A stretch of DNA of 64,000 bases, taken from NCBI RefSeq assembly GCF_014595995.2, contig NZ_CP063989.1, positions 1,798,001 to 1,862,000 on the forward strand, written 5' to 3'. Below are positions 1 through 64,000 of this stretch, piece after piece. The DNA comes from Actinomyces respiraculi. GTDB lineage: Bacteria > Actinomycetota > Actinomycetes > Actinomycetales > Actinomycetaceae. The stretch's first letter is position 1, and each line of letters starts with the position of its first letter. Position numbers and translations under genes: made by a program. The notes under the pieces are model-generated. The model had not been told where the DNA came from. It was given only the letters and a program-made list of their open reading frames with translations, and searched no databases.

Positions 1-1524
1 GCGGTAGAAGGAGAAGACCGAGTCCGGGTCGGTGCGCTGCGCCTGGGCGTTGAGCTCGACATAGTTGTCGTTGACGTCGATCCAGGGGCCATTGCCCCGA
101 GTGGAGGTGAACCCGGCGTAGGCGGAGTCATCCCACTGCATGGGGGTGCGGGCGTTGTCGCGGCCCATGGCGGCCAGGCCCTGCATCATCTCCTCGTGGC
201 TGACAGTGCCGGCATGGTGAACCAGCTGGGCGTAGAGGTTGACGGACTCCAGGTCGCGGTACTGCACCAGGCTGGTGTAGCCGGCGTTGGTCATGCCCAG
301 CTCCTCCCCCTGGTAGATGAACGGGGTCCCCCGGTGCAGGTGGAGCAGCAGCGCCAGCGCCTTGGCGGATCGCACGCGCAGGGCCGGGGTGGAGTCGTTC
401 CCCCAGCGGGAGACCACGCGCGGCTGGTCGTGGTTGCAGAAGTACAGGGAGGGCCAGCCGTGCTCGGCGGTGTCCCGCTCGTAACGCTCGAAGACGCCGC
501 GCAGGTCGGAGACCTTCCAGGGCCGGACGCTGAACTTGCCTGCAGGGCCGCCCTGGTCAATGCCGGTGTGGTCGAAGAGGAACAGCATGTCCAGCTCGCC
601 GCGCTGCGGGTCGGTGATCTCGGCGGCGCGCGGGGAGCTGACGCCCAGGGCCTCGCCGATGGTGAGGGCCCCGTCCCTGCCGTCGAACACCTCGCGGCGC
701 ATCTGGGCCAGGTACTCGTCCAGGCGCGGGCCGTCGGCGCTGAAGGGGACGGCGGAGGAGAACCCGTCCGGCCCCGCCTGAAGGGTGGGCACATCCGAGC
801 CCGCGGTACCGGGCAGGCGGCCGAGGTCGTCGACGCGCTTGGAGATGAGCGTGATGACGTCCATGCGGAAGCCGTCCACGCCGCGGTTCATCCACCAGTT
901 CATCATGGCGAAGATGGCCTCGCGCACCCGCGGGTTCTCCCAGTTCAGGTCCGGCTGCTTGGGCGAGAACAGGTGGAGGTAGTACTGCCCGCGCTGCTCG
1001 TCGTAGGTCCAGGCGGGCCCGCCGAACAGGGAGCCCCAGTCGTTCGGCTCGGCTCCCGGGGTGCCCGGGACCGTCCCCGGGCGGGCAGGTGCCCACCAGT
1101 AGAAGTCTGCGTACTCGGCCTCGGAGGTGCGCGAGGCCTGGAACCAGGCGTGCTCGTCGGAGGTGTGGTTGGCCACGAGGTCCAGGACGATCTTGATGCC
1201 CAGCTCGTGCGTGGCCACGATGAGGGCGTCCATATCGGCCAGCGTGCCGAACATCGGGTCAATGGCCTGGTAGTCGGCAATGTCGTAGCCGTTGTCCTCC
1301 TGCGGAGAGACGAACACCGGGCTGAGCCACAGCACATCCACGCCCAGCTCGGCCAGGTACGGCAGCCTGGAGATGATCCCCACCAGGTCTCCGAAGCCGT
1401 CGGCGTTGGAGTCCTGGAAGGAGCGCGGATACACCTGGTAGACGACGGCGTTGGCCCACCAGGGGTGACTCTGGGCACCGTTGGAGTGTCCCGGCGGAAG
1501 CGCGTCGCGATCGGTTGCGGTCAT
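1..1524 (-). CDS. GH13 alpha-glucosidase, probable oligo-1,6-glucosidase (3' part outside window)
   Basis: Cytoplasmic glycoside hydrolase family 13 enzyme that would release glucose from isomalto-oligosaccharides. About 508 codons lie in the window and the C-terminus is cut off by the left edge. Seen: VVYQVYPRSF near residue 28, VANHTSDEH near 118, nucleophile Asp222 in DGFRMDVI, acid/base Glu291 in TIGEALG, and Asp366 in FCNHDQPR. The residue after the nucleophile is Val; in the isomaltase/maltase branch Val favours alpha-1,6 and Thr favours alpha-1,4 bonds, so I infer alpha-1,6 specificity. No signal peptide is seen. The ATG has an AGAAGGA ribosome site. It is the third gene of a minus-strand set after the binding protein and dextranase, which supports a role in dextran use. 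Other GH13_31 activities (dextran glucosidase, trehalose-6-phosphate hydrolase) cannot be excluded. Confidence 0.9.
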   Translation of the reverse strand, partial: MTATDRDALPPGHSNGAQSHPWWANAVVYQVYPRSFQDSNADGFGDLVGIISRLPYLAELGVDVLWLSPVFVSPQEDNGYDIADYQAIDPMFGTLADMDALIVATHELGIKIVLDLVANHTSDEHAWFQASRTSEAEYADFYWWAPARPGTVPGTPGAEPNDWGSLFGGPAWTYDEQRGQYYLHLFSPKQPDLNWENPRVREAIFAMMNWWMNRGVDGFRMDVITLISKRVDDLGRLPGTAGSDVPTLQAGPDGFSSAVPFSADGPRLDEYLAQMRREVFDGRDGALTIGEALGVSSPRAAEITDPQRGELDMLFLFDHTGIDQGGPAGKFSVRPWKVSDLRGVFERYERDTAEHGWPSLYFCNHDQPRVVSRWGNDSTPALRVRSAKALALLLHLHRGTPFIYQGEELGMTNAGYTSLVQYRDLESVNLYAQLVHHAGTVSHEEMMQGLAAMGRDNARTPMQWDDSAYAGFTSTRGNGPWIDVNDNYVELNAQAQRTDPDSVFSFYR

Positions 1525-1576
1525 GAGGGCGTGGTCCTTCTGTGTCCTTCGGTGTTCTGGTTCGGTGGCGTCGGGG

Positions 1577-1619
1577 CGGCTCACACGACCCACCGGGCAT
1601 GGGCGGGTCGCGTGAGCCG
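1577..1619. terminator. Intercistronic stem-loop between dextranase and GH13 genes
   Basis: Two 15-nt arms (1577-1591 and 1605-1619) pair with a single G-T mismatch around a 13-nt loop. No T-run follows, so it is more likely an mRNA-stabilising or partial-termination hairpin within the operon than a strong terminator. Confidence 0.5.
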
Positions 1620-1650
1620 GTACCGACCGACGACGGGCTTGACGCCCGTG

Positions 1651-4608
1651 TCACTGGGAGTCGGGCGCCGTGAGCCCGACGTAGGGGGCGACGACCCGCT
1701 CCTGGCTGAGGTCCATGACCTCGGCCTGCGCGGCATCCCCGGTGATCATGTCGATCGCATTGGAGTCGGCGAGGTCGGTGTCGTAGGGGCTGTGCTCGGT
1801 GAGCTCTCCCCTGCCGCCGCCGAAGCGGTACTTCGCCACCCAGTCCTCGCATGTCTGGGCACTAAAACATGCGGCGGAGTAGACGGGCCGGACGTTGCCC
1901 ACGGACTCGCTGTCCTCGGCGGAGGAGTACAGGGACACCTGGTAGCCGGCCCGAGCCAGGTCCAGCCCCTCCAGGACCTCGGCGTTCACGGAGGCGATGA
2001 TGTACGGTCCGGTCACCGTCAGGGTGACATCACCGACCCGCTGGCCCGCGGCGTCGTAGATGCCGGGGCCGAAGGTGGAGCCCTCATTGCGGCCGTCGGC
2101 CACCACGACGTAGTCCCAGGCGCCGGACGCGAAGGTGTTGGTACCCGCGAGCAGCGCGGTGACCTCAGTGTCGGTGGCGGTGGCGTCGCGCAGGTACAGG
2201 TTGAGCCGCTGGGTGCTCATGCCGTTGGCGCCCCACGGGTTGGTGACGTCGCTGGCGAGCGTCGTCACGAAGCGCACGACGCCGCCGTCGCGGTAGACCT
2301 TCATCGCGGTCAGGTCGAAACCTCCGGGTGAAAAGGCGGAGTCGGTCGGGTAGGTGTAGCTGCCGGGCCCGTTGTCGTCTCCGCGCGGGTCCTCAAGGGA
2401 TCCGACGAGGTCACCGAAGGCCTGCACCATGTAGCGCCGCACCGACACTGTCCCGGTCTCGGAGTAGGCGACCACCCGCACCCAGTTGGTGACGTCGGGC
2501 AGGCGCAGCCGGGCGTTGAAGCACCCGTGGGAGATGGGCACCTCCTGCTGCTCGCCGTTGACCGTGATGGCCACGCGTGCCGCGTCGGTGGTGCCCGTCA
2601 GCCCCACCTGCCGTGAGGTGAGGGTGGCGCCGTCGGTCAGTCCGACGACGGTCAGTGCCGGGGCGGGCCCCTGGGGCTGGCCGTCGGCCTCGGCGTTCCA
2701 CCCGTCCCAGGTCTCGGCGTCGAAGTTGAGCCGGCCGGTCTCGTGGGAGGCCCAGTTCTCGCCGGCCTTGAGGATGGCCTCGCCACCGACCGTGTAGTTG
2801 TGCAGGTACAGGCCGTTGCGGTCGGTGACCTCGTTGCCGAGAGTGACCGGCTCGCCGTCGGTGTTGGTCAGGAGCGTGAGCACGCTCTGCTGGAGGTAGG
2901 GGCTCTGCCCGCCCCAGGAGTCAATGTGGAAGCCGTCGATCTCAATGTTCTCCATGTCGGACAGGGCGTAGATACGCATGGCGCAGTTGACGCCGCCCTC
3001 CACCGTGGTGTTTGTGAACCGCATGTTGCGCACGGTCGTGGCCGGATCGGCTGTCGTCCTTGAGCCCATGTCCTGCCAGTGGGTGGAGGAGTTGAACACG
3101 CAGGTGTTGTAGCCGACTCCTCCGGAGTACATGCGGTTGTGGATGACAGCGGTGGAGTCCACGTTCACGCCGTCGATGTTTCGTGGGGTCCAGCCCCACT
3201 GGATGACCGGGCCGTTCTCGTTCTTCCACACGACGGTGTCATTGACGTTGACCCCGGAGTGGTAGAGCTTGAGGACGTCGTCGTTGGCGTGGAAGAAGGT
3301 GTGGCTCATGGTGGAGCCGGAGTACATCTCGATGCCGTCGGTCTGCCAGTACCAGCCGCCCACCTGCTGATAGTTGGACACGTCCATGCGGAAGGTGTCC
3401 TCGTTGCCGTAGACCACGAAGGAGTGGTACGGCGGCTCCTTGATGGTGATGCCCTGCAGCTCGAGGTGCTGCTCGGCGTCGGAGGAGCCGAACTGCAGCA
3501 TCTTGACGCAGGTGGCGTGGCAGTTATCCGCTTTGGGGTCCTTGCGCTGGTAGTTGTTGGCGGTATCGGACTCGTAGGGGTACTGCTCGCCCGACAGCAC
3601 GCCGTAACCGGTGACCCGGTAGTCGCTCTGACCGCCGCCCACCGGGTCGGCGGGGTCCGCGAAGCGGAAGGCGCCCTTGACGAAGGCGCCGGGTGCCAGG
3701 TAGACCCACCGAACGTTCTCGGGCAGCAGGGCCCGGTAGTTCGAGCCCATCCAGTAGGTGCCCGGACCGAAGTACAGGATCTCCGCCGTGGTGGAGTCCA
3801 GATCGGTGACCTGGCCCGGCTCGACGTACTCAAGTGAACCGTCGGCGGCGGTGGGGACCGTGCCCGCGGGCGCCGGCGGTTGGGCGAAGATGAGCAGGGC
3901 GTTGCGGGGCTCGGTCTCGATGGGCACGTTCCCGTCAGCCTGTGTGGCCAGTCCCGTGGAGGCGTTGGCGTAGACCGTCATGAGCTCGGGAGCGAACTCC
4001 ACGGATATGCGCACACCCGCCTCAGAGGCAGGCACCTCGATGCGGATGGTGTTCTCGTCCACCAGGGTCGTGTGCAGGCGCAGCGAGGCCGGGCGGATGG
4101 TCACCTCGTCGAGGGAGGAGATGGTGGCGCCGGTGTTGAGGGAGACCTCGACGACGGCGTCGGCCGACTGCTCGAAGGTGGACCAGGACATGGTGGCCCC
4201 AGCGTTGGAGGCGAAGTCGGCGCCATCCTCGGAGGTGTAGCCGTGCTTGCCCTCCCCGTTGCGGGGAATGGACAGGTAGGTGAAGGACTCGCTCATGTTC
4301 TCGGGCGAGTCGGCGGGTGCGACGCGCACCGTGTAGAAGGGCGACTGGCGCACCTGGTCCTCGGCGATGGCGGAGTCGGCGTTCTTGACGGCATTGTCGT
4401 GGGTCCAGGTGCGTACGGGGCCGGCCTGGGAGTCAGCGCCGGGCGTGGGGGCCGCGCTCGACGCGGCGGTGGTCGAGACAGTGGGGGCCTGCAACGTCGG
4501 ATCGGCCGGGCCGGGGGCCGGCCGTTGGCAGCCGGTGAGCACGGTGGCGCAGGCGAGCAGGGCGATACCGGCCCTGAGGGCGGCGGATGGGATGAACTGG
4601 TCAAGCAT
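1651..4608 (-). CDS. GH49 dextranase-type lipoprotein with glucodextranase-like C-terminal modules
   Basis: Predicted secreted, lipid-anchored endo-acting glucanase (985 aa) that would cut dextran outside the cell. A signal peptide ends in lipobox LTGC. The central region is a right-handed beta-helix domain of glycoside hydrolase family 49. Three acidic residues, Asp424 (in WQTDGIEMYSG) and Asp443/Asp444 (in HANDDVLKLY), have the same 19/20 spacing as the catalytic Asp376/395/396 of Penicillium dextranase. After it come an Ig-like module (near 680-760) and a DOMON-like module starting PRGDDNGPGSYTYP, both resembling the C-terminal modules of glucodextranase. The ATG at 4608 was chosen over upstream starts because AGGAGGA precedes it and the signal peptide begins there. 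Isopullulanase or isomaltotrio-dextranase activity is an alternative within GH49; the flanking GH13 gene favours dextran. Confidence 0.9.
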   Translation of the reverse strand: MLDQFIPSAALRAGIALLACATVLTGCQRPAPGPADPTLQAPTVSTTAASSAAPTPGADSQAGPVRTWTHDNAVKNADSAIAEDQVRQSPFYTVRVAPADSPENMSESFTYLSIPRNGEGKHGYTSEDGADFASNAGATMSWSTFEQSADAVVEVSLNTGATISSLDEVTIRPASLRLHTTLVDENTIRIEVPASEAGVRISVEFAPELMTVYANASTGLATQADGNVPIETEPRNALLIFAQPPAPAGTVPTAADGSLEYVEPGQVTDLDSTTAEILYFGPGTYWMGSNYRALLPENVRWVYLAPGAFVKGAFRFADPADPVGGGQSDYRVTGYGVLSGEQYPYESDTANNYQRKDPKADNCHATCVKMLQFGSSDAEQHLELQGITIKEPPYHSFVVYGNEDTFRMDVSNYQQVGGWYWQTDGIEMYSGSTMSHTFFHANDDVLKLYHSGVNVNDTVVWKNENGPVIQWGWTPRNIDGVNVDSTAVIHNRMYSGGVGYNTCVFNSSTHWQDMGSRTTADPATTVRNMRFTNTTVEGGVNCAMRIYALSDMENIEIDGFHIDSWGGQSPYLQQSVLTLLTNTDGEPVTLGNEVTDRNGLYLHNYTVGGEAILKAGENWASHETGRLNFDAETWDGWNAEADGQPQGPAPALTVVGLTDGATLTSRQVGLTGTTDAARVAITVNGEQQEVPISHGCFNARLRLPDVTNWVRVVAYSETGTVSVRRYMVQAFGDLVGSLEDPRGDDNGPGSYTYPTDSAFSPGGFDLTAMKVYRDGGVVRFVTTLASDVTNPWGANGMSTQRLNLYLRDATATDTEVTALLAGTNTFASGAWDYVVVADGRNEGSTFGPGIYDAAGQRVGDVTLTVTGPYIIASVNAEVLEGLDLARAGYQVSLYSSAEDSESVGNVRPVYSAACFSAQTCEDWVAKYRFGGGRGELTEHSPYDTDLADSNAIDMITGDAAQAEVMDLSQERVVAPYVGLTAPDSQ

Positions 4609-4625
4609 GGGGGTCCTCCTCGGGC

Positions 4626-4690
4626 GAGGGCGGGCGGCACGCACGGCGCCATGCGCACGACGCCGTGGTGGTCGCGTGCCGACCGCCCTC
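4626..4690. terminator. Long intercistronic hairpin between binding protein and dextranase genes
   Basis: Arms of 17 nt (4626-4642 and 4674-4690) pair with one mismatch and enclose a second nested stem (4643-4648 with 4661-4666). It sits between the binding-protein stop and the dextranase start. There is no T-tract. Such structures commonly lower expression of downstream genes relative to the binding-protein gene; here that is inference. Confidence 0.5.
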
Positions 4691-4714
4691 AAGGGGTGTG
4701 CAATGAGCTGTCGC

Positions 4715-6349
4715 TCACTCGCTCAGCGAGTTGAGGTCCACACCCAGTTTGTCCATCTGCGCCTTGTAGGAGTCATAGATCTCCTGCTGCACAGCGATCG
4801 ACTCGGCCAGGTTGTTCGCCTCGAGGCCGGCCACGTAGTCGTCCCATTCGTTCTCGACGCCGCCCTGAGTGATCCACTGGGCGAACCTGCTCATGGCGTT
4901 CTGGTTGATGCCGGTGGCGTTCTTGGCCAGAGTGCGCGACTGCTCCGGGGTCTGAGGCATGTTGGAGTACAGCACGTCCCGGTTGAGGTCGATGTTGGCG
5001 TAGTTGTCGTGGTAGACGGCGTCGACCTCGCGGTACTCGGTGTGCTCGGGCGGCAGCTCCAGCTTCATCTCCGAGCGGATCCAGCCGGGGGCGCCATCCG
5101 CCAGGGCGTTGGTGAACTGCCAGTCGGAGGCGTTCTTGGTGGAGTCGGCCGGCTCCAGGACCGTGTAGTCGTTCTCCGCGTTGCGCGTCACGCACGTGTC
5201 GAAGGCGCCGTAGCGCATCTGGACGGTCATGTCCGCGCTGTAGAAGGCGTTGACGACGGCGAGGGCCGCCTCCTTGTTGCTCGGGTTGGCGGAGACGACG
5301 GCGCGGTTGGCCTGGTAGGCGAGGTCATCACCGTTGTAGGTCCACACGGTCTTCTCACTCTGACCGGCCTGGGCCTGGAGTGCGGGAATGGTGACGTACT
5401 GGGAGCCGAGGGTCGAGCCGAAGATGTCCGACGGCGTCCACATCCAGGTCACACCCACCTTGGCAACGTCGCCGTCGCCCTTGGAGGTCGAGGTGTAGGC
5501 GGACCAGTCGTGGGTGAAGGCCTCCTCAGAGATGAGTCCCTTCTCCCACAGGCGGCGCAGGTAGACGATGAGCTCCTTGTAGGCGGGGTCGGTGAGGTAG
5601 TTCTTGACGACGCCGTCCTGGGCGTACATGCCCAGCGCCCCGGAGGAGACGGTGATGCCGCGCGAGGACAGCAGCACGTTGGGGTTGAACAGGCCGAAGC
5701 CGTCCGTTCCCGGGGCGTTGAAGTCCAGCGGGATGACTCGTGCACCGGTGCCCGTGGGGTCGCCGTTCTTGAAGGCCTCCAGGCAGGTCTCAAGCTCGTC
5801 CCAGGTGGTGGGGACCGCCAGGCCGAGCGTGTCGAGCCACTGCTTGTTGATGAACATGTGGTTGGAGGAGCGGGCCGTGATGGAGCGGGCCACGGTGGGG
5901 GTGCCGAGGATCTTGCCGTCGGTGGTGGTGGACACGACCCGGGCGTAGGGCTCGGCGTCGAACATGGCCTGCACGTTGGGCAGGGAGCCCAGCTCCGGGG
6001 TGAGGTCCATGAACAGGCTGCCGAAGTCCGCCATGTCGCCCGAGCCGAAACCGCCGATGGTGATGTCGGCGACGTCGCCGGCTGCCAGGGAGGCCTTCTT
6101 CTGCTGGTCCCAGGATGCCGACGGCGTCTCCAGCCACTGGATCGAGCAGCCCGCCGCCTCCTGAAGGGACGTGGTCCAGGCGAGGTCGGCCATCGCGGCG
6201 GTGCGCGAGTCCTTGACCACCTGCACCGTGACGATCGGCTTGCCGTCAGCGGTGGTGGTGCTGCCGCCGCCTCCACAGGCGGCGAGCCCCACGGTGGCGG
6301 TTGCCACCGTGCCCAGCGCCAGGAAACCGCGTCGAGACGTCTTCATCAT
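4715..6349 (-). CDS. ABC sugar-importer solute-binding lipoprotein (family 1)
   Basis: Extracytoplasmic substrate-binding protein (544 aa) of a CUT1-like carbohydrate importer. The N-terminus has a twin-arginine motif (SRRGFLA) followed by lipobox LAAC and a Gly/Ser/Thr-rich linker, so it is probably Tat-exported and lipid-anchored. Its length is greater than the usual 400-450 aa and resembles the larger YtcQ/LipO-type binding proteins. It is the first gene downstream of the LacI-type repressor and is followed by the dextranase and the alpha-1,6-glucosidase, so isomalto-oligosaccharides are the likely ligand. No permease is next to it in the window; one may lie beyond the left edge. The start has GAGGAGTGAGGA before ATG-ATG, so 6346 is an equally good start. 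Confidence 0.9.
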   Translation of the reverse strand: MMKTSRRGFLALGTVATATVGLAACGGGGSTTTADGKPIVTVQVVKDSRTAAMADLAWTTSLQEAAGCSIQWLETPSASWDQQKKASLAAGDVADITIGGFGSGDMADFGSLFMDLTPELGSLPNVQAMFDAEPYARVVSTTTDGKILGTPTVARSITARSSNHMFINKQWLDTLGLAVPTTWDELETCLEAFKNGDPTGTGARVIPLDFNAPGTDGFGLFNPNVLLSSRGITVSSGALGMYAQDGVVKNYLTDPAYKELIVYLRRLWEKGLISEEAFTHDWSAYTSTSKGDGDVAKVGVTWMWTPSDIFGSTLGSQYVTIPALQAQAGQSEKTVWTYNGDDLAYQANRAVVSANPSNKEAALAVVNAFYSADMTVQMRYGAFDTCVTRNAENDYTVLEPADSTKNASDWQFTNALADGAPGWIRSEMKLELPPEHTEYREVDAVYHDNYANIDLNRDVLYSNMPQTPEQSRTLAKNATGINQNAMSRFAQWITQGGVENEWDDYVAGLEANNLAESIAVQQEIYDSYKAQMDKLGVDLNSLSE

Positions 6350-6446
6350 TCCTCACTCCTCGTCGAGCCGAGTCATACCTGTCGGGCCCGGCTCCTGCTC
6401 GGGCCTCCGGTTCTGTCGGGAGGAAGGTTATGACGGACACAAGTTT

Positions 6447-6463
6447 TGCGCAATACTTGCGCA
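6447..6463. promoter_or_regulatory. Operator O1: perfect palindrome, likely LacI-type binding site
   Basis: TGCGCAA-TAC-TTGCGCA has 7-nt arms that pair perfectly. It lies about 100 bp upstream of the binding-protein gene and downstream of the LacI-type repressor gene. Its size and symmetry suit a LacI-family dimer, but binding by this repressor is inferred from proximity. Confidence 0.6.
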
Positions 6464-6528
6464 CCCGTTTGCGTGTCGAGATAACTCTCGATCATGGAGG
6501 CGGCCGCTCCTGGCCGGGGGTGGGTGCC

Positions 6529-6574
6529 AGATACAGTGCAGATACAGTGCAGATACTGTGCCAGAAACAGTGCC
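6529..6574. repeat. Four tandem 11-12-bp repeats (AGATACAGTGC type)
   Basis: Two exact copies of AGATACAGTGC (6529-6539, 6540-6550) are followed by variants AGATACTGTGCC (6551-6562) and AGAAACAGTGCC (6563-6574). They lie between the two palindromes upstream of the binding-protein gene. They could be activator sites phased about one helical turn apart or a slippage-prone tract. Confidence 0.7.
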
Positions 6575-6699
6575 GGGAGCAGGGCGGACGACGGCGACGC
6601 CGTCGACACCGGCGGTCACAACAGACGATGGCAGTCGTGACGGACGACGTCGGCCGCGTCAGTCACGTCGGCCGTACCAGACGTCCTTACGCAGGTTCT

Positions 6700-6716
6700 T
6701 GCGCACCTATTGCGCG
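6700..6716. promoter_or_regulatory. Operator O2: imperfect copy of O1
   Basis: TGCGCAC-CTA-TTGCGCG matches the arms of the 6447-6463 palindrome at 12 of 14 positions with the same 3-nt spacer. It lies just after the repressor stop codon, 253 bp from O1, a distance compatible with DNA looping by a tetramer or with two independent sites. Confidence 0.5.
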
Positions 6717-6741
6717 CGGCCGGGCGGCACCCGGTCCGGCA

Positions 6742-7767
6742 TCAGCGCTCGTCAGAACGCCAGGTGCGGCAGATGCCCGTGGACTCGCGCACCACCAGCT
6801 CCGGCTCGAAGACCAGGTCCCGCCGCTGGTCGAGCAGCGCGGGATCCTGCGCGCAGCGCAGCAGGGCGTCCACCGCCGTGCGGCTCATGGCATCGACGGA
6901 CTGACGCACGGTGGTCAGCGCCGGCGAGGTGTACGGCAGCCAGGAGGAGTCGTCGTAGCCGATGACCGAGACGTCACCGGGCACATCGAGCCCCAGCGAC
7001 CTCAGGGCGCGGACGGCTCCCAGTGCCAGCTGGTCGCTGGCGCACAGCAGCGCCGTGACACCCTGCTCACCGAAACGCAGCGCGGCGTCGCGCCCGGACT
7101 CGAACCCGTAGGTGGTCCACACCGTGGCCTCGTCCAGCAGGTCCAGCCCCGCCTCCTTGGCAAAACTCCGTGCCGCCTCGTACTTGATGAGACTGGGGTA
7201 GTGGTGCCGGTCGCCCAGGAGCAGACCGATGCGCGTGTGCCCTTGACTCACAAGGTGGCGCATCGCCATACGGGTGCCGGCGGCGTCGTCGGTCATGACG
7301 CACTGGCCACGCAGCCCGGGCGCAGTGGCGTTGATGAAGACAGTGGGTAGATGACGCTCATACAGCATCGCGTAGTCGCTGTGGTCGGCGAACTCGGTGT
7401 CGTAACGGCCCGCCAGGAAGATCACGCCGATCGGCTGCTGCTTGAGCACCATTCCCAGCAGCGAGGTCTCCGACGCACCGCGCAGGGTGTACGTGCACAG
7501 CACCGGCAGCAGGTTGTGGCGAGCCAGGTAGGTGGAGATCGAGGTGACAAAGGCGGCGAAGACCGGATTGGACAGGTCGGGCGCCACCAGGGCTACCTGC
7601 CGGGGAGTGCCGAGCTGCACCGACTCACCCACCATGCCCAGCTCGCGCATGGTCTCCATGATCGTTCGGCGCGTCTTGTCCGATACACCCGGCTTGCCGT
7701 TGAGCGCGCGAGAGACAGTTGCCTGACTGACGCCCACTCGTTGGGCCACATCCGCGAGTGTTGCCAC
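6742..7767 (-). CDS. LacI-family transcriptional regulator
   Basis: DNA-binding repressor (341 aa) with an N-terminal helix-turn-helix (TLADVAQRVGVSQATVSRALNGK) and a periplasmic-binding-protein-like effector domain (FLAGRYD, GLLLGDRHHYPS, CASDQLALGAVRAL, VSVIGYDDSSW). It most likely senses an isomalto-oligosaccharide or derived sugar and controls the downstream binding protein, dextranase and glucosidase genes. The GTG at 7767 (or the adjacent GTG at 7770) is preferred because GGAG precedes it and the helix-turn-helix starts directly after, as is usual in the family; upstream in-frame codons would add about 23 unrelated residues. Two palindromes lie directly after the gene. Confidence 0.9.
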   Translation of the reverse strand: MATLADVAQRVGVSQATVSRALNGKPGVSDKTRRTIMETMRELGMVGESVQLGTPRQVALVAPDLSNPVFAAFVTSISTYLARHNLLPVLCTYTLRGASETSLLGMVLKQQPIGVIFLAGRYDTEFADHSDYAMLYERHLPTVFINATAPGLRGQCVMTDDAAGTRMAMRHLVSQGHTRIGLLLGDRHHYPSLIKYEAARSFAKEAGLDLLDEATVWTTYGFESGRDAALRFGEQGVTALLCASDQLALGAVRALRSLGLDVPGDVSVIGYDDSSWLPYTSPALTTVRQSVDAMSRTAVDALLRCAQDPALLDQRRDLVFEPELVVRESTGICRTWRSDER

Positions 7768-7960
7768 CACTATCTCCAATTCACTGGGCAGGCCCGGCGA
7801 GTATATACGCACCGGTGCGCGACGCCTTGTCGGCATCGCGCACCGGGCTCAGCGGCCCACTCGGGAACCACTGGGACGAGCGCGGGGGGGCGCGGACGAT
7901 GACCTTGCGCACCAGGTCGATCGTGGGCAACCCGCGTCGGCACTGAAGACCCGCCCCGGT

Positions 7961-8998
7961 TCAGCCCCCCATGATGTGGGCAAAGACCTCCAGGGGTCCT
8001 TCCAGCCCTCGCCACACCTGCTCCTGGGTCTCCCGCTCGGGCTCATCGCACCACACCGCCAGGCTCGCGCCCCGCAGCCATGGGGTCTGACCCTGCGGGT
8101 CCTGGCACGTGCCGTCCGGACGCGCCGGGAAGCGGCGAGGGGCCCAACCGGTCAGGCTCTGCGCCGTCGGACGCTTGGCATAGGGGTGGTCTGGGCCTGC
8201 TAGAACGTAGTAGAGGTCGCGGTCGGAGTAGTTGATGACGCGGTGGCCGGCGGCCAGCACTCGCGCCAGTGACGGGTAACTCGGGTGCCAGTCGGTCCAG
8301 TAGCCGATCGTCACCTGCGCCGGCAGCGCCTGGCGGGTGCCCGGCTGGTAGAGGGCGTCGTTCCATGCACGCACGTCAGTGATCCCCAGGTCCTCCAGGT
8401 GGGCCACCACCTGCCCCAGGAAGTGGACGTAACCGTCCAGGACGTGGGCGCCTGCACCGCAGCGGCGCTCAGCCTCGGCTGCCAGCTGGGGGAAGCGCTC
8501 GACGATCGGGGTCTCCTGGGTGACGTCGAAGGCCTCGTCCCCGCCCAAGCACCAGGCGGTCGAGGGCAGCATCTCGTGCAGCTCGTCGATGAGGTCCAGC
8601 ACCAGGGCCACGGCCTCGGGCCGTGAGTAGTCCAGGAGCCGGGAGCCTTCCCGAGTCTGGCTGGCGCGCAGGTGGGGGTGATGGGCCAGCACCGCACCCA
8701 GGTGGCCGGGCACATCCAGGGCGGGTACAAGACGCACGCCCTGGTCGCGAGCCGCATGGGCGAGCCTCGCCAGGTCCTGGGGACCCAGGTGCTCGGGGCT
8801 GACGACCTCAGGATGCGACCGTGAGGCCACACGGTAGCCCTCGTCGTCAGACACGTGGAGCTGGAGCTCGGTGAGCCCCAGGGCAGACATGCGCTCCAAC
8901 AGCCGGTGGATCCAGGAGGCGCTGAAGTACTTCCGGCCCGCGTCCAGGTGCAGGGCACGCACCTCGTAGGTCTGCGGCGCTCCCTCACCGCCCGGCAT
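7961..8998 (-). CDS. GH20 beta-N-acetylhexosaminidase, single-domain cytosolic type
   Basis: TIM-barrel glycoside hydrolase family 20 protein (345 aa) that would remove terminal GlcNAc or GalNAc from imported oligosaccharides. Seen: LHLDAGRKYFSASWIHRLL near the start, LQLHVSDDEGYR, VPALDVPGHLGAVLAHHP, and the catalytic Asp-Glu pair in LGGDEAFD. It lacks the usual N-terminal GH20b domain and any signal peptide, so it resembles short intracellular family members. The ATG at 8998 is preferred over 9031 because a strong GGAGGAGGGGAGGAG lies just upstream. It is the last gene of a minus-strand operon with a CE7-type esterase and a complete ABC importer. Confidence 0.88.
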   Translation of the reverse strand: MPGGEGAPQTYEVRALHLDAGRKYFSASWIHRLLERMSALGLTELQLHVSDDEGYRVASRSHPEVVSPEHLGPQDLARLAHAARDQGVRLVPALDVPGHLGAVLAHHPHLRASQTREGSRLLDYSRPEAVALVLDLIDELHEMLPSTAWCLGGDEAFDVTQETPIVERFPQLAAEAERRCGAGAHVLDGYVHFLGQVVAHLEDLGITDVRAWNDALYQPGTRQALPAQVTIGYWTDWHPSYPSLARVLAAGHRVINYSDRDLYYVLAGPDHPYAKRPTAQSLTGWAPRRFPARPDGTCQDPQGQTPWLRGASLAVWCDEPERETQEQVWRGLEGPLEVFAHIMGG

Positions 8999-9061
8999 CC
9001 TCGCGCTCTCCTCCCCTCCTCCGGCCTGCACCAGCCAGGTCAGCGCTCCTCACGATGCTCA

Positions 9062-10054
9062 TCACAGGTGCTCCTGCAGCCAGCGGCAGTGGGCCAGCAC
9101 CTGGCGGTGGCCGCCGCCCGCGTGAGCACCGTAGGGGTAGACGTCGATCCGCTTGTCCGGGGCCGGGCACAGGTTGTGCGCCGCGAAGCAGGTGGAGGGC
9201 GGGCACACCGGGTCCAGCAGGCCGACGGAGAAGAGCGTGGGGACGTCAAGACGCGAGGCAAAGCTGGCACCGTCGATATACGACAGGGTCCGAGCCACGG
9301 TCGTCTCCGCCTGCGGGTGGACGGCGAGGAAGCGCTCCATCTCCAGGTAAGGCCCGGCGCTGGCTAGCTGGAGTGCTCGCGGGATATGAGTGATGAAGGG
9401 CGAGTCGATGCAGACCGCCTGGACATGCCCGTCCAACGCCGCCGCGGCCAGGGACAGTCCCCCGCCCTGAGAGCCGCCCACGCAGGCGATGCGCGAGGCG
9501 TCCACGTCCTCCAGGGTGCGCATGAGACGCACCGCGGCCACCGAATCCAGGATCGTCCGGCGGTAATAGTAGGTCTCGGGTGCCTGGACGCCGTCGGTCA
9601 GCCATCCCGCCGCGTGGGCTCCGGCGCTGCTGGGGTCAGGGGTGGAGCCGTAGGCCCAGTCCCCGCCCTGGCCGCGTGGGTCCACGATGAGGTGGGCGAA
9701 GCCGGCCATCGCGTACCAGGGGACCTGGCCGGGCAGGCCACGCCCGCCGCCATAGCCCACGCACTGGACCACACCGGGTAGGCCGGGCTCCCCCGTGAGC
9801 TCTGAGTCCTGCTCAGCTCTGGCAGCTGGCAGGGTGAGCAGCGCGTGGACCGGGTCGTCGTCGGCTCCAGCAAAGACGAGCTCGCGGATGACCATGCCCG
9901 GGAAGGGAGTGTCTTGGATTTCGTCTGAGAGAAGCTCGGGACGCTCGTGCAGGCTCTGGAGCTGCTCGGCCCACCAAGCGTCAAAGTCGGCTGGTTCGTC
10001 GAGCTCGGGAGCGTAGGCCCGGAGCTCAGGCAGGGACATGTCAAGAGTGGGCAT
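9062..10054 (-). CDS. CE7-family acetyl esterase (AXE1 / cephalosporin-C deacetylase type)
   Basis: Cytosolic alpha/beta-hydrolase (330 aa, typical length) that would remove acetyl groups from short imported oligosaccharides. Visible features are the family's RGQG motif (DPRGQGGDW), nucleophile Ser in GGSQGGG, acid Asp in GLLDPVCPP and catalytic His in YPYGAHAGG. There is no signal peptide. The ATG at 10054 follows GAGGAGG and sits 13 nt after the stop of the upstream permease gene, so the two are probably translated from one mRNA. Next to a GH20 enzyme and a sugar importer it suggests an acetylated, hexosamine-containing substrate. Deacetylation of cephalosporin is known for the family but unlikely to be the natural role. 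Confidence 0.88.
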   Translation of the reverse strand: MPTLDMSLPELRAYAPELDEPADFDAWWAEQLQSLHERPELLSDEIQDTPFPGMVIRELVFAGADDDPVHALLTLPAARAEQDSELTGEPGLPGVVQCVGYGGGRGLPGQVPWYAMAGFAHLIVDPRGQGGDWAYGSTPDPSSAGAHAAGWLTDGVQAPETYYYRRTILDSVAAVRLMRTLEDVDASRIACVGGSQGGGLSLAAAALDGHVQAVCIDSPFITHIPRALQLASAGPYLEMERFLAVHPQAETTVARTLSYIDGASFASRLDVPTLFSVGLLDPVCPPSTCFAAHNLCPAPDKRIDVYPYGAHAGGGHRQVLAHCRWLQEHL

Positions 10055-10067
10055 AGATATGGCCTCC

Positions 10068-11009
10068 TCAGGCCTTGACCGCACCGGCGACGGCGTTAAT
10101 GTAGTTCTTCTGGAAGATGATGAAGATGATGAGCACCGGGACGATCGAGATGACCGTGCCCGCGGCGATGTAGCCGAATTTGTAGTTGAAGGAACCGTTG
10201 AGGTACTGCAGCGCCGCGGCCAGTGGGTACTTGGCCGGGTCCTGCAGGACGATGATCGGCCACAGGAACTCGTTCCAGCGCCCGATGAAGTCGAAGATGA
10301 CCACCGTGGAAATGGCCGGCATGATCGAGGGCATCATAATCTTACGCCAGATGAGCAGCTCGGAGGCCCCGTCGATGCGCGCGGCCTCGATGAGGTCACG
10401 CGGCACGCCCAGGTAGGCCTGCCGCAGCAGCACGATGGAGAAGACCTTGAGGGAGCCGGGCAGGATAACGCCGACCAGGGTGTTGAGCAGGTGCAGCGTG
10501 GACAAGGTGAGGTAGTTGATGACCATGCCCGCGGCTGCCGGGATGATCATGGCTGCGATGAGCAAGACCATGATGACGTCGCGGCCCGGGAAGCGCATAC
10601 AGGCCAGCGGGTAGGCGCACAGAGAGGCCAGCACCACGTCGATGACGATCGAGCCAACCGTGATGACCACTGTGTTGCCCAGGTAGGCCGGGATATTGAG
10701 GAACTCCCACACGCCCACGAAGTTGGCCACGGTGAGCTGGCTGATCTTGATCGAGGGGTCGTAGATGTTCTGGCCGCTCTTGAAAGCGGTGATGGTCATC
10801 CACAGGAAGGGACCGGCCGCCACGATGGCTACAGCCAACAGTGCGATGTACGTCAGCGTCATGGAGAGGCCGCGACGCGCCACCACCTTGGCGGGACGAC
10901 GACGGCGGGGCATGCTCACGCGTCCAGCTCGCCTGGGGCGACGGTTCGCCCGGGTGGCCGAGGGCGAGGAGACGCCGGGCACGGACATGGTCTCAGCGGG
11001 CGTTGTCAT
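10068..11009 (-). CDS. CUT1 ABC sugar importer permease, MalG type
   Basis: Inner-membrane permease (313 aa) with a basic, Arg-rich N-terminal tail of about 45 residues, six predicted membrane segments, and the cytoplasmic EAA loop (EAARIDGASELLIWRKIMMP) that docks the ATPase. It pairs with the MalF-type permease encoded just upstream; the two reading frames overlap by 17 nt, suggesting translational coupling. No ATPase gene is in the cluster, so a shared MsiK/MalK-type ATPase encoded elsewhere is expected, as in many actinobacteria. Confidence 0.93.
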   Translation of the reverse strand: MTTPAETMSVPGVSSPSATRANRRPRRAGRVSMPRRRRPAKVVARRGLSMTLTYIALLAVAIVAAGPFLWMTITAFKSGQNIYDPSIKISQLTVANFVGVWEFLNIPAYLGNTVVITVGSIVIDVVLASLCAYPLACMRFPGRDVIMVLLIAAMIIPAAAGMVINYLTLSTLHLLNTLVGVILPGSLKVFSIVLLRQAYLGVPRDLIEAARIDGASELLIWRKIMMPSIMPAISTVVIFDFIGRWNEFLWPIIVLQDPAKYPLAAALQYLNGSFNYKFGYIAAGTVISIVPVLIIFIIFQKNYINAVAGAVKA

Positions 11010-11886
11010 AGGTCATTCCCCCGTTCCTCTTGCCGTAGACGAAGACGACGACGGACAGCAGGCCCGTGATGACAGCCTGAACCAGTCCCAGGGTCGCCGA
11101 GTAGCCGAACTCGAAGTCCTTGAAGGCCCGGATGTAGGAGTAGTAGTTGATCACCATGGTGGAGTTGTTGGGTCCACCCTGGGTCATGACGAAGATCGGG
11201 TCGAAGATCGCCACGGCCGAGATGACGGAGTTCAGGGAGCAGAACCAGATGTAGGGCTTGAGCATCGGGACCTTGATACGGAAGAAGACCTGCAGGGCGC
11301 TGGCGCCGTCGGTACGGGCGGCCTCCTCAATCTCGGCGGGGATCGACTGCAGGCCCGCCAGGTAGAGCATCATGTAGTAGCCCAGACCCTGCCACAGGGT
11401 GATGAACATGATGCAGATCATCGCGGTCTTGGAGGAGTTGACGAAGCCCAGTGGCTGGTTGGTCAGTCCCCACTCCATGAGCCAGGTGTTGATAATGCCG
11501 TGGGAGTCGAACAGGAAGGACCAGATAATCGACACCGCCACCATCGAGGTGATGACCGGGACGTAGAACAGGGTGCGGAAGAAGACGATGCCCTTGAGTT
11601 TCTGGTTGACCAGACTCGCCAGCGCGATCGAGCACAGTTGGATGACCGGGACCACCGCCACGAAGGTGATGGTGTTGACGATGGCGATGTGGAAGGTGCC
11701 GTCGGATAGCGCTCGGCGGAAATTGTCCAGGCCAATGAACTCCACGTCCCCGATCATCGAGTAGTCATAGAAGACCAGCGGGATGGATCCTGCGATGGGC
11801 AGGAACACGAAGAGCACGAGCATGACGAGAGCCGGTGCCATAAACAGGTAGGCAAAGATCGTCGTCCTGGTTCGTAGTTTCATCAC
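10993..11886 (-). CDS. CUT1 ABC sugar importer permease, MalF type
   Basis: Inner-membrane permease (297 aa) with six hydrophobic segments, the first at residues 10-30, and the EAA loop EEAARTDGASALQVFFRIKV. It forms the translocation pore with the downstream MalG-type protein and receives sugar from the lipoprotein encoded upstream (12026-13279). The ATG lies about 140 nt after the binding-protein stop, with a strong stem-loop between, which probably sets lower permease than binding-protein levels. Confidence 0.93.
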   Translation of the reverse strand: MMKLRTRTTIFAYLFMAPALVMLVLFVFLPIAGSIPLVFYDYSMIGDVEFIGLDNFRRALSDGTFHIAIVNTITFVAVVPVIQLCSIALASLVNQKLKGIVFFRTLFYVPVITSMVAVSIIWSFLFDSHGIINTWLMEWGLTNQPLGFVNSSKTAMICIMFITLWQGLGYYMMLYLAGLQSIPAEIEEAARTDGASALQVFFRIKVPMLKPYIWFCSLNSVISAVAIFDPIFVMTQGGPNNSTMVINYYSYIRAFKDFEFGYSATLGLVQAVITGLLSVVVFVYGKRNGGMTYDNAR

Positions 11887-11957
11887 GGTGCTTTCGACGC
11901 GGGAGCAAGGTTCACGGATAGGTGGAGCCTGGGACCGCCGCTAGGGCTGGTCACGCA

Positions 11958-11993
11958 CCGGCCCAGGACCGGCAGGGTCCGGTCCTGGGCCGG
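11958..11993. terminator. Strong intercistronic stem-loop after the binding-protein gene
   Basis: A perfect 15-bp stem (arms 11958-11972 and 11979-11993) closes a 6-nt loop (CAGGGT). It lies between the binding-protein stop and the permease start. No T-tract follows, so partial termination or 3'-end protection of the binding-protein mRNA is more likely than full termination. Confidence 0.6.
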
Positions 11994-12025
11994 CAGGCAC
12001 CTGGCCAGACAGGCGGCCCGGATGC

Positions 12026-13279
12026 TCAATTCTGCTTGAGCAGGGCGTCGACGGCGTCATGGGCATGAGCCAGAGACTCCTTGACGTTGTCGCCGTTGAT
12101 GACGGCGGCCTCGTATGCCTTGTTGACCTCGTCAGCGATCGTGGACTGACCCTCCACACCCAGCGAGAAGTCCGCGCTGGTTGTGGAGGCCTCGGCGCAC
12201 ATGGCCGAGGCCTGTCCCTCGATGGTGGAGGTGTCGGAGGTGAAGTACGGGTCCTGCGAGGCCTTGAGCGTCGAGGGGAAGATGCCCGCCTCCTTGGCGA
12301 AGCTCAGCTGGCTCTCGTCCCCCGTGATGAACCTGGCGAACTTGGCCGCATCCTCCTGCTGGGAGGACTTGGAGGGGATGACCAGATTCATCAGCGGGTT
12401 GCGCGAGACCCCTGCCGCTCCCTTGAGCGGCAGGGCGATACCGATCTGCTCGTAGACGTCAGGCGCTTCGTCCTTGATACGGCCGACCGAAGCAGGAGAG
12501 GAGTTAATGATGGCCAGCTGGCCGGTCTCGAAGAGCTTGAGCTCGGTATCCCACTGCCCCCAGTCGGTCTTAGGAAGATCGTCCTTGTCAGACAGCTCCT
12601 TGAAGTTGGTCAGCAGCTTCTCGGCGGCATCGGTGGCGAAGGCTGCCTTGGTCTTGTCCTCGCTGAGGATCGGGATGTCCTCCTCAAGCATGAGGGTGAA
12701 CAGGGTCGGTGGGTTGAACAGGTAAGCGCCCGTGGCCGCCTTCATAGTCGGGGCCATCTGAAGGGCCTCGCTGTAGGTAGTGGGCTTGCTCGTCAGACCC
12801 GCCTTCTCGAACAGGGACTTGTTGTAGATCATGATGTTCGGTGCGGCGTACCAGGGGAAGGCATAGACCGCATCGCCGATCTTGGCAGAGTCCCACAGGC
12901 TCTCGATATAGACAGCCTGCTCCTCCCTCGTGGTCAGCGAGGTGACGTCAACCAGGGCCTTCTTGCCGGCCATGGTCAGGGCGAACTCGGTGTTGAGGTT
13001 GACCACGTCCGGCGCGGTGCCACCAGCCGAGGCGGTAATGAGCTTCTCAACGATGGAGTCATAGGGAAGGTCGGTCCAGTTGACCTTGACCCCCGGGTTA
13101 GCCTCCTCGTAGGACTTGATGAGGCCGTTGAAGTAGTCGGTGAAGGTGGGCTGTAGGGAGATCGTCCAGAACTCCAGCGTGCCCGAGCCCTCGTCCTTGC
13201 CACCACCGCAGGCAGCGGCACCGGCCAGAGCCATGGTGAGCGCGGCAGCCTCCAGGAAGCGCCTCCTCGCGATGTCCAT
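12026..13279 (-). CDS. ABC sugar-importer solute-binding lipoprotein (CUT1)
   Basis: Extracytoplasmic binding protein (417 aa). The N-terminus combines a twin-arginine motif (RRRFLEAA) with a lipobox (GAAAC followed by GGG), so it is probably Tat-exported and lipid-anchored. The body is typical of family 1 sugar-binding proteins (WTISLQPTFTDYFNGLI, LPYDSIVEKLITASAGG, DVVNLNTEFA). It is the first gene of the operon with the two permeases, CE7 esterase and GH20 hexosaminidase, so its ligand is likely an N-acetylhexosamine-containing oligosaccharide. The ATG at 13279 is preferred because AAGGAGCACGGG precedes it and the signal peptide begins there; an upstream GTG would add 28 residues without homologous character. 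Confidence 0.93.
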   Translation of the reverse strand: MDIARRRFLEAAALTMALAGAAACGGGKDEGSGTLEFWTISLQPTFTDYFNGLIKSYEEANPGVKVNWTDLPYDSIVEKLITASAGGTAPDVVNLNTEFALTMAGKKALVDVTSLTTREEQAVYIESLWDSAKIGDAVYAFPWYAAPNIMIYNKSLFEKAGLTSKPTTYSEALQMAPTMKAATGAYLFNPPTLFTLMLEEDIPILSEDKTKAAFATDAAEKLLTNFKELSDKDDLPKTDWGQWDTELKLFETGQLAIINSSPASVGRIKDEAPDVYEQIGIALPLKGAAGVSRNPLMNLVIPSKSSQQEDAAKFARFITGDESQLSFAKEAGIFPSTLKASQDPYFTSDTSTIEGQASAMCAEASTTSADFSLGVEGQSTIADEVNKAYEAAVINGDNVKESLAHAHDAVDALLKQN

Positions 13280-13414
13280 CCCGTGCTCCTTCCGTGAGAT
13301 GCGTGCTGGCCGTTGGGACCCGTGAAGGCTCTCTCGCCATCGAGAAAGGCGACCAACTCGCAATTGGGATACACCAGCAAGGTATGCGGCGCTCCCTTAA
13401 CTGTCCAGCCAGAT

Positions 13415-13438
13415 CGAATGTGACTCAGGCTACATTCG
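13415..13438. promoter_or_regulatory. Inverted repeat in the divergent GntR / importer control region
   Basis: CGAATGT (13415-13421) and ACATTCG (13432-13438) form perfect arms separated by 10 nt. It lies between the divergent binding-protein and GntR genes. A second short palindrome, GTGTACAC, sits at 13490-13497. Either could be the binding site of the GntR/UTRA regulator; which one is not decidable from one locus. Confidence 0.45.
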
Positions 13439-13543
13439 TATTTATCCGCTTGTTTTTGCCCTATTTTCGCCGCATGCTTCTTTCAACAGGTGTACACACG
13501 AGACACCCCGCCACATAGTCAGAGAACACTGGAGTACTCCAAC

Positions 13544-14266
13544 TTGTCGACTGATTCATCCCCGACCGGCCCCCAGGCCCTGCGCGAGGCCCTCGTCGAG
13601 CTCGTCACTCACGAGCTTGCCGACGGTGCTCGTTTGCCCTCCGAGCGCGAGCTGGCCACCACCTACGGCGTCAACCGCCTGACCGTGCGCCGGGCCGTCG
13701 ACGCCCTAGTTGCCGAGGGCCTGGTCCGTCGTCGCCAGGGCGCCGGCAGCTTCGTCTCACGCACCGCTCGCTCTCGCAGCCTCACGACCTCCTCCTTCAC
13801 CGGGGAGGCGCGCGCCCGCGGCCTACAACCCGGCAACGCCCAAGTCTCGGTGTCCACCGTGAGCGCGGACGCGCGTATGTCCTCCCTCCTGGAGATCCCG
13901 CCTGGCACCGAGCTGCGCACGATCATGCGGCTGCGCACCGTCGCGCGCTCCCCGATCGCCATCGACCAGACCTGGATCCGGCGCGAGCTGGTGGAGGACC
14001 TGACGACGCTGGAGCGCGACGCCTCCCTGCTGGAGACTCTGCTGGGCCGCTACGAGCTGCCCATCGACCAGATCGACGAGACCGTCAGCGCCTCGGTGCT
14101 CGACCGCCGCTCAGCCCAGATGCTGCGTGCCCTGGCCATGATGCCAGCGCTTCTGGTGGCCAAGACGATGCGCAGCCACGACGGGACCCCGATCGCCTAC
14201 TCCGAGACGCTCCTGCGAGGCGATCGCTACAAGTACCACAACACCATCACGAGGAAGGGCAACTGA
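13544..14266 (+). CDS. GntR-family (HutC/UTRA) transcriptional regulator
   Basis: Regulator of about 240 aa with an N-terminal winged helix (ALREALVELVTHEL, LPSERELATTYGVNRLTVRRAVDALVAEGLVRRRQGAGSF) and a C-terminal UTRA effector domain (PPGTELRTIMRLRTVARSPIAIDQTWI). UTRA proteins commonly bind phosphorylated or free sugars. It is divergent from the ABC importer / CE7 / GH20 operon and directly upstream of the DUF4127 gene, so it probably controls both. The TTG at 13544 is chosen because GGAG lies 9 nt before it and the winged helix then starts near residue 9. An in-frame GTG at 13490 would add 18 residues and begins inside the GTGTACAC palindrome. Confidence 0.88.
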   Translation: MSTDSSPTGPQALREALVELVTHELADGARLPSERELATTYGVNRLTVRRAVDALVAEGLVRRRQGAGSFVSRTARSRSLTTSSFTGEARARGLQPGNAQVSVSTVSADARMSSLLEIPPGTELRTIMRLRTVARSPIAIDQTWIRRELVEDLTTLERDASLLETLLGRYELPIDQIDETVSASVLDRRSAQMLRALAMMPALLVAKTMRSHDGTPIAYSETLLRGDRYKYHNTITRKGN

Positions 14267-14267
14267 G

Positions 14268-15755
14268 ATGCACATTGTCGTCATTCCGCTCGATGAGCGC
14301 CCGGTCAACACCCAGATCCCGGCGCTCGTCGCCTCCATCGGTGGAGCCTCGATCAGCCTGCCCCCGGCCGCGGCACTGCCCTGCTTCCGCACGCCCGCCG
14401 ACCTCGACCAGCTCGCTGGCTGGGTCGGTCAGCAGGCCCGCGCACACGAGGAGGCCTGCCTCGTCGTGTGCACAGACACCCTCGTCTTCGGCGGCATCAT
14501 CCCTGCCCGTATCAACAACGACCCCCTCAACCAGGCTCTGGGCCGCCTTGACCTGCTACGGGGATTCAAGTCGCAGCACCCGCGGCTGCGCATCATCGCG
14601 ACCTCGCTGGTGATGCGCACCTCGGACACCTACTCCAACCAGGAGGAGCCGACCTACTGGTCCGAGTTCGGACGCGAGTTCCAAGCCCTGGGCGCGGACC
14701 TGCACCGCAGCCTGGAGCTCGACATCCGCGACGAGCTTGTCGGCCCCCCAGCGCCCTCGCCCGTGCCTGCTGAAGTCCGCGAGGACTACGAGGGCCGACG
14801 CCTGCGCAACCATATGGTCAACCTTGCCGCGCTCGACCTGGTCCACGAGGGCGTCATCTCCGCCCTGGCCGTCACAGCTGACGACACCGCCTACTACTCG
14901 GCCGGATCTGCTGAACAGTACTGGATCGGGCACTGGCGCCGGGCCCTACCCTCACTCCAAGACGTCCTCATGTACCCCGGAGCGGACGAGGTGGGCGCAA
15001 CCATGACCGCTCGCGCACTCGTGGCAGGCACTCACCAGCCCTCGGTGTCCGTCCACTGTGCGGATGAGGAAGGCATGCTGCGGATCCCCAGTTATGAGAA
15101 CGTCCCACTGTCCACCTCCGTCGAGGCTCAGATCCGTGCCTGCGACGCGCTTCCATCCACCGAGCAGGACGCCGATATCCACTTCGTCGTCCACGCCCCC
15201 GGCACTGTCGACGACGACTGGTGGGGCTCGACCCCCCGGCCTGAGCCTGAGGCTGCTGCCCTGACGGCTCGCCTGGTGCGCGACCTGCTGGCCGCAGGAA
15301 AGCGTGTGGCTCTGGCGGACGTGCGCTACACCAACGGCGCCGACCCAGTGCTGGTGAAGGATCTGCTGGCCGACGGCACCTTCTGGTCCCTGTCCGCCTA
15401 CGGCGGGTGGAACACGGCCGGTAACACCATCGGCACCGTCCTGGCGACGGCGGTGGCCGAGCACGTGGGCACCGAGCGGGGTGAGCTGGACGAGCGCGCC
15501 AGGGATATTGCCCTGTGGACGCGCCTGCTGGACGACTACCTCTACCAGACGCGGATCCGCACCGACTACTACCATTCCACCGGCGGGCGGACCGCGGTCA
15601 TCGAGGATGAGGAGACCTTGACCCGCATCGAGGCCGAGGTGGCCGCCACGATGCGGGAGTTCATCCAGGCGCAGCCGCAAGCACCCGGCATCACGCTTGT
15701 CAGCGCCGCGCTTCCCTGGCGGCGGCCCTTCGAGGTGCGCGTCGCCCTGCGCTAG
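14268..15755 (+). CDS. DUF4127 family protein
   Basis: A 495-aa protein of the uncharacterised DUF4127 family, recognised by the opening VVIPLDERPVNTQIPALVAS, the VCTDTLVFGGIIPAR segment and the RTSDTYSNQEEPTYW segment. No signal peptide or membrane segment is seen, so it is probably cytosolic. The ATG lies 1 nt after the GntR stop and uses the GAGGAAGG at the end of that gene, so the two are cotranslated. Conserved Asp, Arg and Asn residues in the first 30 residues look like an active site, but no reaction is known to me. The context (GntR/UTRA, GH20, CE7, sugar importer) suggests an enzyme acting on an N-acetylhexosamine-containing sugar. Confidence 0.85.
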   Translation: MHIVVIPLDERPVNTQIPALVASIGGASISLPPAAALPCFRTPADLDQLAGWVGQQARAHEEACLVVCTDTLVFGGIIPARINNDPLNQALGRLDLLRGFKSQHPRLRIIATSLVMRTSDTYSNQEEPTYWSEFGREFQALGADLHRSLELDIRDELVGPPAPSPVPAEVREDYEGRRLRNHMVNLAALDLVHEGVISALAVTADDTAYYSAGSAEQYWIGHWRRALPSLQDVLMYPGADEVGATMTARALVAGTHQPSVSVHCADEEGMLRIPSYENVPLSTSVEAQIRACDALPSTEQDADIHFVVHAPGTVDDDWWGSTPRPEPEAAALTARLVRDLLAAGKRVALADVRYTNGADPVLVKDLLADGTFWSLSAYGGWNTAGNTIGTVLATAVAEHVGTERGELDERARDIALWTRLLDDYLYQTRIRTDYYHSTGGRTAVIEDEETLTRIEAEVAATMREFIQAQPQAPGITLVSAALPWRRPFEVRVALR

Positions 15756-15773
15756 GACGCAGCGCCCGCGAGG

Positions 15774-16427
15774 TCAGGACACGAGCGAGCGAGCCATTGT
15801 CACACCGCCTTCGTCCTGACCGATCCGGGTCAAGCCGATGGCCTGGTAGAAGGCAATGGAGCCGGTATTGTCCGCCCCTACTCCCAGGTGCAGGCCGACC
15901 GCCCCCTTCTGGCGTGCATGCTCCGTCCAGGCCTCGACCAGCCGTCGGCCCCATCCCCGGCGCCGGACCGGCTCCAGCAGGTCGATGTGCAGGTGCGCCG
16001 GATAACGCTCCAGCCAGGCCGCGGGCTGAGGAACCGGTGCGCGCAGCAGTCTGAGATACTTGCGGTCGGTCTCCGCCAGGCTCAGCGGGTCCCTGGCCTC
16101 ATCAGCCAGGCCCAGCTCGCTCAGCCGTGCCGGGGCGTACTGACCGGTGAACCACTGCCGGAAGGCCGCCGTGTCCAGCGTGCCGACGACGTAGCCCAGC
16201 ACCGCCTCGCCCCCGGCACCTGCCGGGGCTTCGTCGTCGTCCCCGGCGCAGGCGACGACGAAGCAACTGGCCGGGTCGTGCAGCACGTAGGGATCGGCAT
16301 AGACCGCCCCAACCAGCTCGGGTCGGCTCATCTGCGTGGAGATGTCCCGACCGTAGGCAGCCGTGCGCACGCAGATCTCGTTGAGCGCAGTCAGGTCACC
16401 GATGCGAGCCCGCCTCAGGTACATCAC
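15774..16427 (-). CDS. GNAT acetyltransferase, resembling the AT domain of bacterial O-GlcNAcase-like proteins
   Basis: Single-domain GNAT protein (217 aa, or 216 from the ATG at 16424). Acetyl-CoA-binding motif A is RRRGWGRRLVEAW, followed by LHLGVGADNTGSIAFYQAIGL. The HLHIDLLEPVRRRGWG stretch recalls the acetyltransferase-like half of NCOAT/O-GlcNAcase relatives, often found near hexosaminidase genes; that link is from memory and moderate. It is convergent with the DUF4127 gene, 18 nt from its end. Its ribosome-binding region (GAGGGG) lies inside a 30-bp duplication of the leuS 3' end, so its translation signal was created or copied by that duplication. Confidence 0.8.
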   Translation of the reverse strand: MMYLRRARIGDLTALNEICVRTAAYGRDISTQMSRPELVGAVYADPYVLHDPASCFVVACAGDDDEAPAGAGGEAVLGYVVGTLDTAAFRQWFTGQYAPARLSELGLADEARDPLSLAETDRKYLRLLRAPVPQPAAWLERYPAHLHIDLLEPVRRRGWGRRLVEAWTEHARQKGAVGLHLGVGADNTGSIAFYQAIGLTRIGQDEGGVTMARSLVS

Positions 16428-16456
16428 GGCTGCCCCTCACTCACTCGGGGACGATG
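16427..16456. repeat. 30-bp direct repeat, copy 1 (GNAT start region)
   Basis: Identical over 30 nt to 16488-16517, with start positions 61 bp apart. It contains a copy of the last leuS codons and stop, read on the minus strand, plus the GAGGGG that serves as ribosome site for the GNAT gene. Confidence 0.9.
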
Positions 16457-16487
16457 GAAGCGAGCTCGCGGCAGGCGCGTCCTGGCG

Positions 16488-16517
16488 CGGCTGCCCCTCA
16501 CTCACTCGGGGACGATG
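16488..16517. repeat. 30-bp direct repeat, copy 2 (leuS 3' end)
   Basis: The genuine leuS end: it encodes the last residues (SIVPE) and the TGA stop on the minus strand and matches 16427-16456 base for base. Confidence 0.9.
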
Positions 16518-19456
16518 CTCACAAGCTTAGGTGCACGCACGATGACCTTGCGCACTCCCCTGCCGTCCAGCGTGCGCACAACGCCGGGGGCCGACAGGGC
16601 CAGCCTCCCCAGCTCCGCCTCGTCAATCTCCGGGTCCACCTCAAGGCGGTCACGGACCTTGCCCTTGACCTGAATGACGCAGGTGACCTTCTCAGCCGCC
16701 AGCAAAGACTCGTCCTCAACAACGGGGAAAGCCTCATAGGCAAGCGAGCCCTCGTGGCCCAGCCGGAACCAGATCTCCTCCGCGATGTGCGGGGCGACCG
16801 GCGCCGTCATGAGGGTCAGCGCCTCAACGGCCTCGCGCGGTGAACGCTTCAGGCCCGTGAGGTGGTTGTTGAGGACGATGAGCTTGGCGATGGCCGTGTT
16901 CAGGCGCATCCCCTCGTAGTCCGCGCGCACGCCCACGATGGTCTGGGCGATCAGGCGGCGGGTGGCCTCGTGTGCCGGCTCGTCGGAGACGACGAGCTCG
17001 CCGGTAACCTCGTCAACGACATTGCGCCACAAGCGGGCCAGGAAGCGCTGGGAGCCGGCAACGGCACGCGTGTCCCAGGGGCGGTCCTGGTCGAGCGGGC
17101 CCATGCTCATCTCGTACACACGGAAGGTGTCCGCACCATAGGACTCGTACATGTCGTCCGGGGTGACGATGTTCTTCAGGGACTTGCCCATCTTGCCGTA
17201 CTCACGCGCAACGGGCTGACCCCGCCACGTGAACACGGGCGCGCCATCCGGCGCCGTCGTCTCCTCGACCTCGTCTGCGGGCACGTACTGGCCGCGGGAG
17301 TCGGTGTAGGCGTAGGCCTGGACATAACCCTGGTTGAAGAGCTTGTGGTACGGCTCGGAGGAGGAGACAACGCCCAGGTCGAACAGGACCTTGTGCCAGA
17401 AGCGCGAGTACAGCAGGTGCAGTACCGCGTGCTCGACGCCGCCGACGTACAGGTCGGTGCCGCCGGAGGTGTTACCGGCCTCGGGGCGCGGGCCCATCCA
17501 GTAGGCCTCGTTGACCGGGGAGACGAGCTGGGTGTCGTCAGTGGGGTCGATGTAGCGCATCTCGTACCAGCACGAGCCCGCCCACTGGGGCATGGTGTTG
17601 GTCTCGCGATAGTACGTCCTCATCCCGTTACCGAGGTCGAGCTCGACCTTGACCCAGTCCTCAGCCTTGCCCAGCGGCGGCTCCGGGCAGGAAGCGGCGT
17701 CGTCGGGGTCGTAGGAGCGCGGCGAGTAGTCGGTGACCTCGGGCAGCTCGACGGGCAGCATCGACTCGGGCAGGGCGTGGACGCGCCCCTCCTCGTCCCA
17801 CACGACCGGGAAGGGCTCGCCCCAGTAGCGCTGGCGGCTGAAGAGCCAGTCACGCAGGCGGTAGGTGACGGCGCCGCGGCCGGTGCCCGTGGACTCCAGC
17901 CAGGCGATCATGGCGGCCTTGGCCTCGTCCTTGCTCAGGCCGTCGAGGCTGATCTCGTCGTTGGCGGAGTCGACGGCCACACCGTCACCCGTGTAGGCGG
18001 CCTCGGACAGGTCCACGCCGCGCGGGTCCTCGGCGGGGCCGATGGTCTGGACGATGTCGAGGTCGTAGGCGCGGGCGAAGGCGAAGTCACGGTCATCGTG
18101 CGCGGGCACAGCCATGATGGCGCCCGTGCCGTAGCCCATGAGGACGTAGTCGGCGACGAAGACGGGGACCTTGGCGCCGTTGACGGGGTTGACGCCGTAC
18201 AGGCCGGTGAAGACACCGGTCTTGGTGCGGCCCTCGTCGGTGCGCTCGGCCTCGGTGGCGCCGGCGGCGTAGGCACGGTATGAGGCCACCGCCTCGGCGG
18301 GTGTGGCATGACCGGCCGTCCAGGCCTCACGGGTGCCCTGCGGCCAGGTGGCGGGGACGGTGAGGTCCTCAGCATCCGTGGCCTCCACCGAGCCCAGCAG
18401 CGGGTGCTCGGGGGCCACCACCATGAAGGTGGCACCGAAGAGCGTGTCCGGGCGGGTGGTGTAGACAGTCAGCTCCGTCACGGCGCTGCCTGCCTCGGCG
18501 GCACCCTCAACCGGGAAGGTGACGTTCGCACCCTCGGAGCGGCCGATCCAGTTGCGCTGCATGGAGCGGACCTTCTCGGGCCAGTCCACGGTGTCGAGGT
18601 CCTCGGCGAGACGGTCGCCGTAGGCGGTGATGCGCATCATCCACTGGCGCAGGTTGCGCTTGAAGACGGGGTAGTTGCCTCGCTCGGAGCGGCCCTCGCT
18701 GGTGACCTCCTCGTTGGCCAGGACGGTTCCCAGGCCGGGGCACCAGTTGACCGGGGCGCTGGAGACGTAGGCCAGGCGGTGCGAGTCAATGACGTCGGCA
18801 CGCTCACCGGCGCTCAGCTCGGCCCAGGGGCGCCCGTCGGGGGTGGGGACCTCACCGGAGGCGAGCTTGGCCTCGAGCTCGGCCACGGGGCGGGCGGCGC
18901 CGGTACCGCGCCCGTCGCGGCGCGGGGCGTTCGGATCGAACCAGGAGCCGAAGATCTTGAGGAAGATCCACTGGGTCCAGCGCACGTAGTCCACGTCGAT
19001 GGTCTGGACCGAGCGGCGCGAGTCGTGGGACAGGCCCAGGCGGCGCAGCTGGCGGCGCATGTTGGCGATGTTGGCCTCGGTGGACACGCGCGGGTGCTGG
19101 CCGGTGGCGACCGCGTACTGCTCGGCGGGCAGCCCGAAGGCGTCGTAGCCCATCGTGTACAGGACGTTCTTGCCGGTCATGCGTGTGAAGCGGGCGACGA
19201 CGTCGGTGGCGATGTAGCCCAGCGGATGACCGACGTGCAGTCCCTTGCCCGAGGGGTAGGGGAACATGTCGAGCAGGAAGAACTTGTCCTTGGCGGCGCC
19301 GGGTCCGGCGAGCGCACCCTCCGGGTTGTCGGAGTGGAAGGTGCCCTCGCGCTCCCAGCGGTCCTGCCAGGCGGTCTCGATGGAGTCCGCCAGCGCCGCG
19401 GTGTAGCGGTAGGGCGTGGCGTTGGTCGGGTCGGTTACCTGGCTGGAGTCCGTCAT
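16502..19456 (-). CDS. leuS: Leucyl-tRNA synthetase
   Basis: Class Ia aminoacyl-tRNA synthetase (984 aa) that charges tRNA-Leu. Seen in order: HIGH-type motif HVGH in [18 protein letters not shown]1 editing domain in the middle ([39 protein letters not shown]), KMSKS-type signature KMGKS in [11 protein letters not shown], and an anticodon-binding C-terminal region. Length is normal for actinobacterial LeuS. The ATG at 19456 is chosen because conserved sequence begins at MTDSSQVTD; upstream codons encode unrelated residues. It is divergent from nhaA. I see no T-box leader in the 170-bp upstream gap. Confidence 0.98.
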
Positions 19457-19632
19457 GCGGGCCAGCCTATCGCCGGGTACGACGCCGTCTCGCGGGCAAC
19501 CGGTACGTGGCCGGGCGATGCCGGTCACTTTGATAACGTCCGACTGACTCGACTGAGCCGACCGCCAGGTCACTGCGGTCCGCCCGGTCGACGCCCGGAC
19601 CCCGCAGGCATGCCCCCCGACGAGAGGCACTG

Positions 19633-20949
19633 ATGACTCCCCAGCACCGCACCCCCGCCGACCTGATCGCCAGGCTCGCCCACAAGCTCGAGGACGAGGT
19701 CTTCTCCGGCATGCTCATGGTGGCCGCCGCAGCCCTCGCCCTCATCTGGGCCAACTCCCCCCTGCGAGGCTCCTACGAGGCCCTGTCCCACGCGCATGTC
19801 GGGCCCGCCTTCCTGCACCTGGACCTGTCCGTCGCCCACTGGGCGGCCGACGGCGTCCTCGCGATCTTCTTCTTCGTCGTGGGCTTGGAGCTCAAGCAGG
19901 AGTTCGTCGTCGGCTCACTGCGCGACCTCAAAGAGGCGTCCCTGCCGATGACCGCCGCTGCCTTCGGCATGCTGGGCCCGGCACTCGTCTACACCGCCGT
20001 GCAGCTGGTCGGCGACGGCAACCCGGCCGGCTGGGCCGTGCCCACCGCCACGGACATCGCCTTCGCGGTGGCCCTGCTGTCGATCTTCGGGCGCGGCCTG
20101 CCGCCCGCGGCACGCACCTTCCTGCTCACCCTGGCGGTCGTCGACGACCTGCTCGCCATCATCGTCATCGCGGTCTTCTACTCCGGTGGGATCAGCCTGC
20201 TGCCCCTGCTGGGCGCGCTGGCCGTCGTGGCGGTCTTCGCCGTGCTCGTCCAGCGCGGCTTCACCCGCTGGTACGTCCTCATCCCGCTGGGCGTGGTGGC
20301 CTGGGGCCTCATGCACGCCTCGGGCGTCCACGCCACCATCGCCGGGGTCCTGCTGGGCCTCGTCGTGCCAGCCCGGTCCACCCGCGCCGAGCCCACGGGC
20401 ATGACCGCCCGCTTCGCGCACCTGGCGCACCCGTGGAGCGCCGGGCTCGCCCTGCCCGTCTTCGCGCTCTTCGCCGCCGGCGTCAACATCGTCGATTCCG
20501 GTGGCCTGGGAGAGGTCCTGGCGGATCCGGTGGCCGTGGGCATCTACCTGGGCCTGCCGTTGGGCAAGGTCCTGGGCATCTGGGGCTGCGTCGTGCTTCT
20601 CACGCGCTTCACGACGCTGCGCCTGGGCCACGGGATCGACAACCAGGACGTGCTGGCCCTGTCCGCCCTGGCGGGCATCGGCTTCACGGTCTCACTGCTC
20701 ATCGCGGGCCTCGCCTTCGCAGACCCGACGACGACGGGCCACGCCCGGGCAGCGGTCCTCCTGGGCACCCTCATCGCCGCCGTCCTCGGGGCCATCCTGT
20801 TGCGCCTGCGGGTGCGCACCCAGAGGCGCGGCCCGGGCGCGAACGCGCACGGCACGGCCGACCTGGGCCGCCCCGAGCGCGGCCACCTCGCCCACGAGGT
20901 GCGCCGTCGCAGCGCGCGTGAGCACAGGGACGGCAAGCGGCGGCGATAG
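19633..20949 (+). CDS. nhaA: Na+/H+ antiporter NhaA
   Basis: Membrane antiporter (438 aa) that exchanges internal Na+ for external H+ for pH and sodium homeostasis. Visible signatures are [30 protein letters not shown], the ion-binding Asp pair in [14 protein letters not shown] and [15 protein letters not shown]. About 11-12 hydrophobic segments span residues 25-395, followed by a hydrophilic Arg-rich tail of about 45 residues, longer than in E. coli. The start follows GACGAGAGGC. It is convergent with the HIT gene; the 77-bp gap holds two CTCCTGGAGTGT copies but no clear T-tract terminator. Confidence 0.97.
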
Positions 20950-21026
20950 GTCCTGGACCTCCTGGAGTGTTGGGCTCCTGGAGTGTCTGGCCGCACCCGG
21001 GTCCCGGGCAGCGCGCTGCGCCGCGG

Positions 21027-21491
21027 CTAGGCCAGGGCCGCGGAGCCGAGGAGCGCGGGCACGAAGGCACCCCAACCGTCCTCGCGCAGGCCGGCGCGCA
21101 GGGTCTCCATGGCGGCGTCGAGCTCGGCGGCCTCAGCCGGACGGGCACTGGCCGGGTTGACGTCGGAGGCCTGATTGAGGGGCAGGACGTGCACGTGCAG
21201 GTGCGGTACGTCCAGGCCGACGACGACGATGCCCGGTCGCAGGGCCACAAAGACCCGCACCTGCGTGGCAGCGATGCGGCGGGCGACGACGGCCAGGTGG
21301 GCGACGGTGGCCTCATCGGCGTCGATGAGAGTGGTGACCTGCTCACGGGGCACGACGAGGACGTGCCCCGGGGTCTGGGGCTCGATGGTCGCGAAGGCGA
21401 CGCACACGTCGTCCGCCCACACGAAGCGGCCGGGGATCTCGCCGTTGATGATCCGGGTGAAGACGCTGGGCTCGGGTGCTGCGGTGCTCAT
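21027..21491 (-). CDS. HIT family protein (histidine-triad nucleotide hydrolase)
   Basis: Small soluble protein (154 aa) with the histidine triad HLHVHVLPL near residue 97 and the N-terminal FTRIINGEIPGRFVWADD typical of HINT-type purine nucleoside phosphoramidases. The C-terminal about 45 residues are an Ala/Asp-rich extension beyond the core. It is the last gene of a minus-strand run with the DtxR-type regulator (57-nt gap). The precise substrate cannot be told from sequence. Confidence 0.92.
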   Translation of the reverse strand: MSTAAPEPSVFTRIINGEIPGRFVWADDVCVAFATIEPQTPGHVLVVPREQVTTLIDADEATVAHLAVVARRIAATQVRVFVALRPGIVVVGLDVPHLHVHVLPLNQASDVNPASARPAEAAELDAAMETLRAGLREDGWGAFVPALLGSAALA

Positions 21492-21547
21492 GGGGTCAGG
21501 GTAGACGCCCGGCGCCGCCGGGCCCGGGGCCGGGCCTCATCCCCTCC

Positions 21548-22255
21548 TCAGGCCAGCACCCACAGGGCCCCAGCCGGTACGACGACCTCGCCCGTGCCCT
21601 CGGGGGCGAGCACGGCTCGGATCGTCGTCGGGCGGCGCGTGCGCCGTCCACCGGATTCGGCGGCCGGGCGGTCGACGACGACGATGGGCGTGTCCAGGCC
21701 GATCCCGGCGCCGGCGAGCTGACGCAGGGGCGCGGAGTCGTCGTCAATACGGGCGACGACGGCGGTGCGCCCCACGGACACCGTGTCCAGGCCGCGCAGC
21801 TCCGGCTGCACGATGCGCCCGTCGGGCAGAGGAATGGGGTCCCCGTGGGGGTCGCGCACGGGGTGGCCGAGGGCCTCGTCGAGCGCCCCCAGCAGCCGCT
21901 CGGAGCAGGCGTGCTCAAGCTCCTCGGCCTCGGCGTGGACCTCGTCCCAGTCGAAGCCGAGCCTCTCGACGAGGTAGGTCTCGAGCAGACGGTGACGGCG
22001 CACCATGAGGCAGGCGCGTCGGCGCCCCTCCTTGCTCAGGGTCACGGCCCGGTAGGGCTCGTGCTCAAGCAGCCCGGCCTCGACCAGGCGGGCGACGTTC
22101 TCCGATGCGGTCGAGGGGGCCACCCCCATGCGCCGGGCGAGACCGGTGATGGAGGCGCCACCGCCCCACTCGGAGGCGGCCCAGACGGCCTTGAGGTAGT
22201 CCTGGGTGACGGTGGTGTCCGTGTCACCCACGGCGGAGGTGGTGCGCGCGCTCAT
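21548..22255 (-). CDS. DtxR/MntR-type metal-dependent transcriptional regulator
   Basis: Regulator (235 aa) with an N-terminal winged helix (TQDYLKAVWAASEW, SITGLARRMGVAPSTASENVARLVEAGLLEHEP), a dimerisation/metal-binding domain (RRHRLLETYLVERLGFDWDEVHAEAEELEHACSE has the usual His/Glu/Cys ligands), and a C-terminal SH3-like FeoA-type domain. The LGFDWDEVH...LEHA pattern fits Mn/Fe-responsive repressors. It starts 4 nt after the VKOR stop, so the two genes are likely cotranscribed. Whether Mn or Fe is sensed is not decidable here. Confidence 0.9.
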   Translation of the reverse strand: MSARTTSAVGDTDTTVTQDYLKAVWAASEWGGGASITGLARRMGVAPSTASENVARLVEAGLLEHEPYRAVTLSKEGRRRACLMVRRHRLLETYLVERLGFDWDEVHAEAEELEHACSERLLGALDEALGHPVRDPHGDPIPLPDGRIVQPELRGLDTVSVGRTAVVARIDDDSAPLRQLAGAGIGLDTPIVVVDRPAAESGGRRTRRPTTIRAVLAPEGTGEVVVPAGALWVLA

Positions 22256-22259
22256 GTGC

Positions 22260-22979
22260 TTAGCCGATCAGTCCGACGAAGCCGTCCCAGAAGCGGACCA
22301 GCACGACGATGAGGATGACGAGGTAGGTGGCGCCGCTCCCCCACCAGCGTGCGGCGGACAGGCGGGCGGCGGCGCCCTGGCTCAGCGGCAGGTGGCCCTG
22401 GTCAGCGGCCTCACCCCAGGTCGCCCAGGCCATCGGGATGGTCACCGCCCAGATGAGCATGCAGAAGGGGCACAGGGCGCTGAAGACGGTGACGGAGATG
22501 GTGACGAACCAGGCGATGAAGGCCAGGGCCCCCACCGTCCCCGCAACGAGGCCCCACCAGAACCAGCGCGGCAGGCGCGCCCCGGAGGCGAGCAGCAGCC
22601 CGACGGCCAGGAGCACCGCGTAGGCCATGGCCCCGACGAACGCGTTGGGCACGCCCAGGATGTTGCCCTGCCAGACGTCGAGGGAGGCTGAGCAGGAGAC
22701 AAAGGGGTTGATGTCGCAGGCCAGCGAGCTCAGCGGCTCCCTGAGGAGGGTGATCTCACTGAGCATGAGCTCCCAGGAGGCGGCGATGCCGATGGCGGAG
22801 CCGACGACGAGGAGCCAGGCGTAGGCGGCGCGGGCGCCGGTGGCGCGCAGCCAGGTGGGACGGGCGGCGTCCTCGGGTGTGTGGGGGGTGCCGGGTCCGG
22901 CGAAGGTGCCGTCGAGGTAAGCCTCGAGCTCGTCCTCGCTCATCCGGTCGATCTCGGCCTCGGTGGGCACGTGGGCCAT
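22260..22979 (-). CDS. Vitamin K epoxide reductase (VKOR) family protein
   Basis: Integral membrane thiol oxidoreductase (239 aa) that reoxidises a DsbA-like partner and passes electrons to quinone. The first Cys pair is in CDINPFVSCSASLDVWQGN and the quinone-proximal CXXC is CPFC near residue 190; five or so hydrophobic segments are visible. An acidic cytoplasmic N-terminus of about 55 residues precedes the first segment. The ATG at 22979 follows GAGGAGAG. In Actinomyces oris VKOR works with MdbA to fold pilins, a plausible role here, although no DsbA-like gene is adjacent. Confidence 0.92.
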   Translation of the reverse strand: MAHVPTEAEIDRMSEDELEAYLDGTFAGPGTPHTPEDAARPTWLRATGARAAYAWLLVVGSAIGIAASWELMLSEITLLREPLSSLACDINPFVSCSASLDVWQGNILGVPNAFVGAMAYAVLLAVGLLLASGARLPRWFWWGLVAGTVGALAFIAWFVTISVTVFSALCPFCMLIWAVTIPMAWATWGEAADQGHLPLSQGAAARLSAARWWGSGATYLVILIVVLVRFWDGFVGLIG

Positions 22980-23036
22980 GAACTCTCCTCGTCTGCGCCT
23001 GGCGGCGCCCGTGTGGGTACTCACCATTGTGCCCGA

Positions 23037-24983
23037 TCAGCCCCCTGAGGCTGCTGCGGCGTCGAGCACGCTCTGGGAGGCGCCGTCGAGCACGGTACCG
23101 ACCGGCGGCACGGAGCGCCATGCGCCGACGGTGACGGAGGCGTCGGGGTGGACGACGACGGCCCGCCAGGCGACGAGTGAGCCCTCGTCGTCGAAGGACA
23201 GGACGTGGAGGTAGGCGTCCTCGGTGACCGGGCCGATGGAGGTGCCTCCCAGGGCAGCGCCGCTGGTGAGGTGGGCGACGGTGGCGTGCTCGCCCTGGGT
23301 GACGCCCATGCCCTTCTCCTGGTGCACGTGGCCGGCCAGGAGCAGCGGGGCGCAGCCGGAGGAGATGAGGGGGCCGAAGGTGTAGGGCTGGTGGATGAGG
23401 ACGACGTCGACGTCGGCGCCCTCAGCGCAGGTGGCGGCCGCGAGCCTGGCGCCGATCTGCTCGCTGGTCTCGTCGCCGCGCTGGAAGGTGCCACCGGCAG
23501 GGGTACGCAGGGCGTCGACGTCGCCGATGACACGCAGCCCGGCGACCTCCTGGACGCTGCCGTCGGTGACGGTCCAGCCGCGGGCGCGCATCTGCTCAGC
23601 GGTCTGGGCGGAGTCGTGGTTGCCGACGGTGAAGACGCGGGCGACGCCGTCGGGAACGGCGTCGGACAGGGCGTTGACGCAGAACTGCTCGGGTGCGGAG
23701 CCGGTCATAGTGAGGTCGCCGTCGTCCATGTGGAGCCGGGCGCCGGACAGGGCGTCGAGGCGGCCGGTCAGCGCGATCATGTCGAGGTTGCAGTGCAGGT
23801 CGGTGCTGAGCACGGCGGTGAGTCGGCCCCGTTCGGCGACGGCGAAGACCCCGGTGCGCGCGGCGGAGGTGGCGCTCGGTGTGGGGGCAGGCTCGGCAGA
23901 GGTGGGCGTGCCGGGAGGCGTCGTGTTCTCCTCAGGTACGGGCCCCTCCCCCTCGGCCACCGGCGGCGGGGACACGAGCGCGCCGCCTGTCTGCCGCGCG
24001 GTGGCGGCCGCAGCTCGTGCCCGCATGTCCTCAACGTCCACCGCTGCCCCGCTGGCGGTGACGTCGACTGCCCCGCCGACCATCTGCGACGCCTGCCAGG
24101 CGGCCTCGAGGTTGGCGTTGGCCTCGTCGTAGAAGGCCGTGTTGGCGTCCACGAGGTCGGTGATCCGGCCGCCGTAGGCCGCCACGACGTCGGCCACGCG
24201 CCCAGACAGGCGGGCCTCGGCCAGCGGGGTGTCGGCCAGGACCTCGAGCCGACTGCCGGCGTGGGTGCCTGAGCGTAGCGTCGGCACGATGAAGGCCAGG
24301 ACCATGACCGTGACCGTCGTGGCCAGGAGCGCGGAGGGCAGGCCGTGAGACAGCCGGGCGCGCACGGCCTCGCGCAGCCTGCCGCCCGTGGCCAGACGTC
24401 CGGCGGCGACCAGGCACAGCAGGAGGGAGGCCACCAGCCCGGCGCGCCGCAGTGCGTCGGCGGCCAGGGCGCGCAGGCCGGCTTCGATGGTGATCTCGGG
24501 GTGGGTGATGAGCGAGAGGTAGGCGGCGCCGTCGGTGGACAGCAGCGCACCGACGATGTCCTCGCCGCCGTCAGACACGGCCCCGTCCGAGGGGATCTCC
24601 CCCAGGACGACGGCGACACCGAGGACCCCGGCCGGGGAGTCCATCGACACCATGCCGAGCACACCGAGGTCCAGGGTGACCCGCGAGTCGAGGGTGGTGG
24701 ACCAGTGGGCCTCGTGGGGGCCTACCGGCGAGGAGGCGGTGGCCGTGACCACACCGAGGCCGAGGGAGGCGGCAGCGGTGAGCAGCAGCAGGACGAGAGT
24801 GCGTGTGACGCGCCGGAAAGTGACGGTGCGCGCGTCCCACCAGCGCGCCAGGGCGCTGCCGGGGCGCGCGGTCACGACCTCGTCAGTCACGTCAGCCTCA
24901 TCAGTGTTGTCAGTGTTGTCAGTGTTGTCAGTGTTGTCACTGTTGCCAGTGTTGTCAGCGTCGTCGGTCTCCCTGTCAGTCAC
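23037..24983 (-). CDS. Membrane-anchored metallophosphoesterase
   Basis: A 648-aa protein with an acidic repeat-rich N-terminus (residues 1-37, Asp-Asn-Thr repeats), one hydrophobic segment near 62-82, another pair near 180-245, an extracellular stalk rich in Ala/Pro/Thr and a C-terminal calcineurin-like phosphoesterase domain (from about 385). Metal-binding motifs are STDLHCN, MDDGDLTM, GNHDS and LLAGHVHQ. The GTG start lies within the last codons of the HAD gene, so the pair is coupled. Substrate unknown. The N-terminal repeat is encoded by a 9-bp tandem array that could change length in frame. Confidence 0.88.
   Translation of the reverse strand: MTDRETDDADNTGNSDNTDNTDNTDNTDEADVTDEVVTARPGSALARWWDARTVTFRRVTRTLVLLLLTAAASLGLGVVTATASSPVGPHEAHWSTTLDSRVTLDLGVLGMVSMDSPAGVLGVAVVLGEIPSDGAVSDGGEDIVGALLSTDGAAYLSLITHPEITIEAGLRALAADALRRAGLVASLLLCLVAAGRLATGGRLREAVRARLSHGLPSALLATTVTVMVLAFIVPTLRSGTHAGSRLEVLADTPLAEARLSGRVADVVAAYGGRITDLVDANTAFYDEANANLEAAWQASQMVGGAVDVTASGAAVDVEDMRARAAAATARQTGGALVSPPPVAEGEGPVPEENTTPPGTPTSAEPAPTPSATSAARTGVFAVAERGRLTAVLSTDLHCNLDMIALTGRLDALSGARLHMDDGDLTMTGSAPEQFCVNALSDAVPDGVARVFTVGNHDSAQTAEQMRARGWTVTDGSVQEVAGLRVIGDVDALRTPAGGTFQRGDETSEQIGARLAAATCAEGADVDVVLIHQPYTFGPLISSGCAPLLLAGHVHQEKGMGVTQGEHATVAHLTSGAALGGTSIGPVTEDAYLHVLSFDDEGSLVAWRAVVVHPDASVTVGAWRSVPPVGTVLDGASQSVLDAAAASGG
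24902..24964. repeat. 9-bp tandem repeat array (CAGTGTTGT units)
   Basis: Four perfect CAGTGTTGT units run from 24902 to 24937, followed by three units of which one is exact and two are variants. The array lies in the 5' end of the metallophosphoesterase gene and encodes Asp-Asn-Thr repeats on the minus strand. Confidence 0.85.
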
Positions 24984-25824
24984 GAGGTCCCCAGGAGTCT
25001 CCTGCCCGGGCGGAGGCGATCCGGGCGGCGAGGTCGGTGACGTAGGCGGCGGTGTCCCGCCAGTCGGAGACGGCGTGGCAGGGCACGCCCAGCGCCTTGA
25101 CGGGGTAGTCGTTGCCCTCGGGGTCGAGGCGGTCGCCGATGAAGAGCATGTCCGTCAGGGCAATGCCGGTGACCTCGGAGAGCCTCAGGATGCCGTAGGC
25201 CTTGTCGACGCCCTTGAGGGTGATGTCAACGCTGGTGGAGCCGCCGGAGCGGACCTCGAGAGCGGGCAGGAGGGCGGCGACGGCGTCGCGCAGGGCCCCC
25301 TTCTTCTCCCCCGTGGGGTCCCAGGCCTTCTTGGCCTCAAGGGGGGCGTGCTGGCCGAGGGCCGAGAAGGTGATCTGGGAGCCGCGGTCCTCGAGGATGG
25401 GGCCCCAGGTCTGCTCCTCCCACAGGCCGAGCTCACGGGCCGCGTCTTCGACGACGCGGAAGCCCTCGGCGACCTGCTCGGGGGTGAGGTCGTTGGCGTA
25501 GACCAGGCGCCAGTCGGCGCCCGCGGGTGAGCCGGCCTCGCCCTGGCCGGGGTCGTAGGTGTAGTAGCGGGTGCCGCAGGTGGGCATGAGGTGCAGACGG
25601 GTGAGCTCGTCGTCGGTGGCGCCCAAGTGGGCGAGGACCTGGTCGCGGAACTGGAGGATCTGGCCGCCGGATATGACGCAGACGGGCACGACGTCGAGCA
25701 GGGCGCGCAGGGCTCGGGCCATGGGCTCGGGCATCAGCGACTTGGAGGGGGCGAGCGTGTCGTCGAGGTCGAAGGCGACGAGAGCCGGGGTGCTCGCGGT
25801 TGCGACGTCGGTCATGAGGGCCAT
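24976..25824 (-). CDS. HAD-superfamily hydrolase, phosphomannomutase-like (HAD-IIB)
   Basis: Cytosolic phosphatase-like protein (282 aa). HAD motif I is FDLDDTLAPSK near residue 17, motif II is CVISGG, and motif III/IV is LFIGDRLDPEGNDYP near the C-terminus; a type IIB cap lies between. It resembles short eukaryotic-type phosphomannomutases and sugar phosphatases of the Cof/YedP group. The ATG at 25824 was chosen because conserved sequence starts soon after; a second ATG lies at 25815 and neither has a strong ribosome site. The end overlaps the start of the metallophosphoesterase gene. Confidence 0.88.
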   Translation of the reverse strand: MALMTDVATASTPALVAFDLDDTLAPSKSLMPEPMARALRALLDVVPVCVISGGQILQFRDQVLAHLGATDDELTRLHLMPTCGTRYYTYDPGQGEAGSPAGADWRLVYANDLTPEQVAEGFRVVEDAARELGLWEEQTWGPILEDRGSQITFSALGQHAPLEAKKAWDPTGEKKGALRDAVAALLPALEVRSGGSTSVDITLKGVDKAYGILRLSEVTGIALTDMLFIGDRLDPEGNDYPVKALGVPCHAVSDWRDTAAYVTDLAARIASARAGDSWGPRD

Positions 25825-25912
25825 GGGGGCATTGTGGCGCACGCGCCCGCCGCACGGAAAACGTGCGGCGGGCGCGAGGGTGGGACTCAGGGGCGCGGTG
25901 TATCTCGCTTGG

Positions 25913-26092
25913 TCAGCTCTCCGGCTGCTCTGCGCCCTCGCGCAGGTGGGCGTGAGCCGCGGCGAAGGCGGCGGCGCGCTCCTCGTCCTCCTCACGGCGC
26001 CCGCGCACAACGAGCGCGGTAACGGAGACGGCGAGGCCGCCCCAGACGATGATCATGGCAACGAGCATGAGGATGATGGCCTGGGCGGTCAT
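25913..26092 (-). CDS. Small membrane subunit of NSS amino-acid importer (MetS/AlaS-like)
   Basis: A 59-aa protein with one membrane helix (IILMLVAMIIVWGGLAVSVTALVV) and a charged C-terminal tail (RREEDEER). It starts 1 nt after the stop of the NSS transporter gene. Corynebacterium MetS, a single-helix protein of similar size and position, is required with MetP for methionine/alanine uptake, so the same role is inferred. Confidence 0.9.
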   Translation of the reverse strand: MTAQAIILMLVAMIIVWGGLAVSVTALVVRGRREEDEERAAAFAAAHAHLREGAEQPES

Positions 26093-26093
26093 A

Positions 26094-27641
26094 TCACTTC
26101 ACCCCCTCGAGAACATCGAGGTCAATGGGCTGGAAGTCGTCGACGGGGGTGCGCCACTTGACCAGGCTGAAGACCACGCTGAGGACGGCTCCGAGCAGGA
26201 GCATGCCCCATCCGAAGACGGCCTCGAAGCTGCCTCCATAGCCGTAGCCGTCAGCGGCGTAGGACCCGACTGCCTGGAAGAACATGTAACCGAGGACCAC
26301 GGGCACGACGAAGGAGATGAGGATCCTCCACCACCAGCCGACCTGGCGGGTCTCAGAGACGAGGTTGAGGTGGCGCTGGAGCTGGGAGGTGCGACGCAGC
26401 ACCCAGCCGATGCCCACGCACATGATGATGGTGGAGCCGACGACGCCGATGTTGTTGATGTAGGCGTCGACGACGTCGAGGGTGTACAGGCCGGTGGTGG
26501 TGGCGAACAGGACGACGGACAGCACCGCGGAGGAGACGCCGGCGACGACCGTCGCACGAGGCACGGACCAGCCGGTCTTCTCCGCGACGGCGGGGGCGAC
26601 AACCTGGAGGATCGAGATGAAGGAGGTCAGGCCCGCCATGGAGAAGGACCCGAAGAACAGCACGCCGAACAGCGCGCCCCCGGGCATCTGGGAGATGACC
26701 GTGGGGAAGGTGACGAAGGACAGTCCGACGCCGGTGATGCCCTCGAGATCGGCGACGCCCACGTTCTTGACGTGGGCCATGAAGCCGAGGGTGGCGAAGA
26801 CGCCGATGCCGGCGAGGATCTCGAAGGAGGAGTTGGCGAAGGCCGCAGTCAGGCCCGTGCCCACGAGGTTGGAGCGGGGCTTGAGGTAGGAGGCGTAGGT
26901 GAGCATGATGCCGAAGCCGACGGACAGGGAGAAGAAGATCTGGCCGAAGGCCGCCAGCCACACCTCATAGTTGCCCAGGGCGCCCCACTGGGGGGTGAAC
27001 AGAGCGTTGAGGCCGTCGGTGGCCCCGGGCAGCAGCAGGGCGCGCACGACCAGGACGAGGAACATCACCACGAGCAGCGGCAGGAAGATGCGGTTGGCCT
27101 TCTCCACTCCCTTGGCCACGCCCCGGGCGACGGTGATGATGCCGAAGACCCACACGAGGACCAGGGGCGCGATGACGCTGAGGATGGGGACGAAGGCGAA
27201 GGTGGGCTCCTCGGCCAGGCCGATGTAGCTGTAGAAGAAGGAGCCGGCGTCGTCGCCCCAGGCGAGGGTCACGGAGAAGACCGTGTAGGCCAGGGACCAG
27301 CCGACGACGACGGCGTAGTAGGTCATGATGACGAAGCTGATGAAGACCTGCCACCAGCCGAGCCACTCGAAGCGGCGACTCAGGCGGCGGAAGACGGTCG
27401 GCGCGGAGCCGCGGAAGCGGTGCCCGAGGGCGTAGTCGAGGAAGAGGACAGGCAGTCCGGCGGCCAGCAGGGCGATGATGTAGGGCACCATGAAGGCGCC
27501 ACCGCCGTTGGTGTAGGCGACACCGGGGAACCGCCAGATATTGCCGAGGCCGATGGCAGAGCCGATGGCGGCCATGAGGAAGCCGAGCTGGCCGCTCCAC
27601 TGCTCGCGCTGGGGGCGGGGCTGCGTGGTGCTGGAGGACAT
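26094..27641 (-). CDS. Neurotransmitter:sodium symporter family amino-acid transporter (MetP-like)
   Basis: Sodium-dependent amino-acid importer (515 aa) of the LeuT fold. Hallmarks are GFLMAAIGSAIGLGNIWRFP near residue 18, NGGGAFMVPY, unwound helix 6 region FFSLSVGFGIMLTYASY and FFGSFSMAGLTSFIS; about 12 hydrophobic segments. Together with the 59-aa protein that follows by 1 nt it matches the MetPS two-component methionine/alanine importer of corynebacteria. The ATG at 27641 follows GGAAGG; an upstream GTG would add 35 unrelated residues. It is divergent from deoD. Confidence 0.93.
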   Translation of the reverse strand: MSSSTTQPRPQREQWSGQLGFLMAAIGSAIGLGNIWRFPGVAYTNGGGAFMVPYIIALLAAGLPVLFLDYALGHRFRGSAPTVFRRLSRRFEWLGWWQVFISFVIMTYYAVVVGWSLAYTVFSVTLAWGDDAGSFFYSYIGLAEEPTFAFVPILSVIAPLVLVWVFGIITVARGVAKGVEKANRIFLPLLVVMFLVLVVRALLLPGATDGLNALFTPQWGALGNYEVWLAAFGQIFFSLSVGFGIMLTYASYLKPRSNLVGTGLTAAFANSSFEILAGIGVFATLGFMAHVKNVGVADLEGITGVGLSFVTFPTVISQMPGGALFGVLFFGSFSMAGLTSFISILQVVAPAVAEKTGWSVPRATVVAGVSSAVLSVVLFATTTGLYTLDVVDAYINNIGVVGSTIIMCVGIGWVLRRTSQLQRHLNLVSETRQVGWWWRILISFVVPVVLGYMFFQAVGSYAADGYGYGGSFEAVFGWGMLLLGAVLSVVFSLVKWRTPVDDFQPIDLDVLEGVK

Positions 27642-27923
27642 AGGGACGGACCTTCCGAGGTCGTGTGTTGTGGTCGCCGCGGGCACATGACGGGCGGCGT
27701 CGGACCGTCCCTTCGGGGAGCGGGCGCGGTCCGGGAATGCTCGCACGCTACGCGCGTCCGCTCATCGGAAACATCTTGTCCCGCATCTTGGAACCTGCTG
27801 GCTGTGCCACACTGGGACGGCCGTCCGCCGTCGGCCCGGCGCCCAGGGCGCCCCAGCCCTGCCGCCCGGACCCCACGGGGCCCCACAGCGGGCAGCCGCA
27901 CCCACACGATTTCAAGGAGAGCC

Positions 27924-28640
27924 ATGGCCACCGCGCACATCGCCGCCGAACCTGGAGACTTCGCCCCCGCCGTCCTCATGCCCGGCGACCCTCGACGGGC
28001 CCAGCGCATCGCCGAGGCGGTCCTGACCGACGCGCGGCTCGTGACCGACGTGCGCGGCATGCTCGGCTTCACCGGCACCTACGAGGGCAAGCCGCTGTCC
28101 GTCATGGGCTCGGGCATGGGTCAGCCCTCCTTCACCATCTACGCCACCGAGCTCTTCAGCCAGTTCGGCGTCGAGCGCATCATCCGTGTGGGCACCGCCG
28201 GGGGCATCAGCCCCGAGGTCAAGGTGGGCGACGTCGTCATCGCCACCGGTGCTCACACGGACTCAGCCATGAACCAGTTGCGCGTGCCCGGGGTCAACTT
28301 CTCCGCCGTCGCGGACTTCCGCCTGGCGCTGGCGGCCTACGAGGCGGGCGTGGACGCGGGCCTGGGTGAGCGCCTGCACGCGGGCACGATCCTGTCGCGC
28401 GACCACTTCTACTTCACGCCCGAGGGGCAGACCCAGGCCCTGGCGGGCTACGGCACGCTGTGCGTGGAGATGGAGGCGGCGGCCCTGTACGGCGTGGCCG
28501 CGGAGTTCGGTCGGCAGGCGCTGGCGGTGCTCACCATCTCCGACCACCTGCTCGATCACTCCGAGGACATGAGCGCCGCCGAGCGCGAGACCCGTTTCCA
28601 GGACTCCCTGGCGCTGGCGGTTGCCGCGGCGCTGAGCTGA
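27924..28640 (+). CDS. deoD: Purine-nucleoside phosphorylase, DeoD type
   Basis: Cytosolic enzyme (238 aa, usual length) that cleaves purine nucleosides with phosphate to the base and ribose-1-phosphate. Signatures: MPGDPRRAQRIAE near residue 19, MGSGMGQPS, VGTAGGISPEVKVGDVV, nucleoside-binding VEMEAAALYG, and TISDHLLDHSEDMSAAER with the catalytic Asp. The start follows AAGGAGA. It is divergent from the NSS transporter and convergent with ppgK, from which it is separated by a double hairpin. Confidence 0.96.
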   Translation: MATAHIAAEPGDFAPAVLMPGDPRRAQRIAEAVLTDARLVTDVRGMLGFTGTYEGKPLSVMGSGMGQPSFTIYATELFSQFGVERIIRVGTAGGISPEVKVGDVVIATGAHTDSAMNQLRVPGVNFSAVADFRLALAAYEAGVDAGLGERLHAGTILSRDHFYFTPEGQTQALAGYGTLCVEMEAAALYGVAAEFGRQALAVLTISDHLLDHSEDMSAAERETRFQDSLALAVAAALS

Positions 28641-28647
28641 CGGGCCC

Positions 28648-28681
28648 ACCCGCCGTCGGCTGTGTGTTGCCGACGGCGGGT
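28648..28681. terminator. Bidirectional terminator-like hairpin 1 (deoD / ppgK)
   Basis: A perfect 13-bp stem (28648-28660 with 28669-28681) closes an 8-nt loop (TGTGTGTT) right after the deoD stop. There is no T-tract, as is common for actinobacterial terminators. Confidence 0.65.
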
Positions 28682-28701
28682 GGTTGCCGAAAGCGGGTCG
28701 T

Positions 28702-28729
28702 CGCCGTCGGCGGAATGTTGCCGACGGCG
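28702..28729. terminator. Bidirectional terminator-like hairpin 2 (deoD / ppgK)
   Basis: A 10-bp perfect stem (28702-28711 with 28720-28729) with loop GGAATGTT; its stem repeats the CGCCGTCGGC sequence of hairpin 1, so the two are tandem copies. It lies just downstream of the ppgK stop. Confidence 0.65.
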
Positions 28730-28745
28730 GGGGTGGCCCGGGTGC

Positions 28746-29495
28746 TCAGGCGCGGCGGGCGGCCTCGTGGGCGGCGCCGACGATGCCCGCGGTGTTGAGC
28801 AGCGCGGCGGGGACGATGGGGGCTGTGAGGTCGAGCAGCGGCAGGAACTTCTCGTGGTTCTTCGACACGCCGCCGCCGACGACGAACAGGTCCGGGCTGA
28901 AGAGCATCTCCACGTGGGAGTAGTAGCGCTGCAGGCGCTTGGCCCACTTCTTCCACGACAGGTCACGCTGTGTCTTCTGGGCGGAGGAGGCGCGCGTCTC
29001 GGCGTCGTGACCGTCGATCTCGAGGTGGCCAAGCTCGGTGTTGGGCACGAGCACGCCGTCGACGACGAGCGCCGAGCCGATGCCCGTGCCGAGCGTCGTG
29101 AGGATGACGGTGCCGGCCACGCCCTTGGCGGCGCCGTAGACGACCTCGCCCAGGCCCGCCGCGTCGGCGTCGTTGAGGGTGTGGACCGGTCGGCCCAGGT
29201 GCTCGGACATGAGAGTGTCGATGTCGACGCCGACCCAGGACTGGTCGAGGTTGGCGATGAAGGGGATGACCCCGTGGACGATGGGTGCGGGGAAGGAGAT
29301 GCCGACGGCGACGCCCTCGGGCACCTGGAGGCCATCGATGATCTGGCGGCAGACCTCGGCGACGGCCTCGGGGGTGGAGGGCTGCGGAGTCGCGATGCGG
29401 ATGCGCTCGCCGATGAACTCGCCGGTGTCGAGGTCGACGAGGGCACCCTTGACGCCGGAGCCGCCGATGTCGATGCCGCATCCGATCGTGGCCAT
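28746..29495 (-). CDS. ppgK: Polyphosphate glucokinase
   Basis: ROK-fold glucokinase (249 aa) that phosphorylates glucose using inorganic polyphosphate, and often ATP. Visible: phosphate loop [15 protein letters not shown] near residue 7, glucose-binding [10 protein letters not shown] near 108, [10 protein letters not shown], and the [17 protein letters not shown] stretch typical of polyphosphate-dependent members. It would feed glucose released from isomalto-oligosaccharides into glycolysis. The start is preceded by CCCAGGAGGAACC. Confidence 0.96.
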
Positions 29496-29620
29496 GGTTC
29501 CTCCTGGGATGGGGTTCAGAGCCGGCGGGTGGCGCCGACAGCGCGAGGCTACAACCCTCCAGGCTTTGCGTGCGGCGGTACGAGGCCGGTGCGCCGCGCA
29601 GGCGCCGATAGGTTGACGTC

Positions 29621-29770
29621 ATGCCAGACGAGACTGCTGCGGTACCGGTGCGCGACACCGGCACCCACGGCGAGCCCGTGGCCCGGGATGCGCTCTACCG
29701 CGAGTTCTTCACGGCGCTGTGCATCCACACGGACGATGATGTCCCGCCCTCCGCACCCGTTGAGCCCTGA
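29621..29770 (+). CDS. Possible small protein, 49 aa, unknown
   Basis: An ATG-to-TGA frame starting MPDETAAVPVRDTG and containing ARDALYREFFTALCIHTDDD. It has no membrane segment and no strong ribosome-binding site (GATAGGTTGACGTC precedes it). Acidic composition and a good codon pattern are the only support. I do not recognise it. Confidence 0.3.
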   Translation: MPDETAAVPVRDTGTHGEPVARDALYREFFTALCIHTDDDVPPSAPVEP

Positions 29771-29823
29771 GCTTTCACGCTGAGGCTTGAGGTCTCCGCT
29801 CAGGTCTCAGCGTAAAAGGCCAG
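29771..29823. repeat. 53-bp diverged direct repeat, copy A
   Basis: About 41 of 53 positions match 36360-36411 by eye (one gap). The centre is TGAGGTCTCCG in both. Copy A contains the inverted pair ACGCTGAG (29777-29784) and CTCAGCGT (29806-29813). The rest of the gap to 30018 shows no gene. Confidence 0.5.
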
Positions 29824-30018
29824 TTCTCAGCGTTCTCAGCAGGGCGCAACAATTCATGGTGACCGCCTGCTTCTTGAGGTGTTCGGACTTCAACACCTGG
29901 ATTGCCTCACGAGCAGGCCGTCCCACTACCTACCCACGACCCCGCGTGTCGCCCCGACACCCCCACGAATAACCCTTTCGGTGTGCGCTTTTGCGCGCGA
30001 GCCGGGGCTTATGTTCCG

Positions 30019-30879
30019 TTAGCCGGGCGCGCGTTCGTCGGCCAGGCCGGTGATGATCTCAACCAGGGTGCGCGCGAGCGGTGGCAGGGGCGAGCGAGGG
30101 AGGACTAGCCGCAGCGTGGCGCTCGGACCGTCCTGAAGCGGGATGAAGGCCAGTCCGGGATGCGCGCTGACCCGCGCCGCCGACCGGCCAATGCTCCCCA
30201 CGCCCTGACCAGCGGCCACCAAGGCGATCCACTCGTCGTAGCTGGCGCACTCGACGGTACGCGCGGGCTGGCCGCCCTCGGGCCATTGCGCCTGGCGGGT
30301 GCTTCCGTTGCCGGTGTTGATGACGACCGGGTGCTCAGCCAGCTCCGCCCATGTCAGGCTCTCTCGCCCCGCCAACGGGGAACGCCGGCTGACAACGGCC
30401 ATGCGTGGCTCGGTCAGGATATCGAAGGAGTTAAACGCTCCCAGATCCGCCTCGTGCCGGATGAGCGCGAGGTCGACGTGCCCGCGGCGCAGGGCCCGCA
30501 GTGGATCGTCCTGGCGGGACAGGTGCGCGTGCGCCCCGGTCTCGGACTCGAAGGCGGTGATGACGTGCTCAATCCAGGGATAGGGCAGCGCCCATGTGAA
30601 GCCGATGCGGACCGCGCGCGTCTGGCGCGCCTGGGCGAGCGCGGCATCAAGATCAGAGACGATCCGGCAGGCGCGCTCCAGGAACGCCGCGCCTGCCTGC
30701 GTGGTCTCGACGCCGTTCCGGGAGCGGTCGAGAAGCCTCACGCCCACGGCGTGCTCGAGCTGCTGGATCGTGCGGCTCAGGGCCGGCTGGGTCAGGTGCA
30801 GCTCCCGGCTCGCATGGGTGAGGGAGCCCGCCTGGGCCACAGCGATGAAGGCGCGCAGGTGCCGTATCTCCACGTCCAT
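30019..30879 (-). CDS. LysR-family transcriptional regulator
   Basis: Regulator (286 aa) with an N-terminal helix-turn-helix (RHLRAFIAVAQAGSLTHASR, LTQPALSRTIQQLEHAVGVRLLDRSR) and a two-lobed effector domain (VRIGFTWALPYPW, HVDLALIRHEADLG, VAAGQGVGSIGRSA). It is divergent from the nitronate monooxygenase gene with about 100 bp between, the usual LysR arrangement, so it probably activates that gene and the metallo-beta-lactamase-fold gene after it. The ATG at 30879 is preferred since the helix-turn-helix starts there; a GTG at 30981 would read through the divergent promoter. Confidence 0.92.
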   Translation of the reverse strand: MDVEIRHLRAFIAVAQAGSLTHASRELHLTQPALSRTIQQLEHAVGVRLLDRSRNGVETTQAGAAFLERACRIVSDLDAALAQARQTRAVRIGFTWALPYPWIEHVITAFESETGAHAHLSRQDDPLRALRRGHVDLALIRHEADLGAFNSFDILTEPRMAVVSRRSPLAGRESLTWAELAEHPVVINTGNGSTRQAQWPEGGQPARTVECASYDEWIALVAAGQGVGSIGRSAARVSAHPGLAFIPLQDGPSATLRLVLPRSPLPPLARTLVEIITGLADERAPG

Positions 30880-30980
30880 GCCGCTGGAGCATAGAGCATG
30901 CCCGGCAGGCACTTCCCCTCGGACGCGACACTTTTCTACCCTGACAGGCGGATCCTGCCCATCGTTTCTAGGAGACACCA

Positions 30981-32003
30981 ATGGCGTCCACCCCGCTGCT
31001 GGCCTCGTCGCTCCCCCTCGCTGCCGCGCCGATGGCAGGAGGCCCCTCCACCGTGGCGCTCGCCGGTGCGGTTGCCGGCGCAGGCGCCTTCCCCTTCCTG
31101 GCAGGCGGCTATAGGCCCGTCGAGGCGCTGGCTGAGCAGATCAGTCAGGCCCGTCGGCTGGGGGCCGACTTCGGCGTCAACCTCTTCGTGCCCTCGCGCG
31201 CGCCGGTCGACGGTGCCGCGCTCCAGGCCTATGCGCGCGAGCTGGCCCCGGAGGCGCAGGCCTACGGCCTGGACCTGAGCGTCCAGCCCGGCCATGACGA
31301 CGATGGCTGGCAGGCCAAGCTCGACCTGCTGGTGAGCGACCCGGTGCCGGTGGTCTCCTTCACCTTCGGACTTCCGGAGGACGACGTCGTCCGTCGCCTG
31401 CGCGCGGCCGGCACCACAGTGCTGGTGACCGTGACGACGGCGCGGGAGGCCGCAGCCGCTGCCGAGGCCGGAGCGGATGGGCTGGTGGTCCAGGGGCCGC
31501 GGGCTGGTGGTCACAGCGCCACCTTCGACCCTTCTCGGACGATCGGTGGCCAGGCCACGGCCGATGTGGTTCAGGAGGTGCGCGGGGCGACCGCGTTGCC
31601 CGTCATCGGAACCGGTGGAGTCGGCGGCGGCGAGGATGTCCGGGCGATTCTGGCTGCCGGAGCCCAGATGGTCGCCGTCGGCACGCTGCTGCTGCGCGCC
31701 GACGAGGCGGGGACCCCTGAGACGTATCGCCGTGCCCTGGTGGACCCGGCCTTCACGCGCACGATCGTGACACGAGCGTTCAGCGGGCGGCCGGCACGCT
31801 CCTTGCGCAACGGGTTCGCTCAGCGGCATCCTCACGCTCCCAGCGCCTACCCGGCGGTCAACCGCCTGACGCTGCCCCTGCGCGCGGCGGCTGCCAGGGC
31901 GGGTGACATGCAGCGGATCTCGCTGTGGGCGGGCACCGGCTGGCGTGGCGCCCGCGACGAGAGCGCGGCAGACGCCGTCGCCAGGCTCGCTGCCGCGCTG
32001 TGA
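30981..32003 (+). CDS. Nitronate monooxygenase (2-nitropropane dioxygenase family)
   Basis: FMN-dependent TIM-barrel enzyme (340 aa) that oxidises alkyl nitronates such as propionate-3-nitronate. Visible: N-terminal LAAAPMAGGPSTVALAGAV, FGVNLFVPS, VSFTFGLPEDDVV, the flavin-site GPRAGGHSATF with the catalytic His, and phosphate-binding VIGTGGVGGGEDVRAILAAGA. ATG follows TAGGAGACACC. It is divergent from a LysR regulator and 22 nt upstream of a metallo-beta-lactamase-fold gene. The physiological nitronate is unknown; the fold also covers enoyl-ACP reductase FabK, from which the His-containing motif separates it. Confidence 0.9.
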   Translation: MASTPLLASSLPLAAAPMAGGPSTVALAGAVAGAGAFPFLAGGYRPVEALAEQISQARRLGADFGVNLFVPSRAPVDGAALQAYARELAPEAQAYGLDLSVQPGHDDDGWQAKLDLLVSDPVPVVSFTFGLPEDDVVRRLRAAGTTVLVTVTTAREAAAAAEAGADGLVVQGPRAGGHSATFDPSRTIGGQATADVVQEVRGATALPVIGTGGVGGGEDVRAILAAGAQMVAVGTLLLRADEAGTPETYRRALVDPAFTRTIVTRAFSGRPARSLRNGFAQRHPHAPSAYPAVNRLTLPLRAAAARAGDMQRISLWAGTGWRGARDESAADAVARLAAAL

Positions 32004-32025
32004 GCGAGGCGGGGAAGGCCATCGT

Positions 32026-32808
32026 ATGAATGGATCCGGGCCGGCAGTGCGGGACGGTCGTTACGTCGTCGTTGGGGGACCGACGGTCGTCTTTGACCTC
32101 GGCGGGCTTCGCCTCATCTCTGACCCCACCTTCGACCCTCCGACCGACTACGGGATGCTGCGCAAGACCGAGGGGCCCGCGGTGGACCCCGAGGCACTGG
32201 GGCATCTCGATATCGCGCTGATAAGCCATGATGACCACAAGGACAACCTTGATCACCGAGGACGTCAGGTGGCGCTAGAGGCTGGGGTGGTCATCTCGAC
32301 GCATCACGCGGCGCGGCGGATGGGCGGTGCGGCGCGGGGCCTGGCCGCGGGAGAGAGCCTCACCCTCGGTGAGCTCACGATCCACGCCGTCGAGGCTGTT
32401 CACGGTCCGGCGGACGGTGAACGAGATTCACGGGGCTTCGTCAACTGTGAGGTCATCGGCTTCGTGCTCCAGACGCACGCGACACAGATGTTCCTCAGCG
32501 GTGACACCACCTCGCTGGATATGGTGAGAGCGGTGGCCGAGCGCTTCGGCCCGATGGACTACGCGGTGCTCCATGCGGGCCGTGCGAGCGTTCCCGCCAA
32601 GTTCGCGGGCCGCCCCTTGTCCATGACGGCTGACCAGGCAGCGACGGCGGCGCGACTGCTGTCGGCCCAGCGCGTCGTCGTGGTGCACCAGACGCAGTGG
32701 GCGCACTTCACCCAAGGCCCTGCGCACACACGGGCGGCATTTGAGAGCGCTGGCCTGGGATCCGTCCTTGCTCCCAGCGAGCCCGGCGTGTGGGGGAACC
32801 TGATCTAG
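32026..32808 (+). CDS. Metallo-beta-lactamase-fold hydrolase (UlaG-like)
   Basis: Soluble hydrolase (260 aa) with metal-binding SHDDHKDNLD near residue 68 (an HxDHxD variant), AVHGPADGE, MFLSGDTTS and VVVHQTQWAHFTQG. It resembles UlaG/YtnP-like MBL proteins; the substrate is not known. It follows the nitronate monooxygenase by 22 nt with GGGGAAGG before ATG. Its TAG stop uses the TA that was the insertion target of the neighbouring IS630-family element: T and A are target bases and G is the first base of the insertion sequence. The empty site would also read TAG, so the protein is not truncated. Confidence 0.85.
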   Translation: MNGSGPAVRDGRYVVVGGPTVVFDLGGLRLISDPTFDPPTDYGMLRKTEGPAVDPEALGHLDIALISHDDHKDNLDHRGRQVALEAGVVISTHHAARRMGGAARGLAAGESLTLGELTIHAVEAVHGPADGERDSRGFVNCEVIGFVLQTHATQMFLSGDTTSLDMVRAVAERFGPMDYAVLHAGRASVPAKFAGRPLSMTADQAATAARLLSAQRVVVVHQTQWAHFTQGPAHTRAAFESAGLGSVLAPSEPGVWGNLI

Positions 32809-33968
32809 TGTCGTGTGTCGTTAGTTCTTGAACGGTTGGTTGGGTGGGATCATGGGGTGTGGCTAATCGTCCTGCTCCTGGTCTGTTGTTGCGTGAGGGT
32901 GATCGTGGCGAGCTGGAGGCACTGGTGCGTTCGCGCAGCGCGCGGGCGGGGCTGGTGCGGCGGGCGCGGATCGTGCTTCTTGCTGCGGATGGGCTGTCCA
33001 ATACTGAGATCGCACGGAGGGTGGGCGCCTCGCGTACCACCGTGATCGCGTGGCGCGGCCGCTACCAGCGCCTGGGCATGGAAGGCCTGGAGGACGCTGA
33101 TCGTCCGGGTCGGCCCCGCAAGGTCGATCGCACCGCGATCGTGACCGCTACGCTGACCCCGCCGCCGAGGTCGTTGGGGGTCACGCACTGGTCCACCCGG
33201 CTGCTGGCTGCCCGGCTGGGCGTGTCGGCGGCGACGGTGGCCAGGGCCTGGAGGGCTTACGGGATCAAGCCCTGGCGGGAGCAGTCGTTCCGCTTCTCCA
33301 CCGACCCCGAGCTGGTCGGCAAGGTCACCGACATCTGCGGCCTGTACTTGGGCACCAACCCCGACGTGCCCGATAACGCGATCGTGCTTTGCGTGGACGA
33401 GAAGTCCCAGATCCAGGCACTGGACCGCACCATGCCGGTCCTGCCCATGCAGCCCGGGCTGATCGAGCGCCGCAGCAGCGACTACGTCCGGCACGGCACC
33501 ACCACCCTGTTCGCGGCGCTGGAGATCGCCACCGGCAAGGTCACCGCCGCCACCAGGCCCCGCCACCGCCACGAGGAGTTCCTCGCCTTCCTGCGACAGG
33601 TGGACAGGGCCTACAAGGACGCCATCGACCCGGACACCGGGGAACGCGTCCAGCTGCACCTGGTCATGGACAACTACGCCACCCACAAGCACAAGGACGT
33701 GCGCGCCTGGCTGGAGCACCACCCCCACATACACGTCCACCACACCCCCACCCACGCCTCCTGGATGAACCTCGTGGAGGTCTGGTTCTCCCTGATCGAG
33801 CGCCAGGCCATACGCCGCGGCGTCTTCAAGTCCGTGCAGGACCTGAACAACAAGCTCCGCGCCTACATCACCGGCTGGAACAAACGCGCCCACCCATTCA
33901 CCTGGACCAAAACCGCCGAACAGATTCTCACCAAAGCCAACCGCCCAGAAATTAACAACCCAGGACAC
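32808..33968. mobile_element. Intact IS630-family insertion sequence
   Basis: A 1161-bp element flanked by TA target duplications (32806-32807 and 33969-33970), as known for the IS630/Tc1 group. The termini are imperfect inverted repeats, both starting GTGTC, with about 17 of the first 22 positions matching. It carries one full-length transposase gene, so it may be active. Confidence 0.9.
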
Positions 33969-33971
33969 TAG
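32844..33971 (+). CDS. IS630-family transposase
   Basis: A 375-aa transposase with an N-terminal helix-turn-helix pair (LSNTEIARRVGASRTTVIAWRGRY and a second winged-helix region) and a DDE catalytic core: Asp in VLCVDEKSQIQALDR, Asp in LVMDNYATHKHK, and Glu in SWMNLVEVWFSLIE. No frameshift is needed. The start is a GTG at 32844, the earliest that keeps the family N-terminus. Its TAG stop is formed with the right-hand TA duplication. Confidence 0.93.
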   Translation: MGSWGVANRPAPGLLLREGDRGELEALVRSRSARAGLVRRARIVLLAADGLSNTEIARRVGASRTTVIAWRGRYQRLGMEGLEDADRPGRPRKVDRTAIVTATLTPPPRSLGVTHWSTRLLAARLGVSAATVARAWRAYGIKPWREQSFRFSTDPELVGKVTDICGLYLGTNPDVPDNAIVLCVDEKSQIQALDRTMPVLPMQPGLIERRSSDYVRHGTTTLFAALEIATGKVTAATRPRHRHEEFLAFLRQVDRAYKDAIDPDTGERVQLHLVMDNYATHKHKDVRAWLEHHPHIHVHHTPTHASWMNLVEVWFSLIERQAIRRGVFKSVQDLNNKLRAYITGWNKRAHPFTWTKTAEQILTKANRPEINNPGH

Positions 33972-34169
33972 ATGTACTGACCGGAGAGGTTGGTTGAAGG
34001 ACTGCGATCCGGGCGTGTGAGCAAAATGGGGACTTGCTGGTTGAGTGGGACTCGCAACTGAAGCGTCCTGGGTTTCGTTCCGACCTACTTCCTCAAGGAG
34101 AATCGGAACATGCCCCAGAAGTACACCCTCGAGTTCAAGGCGAGGCCCCCTTGGTGTGAGCACCGAGGA

Positions 34170-34218
34170 GTCTGAACAGATCCGCCGGCTGGGCTACGAG
34201 GACCTCGGGCTGTGGCGC
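34170..34218. repeat. 49-bp target-site duplication, left copy
   Basis: Identical base for base to 35950-35998 and directly abutting the left end of the IS1634-family element at 34219. Confidence 0.92.
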
Positions 34219-35949
34219 CTGACTTTTGACACTGTTAGTGACCCGTTTTGTTGGTGAGGCTGGCCAGGATGTTGGCGGCTTGGCCTTGGGGTTGGCTGGT
34301 GGCTGTGAGCTCGTGTCCGTTGATGTTGATGGTGACGTCGATGACGGGTCGTAGGGCTTGCACGATCTTCTTGATGGAGACACCGGTCGCGGCCTGGAGG
34401 TGGCGGGCTACGGCTAGGGCGGCGGTGACCACGGTCAGGTGGGCCTCGATGGCTTGGCGGGTGTGGTGGAAGACCGGGCGGGCGCGTAGGTCGTGTTTGG
34501 ACATGCGGAAGGACTGTTCCACCTTCCACAGATTGTGGTAGTCGGCCACGATCTCGCTGGCGCTCATAGTGCGGGCGGGGATGTTGGTGACATAGCCCTT
34601 TAGCCCTTCTAGACGCCGCGCTCTGGCCAGGGCCTTTTCATCCAGGCCTCTTCCTGAGGAGCTGGTGGTGACAAACCTGGCTGAGCGCATGGCTTTTTCC
34701 CCGGCAACGATGGCTCTGGCCCGGTTTTCCTGGAGGGTAAGGGTCTTGCTGTCCCTGGCGGCGCGTTTACGCGAGTAGACCCAGATCGCCCGCCACGAGC
34801 CCGGGTGTGTCTGTGGGTGCCAGACCGGTTCGTCCTTGAGGTGCTGATTGCGTTCTTGTTTACCACCGTGGCGTGGGGTGATTGTGTCAATGGTCTGCCC
34901 GTCGGTGAAGCAGTCCCCGTGCCAGAAGAAGTGCGCTTGGAGGTCCAGGGGTGCCTTGGTCTGTCTGGCCCCGACAATGAAGCCGTAGCCGGCTTGGTCA
35001 AGCGCCTGCAAGTTAGCGCTGGAGAGCATCCCGGCATCAGCTACGACTACTAGGTGCTCCGCCCCGGCGCGTTGCTTGAAGGCCTCGATGGTAGGGATGA
35101 GGGTGTGGGTCTCGGCTTTGTTGCCTTCCCAGCAGGAGACCTCCAACGGGAAACCGTTACGGTCTGCTAGCAGGCCGACCAGGATCTGGGGATCCACGCG
35201 GCGTTCTTTGGAGTAGCCGACCTTGCGCAGCGCGTCTTCTTTCTCTGCTTCGAAGTACAAGGTAGTCACGTCGTACAACACCAAGGACACATCCCCACAG
35301 GCCAGGCAATGCTCCAAGGCCGCACGAGCCAGAGCAGAGCGGTAATCACGCTCCACGCAACGGGTCAGGGCACGAAAGTGGGTGCGTGAGTCAAAGGACT
35401 CCAGCCCCAAGCTGGTCAACATCGCTGCTATAGCGCTCTTGCTAGTGGGTTCGATCAGCCGGGCCAGGACAATCTGCTTGAAGGCCTCATCGTCCACCGC
35501 TTGGTCAAAGCCAAGATCCTGCCAAGCATCGCAAAGGACTTGCCACAACAAGCCGCTGCGGTGGGAAACCAGGTGCGCTGCGCCAATGGCCGTCTGCTGG
35601 TAGTCCCCATGCACACCCGGCCTGGAGCCTGCCGACCCCGACGGGAGGTCCAGGTCCAGCTGGAGCTGGCCGGGATGGAGCTTTTCTTGCGCGACCTGGA
35701 CCAAGGCAGCAAGCTCGCCAGGGGTATGAGCAGAACCGATGTGCTCAACAACCTTGTTACGTCGGCCTTCCTTGACCGCGATCTGCACGGCCGTGGCCCC
35801 CGAGGCGGTACGCACTTGACGGATGAACGGGCTCACAAACCCCATCATAACCAGCCTCCTTAGTGACCCAACCCGCCCCCTGCAGCCGCACAAAATCAAC
35901 GAAAACCCAACCAAAACCACCCAGCCCCACACCAAGTGTCAAAAGTCAG
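34219..35949. mobile_element. Intact IS1634-family insertion sequence with long target duplication
   Basis: A 1731-bp element bounded by a perfect 15-bp terminal inverted repeat (CTGACTTTTGACACT at the left, its complement at the right). It encodes one full-length transposase on the minus strand. A 49-bp identical direct repeat abuts both ends. IS1634 from Mycoplasma is known for unusually long, variable target duplications, and this insertion shows the same behaviour in an actinobacterium. Confidence 0.92.
34235..35848 (-). CDS. IS1634-family transposase
   Basis: A 537-aa DDE transposase of the IS4-related group. Catalytic Asp residues are in LVLYDVTTLYFEAE and VVVADAGMLSSANL, and the C-terminal Glu region is LWKVEQSFRMSKHDLRARPVFH, a typical Y/W-x-x-E-x-x-FR signature. 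The start at 35848 (ATG-ATG) follows AAGGAGG. The frame is intact, so the element is probably mobile. Confidence 0.92.
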   Translation of the reverse strand: MMGFVSPFIRQVRTASGATAVQIAVKEGRRNKVVEHIGSAHTPGELAALVQVAQEKLHPGQLQLDLDLPSGSAGSRPGVHGDYQQTAIGAAHLVSHRSGLLWQVLCDAWQDLGFDQAVDDEAFKQIVLARLIEPTSKSAIAAMLTSLGLESFDSRTHFRALTRCVERDYRSALARAALEHCLACGDVSLVLYDVTTLYFEAEKEDALRKVGYSKERRVDPQILVGLLADRNGFPLEVSCWEGNKAETHTLIPTIEAFKQRAGAEHLVVVADAGMLSSANLQALDQAGYGFIVGARQTKAPLDLQAHFFWHGDCFTDGQTIDTITPRHGGKQERNQHLKDEPVWHPQTHPGSWRAIWVYSRKRAARDSKTLTLQENRARAIVAGEKAMRSARFVTTSSSGRGLDEKALARARRLEGLKGYVTNIPARTMSASEIVADYHNLWKVEQSFRMSKHDLRARPVFHHTRQAIEAHLTVVTAALAVARHLQAATGVSIKKIVQALRPVIDVTININGHELTATSQPQGQAANILASLTNKTGH

Positions 35950-35998
35950 GTCTGAACAGATCCGCCGGCTGGGCTACGAGGACCTCGGGCTGTGGCGC
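35950..35998. repeat. 49-bp target-site duplication, right copy
   Basis: Matches 34170-34218 exactly and directly follows the right end of the IS1634-family element at 35949. Confidence 0.92.
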
Positions 35999-36094
35999 GT
36001 GGGTGAGGTCGTGCGCAGGGGCACCGGTGTTGTTCGCGGCGGAGCCAGGCCGCCCCACGAGGAGATGACCCGGTTCATCGACCACTCACCGTGA

Positions 36095-36443
36095 TCGTCT
36101 CTTGGGGCCCGGGCCGCTCTGCCGCCCGCTGGGCGCGACGGAGGGGGCCTCATCACCCCCCTGTGGGTGGCGGGCTGCCAGGACCCGCGCGCCATCAGCA
36201 CGGGCACTGCCAGGTCAGGTCCTCGCAGCCGGGCCGCGGCGGGTCCACACGCACAGCTGCTTGCGTGCACGGGGTGCGCCACGCGGTGCGCCGTGCTGGC
36301 TGGGAGTTTGGCCGTCACCCAGCCCCGTCGCGCCCTGACCCCGGAACCAAACCCAGGACGCTTCACGATGAGATCTGAGGTCTCCGATCGGGGATCAGCG
36401 CGAAAGCTCAGGGTTGACGGAGTGCACGTACAAACGCATCTAC
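36095..36443. other. Gene-free 349-bp gap after the IS3 remnant
   Basis: I see no convincing gene. The stretch is high-GC and out-of-frame relative to known transposases up to about 36350, then contains copy B of a 53-bp diverged repeat (36360-36411) shared with 29771-29823. Confidence 0.5.
36360..36411. repeat. 53-bp diverged direct repeat, copy B
   Basis: About 77 percent identical by eye to 29771-29823, in the same orientation and 6.6 kb away. The two copies bracket the LysR, monooxygenase, MBL and insertion-sequence segment. Confidence 0.5.
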
Positions 36444-38063
36444 TCACTTGTCAAGAACCGATCGGGCAAGGGGGCTAAGGCGTGACCAGTCGCCGTATCG
36501 GAGGTCGAACCATTCCCATCCGTTTGTGTCCGAGGACAACGTCGCGGTGTCGGGGAGTGCATCTCGCAGGTACACATCGGCAACCGCTCCATGGTGGTGA
36601 AAGTCTATAGTCTCACCTGCGGCACTAGAGTCGACGTGAAGTGAGAATCGGGAAAAACCACCGATGACAACGGAATCGGTAGCGACCTCCTCGGCCAGCT
36701 CGCGCCGGAGAGCGCTGTACCAGCTCTCAGCGAACTCAGGTCGACCGCCGGGGAGGTCGAGTTGTCCGGTATAGGGTCCGCGTGCCTTCCTTACACACAG
36801 CAGAGCATCGTCCTGCACTATGCGCGCATAGACGCCGAAGTGGTAGGTGGGAAGGGGACCCGCAGAAATAGTTGCGCCCAACTCGACAGGGCTCTCGGCG
36901 GAAGTGAAAGCGGCAACCAATCCCCTCGTCACGTCTATTCCGTCGGAGCCCACTCGAAGCTTTGCCGCAACAACGTCGTGTGGTATATTTTCGAGGCAAG
37001 TAGATGTGTCTCTTGCATGTTCACGTGGCGGGGTGAGAAGGCCGAGCCAATCAGGATGATTACTCCAGTCGGTCAATGTATTCCGATGGATGAGGTTCGC
37101 CTTCTCGTCATCATTCGTGACGAGTTCCAGGCGGCTGCGAGGTTCATCGAGCATGAGTTCACTCTCGATGATTGCAACGACGCGCCCCTCAGTGGTGAAC
37201 GATGTGCCCAGTGCACGGCGCATCTCTTCAGGAAGCAGCCTTATCTTCGCAGGGACCGAAGCACCGGGGAGCGGCGACACTGCCTCGATCAGCGGAAGAT
37301 CGAGAAGCAGGTATGCCATACCACCGTACCGATGATGAAAATCAGGACATATAACGCGCTCGGCACCCAGGGCCAAAAGGCTTTCAGCTCCGGCGTTGAT
37401 GACGCTCGGCCATGCCAGCACCGACAAACCTTCACCAGCGTGGAGAAGGGCCTTGTCATTAGTTAGTATGCTCAGGCCGTCGAGATGACCGGTGGCGGCG
37501 GCTAGCAGTGCTGTTGATTTTCCGGCTCCCTTCCTGCCCACGAAACAGATCGCACGCCCATCCCGAACCACCGCCGACGCATGAAACGGCAGCGAACCAC
37601 TCTCAATCGCCGCAGCCGTGTGAATCCCCCGAATGACCCGATACAACTCGACGAACAGGCCCCGCACGTCCTTACCGACGATGTAGACCCTCCTCTCCGC
37701 CAGATCCCGGACTATCACCGTCCTCGTGCTTTGGATCATAACTAGCCTGGTGTGCTGGTTCACGTCCTCAATGTAACCGTTCGCGCCATAATCCAAAACA
37801 GGCACCCAGAGGGGGTCTAGCTGCCGAACGGCGGACTCCCAGTAGTGGTTGCTCTCCACGGCGCTCACGGACCAGGTGCCTGCTGCCGTTGATGGTGCAT
37901 CACGATAGTACACGTGGGAACGCAGGAGGGGAATCAACGCGGAATGTGCGTTCACCGAGACATTGGCGAAAGGCGAGGAGAATATCTCTCGCTTAGAGAA
38001 TACGATGCCATTCACGACTTGACGAACACGAGACACAACGTCCCCGAGAATTCGTGCATTCAT
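36444..38063 (-). CDS. HPr-kinase-like ATPase fused to a NUDIX hydrolase domain
   Basis: A 539-aa two-domain protein. Residues about 110-330 resemble the HPr kinase/phosphatase fold: PFHASAVV with a conserved His at 161, P-loop GRKGAGKST at 176-184, and LTNDKALL near 203. Residues about 400-539 are a NUDIX domain whose box GRPEFAE...RRELAEEVA (about 440-461) keeps the catalytic Glu residues but has Ala for the usual Gly. The first 100 residues are unrecognised. Start at 38063 has GAGGG/GGGAG upstream and overlaps, as TAATG, the stop of a small upstream frame. Base composition is visibly poorer in G+C than in the genes around it, and it lies between insertion sequences and a tRNA gene, suggesting horizontal gain. 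HPr-kinase relatives in peptide-modification clusters phosphorylate precursor peptides; no maturation enzyme is seen here, so the role is open. Confidence 0.8.
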   Translation of the reverse strand: MNARILGDVVSRVRQVVNGIVFSKREIFSSPFANVSVNAHSALIPLLRSHVYYRDAPSTAAGTWSVSAVESNHYWESAVRQLDPLWVPVLDYGANGYIEDVNQHTRLVMIQSTRTVIVRDLAERRVYIVGKDVRGLFVELYRVIRGIHTAAAIESGSLPFHASAVVRDGRAICFVGRKGAGKSTALLAAATGHLDGLSILTNDKALLHAGEGLSVLAWPSVINAGAESLLALGAERVICPDFHHRYGGMAYLLLDLPLIEAVSPLPGASVPAKIRLLPEEMRRALGTSFTTEGRVVAIIESELMLDEPRSRLELVTNDDEKANLIHRNTLTDWSNHPDWLGLLTPPREHARDTSTCLENIPHDVVAAKLRVGSDGIDVTRGLVAAFTSAESPVELGATISAGPLPTYHFGVYARIVQDDALLCVRKARGPYTGQLDLPGGRPEFAESWYSALRRELAEEVATDSVVIGGFSRFSLHVDSSAAGETIDFHHHGAVADVYLRDALPDTATLSSDTNGWEWFDLRYGDWSRLSPLARSVLDK

Positions 38064-38287
38064 TACTCCCACACCCTCATGTGTCGCGGCTCATCACGAA
38101 ACAGGCTCTTTAATTGCGCAAAATCATGAACCCGCTTTTCCGCACCATCTTCAGGGAAGGACGGCTCTCCCCGCCATTCCGAACAACCAGCGCATAAGGG
38201 AACCCCCTGTATTCGCCTTCGATGTGCGAGCAACGAATAACCCCACACCAACACAAACTGTCGTATCAGCCTCGAAGAGGCCCTCAC
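38063..38287 (-). CDS. Possible small protein upstream of, and overlapping, the HPr-kinase/NUDIX gene
   Basis: A frame of up to 74 codons ending KSLFRDEPRHMRVWE, whose TAA stop overlaps the ATG of the next gene (TAATG), a sign of translational coupling. Candidate starts are GTG at 38287 and nearby GTG/TTG codons, none with a strong ribosome site. It contains CAGC and an acidic middle. Another tiny frame with a good AGGGGG site (MRWLFGMAGRAVLP) lies in the same stretch. Neither is recognised. Confidence 0.25.
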   Translation of the reverse strand: MRASSRLIRQFVLVWGYSLLAHRRRIQGVPLCAGCSEWRGEPSFPEDGAEKRVHDFAQLKSLFRDEPRHMRVWE

Positions 38288-38302
38288 CAGCGGAAACAGA
38301 GC

Positions 38303-38351
38303 AGGGGAAGTGCGAACCTACGCTCGAAAGCGAGCGCTCGACACTTCCCCT
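38303..38351. terminator. Compound hairpin downstream of tRNA-Ala
   Basis: Outer arms AGGGGAAGTG (38303-38312) and CACTTCCCCT (38342-38351) enclose an inner stem CGCTCG/CGAGCG (38321-38326, 38331-38336) with an AAAG loop. It begins 6 nt beyond the tRNA 3' end, so it likely terminates or processes the tRNA transcript. Confidence 0.55.
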
Positions 38352-38356
38352 TGGAG

Positions 38357-38429
38357 TGGAGCTAGGGGGATTCGAACCCCCGACCTCTTCCATGCCATGG
38401 AAGCGCGCTACCAACTGCGCCATAGCCCC
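38357..38429 (-). tRNA. tRNA-Ala (anticodon GGC)
   Basis: A 73-nt cloverleaf on the minus strand: acceptor GGGGCTA/TAGCTCC with the alanine identity pair G3-U70, D-arm with AGTTGGTAG, anticodon stem CTTCC/GGAAG with loop ATGGCAT (anticodon GGC), T-arm GGGGGTTCGAATCCCCC, discriminator A. CCA is not encoded. It sits between the histidine phosphatase gene and the atypical HPr-kinase/NUDIX gene, with its 3' end facing the accessory region. I found no duplicate of its 3' end that would mark an integration site. Confidence 0.97.
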
Positions 38430-38516
38430 GAGTACGGGCGTCGTCCCTTGCGGGCGACGCGGACTACTATATTGACTCGCCCGCCACCCGGGCAAATCCG
38501 CCGCGAGTGCCGTACC

Positions 38517-39170
38517 TCACCCCCGGATTGCCCCCGCCCCGGGCACCTCCGTCGGCCCGGGCAGCGTCCCCGGCAGGTTCCAGCCCACCAGCATCCAGCC
38601 CGGCGCGCGGTTGGAGCGCCGCAGCACGGCGTGGTGGCAGTTCTCCACACCCCGCAGCCCGAACCACGTCGAGGGGTCCAGCCCCAGCAGCCAGGAGGCC
38701 CCCAGAGTGATGGCCGCACCGTGGGCGACAGCGACGACAACGTCCCTCTCCCCCGCCTGCTCAACCAACCCTTCCAGGGCCTTGCCAACACGCTCGGCGA
38801 CCCGGGCCCGGGGCTCGACGTCGACACCCTCAGGGTCCTGACCGGCCCGCCAGCGCCCGTACTGCTCAGGCCAGCCGGCCTTGATCTCAGCTCTGCGCAG
38901 CCCCTCCCAGACGCCGAAGGAGCGCTCCGCGAGGTCGCCGACCGTCACGACCTCCAGCCCGGTGAGCCCGGCCAGCGCCTCGGCGGTCTCCTGGGCGCGC
39001 CCAAGAGGCGAGGCGGCCAGCAGGGCCGGGTGCAGCGCAGCCAGACCGGGGGCGGCGGCCTGAGCCTGCGCGCGCCCTTCCTCGTTGAGGGGGACGTCCA
39101 CCTGCCCCTGGAGACGCAGGGCGGCGTTGTAGTCAGTCTGGCCGTGGCGCCACAGGACGAGGTCGGTCAT
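38517..39170 (-). CDS. Histidine phosphatase / phosphoglycerate mutase-like protein
   Basis: Cytosolic phosphatase (217 aa) of the histidine phosphatase superfamily. The catalytic RHG is in LVLWRHGQTDYNAALRLQGQ at residue 7, with SPLGRAQETAEAL, RSFGVWEGL and the second His in VAVAHGAAI. It follows rsfS at 12 nt, a conserved actinobacterial pairing. It is probably a glucosyl-3-phosphoglycerate or general phosphosugar phosphatase rather than a glycolytic mutase. Confidence 0.92.
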   Translation of the reverse strand: MTDLVLWRHGQTDYNAALRLQGQVDVPLNEEGRAQAQAAAPGLAALHPALLAASPLGRAQETAEALAGLTGLEVVTVGDLAERSFGVWEGLRRAEIKAGWPEQYGRWRAGQDPEGVDVEPRARVAERVGKALEGLVEQAGERDVVVAVAHGAAITLGASWLLGLDPSTWFGLRGVENCHHAVLRRSNRAPGWMLVGWNLPGTLPGPTEVPGAGAIRG

Positions 39171-39182
39171 GCAGCACTGCCG

Positions 39183-39575
39183 TCAGTCGTCCGCGTTCCC
39201 AGCCGCGACCTCGGCGAGGAGAGCCGGCAGCTCGATAAGCGGGCAGTCCTTCCACAGGCGCTCCAGGGCGTAGAACTCGCGGTCCTCGGTCTGCTGGACG
39301 TGGACCATGATGTCGCCGTAATCGAGCAGGACCCAGTGGGCCTCCTCGAAGCCCTCACGCATCCGGCGCTTGGAGCCGGCCTTGAGCATCGCCTCATCGA
39401 TGGCGTCGACGATGGCGCGCACCTGCCGGTCCGTGGCACCGGAGGTGATGAGGAAGACGTCGGTGAGAGCCAGACGCTCGGAGACGTCGATGGCGATGAT
39501 GTCGTCGGCCTTCTTCTCCGCAGCCGCGCGGGCGGCGGTCAGTGTGAGGGCCAGGGCCTCGGGGGTGGCGGTCAC
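39183..39575 (-). CDS. rsfS: Ribosomal silencing factor RsfS
   Basis: A 130-aa factor that binds ribosomal protein L14 and blocks subunit joining under starvation. Family signatures: DDIIAIDVSERLALTDVFLITSGATDRQVRAIVDAI and HWVLLDYGDIMVHVQ, with a usual length. The start is a GTG at 39575 with GAGGAG 8 nt upstream; conserved sequence begins right after. It lies between a charged membrane-protein gene and the histidine phosphatase. Confidence 0.95.
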   Translation of the reverse strand: MTATPEALALTLTAARAAAEKKADDIIAIDVSERLALTDVFLITSGATDRQVRAIVDAIDEAMLKAGSKRRMREGFEEAHWVLLDYGDIMVHVQQTEDREFYALERLWKDCPLIELPALLAEVAAGNADD

Positions 39576-39594
39576 GTGTGTGTCTCCTCGGCGG

Positions 39595-40917
39595 TCAGAT
39601 GATGAGAAGCCCGAGCGAGTCGAGAAGCGTCTGCGCGGAGAACACGTTGCCTTGGCGCACCCAGACGAACCACACGATCGTCGCCAGCACGAGGACGATG
39701 ACAAGGACCACGAGGGCGATGAGCAGCGCACGGCCCTTCCCCCGCTTCTCCGGCTCCTCCACCGGGGCAACGATCTGCTCAAAGTCCTCGAACTCCTCAT
39801 CGGCCTCCTCAGCTGACTCGGGCGAGACCGTGGGCTCCGCGGTCTCCTCCGACGGCGCCTCCACGGCCTGATCGGATGTGGCGGCAGAGACGGGAACATC
39901 CTCGGGGTCAGTGCCGACGGCGGGGGCCATGTCGCGCAGCGCCTTCCACTGGGGGTTCTCAATGCCGACGAAGGCGTCGTCGACGGGCTGGACGGAACTG
40001 AGCTCACCGGTGTCGAGGTCGACGGTGCGCACCCCCTGCACTGCCGCCGGGATACGTACGATGGGGCGCCGGGCGGCCGTCGAGGGGGGCTCAGGGGCCG
40101 GGCCCTCTTCCTCGTCCTCGGCACTGTCGTAGGCACCGTCGTCGGGGTCCTCGCCACTTGTCACATCGGCGTCCTCAACGGGCTTGACGTCCTCAAGGAG
40201 GTCCTCCGCGGCAGCGGGCAGTCCCGACGTCGGCGCCTGTCCGACGTCGTCCTGCCCGTCCACGTCCTCGGACTGCGCCGGGGCCTGCGAGCGTGAAGCG
40301 GTGTCCTGCGCGACAGCGCCGAAGAGGGAACGGCGCTCGGGTACCGCAGGCCTGGTCTCCTCGGCCTTCTCAGTACCGGCGTCCTCAGAGCCGCCATCCC
40401 ACGAGGCGGCCCCGGTGCCGCCTGCGTTCAGGGAGAGGTCGGCCAGGTCAAACGCCCCCATGACACCGGTCTCAACGGCGGCGATCGCCGTCATCTCCTC
40501 CGAGGAGTACTTCTCAGCACCCTGCTGCTCCACGGATGCCCTGCCCGCACCCAGCAGCGGCGCGTCGTCATCATCGAGCTCGTCGTCGGCCGACTCGTCG
40601 GTCAGGTCGGAGATGACGACGGGCCCGGCGGGCCCAGAGACGGCGGGGACACCGGCGAGGACCGCCATGCTCTCCCCCGCCAGCGTCGGGTCCTGCAGGG
40701 CCTGGGCCTGCTCCTCTGTGATCTCTCCGGCGGTGATGGCCGCCCGCAGCGCCTCTGCCTCTTCACGCAGACGACGCATCTCACGGCGAGTGAGCAGCGG
40801 CTGCTGCCCGGTGAGGTAGGCCTCGCGTTCGGCGGCGCGCTCAGCCTGACGCTGCTCGCGTCGGGAGCGGCGCGGGGCAGCGGACTGCTCATGGTTGACG
40901 TCGGTGGAATCGCTCAC
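39595..40917 (-). CDS. Acidic single-pass membrane protein of unknown function
   Basis: A 440-aa protein. Residues 1-70 are basic and coiled-coil-like ([35 protein letters not shown]). Residues 75-395 are strongly acidic, low-complexity and probably disordered. One membrane helix lies near 400-425 ([23 protein letters not shown]), with a short outside tail. No signal peptide. It starts in an ATGA overlap with nadD and precedes rsfS, the slot that in Streptomyces holds a LytR-CpsA-Psr protein, which this is not. Function unknown. Confidence 0.8.
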
Positions 40918-41600
40918 CGTCGTTCTCCTTCCTCGTGTGCCGAGCGTGCGGTCTGCTCGCGCACGACGTGGGCCGTCATCGACGTCACCTCGGACTGCCG
41001 GTGCGGCCGGTAGAGGCCATATTTACGGATGTACTGCACGACGCCGTCGGGCACCAGGTACCACACGGGTGCCCCGCGGGACACACGCTCACGGCAATCG
41101 GTCGAGGAGATCGCCATGGCGGGGACCTCGAGGAAGTCCACGCGGTCCTCCGGCAGCCCCGAGTCAGTCAGGATGTGGCCGGGGCGGGTGACGCCCACCA
41201 GGCGGGCCATACCGAGGATCTCCTCGTTGTCCTTCCAGGTGAGGATCTGCGCCAGGGCGTCCGCGCCGGTGATGAAGTACAGCTCTGCGCCCGGGTACTC
41301 GGCGGCAATGTCGTGCAGGGTGTCGATCGTGTAGGTGGTCCCGCCGCGCTCGATGTCCACGCGCGAGACCGTGAAGCGGTTGTTGGAGGCCGTGGCGATC
41401 ACCGTCATGAGGTAGCGGTGCTCAGCAGCCGAGACCTTGCCGCTCTTCTTGAAGGGCTGGGCCCAGGTGGGCACGAAGATGACCTCGTCGAGGCCGAAGA
41501 CGTTCTGCACCTCAGAGGCGGCCACGAGGTGCCCGTGGTGGATGGGGTCGAAGGTGCCACCCATGATGCCGATGCGCAGCGGACGGGAACCGTCATGCAT
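40914..41600 (-). CDS. nadD: Nicotinate-nucleotide adenylyltransferase
   Basis: NAD-biosynthesis enzyme (228 aa) that joins ATP and nicotinate mononucleotide to deamido-NAD. Signatures: [20 protein letters not shown] at residue 11, [16 protein letters not shown] and [12 protein letters not shown] (the SSTxxR motif). The C-terminal about 30 residues extend past the core. It heads a minus-strand set with the membrane protein, rsfS and histidine phosphatase; the next gene overlaps it by 4 nt. Confidence 0.97.
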
Positions 41601-41903
41601 GTACTACCGTCCCCTCCCTGCCGCTCACCACGGCTCGTCCTTACTACTCTTGCTACTACCGCACAGGACACGCGGTAGCACCATCCTGCCATGACAGCCG
41701 CAGCAGCCTTGTAACGCAACGCCTACCGCGACGCGCCCGGTTCCGCGGGGAGCAGATGTCCGACCTATGCTGTCCGCGCCCACACCACACGTCGCCTCTC
41801 GCCTTCAGCACCGCCGCTGAACACCCGGTCCCCGCACGCGGCCCCGGCCCCAAGCCGACCCCCACCACCACGGACACGTACCGCCAGAAGGAGCACGACG
41901 CCC
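41601..41903. promoter_or_regulatory. Divergent 303-bp control region (nadD / galacto-N-biose phosphorylase)
   Basis: No gene is seen. It must carry promoters for nadD (minus) and the GH112 gene (plus). AAGGAGCACGACG just before 41904 is the plus-strand ribosome site. I see no clear operator palindrome. Confidence 0.4.
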
Positions 41904-44108
41904 ATGCCCCACAAGACCCACTCCCCCCGTACCACTGGCCGCGTCACCATGCCCATCCAGGAGGGCATCGACGACCAGATCCGCGAGCTCGTCACCGCCC
42001 TCGGTGCCGATGCCGTGCGCAACTCGGACGGCACCTGGCTGCCCGAGATCGCCTCCGAGCTCGTCGACAGGGTCTACTCGACCTACTTCCCGGCCCGTGG
42101 GGACCAGGACTGGGCCCTCGCCCACCCCGACACCCTCGTCAACCAGTACCTCATGAGCGCGCGCGTGACCGCCATGGGCCAGGGCCCGCTCACCATCGAC
42201 GTCCTCGACGGCTATTTCCGCGAGCAGTTCGTGCCCTGCTACGAGCGCGTCGAGCGCTTCTGGGAGGTCATCGACCGCACCAGTGGCGAGGTCGTGGCAC
42301 CCAGCGGCTGGAGCGTGGACGAGTCCACCGGCGTGCTCACCATCGCCGAGCCGACCCCGTGGCACGAGTACACGGTCGGCTTCCTGGCCGACCAGGTGTG
42401 GGACACGACCCAGATGTACAACTACATCACCAACGGCTGGGGCGAGACGGACCCCACCCGGGTCAAGGAGCGCCCCTACGACGTGCGCAAGAACGGCGTG
42501 TGGGAGTACGCCCAGCAGGCCCTGCGCGAGTGGCTCGAGGCCCACCCGGAGGTCGACGTCGTGCGCTTCACAACGTTCTTCTACCACTTCACCATCGCCT
42601 TCAACACGCACGGCGAGGAGAAGTTCGTCGACTGGTTCGGCTACTCCGCCTCCGTGTCTCCCGAGGCCATCGACGCCTTCGAGGCCGAGTACGGCTACGC
42701 GCTGCGCGCCGAGGACTTCATCGACGCCGGCTACTACAACAACCCCTTCCGCGTGCCGAGCCCGCGCTTCCGCGACTGGATCAGCTTCCAGTCCCGCTTC
42801 GTCGCCGACAAGGCGAAGCGGCTGGTGGACATCGCCCACGAGGCCGGCCGTGAGGCCATGATGTTCCTGGGCGACAACTGGATCGGCACCGAGCCCTTCG
42901 GCGAGCACTTCCCCTCCATCGGGCTCGACGCCGTCGTCGGCTCGGCCGGCTCGGCGGCCACGACCCGCCTCATCGCCGAGATCCCGGGCGTGCGCTACTC
43001 CGAGGTCCGCTTCCTGCCCTACTTCTTCCCGGATGTCTTCAACCACGACGGCGCAGACCCGGTCGGCCAGGCCAACGACTCCTGGCTCACCTCCCGCCGC
43101 GCCATCGTGCGCAAACCCCTGGACCGCATGGGCTACGGCGGCTACGTCTCCCTGGCCCTGGAGTTCCCGGAGTTCATTGACCGCATTACCGACATCTGCC
43201 AGGAGTTCCGCGACATCCACGAGCAGTCCGGCGGCGAGCTGCCTGAGAACGCCCCCTTCGCCGTCGGCATCCTCAACGCCTGGGGACCCCTGCGCTCCTG
43301 GCAGACACACATGGTCGCCCACGCCCTGTGGTACAAGGCCGCCTACTCCTACGTCGGCGTCATCGAGGCGCTGGCCGGCCTGCCGTTCAAAGTCCGCTTC
43401 CTGTCCTTCGACGAGGTGCGTGAGCAGGGCGTGCCCGAGGAGGTCGGCGTCCTCATCAACGCCGGTGCCGCCGGCACCTCCTACTCCGGGGGCGAGGCCT
43501 GGGCCGACGGACGCCTGGCCGAGATCCTGCGCGAGTGGGTCGCCGCCGGGCACGGCCTCATCGGTGTGGGCGAGCCCGCCGCCTACGACAAGGGCGGCTC
43601 CTTCATCCAGCTCTCGGATGTCCTGGGTGTCGACCGCGAGCGCCAGCTCACCCTCAACACGGACCGCTACCCCACCCTGGTCGAGGGCCACGTCATCACG
43701 GCGGACCTTAAGCGGGCCTCCGCCTTTGATGACGGCGAGGGCGCGGGCGGTGACGTCTACACGGTCAGCGAGCGCACGCAGGTGCTCTCCTACGACGACG
43801 GCACAGTCAAGATCGCCGCCAACGAGTTCGGCGCGGGTCGAGCGGTCTACTTCTCCGGCCTGCCGTACTCCTTCACCAACTCGCGCACCCTGCAGCGCGC
43901 CCTGTACTGGGCGGCCGGGCGCGAGGACCTGCTGAGCAGGTGGTTCACCACCCACCCGGCCACAGAGGTCGCCTGGTACCCGGGCCGGCGCAAGATGCTC
44001 GTGACCAACAACGCCTACGAGGCCGTGACGACGACGGTCCTGGGTGACGGGCGCGAGTGGCAGCTGACGCTCGAGCCCATGGGCTCGGCCTGGGTCGACG
44101 TCGACTGA
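41904..44108 (+). CDS. 1,3-beta-galactosyl-N-acetylhexosamine phosphorylase (GH112)
   Basis: Cytosolic phosphorylase (734 aa, typical) that splits galacto-N-biose or lacto-N-biose with phosphate into galactose-1-phosphate and GalNAc or GlcNAc. Recognised by the full-length match to the bifidobacterial LnpA/GnpA type: RVTMPIQEGIDDQIRELV, FFYHFTIAFNTHGEEKFVDW, and the catalytic Asp region MFLGDNWIGTEPFG. The start follows AAGGAGCACG. It stands alone: no importer, N-acetylhexosamine kinase or Leloir gene is adjacent, unlike in bifidobacteria. A strong terminator follows. Confidence 0.93.
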   Translation: MPHKTHSPRTTGRVTMPIQEGIDDQIRELVTALGADAVRNSDGTWLPEIASELVDRVYSTYFPARGDQDWALAHPDTLVNQYLMSARVTAMGQGPLTIDVLDGYFREQFVPCYERVERFWEVIDRTSGEVVAPSGWSVDESTGVLTIAEPTPWHEYTVGFLADQVWDTTQMYNYITNGWGETDPTRVKERPYDVRKNGVWEYAQQALREWLEAHPEVDVVRFTTFFYHFTIAFNTHGEEKFVDWFGYSASVSPEAIDAFEAEYGYALRAEDFIDAGYYNNPFRVPSPRFRDWISFQSRFVADKAKRLVDIAHEAGREAMMFLGDNWIGTEPFGEHFPSIGLDAVVGSAGSAATTRLIAEIPGVRYSEVRFLPYFFPDVFNHDGADPVGQANDSWLTSRRAIVRKPLDRMGYGGYVSLALEFPEFIDRITDICQEFRDIHEQSGGELPENAPFAVGILNAWGPLRSWQTHMVAHALWYKAAYSYVGVIEALAGLPFKVRFLSFDEVREQGVPEEVGVLINAGAAGTSYSGGEAWADGRLAEILREWVAAGHGLIGVGEPAAYDKGGSFIQLSDVLGVDRERQLTLNTDRYPTLVEGHVITADLKRASAFDDGEGAGGDVYTVSERTQVLSYDDGTVKIAANEFGAGRAVYFSGLPYSFTNSRTLQRALYWAAGREDLLSRWFTTHPATEVAWYPGRRKMLVTNNAYEAVTTTVLGDGREWQLTLEPMGSAWVDVD

Positions 44109-44196
44109 CCCATCCGGGCACGTCGCGCCACCGCGGTGCCCCCACAACGCCGTCGGCACAGCAGCCCGCCGCAACGCCGTCGGCACCGCAGCGCTC

Positions 44197-44233
44197 AGGG
44201 CCGGGCACCACGATCCGTATGGTGCCCGGCCCT
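44197..44233 (+). terminator. Terminator after the GH112 gene
   Basis: A perfect 14-bp stem (44197-44210 with 44220-44233) with a 9-nt loop, 89 nt after the phosphorylase stop. No long T-tract, but the strength and position suggest it ends that transcript before the next operon. The gap up to 44417 shows no gene; it should contain the promoter of the glycosyltransferase operon. Confidence 0.7.
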
Positions 44234-44417
44234 GTGCCGTACCTCACCCGACGCGGCCTCATTCCGCGGTTTCTCCTGTCTCAGGAGTCCAGGAGGCACA
44301 CCTTAAGAGCTCTCTCATTCTGACCTCATCGTGACCTTGACCGATCTCGGGATCGTCTGAACAGGCCCCCCTGTGGGGTCCACCCGCCACCAACCCGGTC
44401 GATCACCAGGAGGCACC

Positions 44418-45611
44418 ATGAGCGCCGCGCCCATCAGAGTGATGCTCTACAGCCACGACGCACAGGGACTGGGCCACCTGCGTCGCAACCTCGCCCTGGC
44501 CCACCACCTGTCCCAGCACCTCCCCGAGCTCGCCCAGGCTCCGGTCACCGGCCTGCTCGTCGCGGGGCTGACGCCCGGCGAGGGCTTCGAGGTGCCCGAC
44601 GGCTTCGACTGGCTCGTGCTTCCCGGCATCGTCAAGTCACCCGACGGCTACCAGCCCCGGCGCCTGAACTCGACGCGTGCCCAGCTGCGCCACCTGCGCT
44701 CCCAGGTGATCGAGGCGGCCCTGATCTCCTTCGCCCCCGACCTGTTCATCATCGACCGCCACCCCTACGGCGTGCGCCAGGAGCTGCTGGAGCCGCTGCG
44801 GGCGCTCCGGCGCCACCACCCCGACACCCGTGTGGTCCTGGGGCTGCGCGAGGTCCTGGACCACCCGGCCACCATGGAGCGCGAGTGGGCCAACCTCGGC
44901 CCGAGCCAGCAGCTGCGCGAGCTCGTCGACCAGGTGTGGGTCTACGGCGACCCCACCGTGCACGACCTCACGAGCACCGGGGAGGGCCCGATGGTCCTGG
45001 CCGACCGGATGCGCTTCACCGGTTACCTGTCGCTCGGCAAGCGCGCCGTCGATTTCTCGGGCACCAGTTCCGTGCAGGTGCCCGGCCTCTTCGTGCTCAC
45101 CACGGCCGGCGGGGGCTCGGACGCGCTGCCGCTGCTCCTGCAGTCCGCCGCCATGGAGCCGCCCGCGGGGCACCAGCACATCGTCGTCTGCGGGCCCCAG
45201 CTCAGTGAACCGGACGTCGCGCAGGTCGCCCGGGTCGCCGGGCCGCGCACCCGGGTCCTGAGGACCTGGCCGGGGCTGAGCCATCACGTCAACGAGGCTG
45301 CGGCCGTCATCTCCATGGGCGGCTACAACACCGTGTGCGAGATCCTGTCGACCTCGGTCCCCTCCCTCATCGTGCCCCGAGAGACGCCCCGCCTCGAGCA
45401 GCTCATCCGGGCGCGCTCCCTGGAGCGCTGCGGCGCCGTTGAGGTGCTGCGCTTCTCGGAGATGACCCCTGCGGCACTGGGACAGTGGGCGGCCTCGGCT
45501 GTCGGCCGGACCGTCAACCGTGAGCGCATCGATCTTGCCGGCCTGTCCACCGTGCCGCTGCTGGCGCACGAGCTGCTCGCCGAGGACGTTGAGGAGGGGC
45601 GGGCAGCATGA
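44418..45611 (+). CDS. MurG-like (GT28-type) glycosyltransferase
   Basis: A 397-aa protein with N-terminal VMLYSHDAQGLGHLRRNLALA and a C-terminal nucleotide-sugar domain with TTAGGGSD, and VISMGGYNTVCEILSTSVPS like the MurG/GT28 donor site. No membrane segment; probably peripheral on the inner membrane. It is the first gene of a nine-gene plus-strand operon; ATG follows CAGGAGGCACC and its end overlaps the next start by 4 nt. The acceptor and donor are unknown; a UDP-sugar donor is likely, and a UDP-glucuronate source is encoded at 52045. Confidence 0.85.
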   Translation: MSAAPIRVMLYSHDAQGLGHLRRNLALAHHLSQHLPELAQAPVTGLLVAGLTPGEGFEVPDGFDWLVLPGIVKSPDGYQPRRLNSTRAQLRHLRSQVIEAALISFAPDLFIIDRHPYGVRQELLEPLRALRRHHPDTRVVLGLREVLDHPATMEREWANLGPSQQLRELVDQVWVYGDPTVHDLTSTGEGPMVLADRMRFTGYLSLGKRAVDFSGTSSVQVPGLFVLTTAGGGSDALPLLLQSAAMEPPAGHQHIVVCGPQLSEPDVAQVARVAGPRTRVLRTWPGLSHHVNEAAAVISMGGYNTVCEILSTSVPSLIVPRETPRLEQLIRARSLERCGAVEVLRFSEMTPAALGQWAASAVGRTVNRERIDLAGLSTVPLLAHELLAEDVEEGRAA

Positions 45612-46816
45612 CCCGCATCGGCTACGTCCTCAAGGTCTACCCCCGCTTCTCTGAGACCTTCATCGTCACCGAAATGCTGGCGCGCGAGGCACTGGGCGAC
45701 GACCTGTCCGTCTACGCCCTGCGTCCCACCACCGACAGCCGCTTCCACCCCGAGATCGCACGCGTGCAGGCACGCGTGAGGTGGATCAGTCGCCCTTGGA
45801 AGGGCATCGAGATGTGGGAGCAGATGGCCCAGTGCCTCGACGGTGACGACCTCGACCGCTTCGCGCAGATCCTTCCGGCGCTACTCACCCTGCCCGGGGA
45901 CGAGGTCGCCCAGGGCCTGGAGCTGGCCCGTCAGGTGCGGGCCGACGGCATCGAGCACCTGCACGCCCACTTCGCCTCCCTGGCGGGGCGGATGGCGTGG
46001 ATCGCCTCCTCGCTCACAGACGTGCCCTACACCGTCACCACCCACGCCAAGGACATCTTCCACGAGTCGGTGGACCCGACATGGCTGCGGCGCATCTGCG
46101 TCGACGCCGACCGGGTCATCGCCATCAGCAGGTACAACGAGGAGTTCCTCAACCGGCTTCTCGCGGGAAGCCGGGCACGCATCAGCCTGCGCCACAACGC
46201 CCTCGAGCTCGACCGCTTCCCCTACCGCGACCCCGAGCCCCCGACCACGCCGCTGCGGGTGTGCGCGGTGGGCAGGCTCGTCGTCAAGAAGGGCTTCGCC
46301 GACCTCGTCCGGGCGACGCGGATCCTCGTCGACGATGGCGTGCCGGTGCACGTGGACATCGCCGGTGAGGGCGATGAGTACCAGGCACTGCGTGAGCAGA
46401 TCCGCTCGCTGGAGCTGACGGAGCACGTGCGCCTGCTGGGGCCCATGACCCAGCAGGAGGTACGCACCCTACTGGCCCGCTCCGACGTCTTCGCCGCCCC
46501 CTGCGTCGAGGCGCCCGACGGCAACCTCGACGGCCTTCCCACGGTCGTGCTGGAGTCCATGGCCTGCGGGACCCCCGTGGTGGCCACCGCCGTGTCGGGT
46601 CTGCCCGAGGTGGTGCGCGACGGCGAGACGGGCGTGCTCCTGCCCCCGGGCGTGCCCAAGGAACTGGCCCGTGCGCTGCGTGACATCGCCTCCGGAGCCA
46701 CCGACACCCGTCGGCTGGCCCGGGCCGCCCGTAGCCTCATCGAGCAGCAGTTCGACTCACGTCACCAGGCCGCGGTCCTGTCAGGCTGGCAGGCACCGGG
46801 ACGACAGGGGCGATGA
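45608..46816 (+). CDS. GT4-family glycosyltransferase
   Basis: A 402-aa retaining glycosyltransferase. N-terminal KVYPRFSETFIVTEML is the WsaF/colanic-acid type start; HAHFASLAGRMAWIASSL, VGRLVVKKGFADLVRATRIL and DGLPTVVLESMACGTPVVATAVSGLPEVV mark the GT-B donor domain with its E-x7-E-like pattern. It overlaps the genes on both sides by 4 nt, so production is coupled. Predicted to add a sugar to an exported glycan or glycolipid. Confidence 0.92.
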   Translation: MTRIGYVLKVYPRFSETFIVTEMLAREALGDDLSVYALRPTTDSRFHPEIARVQARVRWISRPWKGIEMWEQMAQCLDGDDLDRFAQILPALLTLPGDEVAQGLELARQVRADGIEHLHAHFASLAGRMAWIASSLTDVPYTVTTHAKDIFHESVDPTWLRRICVDADRVIAISRYNEEFLNRLLAGSRARISLRHNALELDRFPYRDPEPPTTPLRVCAVGRLVVKKGFADLVRATRILVDDGVPVHVDIAGEGDEYQALREQIRSLELTEHVRLLGPMTQQEVRTLLARSDVFAAPCVEAPDGNLDGLPTVVLESMACGTPVVATAVSGLPEVVRDGETGVLLPPGVPKELARALRDIASGATDTRRLARAARSLIEQQFDSRHQAAVLSGWQAPGRQGR

Positions 46817-47976
46817 GCATGCGTATCGCCTACGTCTGCACAGACCCCGGCATCCCGGTCTTCGGCACCAAGGGCGCCTCGGTGCACGTCCAGGAGGTCA
46901 TCCGCGAGATGCGCGCCCGGGGCCACGAGGTGACCCTCTACACGGCCCGCACCGGCACGCACCGTCCCGCCGATCTCGCCGACCTCACGGTGCACACGGT
47001 GCCGGTCCGCGCCAACGACCCGGCCTCACGCGAGCACTGCCAGCTGGAGGTCTCCCACCGGATCGCCCAGATGGTGCGCGATCAGGGGACGGACATGGTC
47101 TACGAGCGCTACTCGCTGTTCAGCGCGGCGCTGGCCGAGATCACCCCGTCGTTGGGCGTCCCCGGTGTCCTGGAGGTCAACTCCCCTCTCATCGACGAGC
47201 AGCGCCGCCACCGTCACCTGGCGGACGAGGCCCTGGCCTGGGAGCTGTTGCGCCTGCAGGTCACCGGCGCGACCAGCACCGTGTGCGTCTCCGACCCGGT
47301 GGCCCAGTGGGTGCGTGACGCCCTGACCCGGGCTGGCCACGCCCCGGGTAGTGACCCGGCCGGGCGCGTGCGCACCGTCCCCAACGGGGTGAGCGTGCGA
47401 CGCATCCAGCCCCAGCCCGAGGACCCCGAGCGGGTCGTCGTGACCTTCGTGGGCACCCTCAAGCCGTGGCACGGGGTGGCCGACCTCCTGGAGGCAGCGA
47501 GCCTGTCCCACGGAGGATGGCAGCTGCGCGTGCTGGGTGACGGACCCGAGATGACCTCCCTCACGCAGCGGGCGGCCACGCTTGGGGTGGAGGTTGACAT
47601 GCGCGGCGCCATCGCGCCCGAGCTCATGCCCGCCCACCTGGCCGGCTCGGCCATCGGCGTCGCCCCCTACCCGGACCTGGGTGGGCAGGAGCAGCAGTAC
47701 TTCTCCCCCCTCAAGGTGCTGGAGTACATGGCGGCCGGGCTCGCCGTGGTCGCCTCCGACGTCGGACAGGTTCTACAGCTCGTAGGTGACGCGGGCGTCC
47801 TCGTGCCGCCCTCGGACCCGCAGGCACTGGCCGAGGCGCTCGACGCTCTGGCGGCGGACCCTGCCAGGCGCAGCGACCTGGGACGGCGTGCACGCCGTCA
47901 CGCCGTCGAGGCGCACTCCTGGAGCTCTGTGGTGCGCACCATCCTCGAACCCGTGGAGACCACCCGTGAGCAGTGA
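46813..47976 (+). CDS. GT4-family glycosyltransferase
   Basis: A 387-aa GT-B enzyme, diverged from the preceding one. N-terminal RIAYVCTDPGIPVFGTKGASVHVQEV, VYERYSLFSAAL, and donor-site VTFVGTLKPWHGVADLLEAA and SPLKVLEYMAAGLAVVASDVG. It overlaps the preceding gene by 4 nt and the ABC exporter start by 11 nt. The KPWHG and PLK-EYMAAGLA motifs resemble mannosyl- or glucosyltransferases of exported glycans; the sugar is not known. Confidence 0.9.
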   Translation: MSMRIAYVCTDPGIPVFGTKGASVHVQEVIREMRARGHEVTLYTARTGTHRPADLADLTVHTVPVRANDPASREHCQLEVSHRIAQMVRDQGTDMVYERYSLFSAALAEITPSLGVPGVLEVNSPLIDEQRRHRHLADEALAWELLRLQVTGATSTVCVSDPVAQWVRDALTRAGHAPGSDPAGRVRTVPNGVSVRRIQPQPEDPERVVVTFVGTLKPWHGVADLLEAASLSHGGWQLRVLGDGPEMTSLTQRAATLGVEVDMRGAIAPELMPAHLAGSAIGVAPYPDLGGQEQQYFSPLKVLEYMAAGLAVVASDVGQVLQLVGDAGVLVPPSDPQALAEALDALAADPARRSDLGRRARRHAVEAHSWSSVVRTILEPVETTREQ

Positions 47977-49828
47977 CGACGTCATCGGGGGCGGGACCCA
48001 GGAGGCCCCTCACTCCCAGCCGAGCGGCCGCGAGCCCTCGGCGCTGCGACAGACCCTGAGCCTCATCCGGCCCGACGCCGCCCCGCACTGGCGTCTCATG
48101 CTCGGCGGCACCGCCGCGCTCCTGGCAGAGGTCGGCTTCCGCGCCCTCGAGCCCTGGCCCATGAAGATGGTCGTCGACTTCGTCGTCGACTCCCTGGGCG
48201 CCCGCACCGGCATCACCTCGGCCGGCATCGGGCTGCTGCTCGCGCTGGGCACCGCCCAGGTGGCGGTCGTGGCGGCACGCGCCCTGTTCAACTACATGGC
48301 GACCCTGGCCTTCACGCTCGTGGGCTCGCGCACCTCCGCCTCCTTGCGGGCGCGGGCCTTCCGCCACGTCCAGGGCCTGTCGCAGCAGTTCCACGCCCGC
48401 AACCGCAGCGCCGACACCGTCCAGCGTCTCGTCTCGGACGTCAACCGTATGCAGGAGGTGGCGGTGACCGCGGGCCTGCCCCTGGCGGCCAACGTCCTGA
48501 CCCTGCTCGTCATGCTCATCGTCATGGTCGTGCTCGACCCGCTGCTGGCCACCGTCGTGCTCCTGGCGGTGGGGGTCTTCACCCTGACGTCCTCGGGCAG
48601 CTCCAAGCGGATCACAGCCGCCTCCCGGCGCAGCCGACGCTCCGAGGGCAACCTGGCCAACACCGCCCAGGAGGCCCTCGGCGCCATCAAGGTGGTCCAG
48701 GCCTACGGGCTTGAGCCCCTCCTGCAGGAGCGCTTCAGCGGCGTCAACACGACCTCTTTGCGCGAAGGAGTCCAGTCCCGGCGCATCGCAGCGCGCCTGG
48801 AGCGTCGCACCGACGTCATCGTGGGAGTGGCGGCTGCCGTCGTCATGATCGGGGGCGGGCTGCGCGTCCTTCAGGGTGCCATGACGCCGGGAGACCTGGT
48901 GCTGTTCACCACCTACCTGCGCACCACCATGAAGCCCCTGCGGGACATGGCCAAGTACACCGGTCGTATCTCCCGGGCCACCGCCTCAGGGGAGCGTGTC
49001 GCCGCCCTCATGGCCATCAAGCCCGAGATCGTCTCACCGCAGCAGGGCTTCATGCTGCACAACGTGCGGGGCATGCTGCGCTTCGACGGAGTCAGGGCAG
49101 CCTACGAGGGCACCGAGGTGCTGCACGGCATCAGCCTGACCGTCCGCCCCGGTGAGCACGTGGCACTGGTCGGTCCCTCGGGATCGGGTAAGTCAACGCT
49201 CGCCTCCCTTGTGGTACGGGCCATGGACCCCACTGCGGGCACCGTGAGCCTCGATGGCCAGCCACTGACGGAACTGAGCCTGAGCCACCTGCGGGCCCAG
49301 GTCTCGGTGCTGCACCAGGAGGCGGTCCTGCTCACCGGCAGCATCAGGGAGAACATCCGGCTCTCACGCCCTGACGCGAGCGACTGGGAGGTCGAGCAGG
49401 CGGCGCGTGCAGCCTTCGCCCACGACTTCATCTGCTCGCTGCCCGAGGGCTACGACACCTCGGTCGGTGAGAGGGGCGGGACCCTGTCCGGCGGCCAGCG
49501 CCAGCGCGTGGCGATCGCCCGGGCCCTGCTGAGGGACTCCAGGATCGTCGTGCTCGACGAGGCCACGACGGGGCTGGACCCCGACGCCGCCCTGGTCGTT
49601 CTCGACGCCATCGACCGCCTCGTCGAGGGCCGCACCACCCTGACCGTCACTCACGACCCGCAGGCGGCGCTGCGCGCCGACCGCGTCGTATGGCTCCAGG
49701 ACGGCAGGATCCTCATGGACGGCACCCCCGACAGGCTGCTGGCGTCCTCGGCGGAGTTCCGCTCCTGGGCCGGGACGACACCCACCGCCGCCCCGCGCGC
49801 CCTCACACGCGTGGAGGGCCGAGCATGA
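47966..49828 (+). CDS. ABC exporter, fused membrane and ATPase domains
   Basis: Type I exporter half-transporter (620 aa) expected to act as a homodimer. Six hydrophobic segments in residues about 40-330 are followed by an ATPase with Walker A GPSGSGKST, signature LSGGQRQR and Walker B IVVLDEATTG. GTG at 47966 is preferred because it lies inside the previous gene's end (11-nt overlap) and puts the first membrane segment at the normal distance; earlier codons overlap the glycosyltransferase in another frame. It likely flips or exports the glycan or glycolipid built by the three upstream enzymes. Confidence 0.92.
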   Translation: MSSDDVIGGGTQEAPHSQPSGREPSALRQTLSLIRPDAAPHWRLMLGGTAALLAEVGFRALEPWPMKMVVDFVVDSLGARTGITSAGIGLLLALGTAQVAVVAARALFNYMATLAFTLVGSRTSASLRARAFRHVQGLSQQFHARNRSADTVQRLVSDVNRMQEVAVTAGLPLAANVLTLLVMLIVMVVLDPLLATVVLLAVGVFTLTSSGSSKRITAASRRSRRSEGNLANTAQEALGAIKVVQAYGLEPLLQERFSGVNTTSLREGVQSRRIAARLERRTDVIVGVAAAVVMIGGGLRVLQGAMTPGDLVLFTTYLRTTMKPLRDMAKYTGRISRATASGERVAALMAIKPEIVSPQQGFMLHNVRGMLRFDGVRAAYEGTEVLHGISLTVRPGEHVALVGPSGSGKSTLASLVVRAMDPTAGTVSLDGQPLTELSLSHLRAQVSVLHQEAVLLTGSIRENIRLSRPDASDWEVEQAARAAFAHDFICSLPEGYDTSVGERGGTLSGGQRQRVAIARALLRDSRIVVLDEATTGLDPDAALVVLDAIDRLVEGRTTLTVTHDPQAALRADRVVWLQDGRILMDGTPDRLLASSAEFRSWAGTTPTAAPRALTRVEGRA

Positions 49829-50967
49829 GCGCCCCGGTGGCCGGCGTCCTGAGGACCGTGCTGGACGCCGACGCCCTGAGCGAGCTGGTCAGCCGACCTG
49901 TGCGCGCCGTGCGGCTGCGAGTCAAGCCCGAGGTCTCCCTCCTCATGGCCCTGGCGGAGCGCGACTCGGGCCGCACCGCCGGCTGGGCCCGGGTCCTGTG
50001 GCCCGTCTCCGCCTCCAAGGCCACCGAGGTCCGGCTGCGCGCCGAGCGCTACGGGCAGCAGGTGCTCACCCGCACGCTGCCCGACGGGCTCATCCTCCAG
50101 GCAGGCCCCGAGCTCGCCGATCCCAAGCTCGCCGACCATTTGGGCCGTGCCCGCGAGCGCGGGCTGCTGGCAGGTATCGCCCCCGAGGCGGTGCTGCGTT
50201 ACAACCCGGCGCGGCGCCTGGTGCTGCGCACCGCAGACGGGGTGTTGCGCGTGCGCACCGGCGGCGGACACCGCATCGATCAGATCCACCGCGCCGTCGG
50301 CATGGTCGTCCCCGTGCCACGGCTCATCGACCTGGGTGGGTCCTGGGACCCCGAGCACTACAGCCTTCAGGAGCTGTGCGGCCGCACCGACCTGGAGCAG
50401 TCGCCGAGCCAGGAGGACACCCGCCGGGCCGGAGCCCTGCTCGCCCAGTTGCACGCCTCCACGTCCTCACTGCCCGACGACGTGCGTGCCGGGCTGCGAA
50501 GCGCTCCTGTCTCAGCCGAGGCGCTCGTGCGGATCCACGCCCAGGTCCTTGAGCCCCTGGCCCCCGCGCTGGCCCGCAGGACCCGCGCACTCGTCGCCGT
50601 GCTGCCGACGCGGCTCGAGGGAGCACCGGTCCTCATCCACGGCGACGCCTCCCCGGACCAGTTCCTCAGGGACCCGGCCAGCCGGTCCCTGTGGCTGACC
50701 GACTTCGACCGGGCCCGGCTCGCTCCGGCCGCCGTCGACCTGGGCTCCTACCTGGCCGTCTGCCCGCCGGAGACGGGCACCGCCCTGCTGGAGGGATATC
50801 AGCAGGAGGCCGGGCGGGTACCGGACAGGCGGCCGCTGCACGCCGCCACCGTCCTGGCCGAGCTCTCGCGCCTGACTGAGCCGCTGCGGCACGCGGACCC
50901 GGCCTGGGCCGACGCCATCAGTGTCCGGCTCTCACGTCTGGAGGACACGGGAGGGCAGCGGGCATGA
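49825..50967 (+). CDS. APH/choline-kinase-like phosphotransferase, first of a pair
   Basis: A 380-aa kinase-fold protein. Catalytic loop VLIHGDASPDQFL and metal-binding LWLTDFDRARLA follow the Brenner and DFG-like patterns, but the usual Asn of the loop is Gln. ATGA overlap with the ABC gene. The substrate is not known; in this operon a sugar, a lipid-linked sugar or a hydroxylated head group is more likely than an antibiotic. Resistance by aminoglycoside phosphorylation is unlikely given the operon. Confidence 0.82.
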   Translation: MSAPVAGVLRTVLDADALSELVSRPVRAVRLRVKPEVSLLMALAERDSGRTAGWARVLWPVSASKATEVRLRAERYGQQVLTRTLPDGLILQAGPELADPKLADHLGRARERGLLAGIAPEAVLRYNPARRLVLRTADGVLRVRTGGGHRIDQIHRAVGMVVPVPRLIDLGGSWDPEHYSLQELCGRTDLEQSPSQEDTRRAGALLAQLHASTSSLPDDVRAGLRSAPVSAEALVRIHAQVLEPLAPALARRTRALVAVLPTRLEGAPVLIHGDASPDQFLRDPASRSLWLTDFDRARLAPAAVDLGSYLAVCPPETGTALLEGYQQEAGRVPDRRPLHAATVLAELSRLTEPLRHADPAWADAISVRLSRLEDTGGQRA

Positions 50968-52034
50968 GCACTGAGAAGAACAGGAGCACCCCCGCCGTGC
51001 AGCACCCCGAACCCGGCACCGACACGTACGAGGCCCTGTCCCGCCTGCCGGGCATCAGGCGCGCCTGGCCCGCCCGGGATGGCTCGATCAGCATCGAGTG
51101 CCGCGACGAGCAGGGGCGGCTCCGAGCGGGGACCCTGGCACCGCAGGGCAGCGTCAGCATGCTGCCCTACGCGACGGACCCGGCCCTGCCCGCCCTGGCC
51201 CCACCGCTGCACGGTGAGCTCGTCGTCCACCGTGCGGCTCGGCGCGCGGTCGTGCTTGAGCCCGAGCGGGTGCGCAAGGCCACGCGATCCGGGCGCGCCG
51301 CCCCGTCGTCGGCTGCGCTGGCCGCCTTCGGGGCCTTCACCGCCATGGGTTTGAGGGTCCCCCGTGTCCTTGCCGTCGGCGACACCTACATCGACTTGGA
51401 GAGGCTGCCGGGGCGCAGCCTGGCCGAGCTGGGTGACGACGGGCTGGAGGGCTGGACGCAGCTGGCGGGCGTGTGGGGCGGGTTGTCGCGGCCCGACGCC
51501 GACCTGCCCGTCCACGGTCCCCGGCAGGAGGCCGAGGTCCTGCGTGGCTGGTTCGGCAACGCCAGCCGCCGCGGGCTGCTGACGGGCCTGGTCGAGGACC
51601 CCGAGGCCCTCGAGCATGCGGTGGAGGAGGTCTGCGCCACGCTCGTGCAGGACACGCCCGGGTCCATGGCCCTCAGCCACCGCGACCTGCACGACGGCCA
51701 GCTGCTGTGGAACGGTGAGGTGCTGTCCCTCATCGACCTGGACACGGCTTGCCTGGCCGAGGCCGAGCTGGACCTGGGCAACCTCATCGCCCACGCCGAG
51801 CTCATGGGCGTCCAGGGGCGTCTGAGCGATCGGGGTGCCGAGCGCCTCTCCCCCGTCCTGGATCTCATGTGTTCCGCGCTGCCCGTACACGCCGACCGTC
51901 TGAGCATCTACCGCCGCAGCGCCGCGCTGCGACTCATCTTCGTCCACGCCTTCCGCCCCGGCGCGAGGACGTGGCTCCCCACCTGGGCGCGCAGGAGCCT
52001 GGCCCCCTTCCGTCGTCCTGCATCATCGATCTAA
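50964..52034 (+). CDS. APH/choline-kinase-like phosphotransferase, second of a pair
   Basis: A 356-aa kinase-fold protein, only distantly similar to its neighbour. Catalytic loop LSHRDLHDGQLLW and metal-binding LIDLDTACLAEAELDLGNLIAH are clear; again Gln replaces the canonical loop Asn. The N-terminal lobe contains LVVHRAARRAVVLEPERVRKA with a likely ATP-binding Lys. It starts in an ATGA overlap. Paired kinases of this type suggest sequential or heterodimeric phosphorylation of one product. Confidence 0.82.
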   Translation: MSTEKNRSTPAVQHPEPGTDTYEALSRLPGIRRAWPARDGSISIECRDEQGRLRAGTLAPQGSVSMLPYATDPALPALAPPLHGELVVHRAARRAVVLEPERVRKATRSGRAAPSSAALAAFGAFTAMGLRVPRVLAVGDTYIDLERLPGRSLAELGDDGLEGWTQLAGVWGGLSRPDADLPVHGPRQEAEVLRGWFGNASRRGLLTGLVEDPEALEHAVEEVCATLVQDTPGSMALSHRDLHDGQLLWNGEVLSLIDLDTACLAEAELDLGNLIAHAELMGVQGRLSDRGAERLSPVLDLMCSALPVHADRLSIYRRSAALRLIFVHAFRPGARTWLPTWARRSLAPFRRPASSI

Positions 52035-52044
52035 GGAGCGCACC

Positions 52045-53361
52045 ATGCGTCTGACAGTTGTCGGCTGCGGCTACCTGGGCGCGGTTCACGCCGCCGCCAT
52101 GTCCCACCTGGGCCACGACGTCCTGGGAATCGAGACCGACCCCCTGCGGGTCGAGGCCCTGCGCCAGGGGCGGGCCCCCTTCTACGAGCCCGGTCTGCCC
52201 GAGCTGATCCAGGAAGGTGTCGCCAGCGGTCGGCTGCGGTTCACGTGTGAGCCCACCGCTGAGGACGTGGCCGGGGCAGATGTCCACTTCATTGCGGTAG
52301 GCACCCCCCAGAGCCACGGCTCGGGCAAAGCGGACCTGTCACAGGTGCGTGCTGCGGTCGACATGCTCGCCTCGTTCCTGGACGGCCAGCGCCTGCCGCT
52401 GGTGGTCGGCAAGTCGACGGTGCCGGTGGGAACGTCCGCCGAGCTCGCCGGGGCGCTGGCAGGACGGGCCCGTCTGGTGTGGAACCCCGAGTTCCTCCGG
52501 GAGGGATTCGCCGTCGAGGACACGCTCCACCCCGACCGCATCGTCTACGGTCTGCCCGACTCCCCCCAGGAGGCACAGGCCGCACAGTCGGTGCTGGACG
52601 AGGTCTACGCCCAGATCCTCGACGAGGACGTCCCGCGCATCCTCACCGACTACGCCACCGCCGAGCTCGTCAAGACCTCCGCCAACGCCTTCCTGGCCAT
52701 GAAGATCAGCTTCATCAACGCCATGGCCGGCATGTGCGAGGCCGCAGGGGGCGACGTGACGGTCCTGGCCCGGGCCCTGGGCCTGGACGCACGGATCGGC
52801 GGACGTTTCCTGCGGGCCGGGGTGGGCTTCGGCGGCGGCTGCCTGCCCAAGGACATCCGCGCCCTGGCGACGCGGGCCTCAGAGCTGGGGGTTGAGCCCC
52901 TCACGCGTCTGCTCGACCAGGTCGACTCCATCAACCAGGGTCAGCGCGACCGTGTCGTCGACATGGCCGTCGAGTGCTGCGGGGGCAGCGTCGAGGACGC
53001 GTCCGTCACCGTCCTGGGGGCCACCTTCAAGCCCAACAGCGACGACCTGCGCGACTCGCCCTCCCTGGAGATCGCCGAGCGGCTGTCACAACTGGCCGCC
53101 CACGTCACGGTCTACGACCCGCAGGCCGCCGAGCAGGTGCGTCGGCGCAACCCCGACCTGGCCGTGGCCGAGGACCCCTGGAAGGCACTGGAGGGTGCCG
53201 ACCTGGTGATCCTCGGCACCGAGTGGCAGGAGCTCATCGGGCTCGACCCCCATCGAGCCGCCCAGCTCGTCGCCCGTCCGGTCATCATCGACGCCCGCAA
53301 CGCGCTCGACCCCACGGCGTGGCGCGCGGCCGGATGGTCGTACCGGGGCATGGGACGGTGA
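52045..53361 (+). CDS. UDP-glucose 6-dehydrogenase
   Basis: Cytosolic NAD-dependent enzyme (438 aa) that oxidises UDP-glucose to UDP-glucuronate. N-terminal Rossmann fold VVGCGYLGAVHAAAM, active-site Cys in GVGFGGGCLPKDIRAL near residue 260, and C-terminal GATFKPNSDDLRDSPSLEIAERL. The start follows AAGGAGCGCACC. UDP-glucose is the expected substrate, although GDP-mannose and UDP-HexNAc relatives share the fold. It supplies a uronate donor, so the glycan of this operon probably contains glucuronate. The histidine-kinase gene overlaps its stop. Confidence 0.93.
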   Translation: MRLTVVGCGYLGAVHAAAMSHLGHDVLGIETDPLRVEALRQGRAPFYEPGLPELIQEGVASGRLRFTCEPTAEDVAGADVHFIAVGTPQSHGSGKADLSQVRAAVDMLASFLDGQRLPLVVGKSTVPVGTSAELAGALAGRARLVWNPEFLREGFAVEDTLHPDRIVYGLPDSPQEAQAAQSVLDEVYAQILDEDVPRILTDYATAELVKTSANAFLAMKISFINAMAGMCEAAGGDVTVLARALGLDARIGGRFLRAGVGFGGGCLPKDIRALATRASELGVEPLTRLLDQVDSINQGQRDRVVDMAVECCGGSVEDASVTVLGATFKPNSDDLRDSPSLEIAERLSQLAAHVTVYDPQAAEQVRRRNPDLAVAEDPWKALEGADLVILGTEWQELIGLDPHRAAQLVARPVIIDARNALDPTAWRAAGWSYRGMGR

Positions 53362-54908
53362 GCACGACGATACTCGTGCGACCGGGCAGCTCCGTGAGTA
53401 CGACAGCACCGCTCGCCCGCTCTGGGCACACTGGTGTCGTGGACGTCGAGCAGATCAAGCCCTCGGCCACCGTCGGTGTACGGGTCATGGCCGCCATCAT
53501 CCTGGTGTCGAGCATCGCCCTGCTCACCTCCGGCGCCATCGTGTGGGTGCTGGGCCGCCAGACGCTGCACGCCGACATCGACGACCAGCTCGACCGCGGT
53601 CGCAAGCACATCGAGCAGCTGGCGGCGGCGGGCATCGACCCCAGCAACGGGCAGAGCCTGACCGACGCCTCCAGCGTGGCTCGCGCCTACATCCGGCAGT
53701 CCGTCGTGGGCGCGGGCGAGAGCGTGCTGAGCTTCGAGGCGGAGGAGCTCAGCTCGCACTTCTCCTCCGACGCCACGCACCGTCAGCCCCAGCAGGACGA
53801 GCAGCTGGTGGAGATCCTGGCGTCCCTGAGCACGGCGAGGGACTCCACCACGACGACGGTGCACACCGATGAGAGCACCTACCGGGTCATGGTCGTGCCG
53901 CTGCGCGACGGCACGAACCAGGTGGCGCTGGCGCACGTCGTCGACCTGGACACCGCCGAGGCCTCGTTGCGGCGCACCATGACGCTGTACGGCGTTGCGG
54001 CGGTCATTACCGTCGCCCTGGTCACCGCGCTGGCATGGTTCGTCGTCGAGCGGCTCCTGGCGCCGATCGGTGAGCTGCGCCAGGCCACCGAGTCGATCGG
54101 GCCTCAGGACCTGAGCACCCGCGTCCCCGTGCGCGGACGCGACGACCTGGGGATCCTGGCCCGGGCCGTCAACGGGATGCTCGACCGGGTCCAGCGCTCG
54201 GTGGAGGCCGAGCGCCGCATGCTCGACGACGTCGAGCACGAGCTGCGCACGCCCATCACCGTCATCCGCGGCCACCTGGAGCTGCTCGACCCCGAGGACA
54301 CCGAGGACGTCAGCCGGACCCGCAGCCTTGCCATCGAGGAGCTGGACCGCATGGGGATGATGGCCAACGACCTGCTGGAGTTCGCCAGGACCACGGGGAC
54401 CGATTCCTTCGTACCCGCCCCCACCGACGTCGGCGACCTGACCACGAGTGTTTTCGACAAGGCGCAGGTCCTGGGCCCGCGCGTGTGGGTCCTGGAGGAC
54501 AAGGCTCTCGCCGTGTGCGAGCTCGACTCCCAGCGTGTGAGCCAGGCCTGGCTACAGCTGGCGGCCAACGCCGTGAAGTACTCGGAGGTCGGCTCGCGTG
54601 TCGCCCTGGGGTCGCGGACCACGGACAGCGAGCTGCTCCTGTGGGTGACGGACGAGGGTATTGGCATCGCCCCCGAGGAGCTGACGCTCGTGCGCCAGCG
54701 CTTCTGGCGCAGCGCCAGCGCCGAGCGCATGGCCACAGGATCGGGCCTGGGACTGAGCATCGTGGAGAACATCGTCGCCGCTCACCGGGGCACCTTGGAC
54801 ATCAGTTCCGTCGTCGGCACCGGTTCGCGGTTCACCATGCGGATACCGCTGGAGCAGGATCCTGATCAGCAGCCGAGGACACGCATGACAAGGGGACACA
54901 AGCCATGA
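53358..54908 (+). CDS. Sensor histidine kinase
   Basis: Membrane sensor (516 aa from GTG 53358). Two membrane helices (near 45-65 and 205-230) flank an extracytoplasmic sensor of about 140 residues. A HAMP linker follows, then an H box with DVEHELRTPITVIRGHLELL, N box LQLAANAVKYSE, and ATP-lid motifs DEGIGIAPEE and GSGLGLSIV. GTG overlaps the stop of the UDP-glucose dehydrogenase gene (GTGA), so it belongs to the operon. A later GTG near residue 29 is an alternative start. Confidence 0.9.
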   Translation: MSTTILVRPGSSVSTTAPLARSGHTGVVDVEQIKPSATVGVRVMAAIILVSSIALLTSGAIVWVLGRQTLHADIDDQLDRGRKHIEQLAAAGIDPSNGQSLTDASSVARAYIRQSVVGAGESVLSFEAEELSSHFSSDATHRQPQQDEQLVEILASLSTARDSTTTTVHTDESTYRVMVVPLRDGTNQVALAHVVDLDTAEASLRRTMTLYGVAAVITVALVTALAWFVVERLLAPIGELRQATESIGPQDLSTRVPVRGRDDLGILARAVNGMLDRVQRSVEAERRMLDDVEHELRTPITVIRGHLELLDPEDTEDVSRTRSLAIEELDRMGMMANDLLEFARTTGTDSFVPAPTDVGDLTTSVFDKAQVLGPRVWVLEDKALAVCELDSQRVSQAWLQLAANAVKYSEVGSRVALGSRTTDSELLLWVTDEGIGIAPEELTLVRQRFWRSASAERMATGSGLGLSIVENIVAAHRGTLDISSVVGTGSRFTMRIPLEQDPDQQPRTRMTRGHKP

Positions 54909-55570
54909 GCCGCATCCTGGTGGTGGAGGACGAGCCGCATATCGCCTCCTTCCTGCTCAAGGGCCTCAAGGCCGCAGGCTTCAGCGCCGAGGCCACGGCC
55001 TCGGGCAACGAGGCGATCGGCCTGGCCGTACACGACCGGGCCGACCTCATCATCCTCGACGTTGGCCTGCCGGACGTCGACGGGTTCACCGTCCTGGAGC
55101 AGATCCGAGGCCAGGGAGTGCGCGTTCCCGTCATCATGCTCACCGCCCGCTCCTCCGTGGAGGCCAGGGTCAAGGGCCTGGAAGGAGGGGCGGACGACTA
55201 CATGCCCAAGCCCTTCTCCTTCGAGGAACTGCTCGCCCGGGTGCGGCTGCGGCTGCGCGACGAGTCCCCGGCGAGCGATTCCGACCCGGTACGCCTGATC
55301 CACGACGACCTGGCCCTGGACCTGCGCAGGCGGACCATGGAGGTCTCGGGGGCCACGGTCGAGCTCTCCGCCCGCGAGTTCGCCCTCGCCGAGACCTTCA
55401 TGCGTCACCCCGGACAGGTCCTGAGCAGGCAGCAGCTGCTGAGCGGGGTGTGGGGTTACGACTTCGACCCCGACTCCAATGTCGTCGAGGTCTACGTGTC
55501 CTACCTCAGGGCGAAGATCGGCAAGAAACGGATCCAGAACGTGCGTGGCATGGGCTACCGGCTCGTGTGA
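54905..55570 (+). CDS. OmpR-family response regulator
   Basis: A 221-aa regulator with an N-terminal receiver (ILVVEDEPHIASFLLKGL, phosphorylation Asp in LIILDVGLPDVDG, Lys in YMPKPFS) and a C-terminal winged helix (LSAREFALAETFMRHPGQVLSRQQLL, DSNVVEVYVSYLRAKIG). It overlaps the sensor kinase gene by 4 nt, forming a kinase-then-regulator pair. It probably controls the glycosyltransferase / exporter operon in which it lies. Confidence 0.95.
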   Translation: MSRILVVEDEPHIASFLLKGLKAAGFSAEATASGNEAIGLAVHDRADLIILDVGLPDVDGFTVLEQIRGQGVRVPVIMLTARSSVEARVKGLEGGADDYMPKPFSFEELLARVRLRLRDESPASDSDPVRLIHDDLALDLRRRTMEVSGATVELSAREFALAETFMRHPGQVLSRQQLLSGVWGYDFDPDSNVVEVYVSYLRAKIGKKRIQNVRGMGYRLV

Positions 55571-55578
55571 GCCGGTAG

Positions 55579-55606
55579 CCGCACCACGCGACGGGACGTG
55601 GTGCGG
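55579..55606 (+). terminator. Terminator after the response-regulator gene
   Basis: A perfect 10-bp stem (55579-55588 with 55597-55606) around an 8-nt loop, 9 nt after the response-regulator stop and facing the convergent minus-strand gene at 55634. It likely acts in both directions. Confidence 0.65.
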
Positions 55607-55633
55607 TCACTCGGGCCTCGCCCTGTCCTTGAC

Positions 55634-55963
55634 TCAGTCGTCGTCGACGTCATTGATGTCATCGCGGTCGTCGATGTCATCGCGGTCGTCGATGTCATCG
55701 TGGTCGTCGTCGGCCGGCGAGACGGGCACAGCGGGGACGACGGGTGCCTCGGCGGGCGCACCGCCTTCCTGCCCCGCCGGGGTCGCGTTCTCGGGTGCGG
55801 CCGGGGTGGCGGCGCCCGGGGTGGTGATGTCGATGCCGGGCCTGACGTCTCCCCCGCGGTAGGAGCCGAGCACCACCGACAGGACCCAGGTGAGCAGGAG
55901 CGAGGCCACGAGGATGATCAGGACGGCGATCAGGCGTCCACGAGTGCGTACCAGACGTGTCAT
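55634..55963 (-). CDS. Small membrane protein with Asp-rich repeat tail
   Basis: A 109-aa protein with one membrane helix (LIAVLIILVASLLLTWVLSVVL near residue 10-31), an Ala/Pro/Thr linker and a C-terminal tail of Asp-Asp-Ile/Arg repeats (DDIDDRDDIDDRDDIND). The tail is encoded by an 18-bp tandem repeat. The ATG follows GAAGGAGG. It is 19 nt downstream of proA. The tail could bind Ca2+ or act as a charged spacer; no family is recognised. Confidence 0.65.
   Translation of the reverse strand: MTRLVRTRGRLIAVLIILVASLLLTWVLSVVLGSYRGGDVRPGIDITTPGAATPAAPENATPAGQEGGAPAEAPVVPAVPVSPADDDHDDIDDRDDIDDRDDINDVDDD
55655..55708. repeat. 18-bp tandem repeat, three units
   Basis: Units GATGTCATCGCGGTCGTC at 55655-55672 and 55673-55690 and a one-base variant at 55691-55708, in frame within the small membrane protein gene. 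Confidence 0.85.
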
Positions 55964-55982
55964 AGGTCCTCCTTCATCGTCC

Positions 55983-57272
55983 TCATGAGCGCACGTGACC
56001 ATCGCCCTCGACGAGCCACTGGGTGGTCGTCAGCGCGGCCAGGCCCATGGGGCCGCGGGCGTGGAGCTTCTGGGTGGAGATGCCCAGCTCCGCACCGAGG
56101 CCGAGCTGGCCGCCGTCGGTGAAGCGTGTGGAGGCGTTGACCATGACGACGGCGGAGTCGACGCCCGCGGTGAAGGCGTTGACCACACGCAGGTCCTGAG
56201 CGAGGACGGCCTCGGTGTGGCCGGTGGAGTAGCGACGCACGTGTGCGGTGGCCTCGTCGACGTCGGCCACGACGCGCACGGCCAGGTCGAGGCTGCCGTA
56301 CTCGGTTGCCCAGTCCTTCTCGGTGGCGGCGGTGAGCGCGCCGGCCTCGGCCCCGGTGGCCCCGAGTACGGCGCGGGTGGCGGCGTCGGCGTGGAGGGTG
56401 ACGCCGCGCTCCCACAGGGCCTGGGCGGCCCGGGGCAGGAGGGCGTCGGCGACGGCCTCATGGACGAGGAGGGTTTCAGCGGCGTTGCACACGCCCACAC
56501 GCTGGGTCTTGGCGTTGATGATGACGTCGACGGCGTCGTCGAGGTCCGCGGAGGCATCGACGTAGACGTGGCAGTTGCCCGAGCCGGTCTCGATGACGGG
56601 GACGGAGGAGGACTCGACAACGGCCTTGATGAGGCCGGCTCCGCCGCGGGGCACGAGGACGTCCACGAGGCCGCGGGCCTGCATGAGGGCCGTGGCCCCG
56701 GCACGCCCGGCGGCATCCACGGTGGCGACGAGGTCGGGGCTCAGGCCGCAGTCGGCCAGTGCCTGGCGCAGGACCTCGACGATGACGGCGTTGGTCGCCT
56801 CGGCGGCGCTGCCGCCGCGCAGGATAACGGCGTTGCCGGACTTCAGGGCCAGAGCGGTGACATCGACGGTCACGTTGGGCCTGGCCTCGTAGATCATGCC
56901 GACGACGCCGAGCGGCACGCGCCTGCGCCGCACGCGCAGCCCGTTGGGCAGCGTCTGACCGTCGATGATCTCGCCCACGGGGTCGGGCAGGGCGGCGATC
57001 TCGCGCACAGCGTCGGCGATGGCGGCCAGGCGCCCGGCGTCGAGGGCGAGGCGGTCGATGAGTCCCTCGCTCATGCTCTGGGCGCGGGCCAGGTCCTCGG
57101 CGTTGGCGAGCAGGATCCGGTCGGTGGCCTCTACGAGCGCGTTGGCGAGGGCGTGCAGAGCGGTGTCCTTGTCCTGGCGGGTGAGCGGGGCGAGCTGTCG
57201 CTGGGCGCGGCGGGCGGCGGTGGCGACTTCGGTGACGAGCAGCGCGGCGCGCTCGGTGGCGTCGTGTGTCAT
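55983..57272 (-). CDS. proA: Gamma-glutamyl phosphate reductase
   Basis: Proline-biosynthesis enzyme (429 aa) that reduces gamma-glutamyl phosphate to glutamate semialdehyde. Aldehyde-dehydrogenase fold with VPLGVVGMIYEARPNVT, GNAVILRGGSAA and the catalytic Cys in TQRVGVCNAAETLLVH near residue 265. Usual length. It is separated from proB by a 161-bp gap that contains a 111-bp palindrome-ended element, unlike the closely spaced proBA of many relatives. Confidence 0.97.
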   Translation of the reverse strand: MTHDATERAALLVTEVATAARRAQRQLAPLTRQDKDTALHALANALVEATDRILLANAEDLARAQSMSEGLIDRLALDAGRLAAIADAVREIAALPDPVGEIIDGQTLPNGLRVRRRRVPLGVVGMIYEARPNVTVDVTALALKSGNAVILRGGSAAEATNAVIVEVLRQALADCGLSPDLVATVDAAGRAGATALMQARGLVDVLVPRGGAGLIKAVVESSSVPVIETGSGNCHVYVDASADLDDAVDVIINAKTQRVGVCNAAETLLVHEAVADALLPRAAQALWERGVTLHADAATRAVLGATGAEAGALTAATEKDWATEYGSLDLAVRVVADVDEATAHVRRYSTGHTEAVLAQDLRVVNAFTAGVDSAVVMVNASTRFTDGGQLGLGAELGISTQKLHARGPMGLAALTTTQWLVEGDGHVRS

Positions 57273-57306
57273 GGCTGCACTGTAGAGGAGTGGGTTCAGC
57301 GGAACT

Positions 57307-57417
57307 TGTCACTCATCCCTGGTCAGAGCCCGCCCCGAGACCTCTGCGCGCCACGAAAACCGCAGAATACCGCGGTTGCTCTCACACGCCAGAATCCCTG
57401 ACCAGGGATGAGTGACA
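57307..57417. mobile_element. MITE-like 111-bp element with 20-bp terminal inverted repeats
   Basis: Perfect 20-nt arms (57307-57326 and 57398-57417, starting TGTCACTCATCCCT and ending AGGGATGAGTGACA) are separated by 71 nt with no coding potential. It lies between proB and proA. No clear target duplication is seen, so a paired regulatory element is the alternative. Confidence 0.5.
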
Positions 57418-57433
57418 CGGGCTCCTACTCGCC

Positions 57434-58594
57434 CTATGCCGTGCGAGGCAGCTCGGCGAGGTCGTCGCGGTGGATGACGGGGGTGACGTGGTCCGGCGCG
57501 GGCGTGCCGTCACGGCGGGCCTCGAGGACCTCGCGCAGGTCGGCCGCCGAGTAGCGGCAGATGCCGCGGGCGAGCAGGCCCGTCGCACCAACGATCTCAA
57601 TGACGGAGCCGGACTCGAAGTCCCCGTCAACGCCGATGACGCCGGGCAGCAGGAGGGACTTCTTGCCGACCGTCACCGCTTGGGCGGCGCCGTCGTCGAC
57701 CAGGACCCTGCCCTGGGGCAGGGAGGCGTGTGCCATCCACAGGCGCCTGGACGGGCGGTGCGGGCCGGTCGGCAGGAACCAGGTGCCCTTGTCCTGCGGG
57801 ACCTGGGCCCCGCCAAGGATCTCGACGGCGTCGGCCGCCGAGGCGATGATCGTGGCGGTGCCGGAGCTGCAGGCGAGGGTGGCGGCCTGGACCTTGGTGC
57901 GCATCCCGCCGGTGCCGAGCGAGGAGCCGCGCCCCGTGACGTCCACCGAGGCCAGATGGGCCGGGTCCGTCACGAGACGGATCGGCTCCGCCCCGGCCGA
58001 TCCTGGGCGGGCGGTCCACAGGCCGTCGACGTCGGTGAACAGGATGAGCAGGTCGGCGGTCACAAGGTGTGAGACCAGGGCCGCCAGGTAGTCGTTGTCC
58101 CCCAGGTTGAACTCGGTGTTGGCCACGGCGTCGTTCTCGTTGACGACCGGCACGGCCCCCATGGACAGCAGCGCGTCGAAGGTCTCGCGCACGGTGCGGT
58201 AGTGGTCGCGCACGGCCACGTCGTGGGCGGTGAGCAGCACCTGGGCGGCGACGAGCCCACGCACGCTCATCGAGGCCTCCCACCGTCCCATGATGCGGCT
58301 CTGGCCCACGCTGGCCGCGGCCTGCAGCAGGCGCAGCTCGGCGGGGCGCTGGACCATGCCCAGGGTCGGCAGGCCGGCGGCCACGGCCCCGGAGGCGACG
58401 AGGACGACGTCGTGCCCACGCCCGCGCAGGCCGGCGACCAGGGCCGAGATGACGTCGATGCGGTTGAGGTCGAGCCCGCCGTCGGGACGTGTGAGGGAGG
58501 ACGAGCCGATCTTGAGCACGATCCTTGCGCGCTCGGGCAGGGCGTCGGGGCGCCTGGCGGAACCGGGCATCGTAGGGACAGCGGGGACTGTCAT
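57434..58594 (-). CDS. proB: Glutamate 5-kinase
   Basis: First enzyme of proline synthesis (386 aa): ATP-dependent phosphorylation of glutamate. The amino-acid-kinase domain shows RIVLKIGSSSLTRPDGG, LVASGAVAAGLPTLG, NENDAVANTEFNLGDND and GTGGMRTKVQAAT; a C-terminal PUA domain follows (VTVGKKSLLLPGVIGVDG). The ATG at 58594 lies 7 nt after the obgE stop, so the two genes are cotranscribed. The N-terminus has about 20 extra residues. Confidence 0.97.
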   Translation of the reverse strand: MTVPAVPTMPGSARRPDALPERARIVLKIGSSSLTRPDGGLDLNRIDVISALVAGLRGRGHDVVLVASGAVAAGLPTLGMVQRPAELRLLQAAASVGQSRIMGRWEASMSVRGLVAAQVLLTAHDVAVRDHYRTVRETFDALLSMGAVPVVNENDAVANTEFNLGDNDYLAALVSHLVTADLLILFTDVDGLWTARPGSAGAEPIRLVTDPAHLASVDVTGRGSSLGTGGMRTKVQAATLACSSGTATIIASAADAVEILGGAQVPQDKGTWFLPTGPHRPSRRLWMAHASLPQGRVLVDDGAAQAVTVGKKSLLLPGVIGVDGDFESGSVIEIVGATGLLARGICRYSAADLREVLEARRDGTPAPDHVTPVIHRDDLAELPRTA

Positions 58595-58601
58595 ATGGTG
58601 C

Positions 58602-60170
58602 TCAGTCCTCCGCGTCCCAGCTCGAGGCGTCCGTCCACAGCCCCTCGGCGGCCTCGGCGCGCAGCTCCTGGCGGGCGGCCTCCTTGGCATCCATGGACGC
58701 GTGGTACTGGCGGCGGCGCTCAACGTTGGTGCGGCGGGGGGTGTAGTCCTCCACCCGCACGTCCGTGCCCCGGGCGCCCAGGAGCTCGGCACCGGCGGTG
58801 ACGGTGGGCTCCCAGGTGAACAGCACCCCGCCCTCGACCTCGCCGATGAGCACCGAGTCACCGGCGTGAGCACCGGCCTTGACGAGCTCGGTCTCGACGC
58901 CGGCGGTGGCCAGTCGGTCCGCGAGGTAGCCGACGGCCTCGTTGTTGGTGAAGTCGGTCTGGCGCACCCAGCGCTCCGGCTTGTCCCCGCGCACCTGGAA
59001 GACCTCGCCCTCGCCCGGGTAGTGGATGCGGTGCACGGTGGCGATGACCTCCTTGCCGCGGCGTCCGACGGAGGCGGGGCGGATGATCTCGCGCGCCGGC
59101 TCGAGGACGGCGGGGGCGTCCCGGCGGGCCTGCTCCACCAGGGCGGCCAGGGCGAAGCTGAGCGGGCGCAGGCCCGTGCGGGCCAAGGCGGAGACCTCGA
59201 AGACGGGCAGGCCGCGCGCGGCGACGTCGGCTCGCACGAGCTCGGCCATGGCCGCGCCGTCGGGGTCGTCGACCTTGTTGAGCACGACGACGCGCGGGCG
59301 CTCCATGAGGGGCACGCGCCCGGTGTGGGCCGGGTCGTTCTCTGCCTGCCCCAGCTGGGCGCTGTAGGCGGCGAGCTCGGCCTCGATCGTGTCGAGGTCC
59401 GCCAGTGGGTCGCGGCTGGCGTCGAGGCTGGCGCAGTCCAGGACGTGCACGATGACGGCGCAGCGCTCGATGTGACGCAGGAACTCCAGGCCCAGTCCAC
59501 GTCCCTCGGAGGCGCCGGGGATGAGACCGGGCACGTCCGCCACCGTGTAGCGCGTCTCACCCGCCTCGACGACGCCGAGGTTGGGCACGAGGGTGGTGAA
59601 GGGGTAGTCGGCGATCTTGGGGCGGGCGGCGCTCATCGCGGCAATGAGGGAGGACTTGCCGGCGCTGGGGTAGCCCACGAGTGCGACGTCCGCGATGGTC
59701 TTGAGCTCCAGGACGACGTCGCGACGCTCGCCCGGCTCGCCGAGCAGGTGGAAGCCGGGGGCGCGCCGCTTGGAGGAGGCCAGCGAGAAGTTGCCGCGCC
59801 CGCCCGTGCCGCCCGCGGCGGCGACGAAAGTGGCACCGGGCTCGACGAGGTCGGCCAGGACGTTGCCGTCGCGGTCCTTGACGACGGTGCCCTCGGGCAC
59901 GGGCAGGCGGAGGTTGTCGCCGTCGACGCCGCGGCGCCAGTTCCCCATGCCGGGCGTGCCCTTGCCGGCGCTGCGGTGGGGCGAGCGGTGGTAGCTCAGG
60001 AGGGTGGTGACCTGGGAGTCGGTGACGAGGACGACGTCGCCGCCGTGGCCGCCGTCGCCGCCGTCGGGGCCGGCCAGGGGCTTGAACTTCTCGCGGTGGA
60101 TGGACGTGCAGCCGTCGCCGCCGTCGCCGCCCGCGACGTGCAGGACCACTCGGTCGATGAAGCTGGGCAT
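58602..60170 (-). CDS. obgE: Ribosome-assembly GTPase Obg
   Basis: Essential GTPase (522 aa) that binds the 50S subunit and links ribosome maturation to stress. The N-terminal Obg fold is Gly-rich ([33 protein letters not shown]). The G domain has G1 [10 protein letters not shown]3 DVPGLIPGA and G4 NKVD. An actinobacterial C-terminal OCT domain (near 360-440) and a charged tail follow. It lies between rpmA and proB, as in most actinobacteria. Confidence 0.97.
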
Positions 60171-60316
60171 GTCTCGTCTCCTGGGCTGGACGCGTCAAGG
60201 TGGTCGGGGCCAGCCCCGTCCCGGGGTGGCCGTGGCGCTACGGCGGGGCGCCGGTACAGCGCGAGGGCGGACGGCCGAAGCCGTTCGCCCTCGCGGATGC
60301 CGTGTGTGCTGGAGGC

Positions 60317-60574
60317 TCAGGCCTCGGGGAGCACGACGTTGACGACCCTGCGGCCGCGGAAGGTGCCGAACTGGACGTTGCCGGCGGCGGTGGCGAACAG
60401 GGTGTCGTCGTTGCCGCGGCCGACGTTCGTGCCGGGGTGGAAGTGGGTGCCACGCTGGCGGACGATGATCTCGCCGGCGCCGACGTACTGGCCGCCGAAG
60501 CGCTTGACGCCGAGACGCTGCGCGTTCGAGTCACGGCCGTTACGGGAGGAACCAAGACCCTTCTTGTGTGCCAT
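60317..60574 (-). CDS. rpmA: 50S ribosomal protein L27
   Basis: An 85-aa L27 starting [20 protein letters not shown], with [22 protein letters not shown] and [16 protein letters not shown]. The N-terminus reaches the peptidyl-transferase centre; no leader peptide is present. It follows rplU and precedes obgE. Confidence 0.98.
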
Positions 60575-60624
60575 GTCAGGCTTCTTTCTCTCGAGCGGGT
60601 GCGTTCAGGATGCCGCGAGGGCGC

Positions 60625-60942
60625 TCACGTGATCGCGGTGACCTTGACGGCCGTGAGCTGGGCGCGGTGACCCTGGCGCTTGCGGAAGCCCGTCTTGTTC
60701 TTGAACTTGAGGATGTTGATCTTGGGGCCCTTCTCGTCACCGACGATCTCGGCCGTGACGGAGGACTGAGCCAGGTCCGCTCCAGCGGTCACCTTGTCGC
60801 CGTCCACCAGCATGACGGGGGCGAGGGTGATCTCGTCGCCGACCTCACCGGCAAGCTTGTCGACAACCACGACGTCGCCGACGGAGACCTTCTCCTGACG
60901 GCCGCCGGCCTTGACGATCGCGTAGACCACTTGAATGCTCAT
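60625..60942 (-). CDS. rplU: 50S ribosomal protein L21
   Basis: L21 of about 105 aa ([42 protein letters not shown]). The ATG at 60942 is used here; an in-frame GTG at 60930 would give a start [10 protein letters not shown] closer to the family norm. Neither has a strong ribosome site. Confidence 0.95.
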
Positions 60943-60958
60943 CTCTGTCGAAGTCTTC

Positions 60959-61005
60959 AGACAGCCCCCGAATCGTGGACGGCGAGCCGTCCGGGAGGGC
61001 TGTCT
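60959..61005. promoter_or_regulatory. Stem-loop in the rne-rplU gap / rplU leader
   Basis: Outer arms AGACAGCCC (60959-60967) and GGGCTGTCT (60997-61005) enclose an inner near-perfect stem GGACGGC/GCCGTCC (60977-60983, 60986-60992). It lies just upstream of rplU, so it could end the rne transcript or act as an autoregulatory leader for L21. Confidence 0.5.
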
Positions 61006-61130
61006 CCTTGGCAAGGTGCGACGTGCACCGGCGGACCACTGTATGCGATCGCGTGGACCGGTCCAACTCCGTCGGGCCCGCGACCCCTGTGGTCTTCCGC
61101 ACGAAGACGGGCGCCACAGGGGCCAGGCCC

Positions 61131-64000
61131 TCAATCTTGGGCGTCCTGTTCGGCGGCGCCGACCTCGGCGGTGGGAGCCTCGGCGGCGCCGGCCTCCGGG
61201 GACGAGTCCGCGTCCTTGTGGGCGTGCTCGGCGGCAGCGGCGATCTGGGCCAGGGCCCCGCGCACGGCGGCACGGGTCTGGTCGTCGATGACGTCGTCGG
61301 CGTCCTCCTTGCCCCGGCGGCGTGAGGAGCCCTTGCGGGGCCTCTCCTCCGAGGCGGCCTCGGACGAGCCCTTACGGCCGCGACCGCGGCCGACCGAGCG
61401 CGAGGCGGAGGCGTTGAGGTCCGCCTGCTGGTTCTCCACCGGGTCGGAGTGAACGATGAAGCCACGCCCACCGCAGCACTCACAGGGCGTGGAGAAGGCC
61501 TCGACGAGGCCCTGGCCGACGCGCTTACGGGTCATCTGCACCAGACCGAGGCTCGTGACCTCCGTGACCTGGTGACGGGTGCGGTCGCGGCCCAGGCACT
61601 CGACCAGGCGGCGCAGCACGAGGTCACGGTTGGACTCCAGGACCATGTCGACGAAGTCGATGACGATCATGCCGCCGATGTCGCGCAGGCGCAGCTGACG
61701 GACGATCTCCTCGGCCGCCTCGATGTTGTTACGGGTGACGGTCTCCTCGAGCGTGCCGCCGGCGCCGGTGAAGCGGCCGGTGTTGACGTCGATGACCGTC
61801 ATGGCCTCGGTGCGGTCGATGATGAGGGTGCCGCCGCTGGGCAGCCAGACCTTGCGGTCGAAGCCCTTGGCGAGCTGCTCGTCGATGCGGTGGGCGCTGA
61901 AGACGTCCTCCGGGCTCACCCAGTGCTGGAGGCGGTCGGCCAAGTCCGGGCTGAGCTCGGTGACGTACTCACTGATCGTGGCCCAGGCATCGTGGCCCTG
62001 CACGGTCAGGGAGCGGAAGTCCTCGTTGAACACGTCGCGTACGACGCGCACGGCGAGCTCGGGCTCGCCCTTGAGCAGGACAGGTGCCTTACCGGAGCCG
62101 GCGAGCACCCGCGTGGCCTTCTTGTCGATGGACTGCCACTGCTTGAGCAGTCGCTCGACATCGGCGGTCAGCTGCTCCTCGCTGGCGCCCTCGGCGGCGG
62201 TGCGCACGATGACACCGGCGGCGTCGGGCACGATCTTCTTAAGGATCTTCTTCAGGCGGGCACGCTCGGTGTCGGGCAGCTTGCGGGAGATACCGGTCAT
62301 CGTGCCGCCGGGCACGAGGACGAGGTAGCGGCCGGCGAGAGTGACCTGGCTGGTCAGGCGCGCACCCTTGTGACCGATGGGGTCCTTGGTGACCTGCACG
62401 AGGACGGTGTCGCCGCTGGAGAGGGCGTCCTCGATGCGGCGCGGCTTGCCCTCCATACCGGCGGCGTCCCAGTTGACCTCGCCGGCGTAGAGCACGGCGT
62501 TGCGGCCCTTGCCCAGGTCAACGAAGGCGGCCTCCATCGACGGCAGGACGTTCTGGACGCGGCCGACGTAGACGTTGCCGACCATGGAGGTCTGGGTGTG
62601 GCGGGCGACGTAGTGCTCGACGAGCAGCCCGTCCTCGAGGACGGCGATCTGGTTGAGGCCGTCCTGCTCGCGGATGATCATCTGCCGGTCGACGCTCTCG
62701 CGGCGGGCCAGGAACTCGGCCTCGGTGACGATGGGGCGACGGCGTCCGGCGGCGCGCCCCTCACGGCGGCGCTGGCGCTTGGCCTCCAGGCGGGTGGAGC
62801 CCTTGAGCGCGGTGACCTCGTCGCGCACGTCGCGGCTCTCACGGCCGCTCTCGGCACGGGACGAGCGGGAACGGCGACGGCGACGACGACGCGAGCTGAT
62901 CTCGTCCTCCTCATCGCCGTCGGTCTCGTCGACACTGCCGGGACCGGTGGGGGTCTCGTCGGATGAGTCGGCCGTGGGCGCTGTGGACCCAGCGGTCTCA
63001 CTGGCCTCAGCGGACTCGGTGGCCTCGTCGGAGCGCGAGCGGGAGCGGCGGCCACGACCGCCGCGGCGGCGCTTGCGGCGCCCGCCCTCAGCGGCGTCAG
63101 TGGAGTCGCCGGCCTCGGAGGCGGCGGTCTCCTCGGTCTCGGTCGCGTCCGGCTCAGTCGTCTCCGACTCGTCGGGCTCCGGCGTGGTCGTCTCGGTGAC
63201 CTTGGGGGCGACAGCCGGCTGCGGGGCGGGAGCAGCCTCGGGGGTGGCCTGGGAGGCGGTGACCTTGCGACGACGGCGTCCGCGCGAGGCGGGGGGCGTG
63301 GCGGGGGCCTGGTCCTGGTCCTGTGAGCGCTCGGCGGCCGGCTCGGCGGGGGCCGCCGGGGCCACGTCCTCGACCTCGGGGGCGGCCTGCGGGGCGGCCT
63401 GGACGGCCGTGACCTTGCGACGACGGCGGGCGCGGGAGGGGTCGGGCGCCTGGAAGAGGAGAGATGCGGCAGGCAGGCGCGGTGCCTCGTCAGTCTCAGC
63501 GGTTTCGGCAGTCTCAGCGGCGGCGCCCTCCTCGTCCGGGCTGTCGGCACTGTCGGCAGTGCCGGTGTCATCGCCGGTGGAGGCCTCGGCGGTGCCGGCG
63601 CTGGAGACGGTGGCCTCGGCCGTGACATCGGTGGGACTGGCCAGGACCTCGGGCTCACCGGCGGCCTCGGGGGCGGGGTCGGCCTCGGGGGCCGCCTGGG
63701 CGGCGGTGACCCGACGACGACGAGGGGCGCGCGCCGCGGGCTTCGCAGCCTGCGTCGTGATGTCCTCGGTCTTCGTGTCCTCGGTGCTGGCGTCCTTGGT
63801 CTTAGAACCCTTGGCCTTAGATGCCGTGGTCTTCGTGTCCTTGGCTTTGGCGCCCTTGGTCTCGGCGTCCTTGGTCTTGGCGGCCTTGGTCTTGGCGGCC
63901 TTGGTCCTGGTGGCCTTGGTCTTGGCGTCCTTGGTCTTGGCGTCCTCAGCTCCTGCGGCGGCCGGGGCCGCGGCGCGCCGGGGGCGGGTACCCGTGCGAC
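61131..64000 (-). CDS. rne: Ribonuclease E/G family endoribonuclease (5' end outside window)
   Basis: About 956 codons with the reading frame open to the right edge; the start is outside. The last 550 residues form the catalytic part: S1 domain ([29 protein letters not shown]), 5' sensor/RNase H region, catalytic Asp residues in [11 protein letters not shown] and MIVIDFVDM, and the Zn-link CECCGG. The N-terminal 400 residues visible are low-complexity: a KTK/Ala-rich histone-like stretch (from the edge), acidic stretches, and three copies of an Arg-rich motif RRRR(K)VTAxQAxPxAxP. Such long N-terminal extensions are typical of actinobacterial RNase E. It is followed by rplU, a conserved order. 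Confidence 0.95.

What the first reader, a model, noticed from the sequence alone, without database searches (positions are those of the whole stretch)
44418..55570. Nine-gene coupled operon: three glycosyltransferases, ABC exporter, paired kinases, UDP-glucose dehydrogenase and a two-component system
Seven of the eight junctions overlap (4-11 nt or GTGA), so the set behaves as one unit. It encodes a MurG-like and two GT4 glycosyltransferases, a fused ABC exporter, two APH-fold kinases, a UDP-glucuronate source and its own sensor and regulator. I know no named pathway with this combination: no polymerase, flippase of the Wzx type, Wzy or priming enzyme is present, so it is not a standard capsule locus. 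Inference: a phosphorylated, uronate-containing glycoside or glycolipid is assembled inside, exported, and sensed.
Basis: partly seen in the sequence, partly recalled or inferred. Interest (0 to 1): 0.85.

Follow-up and report, generated by a model that had tools for sequence, protein, structure and literature searches.

The report
Kinase-paired glycan export operon
A set of six neighbouring genes that looks like an assembly line for making, phosphorylating and exporting an unknown sugar compound is kept in the same order in mouth and animal bacteria, in distant relatives and on some E. coli plasmids, yet no description of it was found.

Summary
The nine-gene operon is real (44418-55570, + strand; 7 of 8 junctions overlap). 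Six genes form a portable core: GT28, GT4a, GT4b, MsbA-type ABC exporter and two APH-fold kinases (K1, K2). Among 77 stretches fetched for K1, K2 or GT28 matches, 52 (47 without near-copies) keep all six in order. Hosts: Actinomycetaceae, Propionibacteriaceae, Rothia, a Corynebacterium MAG, other classes of the phylum, two Alphaproteobacteria, and plasmids in 18 of 5,426 E. coli genomes. Neighbouring core genes are fused in different lineages (GT28~GT4a, GT4a~GT4b, ABC~K1, K1~K2). K1 and K2 form two separate, old lineages with catalytic motifs. UDP-glucose dehydrogenase (32 of 47) and the two-component system (30 of 47) are exchangeable add-ons. E. coli uses another dehydrogenase subfamily and adds an alginate-export-type outer-membrane protein. 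An upstream CTCAT-N6-CTCAT repeat tracks the regulator (24 of 30 loci with it, 2 of 10 without). Best reading: a uronate-containing glycan is built in the cytosol, phosphorylated by K1/K2 and exported by the ABC protein. Product, kinase substrates and lipid linkage are inferred. Ten paper searches found no description. It is a new variant of a known kind: a glycan assembly/export locus.

The parts
44314..44329 (+). Direct repeat CTCAT-N6-CTCAT (11-bp register), proposed binding site of the operon's own response regulator
   Evidence: Read in the sequence. At least 9 of 10 matches within 500 nt upstream in 24 of 30 non-redundant loci with the two-component genes, 2 of 10 without, and in 38 of 2350 random 500-nt stretches of the same loci; 7 of 47 loci were not scored.
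44418..45611 (+). GT28: MurG/YjiC-like glycosyltransferase with a YSHDxxGLGHxRRN start; first gene of the core
   Evidence: Pfam PF04101, 32.9 bits; profile hits MurG 1f0k at 3.6e-07; AGGAGG before ATG 44418
45608..46816 (+). GT4a: GT4 glycosyltransferase (EpsE/WcaL-like, below those models' cut-offs)
   Evidence: PF00534 122.5 bits; one reading frame with GT28 in L045, L052, L079
46813..47976 (+). GT4b: second GT4 glycosyltransferase
   Evidence: PF13692 88.4 bits; one reading frame with GT4a in L078
47966..49828 (+). ABC: MsbA-type exporter half-transporter (membrane domain plus ATPase)
   Evidence: PF00664 and PF00005 (scanned from an upstream start at 47786); fused to an APH kinase in L108 and L112
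49825..50967 (+). K1: APH-fold kinase, motif HGDx4Q ... DFD
   Evidence: PF01636 62 bits (scanned from an upstream start at 49690); AlphaFold2 model pLDDT 94; Foldseek hits APH-fold kinases; clade K1
50964..52034 (+). K2: APH-fold kinase, motif HRDx4Q ... DLD
   Evidence: PF01636 34.4 bits; model pLDDT 90; top Foldseek hit glucosamine kinase 6hwj; K2 side of the tree
52045..53361 (+). UGD: UDP-glucose 6-dehydrogenase, closest to the TuaD and AglM models, FGGGCLPKD segment; exchangeable module
   Evidence: TIGR03026 over cut-off; TuaD model 334 bits, below its own cut-off of 700
53358..54908 (+). HK: membrane sensor histidine kinase (HAMP-HisKA-HATPase); exchangeable module
   Evidence: scanned from an upstream start at 52974; present with RR on the core's strand in 30 of 47 non-redundant core loci
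54905..55570 (+). RR: OmpR/PhoB-type response regulator; exchangeable module
   Evidence: PF00072 and PF00486; 63-74% identical in the 12 of 20 loci L044-L063 that carry it

Best explanation
A dedicated pathway for an anionic envelope or secreted glycan. Three cytosolic glycosyltransferases (GT28, GT4a, GT4b; that order is a guess from gene order and fusions) build a short glycan. One donor is UDP-glucuronate supplied by UGD, at least in lineages that carry it. Two distinct APH-fold kinases, K1 and K2, phosphorylate the growing or finished glycan with ATP. The MsbA-type ABC protein moves the phosphorylated glycan across the cytoplasmic membrane; in E. coli an alginate-export-type barrel would pass it across the outer membrane. 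The HK/RR pair, where present, controls the operon through the CTCAT-N6-CTCAT repeat. Shown here: gene content, conserved order, fusions, two old kinase lineages that both keep catalytic motifs, two dehydrogenase subfamilies beside the same core, co-occurrence of repeat and regulator. Inferred: the substrate of every enzyme, the order of steps, that the glycan and not a precursor is phosphorylated, that it is free rather than lipid-linked, and direct binding of RR to the repeat.
For: Core order kept in 52 of 77 stretches, 47 non-redundant. Single-ORF fusions join neighbours: GT28~GT4a (L045, L052, L079), GT4a~GT4b (L078), ABC~APH (L108, L112), K1~K2 (L085, L125). In the table the one locus not cut by a contig end that has all three GTs and the exporter but lacks a kinase is L079, and the same genome has K1 in a second partial locus, L131. 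K1 (28 rows) and K2 (28 rows), each with Actinomycetota, Paracoccus, Pseudorhodobacter and E. coli, are split by one branch with 99/94 support. The HGDx4Q (K1) and HRDx4Q (K2) motifs with a DxD mostly follow the split (L061 has HAD in both). E. coli plasmids carry the core plus a PF13372 alginate-export protein and a UDP-glucose dehydrogenase closest to PRK15057, unlike the window's TuaD/AglM-like one. In two lineages of another class a sulfotransferase gene follows the second kinase. Repeat and regulator co-occur, Fisher p 0.0012 without correction for kinship.
Against: No chemistry is shown. UGD is absent after K2 in 15 of 47 loci. G231 and G483, which have the core, gave no UGD match at E<=1e-40 in the whole genome, and G013 only a 30% match, so glucuronate is not required everywhere or comes from another enzyme. 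Three locus-less genomes of six tested (G028, G032, G035) also have such a UGD. The outer-membrane protein is seen in the E. coli plasmids only; the annotated Paracoccus stretch shows none. L120 has related genes in another arrangement; in L110 and L115 one kinase precedes the ABC gene and the other lacks the standard motif pattern. APH-fold kinases also act on small molecules such as glucosamine or maltose, so a precursor substrate is open.
Confidence: 0.5

Rival explanations
1. Lipid-anchored glycolipid: GT28 acts on a membrane lipid as MurG does, the GT4s extend it, the kinases phosphorylate the sugars, and the ABC protein flips the glycolipid as MsbA or PglK does; a Gram-positive counterpart of a phosphorylated lipid A core.
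For: GT28's best solved match by profile is MurG, which uses a lipid acceptor (recalled); the ABC protein's two best NCBIfam models are MsbA-related.
Against: The alginate-export-type outer-membrane protein in the E. coli loci fits a released glycan better than one left in the inner membrane. No acyltransferase family was hit in the window's nine or the E. coli eight.
Confidence: 0.27
2. Precursor kinases: K1 and K2 are sugar kinases that supply sugar phosphates for nucleotide-sugar donors; the exported glycan itself carries no phosphate.
For: K2's top structural match is a glucosamine kinase, and maltokinase is also in the list.
Against: No nucleotidyltransferase is among the nine. A kinase is fused to the exporter in two loci and the two kinases to each other in two, which suggests work at the export step rather than upstream.
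Confidence: 0.15
3. Secondary-metabolite or self-resistance cluster: an exported glycosidic antibiotic whose producer phosphorylates it for protection.
For: Both kinases resemble resistance kinases in fold.
Against: 33 of 49 same-genus genomes carry the core's GT28, and 20 of 22 same-genus loci examined lie beside proA (exceptions L078, L079), more like a long-kept surface function; no aglycone-building enzyme is among the nine.
Confidence: 0.06
4. Anti-phage defence or host-glycan catabolism (a lacto-N-biose phosphorylase gene lies upstream).
For: GT4a has a 38.8-bit hit to Pfam 'GT4-conflict'; gene 41904-44108 is a lacto-N-biose phosphorylase.
Against: PADLOC gives only two ABC-ATPase matches and one marginal match of the HK. 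The phosphorylase was found within the fetched flanks of only 6 of 40 loci (L044, L067, L068, L069, L071, L083). A terminator-like hairpin lies between it and the operon, but such hairpins are expected by chance (1 found, 1.6 in shuffles).
Confidence: 0.02

Closest known systems
Sinorhizobium meliloti msbA2 operon (SMb21188-21191), an exported polysaccharide of unknown structure
   Same: Glycosyltransferases plus an MsbA-type exporter; activated by a two-component regulator, ChvI (PMC3687685, passages)
   Different: Described there as an acyltransferase, two GTs and MsbA2; the passages mention no kinases. Sequences were not compared here.
Alphaproteobacterial plasmid module GT28-GT4 with distant ABC protein (Sulfitobacter, two Azospirillum, Ruegeria, Shinella, Mesorhizobium, NGR234; L084, L086, L087, L089, L123, L124, L126)
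   Same: GT28 and GT4a relatives side by side, ABC protein nearby; UGD nearby in 3 of 7 (L084, L087, L123)
   Different: No APH kinase seen in the stretches; a histidine-phosphatase-family gene in 4 of 7 (L084, L086, L124, L126); ABC protein and third GT only distant relatives or another family
Alginate secretion (AlgE) in Pseudomonas
   Same: The E. coli form has a PF13372 alginate-export protein and a nucleotide-sugar dehydrogenase
   Different: No GT2-type synthase among the eight; an ABC exporter and kinases instead (make-up of the alginate system recalled)
MsbA / PglK lipid-linked glycan flippases and ChvA/NdvA glucan exporter
   Same: Same exporter architecture
   Different: None is known to me to be tied to APH kinases (recalled); the window protein is below the cut-off of each of the 25 NCBIfam models shown, of 188 matched
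Lipopolysaccharide core kinases (WaaP, KdkA)
   Same: Works-like comparison only: kinases that phosphorylate sugars of an envelope glycan (recalled)
   Different: Different families; not compared here

Membership tests
Wzx/Wzy capsule or exopolysaccharide locus | Priming phosphoglycosyltransferase, Wzx flippase and Wzy polymerase | tested here: not met
   None of the nine proteins hits these families at E<=0.001, nor do the E. coli eight
KpsMT-type ABC capsule export | Separate ABC-2 permease and ATPase with KpsD/E-type partners | tested here: not met
   The exporter is one chain with PF00664 and PF00005
Synthase-dependent (alginate, cellulose) pathway | Processive GT2 synthase | tested here: not met
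   Glycosyltransferase hits are GT28 and GT4 families only
Synthase-dependent (alginate, cellulose) pathway | AlgE-type outer-membrane channel | tested here: inconclusive
   Met in the E. coli plasmid form (PF13372, 84.3 bits); none annotated in the Paracoccus stretch; not applicable to the Gram-positive window
MsbA-type glycolipid flippase system | Lipid-linked substrate | not testable with these tools
   Needs chemistry
APH-fold kinase family (PF01636) | Pfam match, APH fold, catalytic HxDx4N/Q plus DxD | tested here: met
Class V lanthipeptide kinase LxmK | Score above the NCBIfam cut-off | tested here: not met
   K1 30.1 bits against cut-off 315
UDP-glucose 6-dehydrogenase | Three UDPG/MGDP dehydrogenase domains, catalytic Cys | tested here: met
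   FGGGCLPKD in the translation; that its Cys is catalytic is recalled
Sinorhizobium msbA2 operon | Acyltransferase + 2 GTs + MsbA2, by homology | not tested
   Only literature passages were read
Anti-phage defence system | Match of a system's specific proteins | tested here: not met
   PADLOC: two ABC-ATPase matches and one marginal HK match only

The most novel reading that the evidence does not exclude
A distinct architecture of bacterial glycan export: a glycan made by three cytosolic glycosyltransferases is phosphorylated by two dedicated kinases at the exporter, and phosphorylation acts as the export licence. The exporter-kinase and kinase-kinase fusions would be the physical trace of this coupling. 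The module works in Gram-positive and Gram-negative cells and travels on conjugative plasmids.
Probability: 0.25. Interest if true: 0.85.

Novelty: new variant of a known kind. Interest (0 to 1): 0.66.

Why it matters
If right, an unrecognised surface or secreted glycan is shared by many actinobacteria (judging by species names, many from mouths and animals), by other classes of the phylum and by some E. coli plasmids. Surface glycans bear on adhesion, coaggregation, phage and immune recognition, so a conserved phosphorylated one would be a directly testable gap. The K1/K2 pair beside GT28-GT4-GT4-ABC gives a usable sequence signature for a gene set whose kinases are annotated as 'aminoglycoside phosphotransferase' in the plasmid records seen, a misleading resistance label.

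Tried and rejected
Looked for a capsule, lanthipeptide or defence assignment (rejected). Window K2 against plasmids: no match. Window GT28 against plasmids: 275 records, by name mostly Rhizobium (143) and Sinorhizobium (80); I opened 10 (H1, H2, H3, H7, H8, H16, H21, H32, H33, H36) and only H2 and H3 have the core; H32 (L088) has APH genes in another arrangement; the other seven have none in the stretch. E. coli K1 against phages: no match. Promoter-consensus scan: 0 found. Rfam: no match. Literature: ten searches gave no description of the locus. I saw passages of PMC3687685, PMC12239276, PMC10562709 and PMC5009963; all other papers only as search listings. The library holds open-licence papers only, so subscription papers may describe the locus.
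Full report
Observation. The nine + strand genes at 44418-55570 are there with the junctions described: six 4-nt overlaps, one 11-nt overlap and one 10-nt gap. The family names hold. The operon lies between proB-proA-type genes on one side and nadD- and rsfS-type genes with an unnamed membrane protein gene on the other (gene names inferred from Pfam hits). G-handle contigs match named Actinomyces records in length (151,838 and 751,861 bases), so the genus is Actinomyces by inference.

Distribution. K2 has a match at E<=0.001 in 27 of 59 relatives searched, 25 of 37 in the genus counting the window's own genome and one decayed remnant. GT28 is in 33 of 49 same-genus genomes at E<=1e-60 and in 18 of 396 genomes of the phylum, 15 of 237 genera, at E<=1e-30 (own genome included). 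K1 gave 11 of 296 in the class at E<=0.001, of which only three (own, G231, G040) are strong. The locus is thus common in the genus and scattered outside it. The named genome scan with K1, which needs exact short peptides and so gives a lower bound, found 20 loci: Actinomyces, Propionibacterium, Arachnia, Rothia, Schaalia, Buchananella, [Pseudopropionibacterium], two Propionibacteriaceae MAGs and a Corynebacterium MAG. All 19 that reach the upstream genes have GT28, GT4a, GT4b, ABC, K1 and K2 in that order; in L061 GT4a is broken into two frames. L063 is cut by a contig end.

Core against add-ons. HMMs of the nine proteins, built from the window and loci L044-L083, were scanned over 77 stretches (window and 76 loci, all fetched because of K1, K2 or GT28 matches or as neighbours of such matches). 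The full core order is present in 52, or 47 after near-copies were merged. The 25 others are: contig-cut loci (L063, L114, L116-L119, L121), broken or decayed ones (L061, L067, L070), variants (L110, L112, L115), the related alphaproteobacterial and Nitrospirota stretches (L084, L086-L089, L123, L124, L126), a rearranged one (L120), a fragment (L129), and the two partial loci of genome G013 (L079, L131). Those two complement each other: L079 has GT28~GT4a, GT4b, ABC and K2; L131 has GT28, GT4a, ABC, K1, HK and RR. L112 is not counted because my K2 model, not K1, hit the kinase half of its fused ABC-kinase; its motif is of the K1 type and the tree puts it with K1. UGD is the next of the nine families after K2 in 32 of 47 (in the E. 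coli form with the outer-membrane gene between), and HK-RR is on the same strand in 30 of 47. In 8 of 8 stretches of 18 kb or more from the phylum-wide GT28 search outside the class (L108-L113, L115, L122; GT28 of L122 lies in two frames) both GT4s, the ABC protein and two APH kinases are present. L120 (12 kb taken of 17 kb) is a counter-example; the remaining stretches of that search are cut by contig ends.

Site. In 20 of 22 same-genus loci examined, proA lies within the fetched flank, often with nadD on the other side; L078 and L079 are the exceptions. The decayed remnant L067 is at the same site. In the genus this looks like old presence with losses.

Fusions. One reading frame joins GT28 and GT4a in L045, L052 and L079, GT4a and GT4b in L078, ABC and an APH kinase in L108 and L112, and K1 and K2 in Paracoccus aestuarii L085 and Pseudorhodobacter L125. 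Of the five neighbouring pairs only GT4b-ABC was not seen fused. This is strong evidence of one shared process.

Gram-negative forms. Paracoccus: GT28-GT4-GT4-ABC-double kinase with a divergent HK-RR pair. The double kinase led to 13 plasmid records, 10 of them Escherichia. Two of these (L127, L128) and one further E. coli record found by DNA (L130) were opened: GT28-GT4-GT4-ABC-APH-APH-alginate-export protein-nucleotide sugar dehydrogenase. The alginate-export family match is 84.3 bits. The stretch occurs in 18 of 5,426 complete E. coli genomes, always on plasmids. Its dehydrogenase is closest to the PRK15057 UDP-glucose type (568 bits; cut-off 757), whereas the window's is closest to TuaD and AglM. 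Different dehydrogenase subfamilies beside the same core argue that UDP-glucuronate matters to the product.

Kinases. Both are APH-fold with confident models (pLDDT 94 and 90). Foldseek (probability 1.00, TM-scores about 0.4-0.6) finds antibiotic and choline kinases for both and, for K2, glucosamine kinase and maltokinase, so the fold is clear and the substrate is not. Strict motif patterns matched 35 of 38 K1 rows (misses L064, L067, L081) and 35 of 40 K2 rows (misses L051, L055, L065, L067, L079); L064 K1 and L051 K2 have the motif with variant letters, L067 is decayed, and the others were not looked at one by one. L061 has HAD in place of HGD and HRD. A tree of 62 kinase cores puts all 28 K1 on one side of a branch (99/94) and all 28 K2 on the other, each holding Actinomycetota, Alphaproteobacteria and E. 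coli; six further APH rows, in no group, lie on the K2 side. The pair therefore diverged before it spread. The tree does not by itself prove joint transfer.

Regulation. A CTCAT-N6-CTCAT repeat at 44314-44329 is conserved. It scores at least 9 of 10 in 24 of 30 non-redundant HK-RR loci and in 2 of 10 without (L051, L108); 7 of 47, all without HK-RR, had no start motif for placing the upstream region and were not scored. Random stretches reach it in 38 of 2350. The motif was read from the window and its kin first and the loci are related, so the Fisher p of 0.0012 is descriptive. An 11-bp direct repeat is typical of OmpR/PhoB-type sites (recalled).

Against the reading. UGD is missing after K2 in 15 of 47 cores. 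G231 and G483 gave none at E<=1e-40 and G013 only a 30% match; G020, G029, G005 and G704 keep one elsewhere at 57-61%, but so do three of six locus-less genomes tested. The outer-membrane protein is known from one lineage here. The kinases' substrate is unknown. I give the mechanism 0.5, while I hold the conserved six-gene module itself to be near certain.

Known systems. The nearest in print that I saw is the msbA2 operon of S. meliloti, whose polysaccharide is described as unknown (PMC3687685, PMC12239276; passages). In two papers on E. coli strains that carry these plasmids, a word-start search of the main text found no 'glycosyltransferase', 'alginate' or 'polysaccharide' (PMC10562709, PMC5009963).

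Noticed in passing
window 41904-44108 (+): Lacto-N-biose phosphorylase gene (PF09508, 593 bits) just upstream, same strand; an enzyme known from host mucin and milk glycan use (recalled). Relatives lie within the fetched flanks of L044, L067, L068, L069, L071, L083.
   Followed up: partly
window 55634-55963 (-): Small predicted membrane protein with an Asp-rich repeated tail, convergent with the response regulator; matched in 4 of 40 loci (L044, L068, L069, L071), no Pfam match.
   Followed up: partly
L067 (G016): Decayed copy of the operon at the proA/nadD site: pieces of GT28, GT4a, K1, K2 remain while HK and RR are open over their full length, so the regulator outlives the operon.
   Followed up: no
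L079 and L131 (G013): Two partial loci in one genome with complementary gene losses.
   Followed up: partly
L110:1790-2800 and L115:1617-2597: Sulfotransferase gene directly after the second kinase in two lineages of another class.
   Followed up: no
L115:10834-15172, L122:11232-12701: Subtilase gene just upstream of the core in two lineages of another class; in L115 a CHAT-TPR protein gene lies beside it.
   Followed up: no
L084, L086, L087, L089, L123, L124, L126: Related alphaproteobacterial module with GT28-GT4, in 4 of 7 with a histidine-phosphatase-family gene, no APH kinases seen.
   Followed up: partly
L088:9995-21062: Nitrospirota plasmid stretch with GT28, GT4s, two APH genes, an alginate-lyase-family gene, a radical SAM gene and a histidine phosphatase gene.
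   Followed up: no
window 34235-35935 (-): DDE transposase gene.
   Followed up: no
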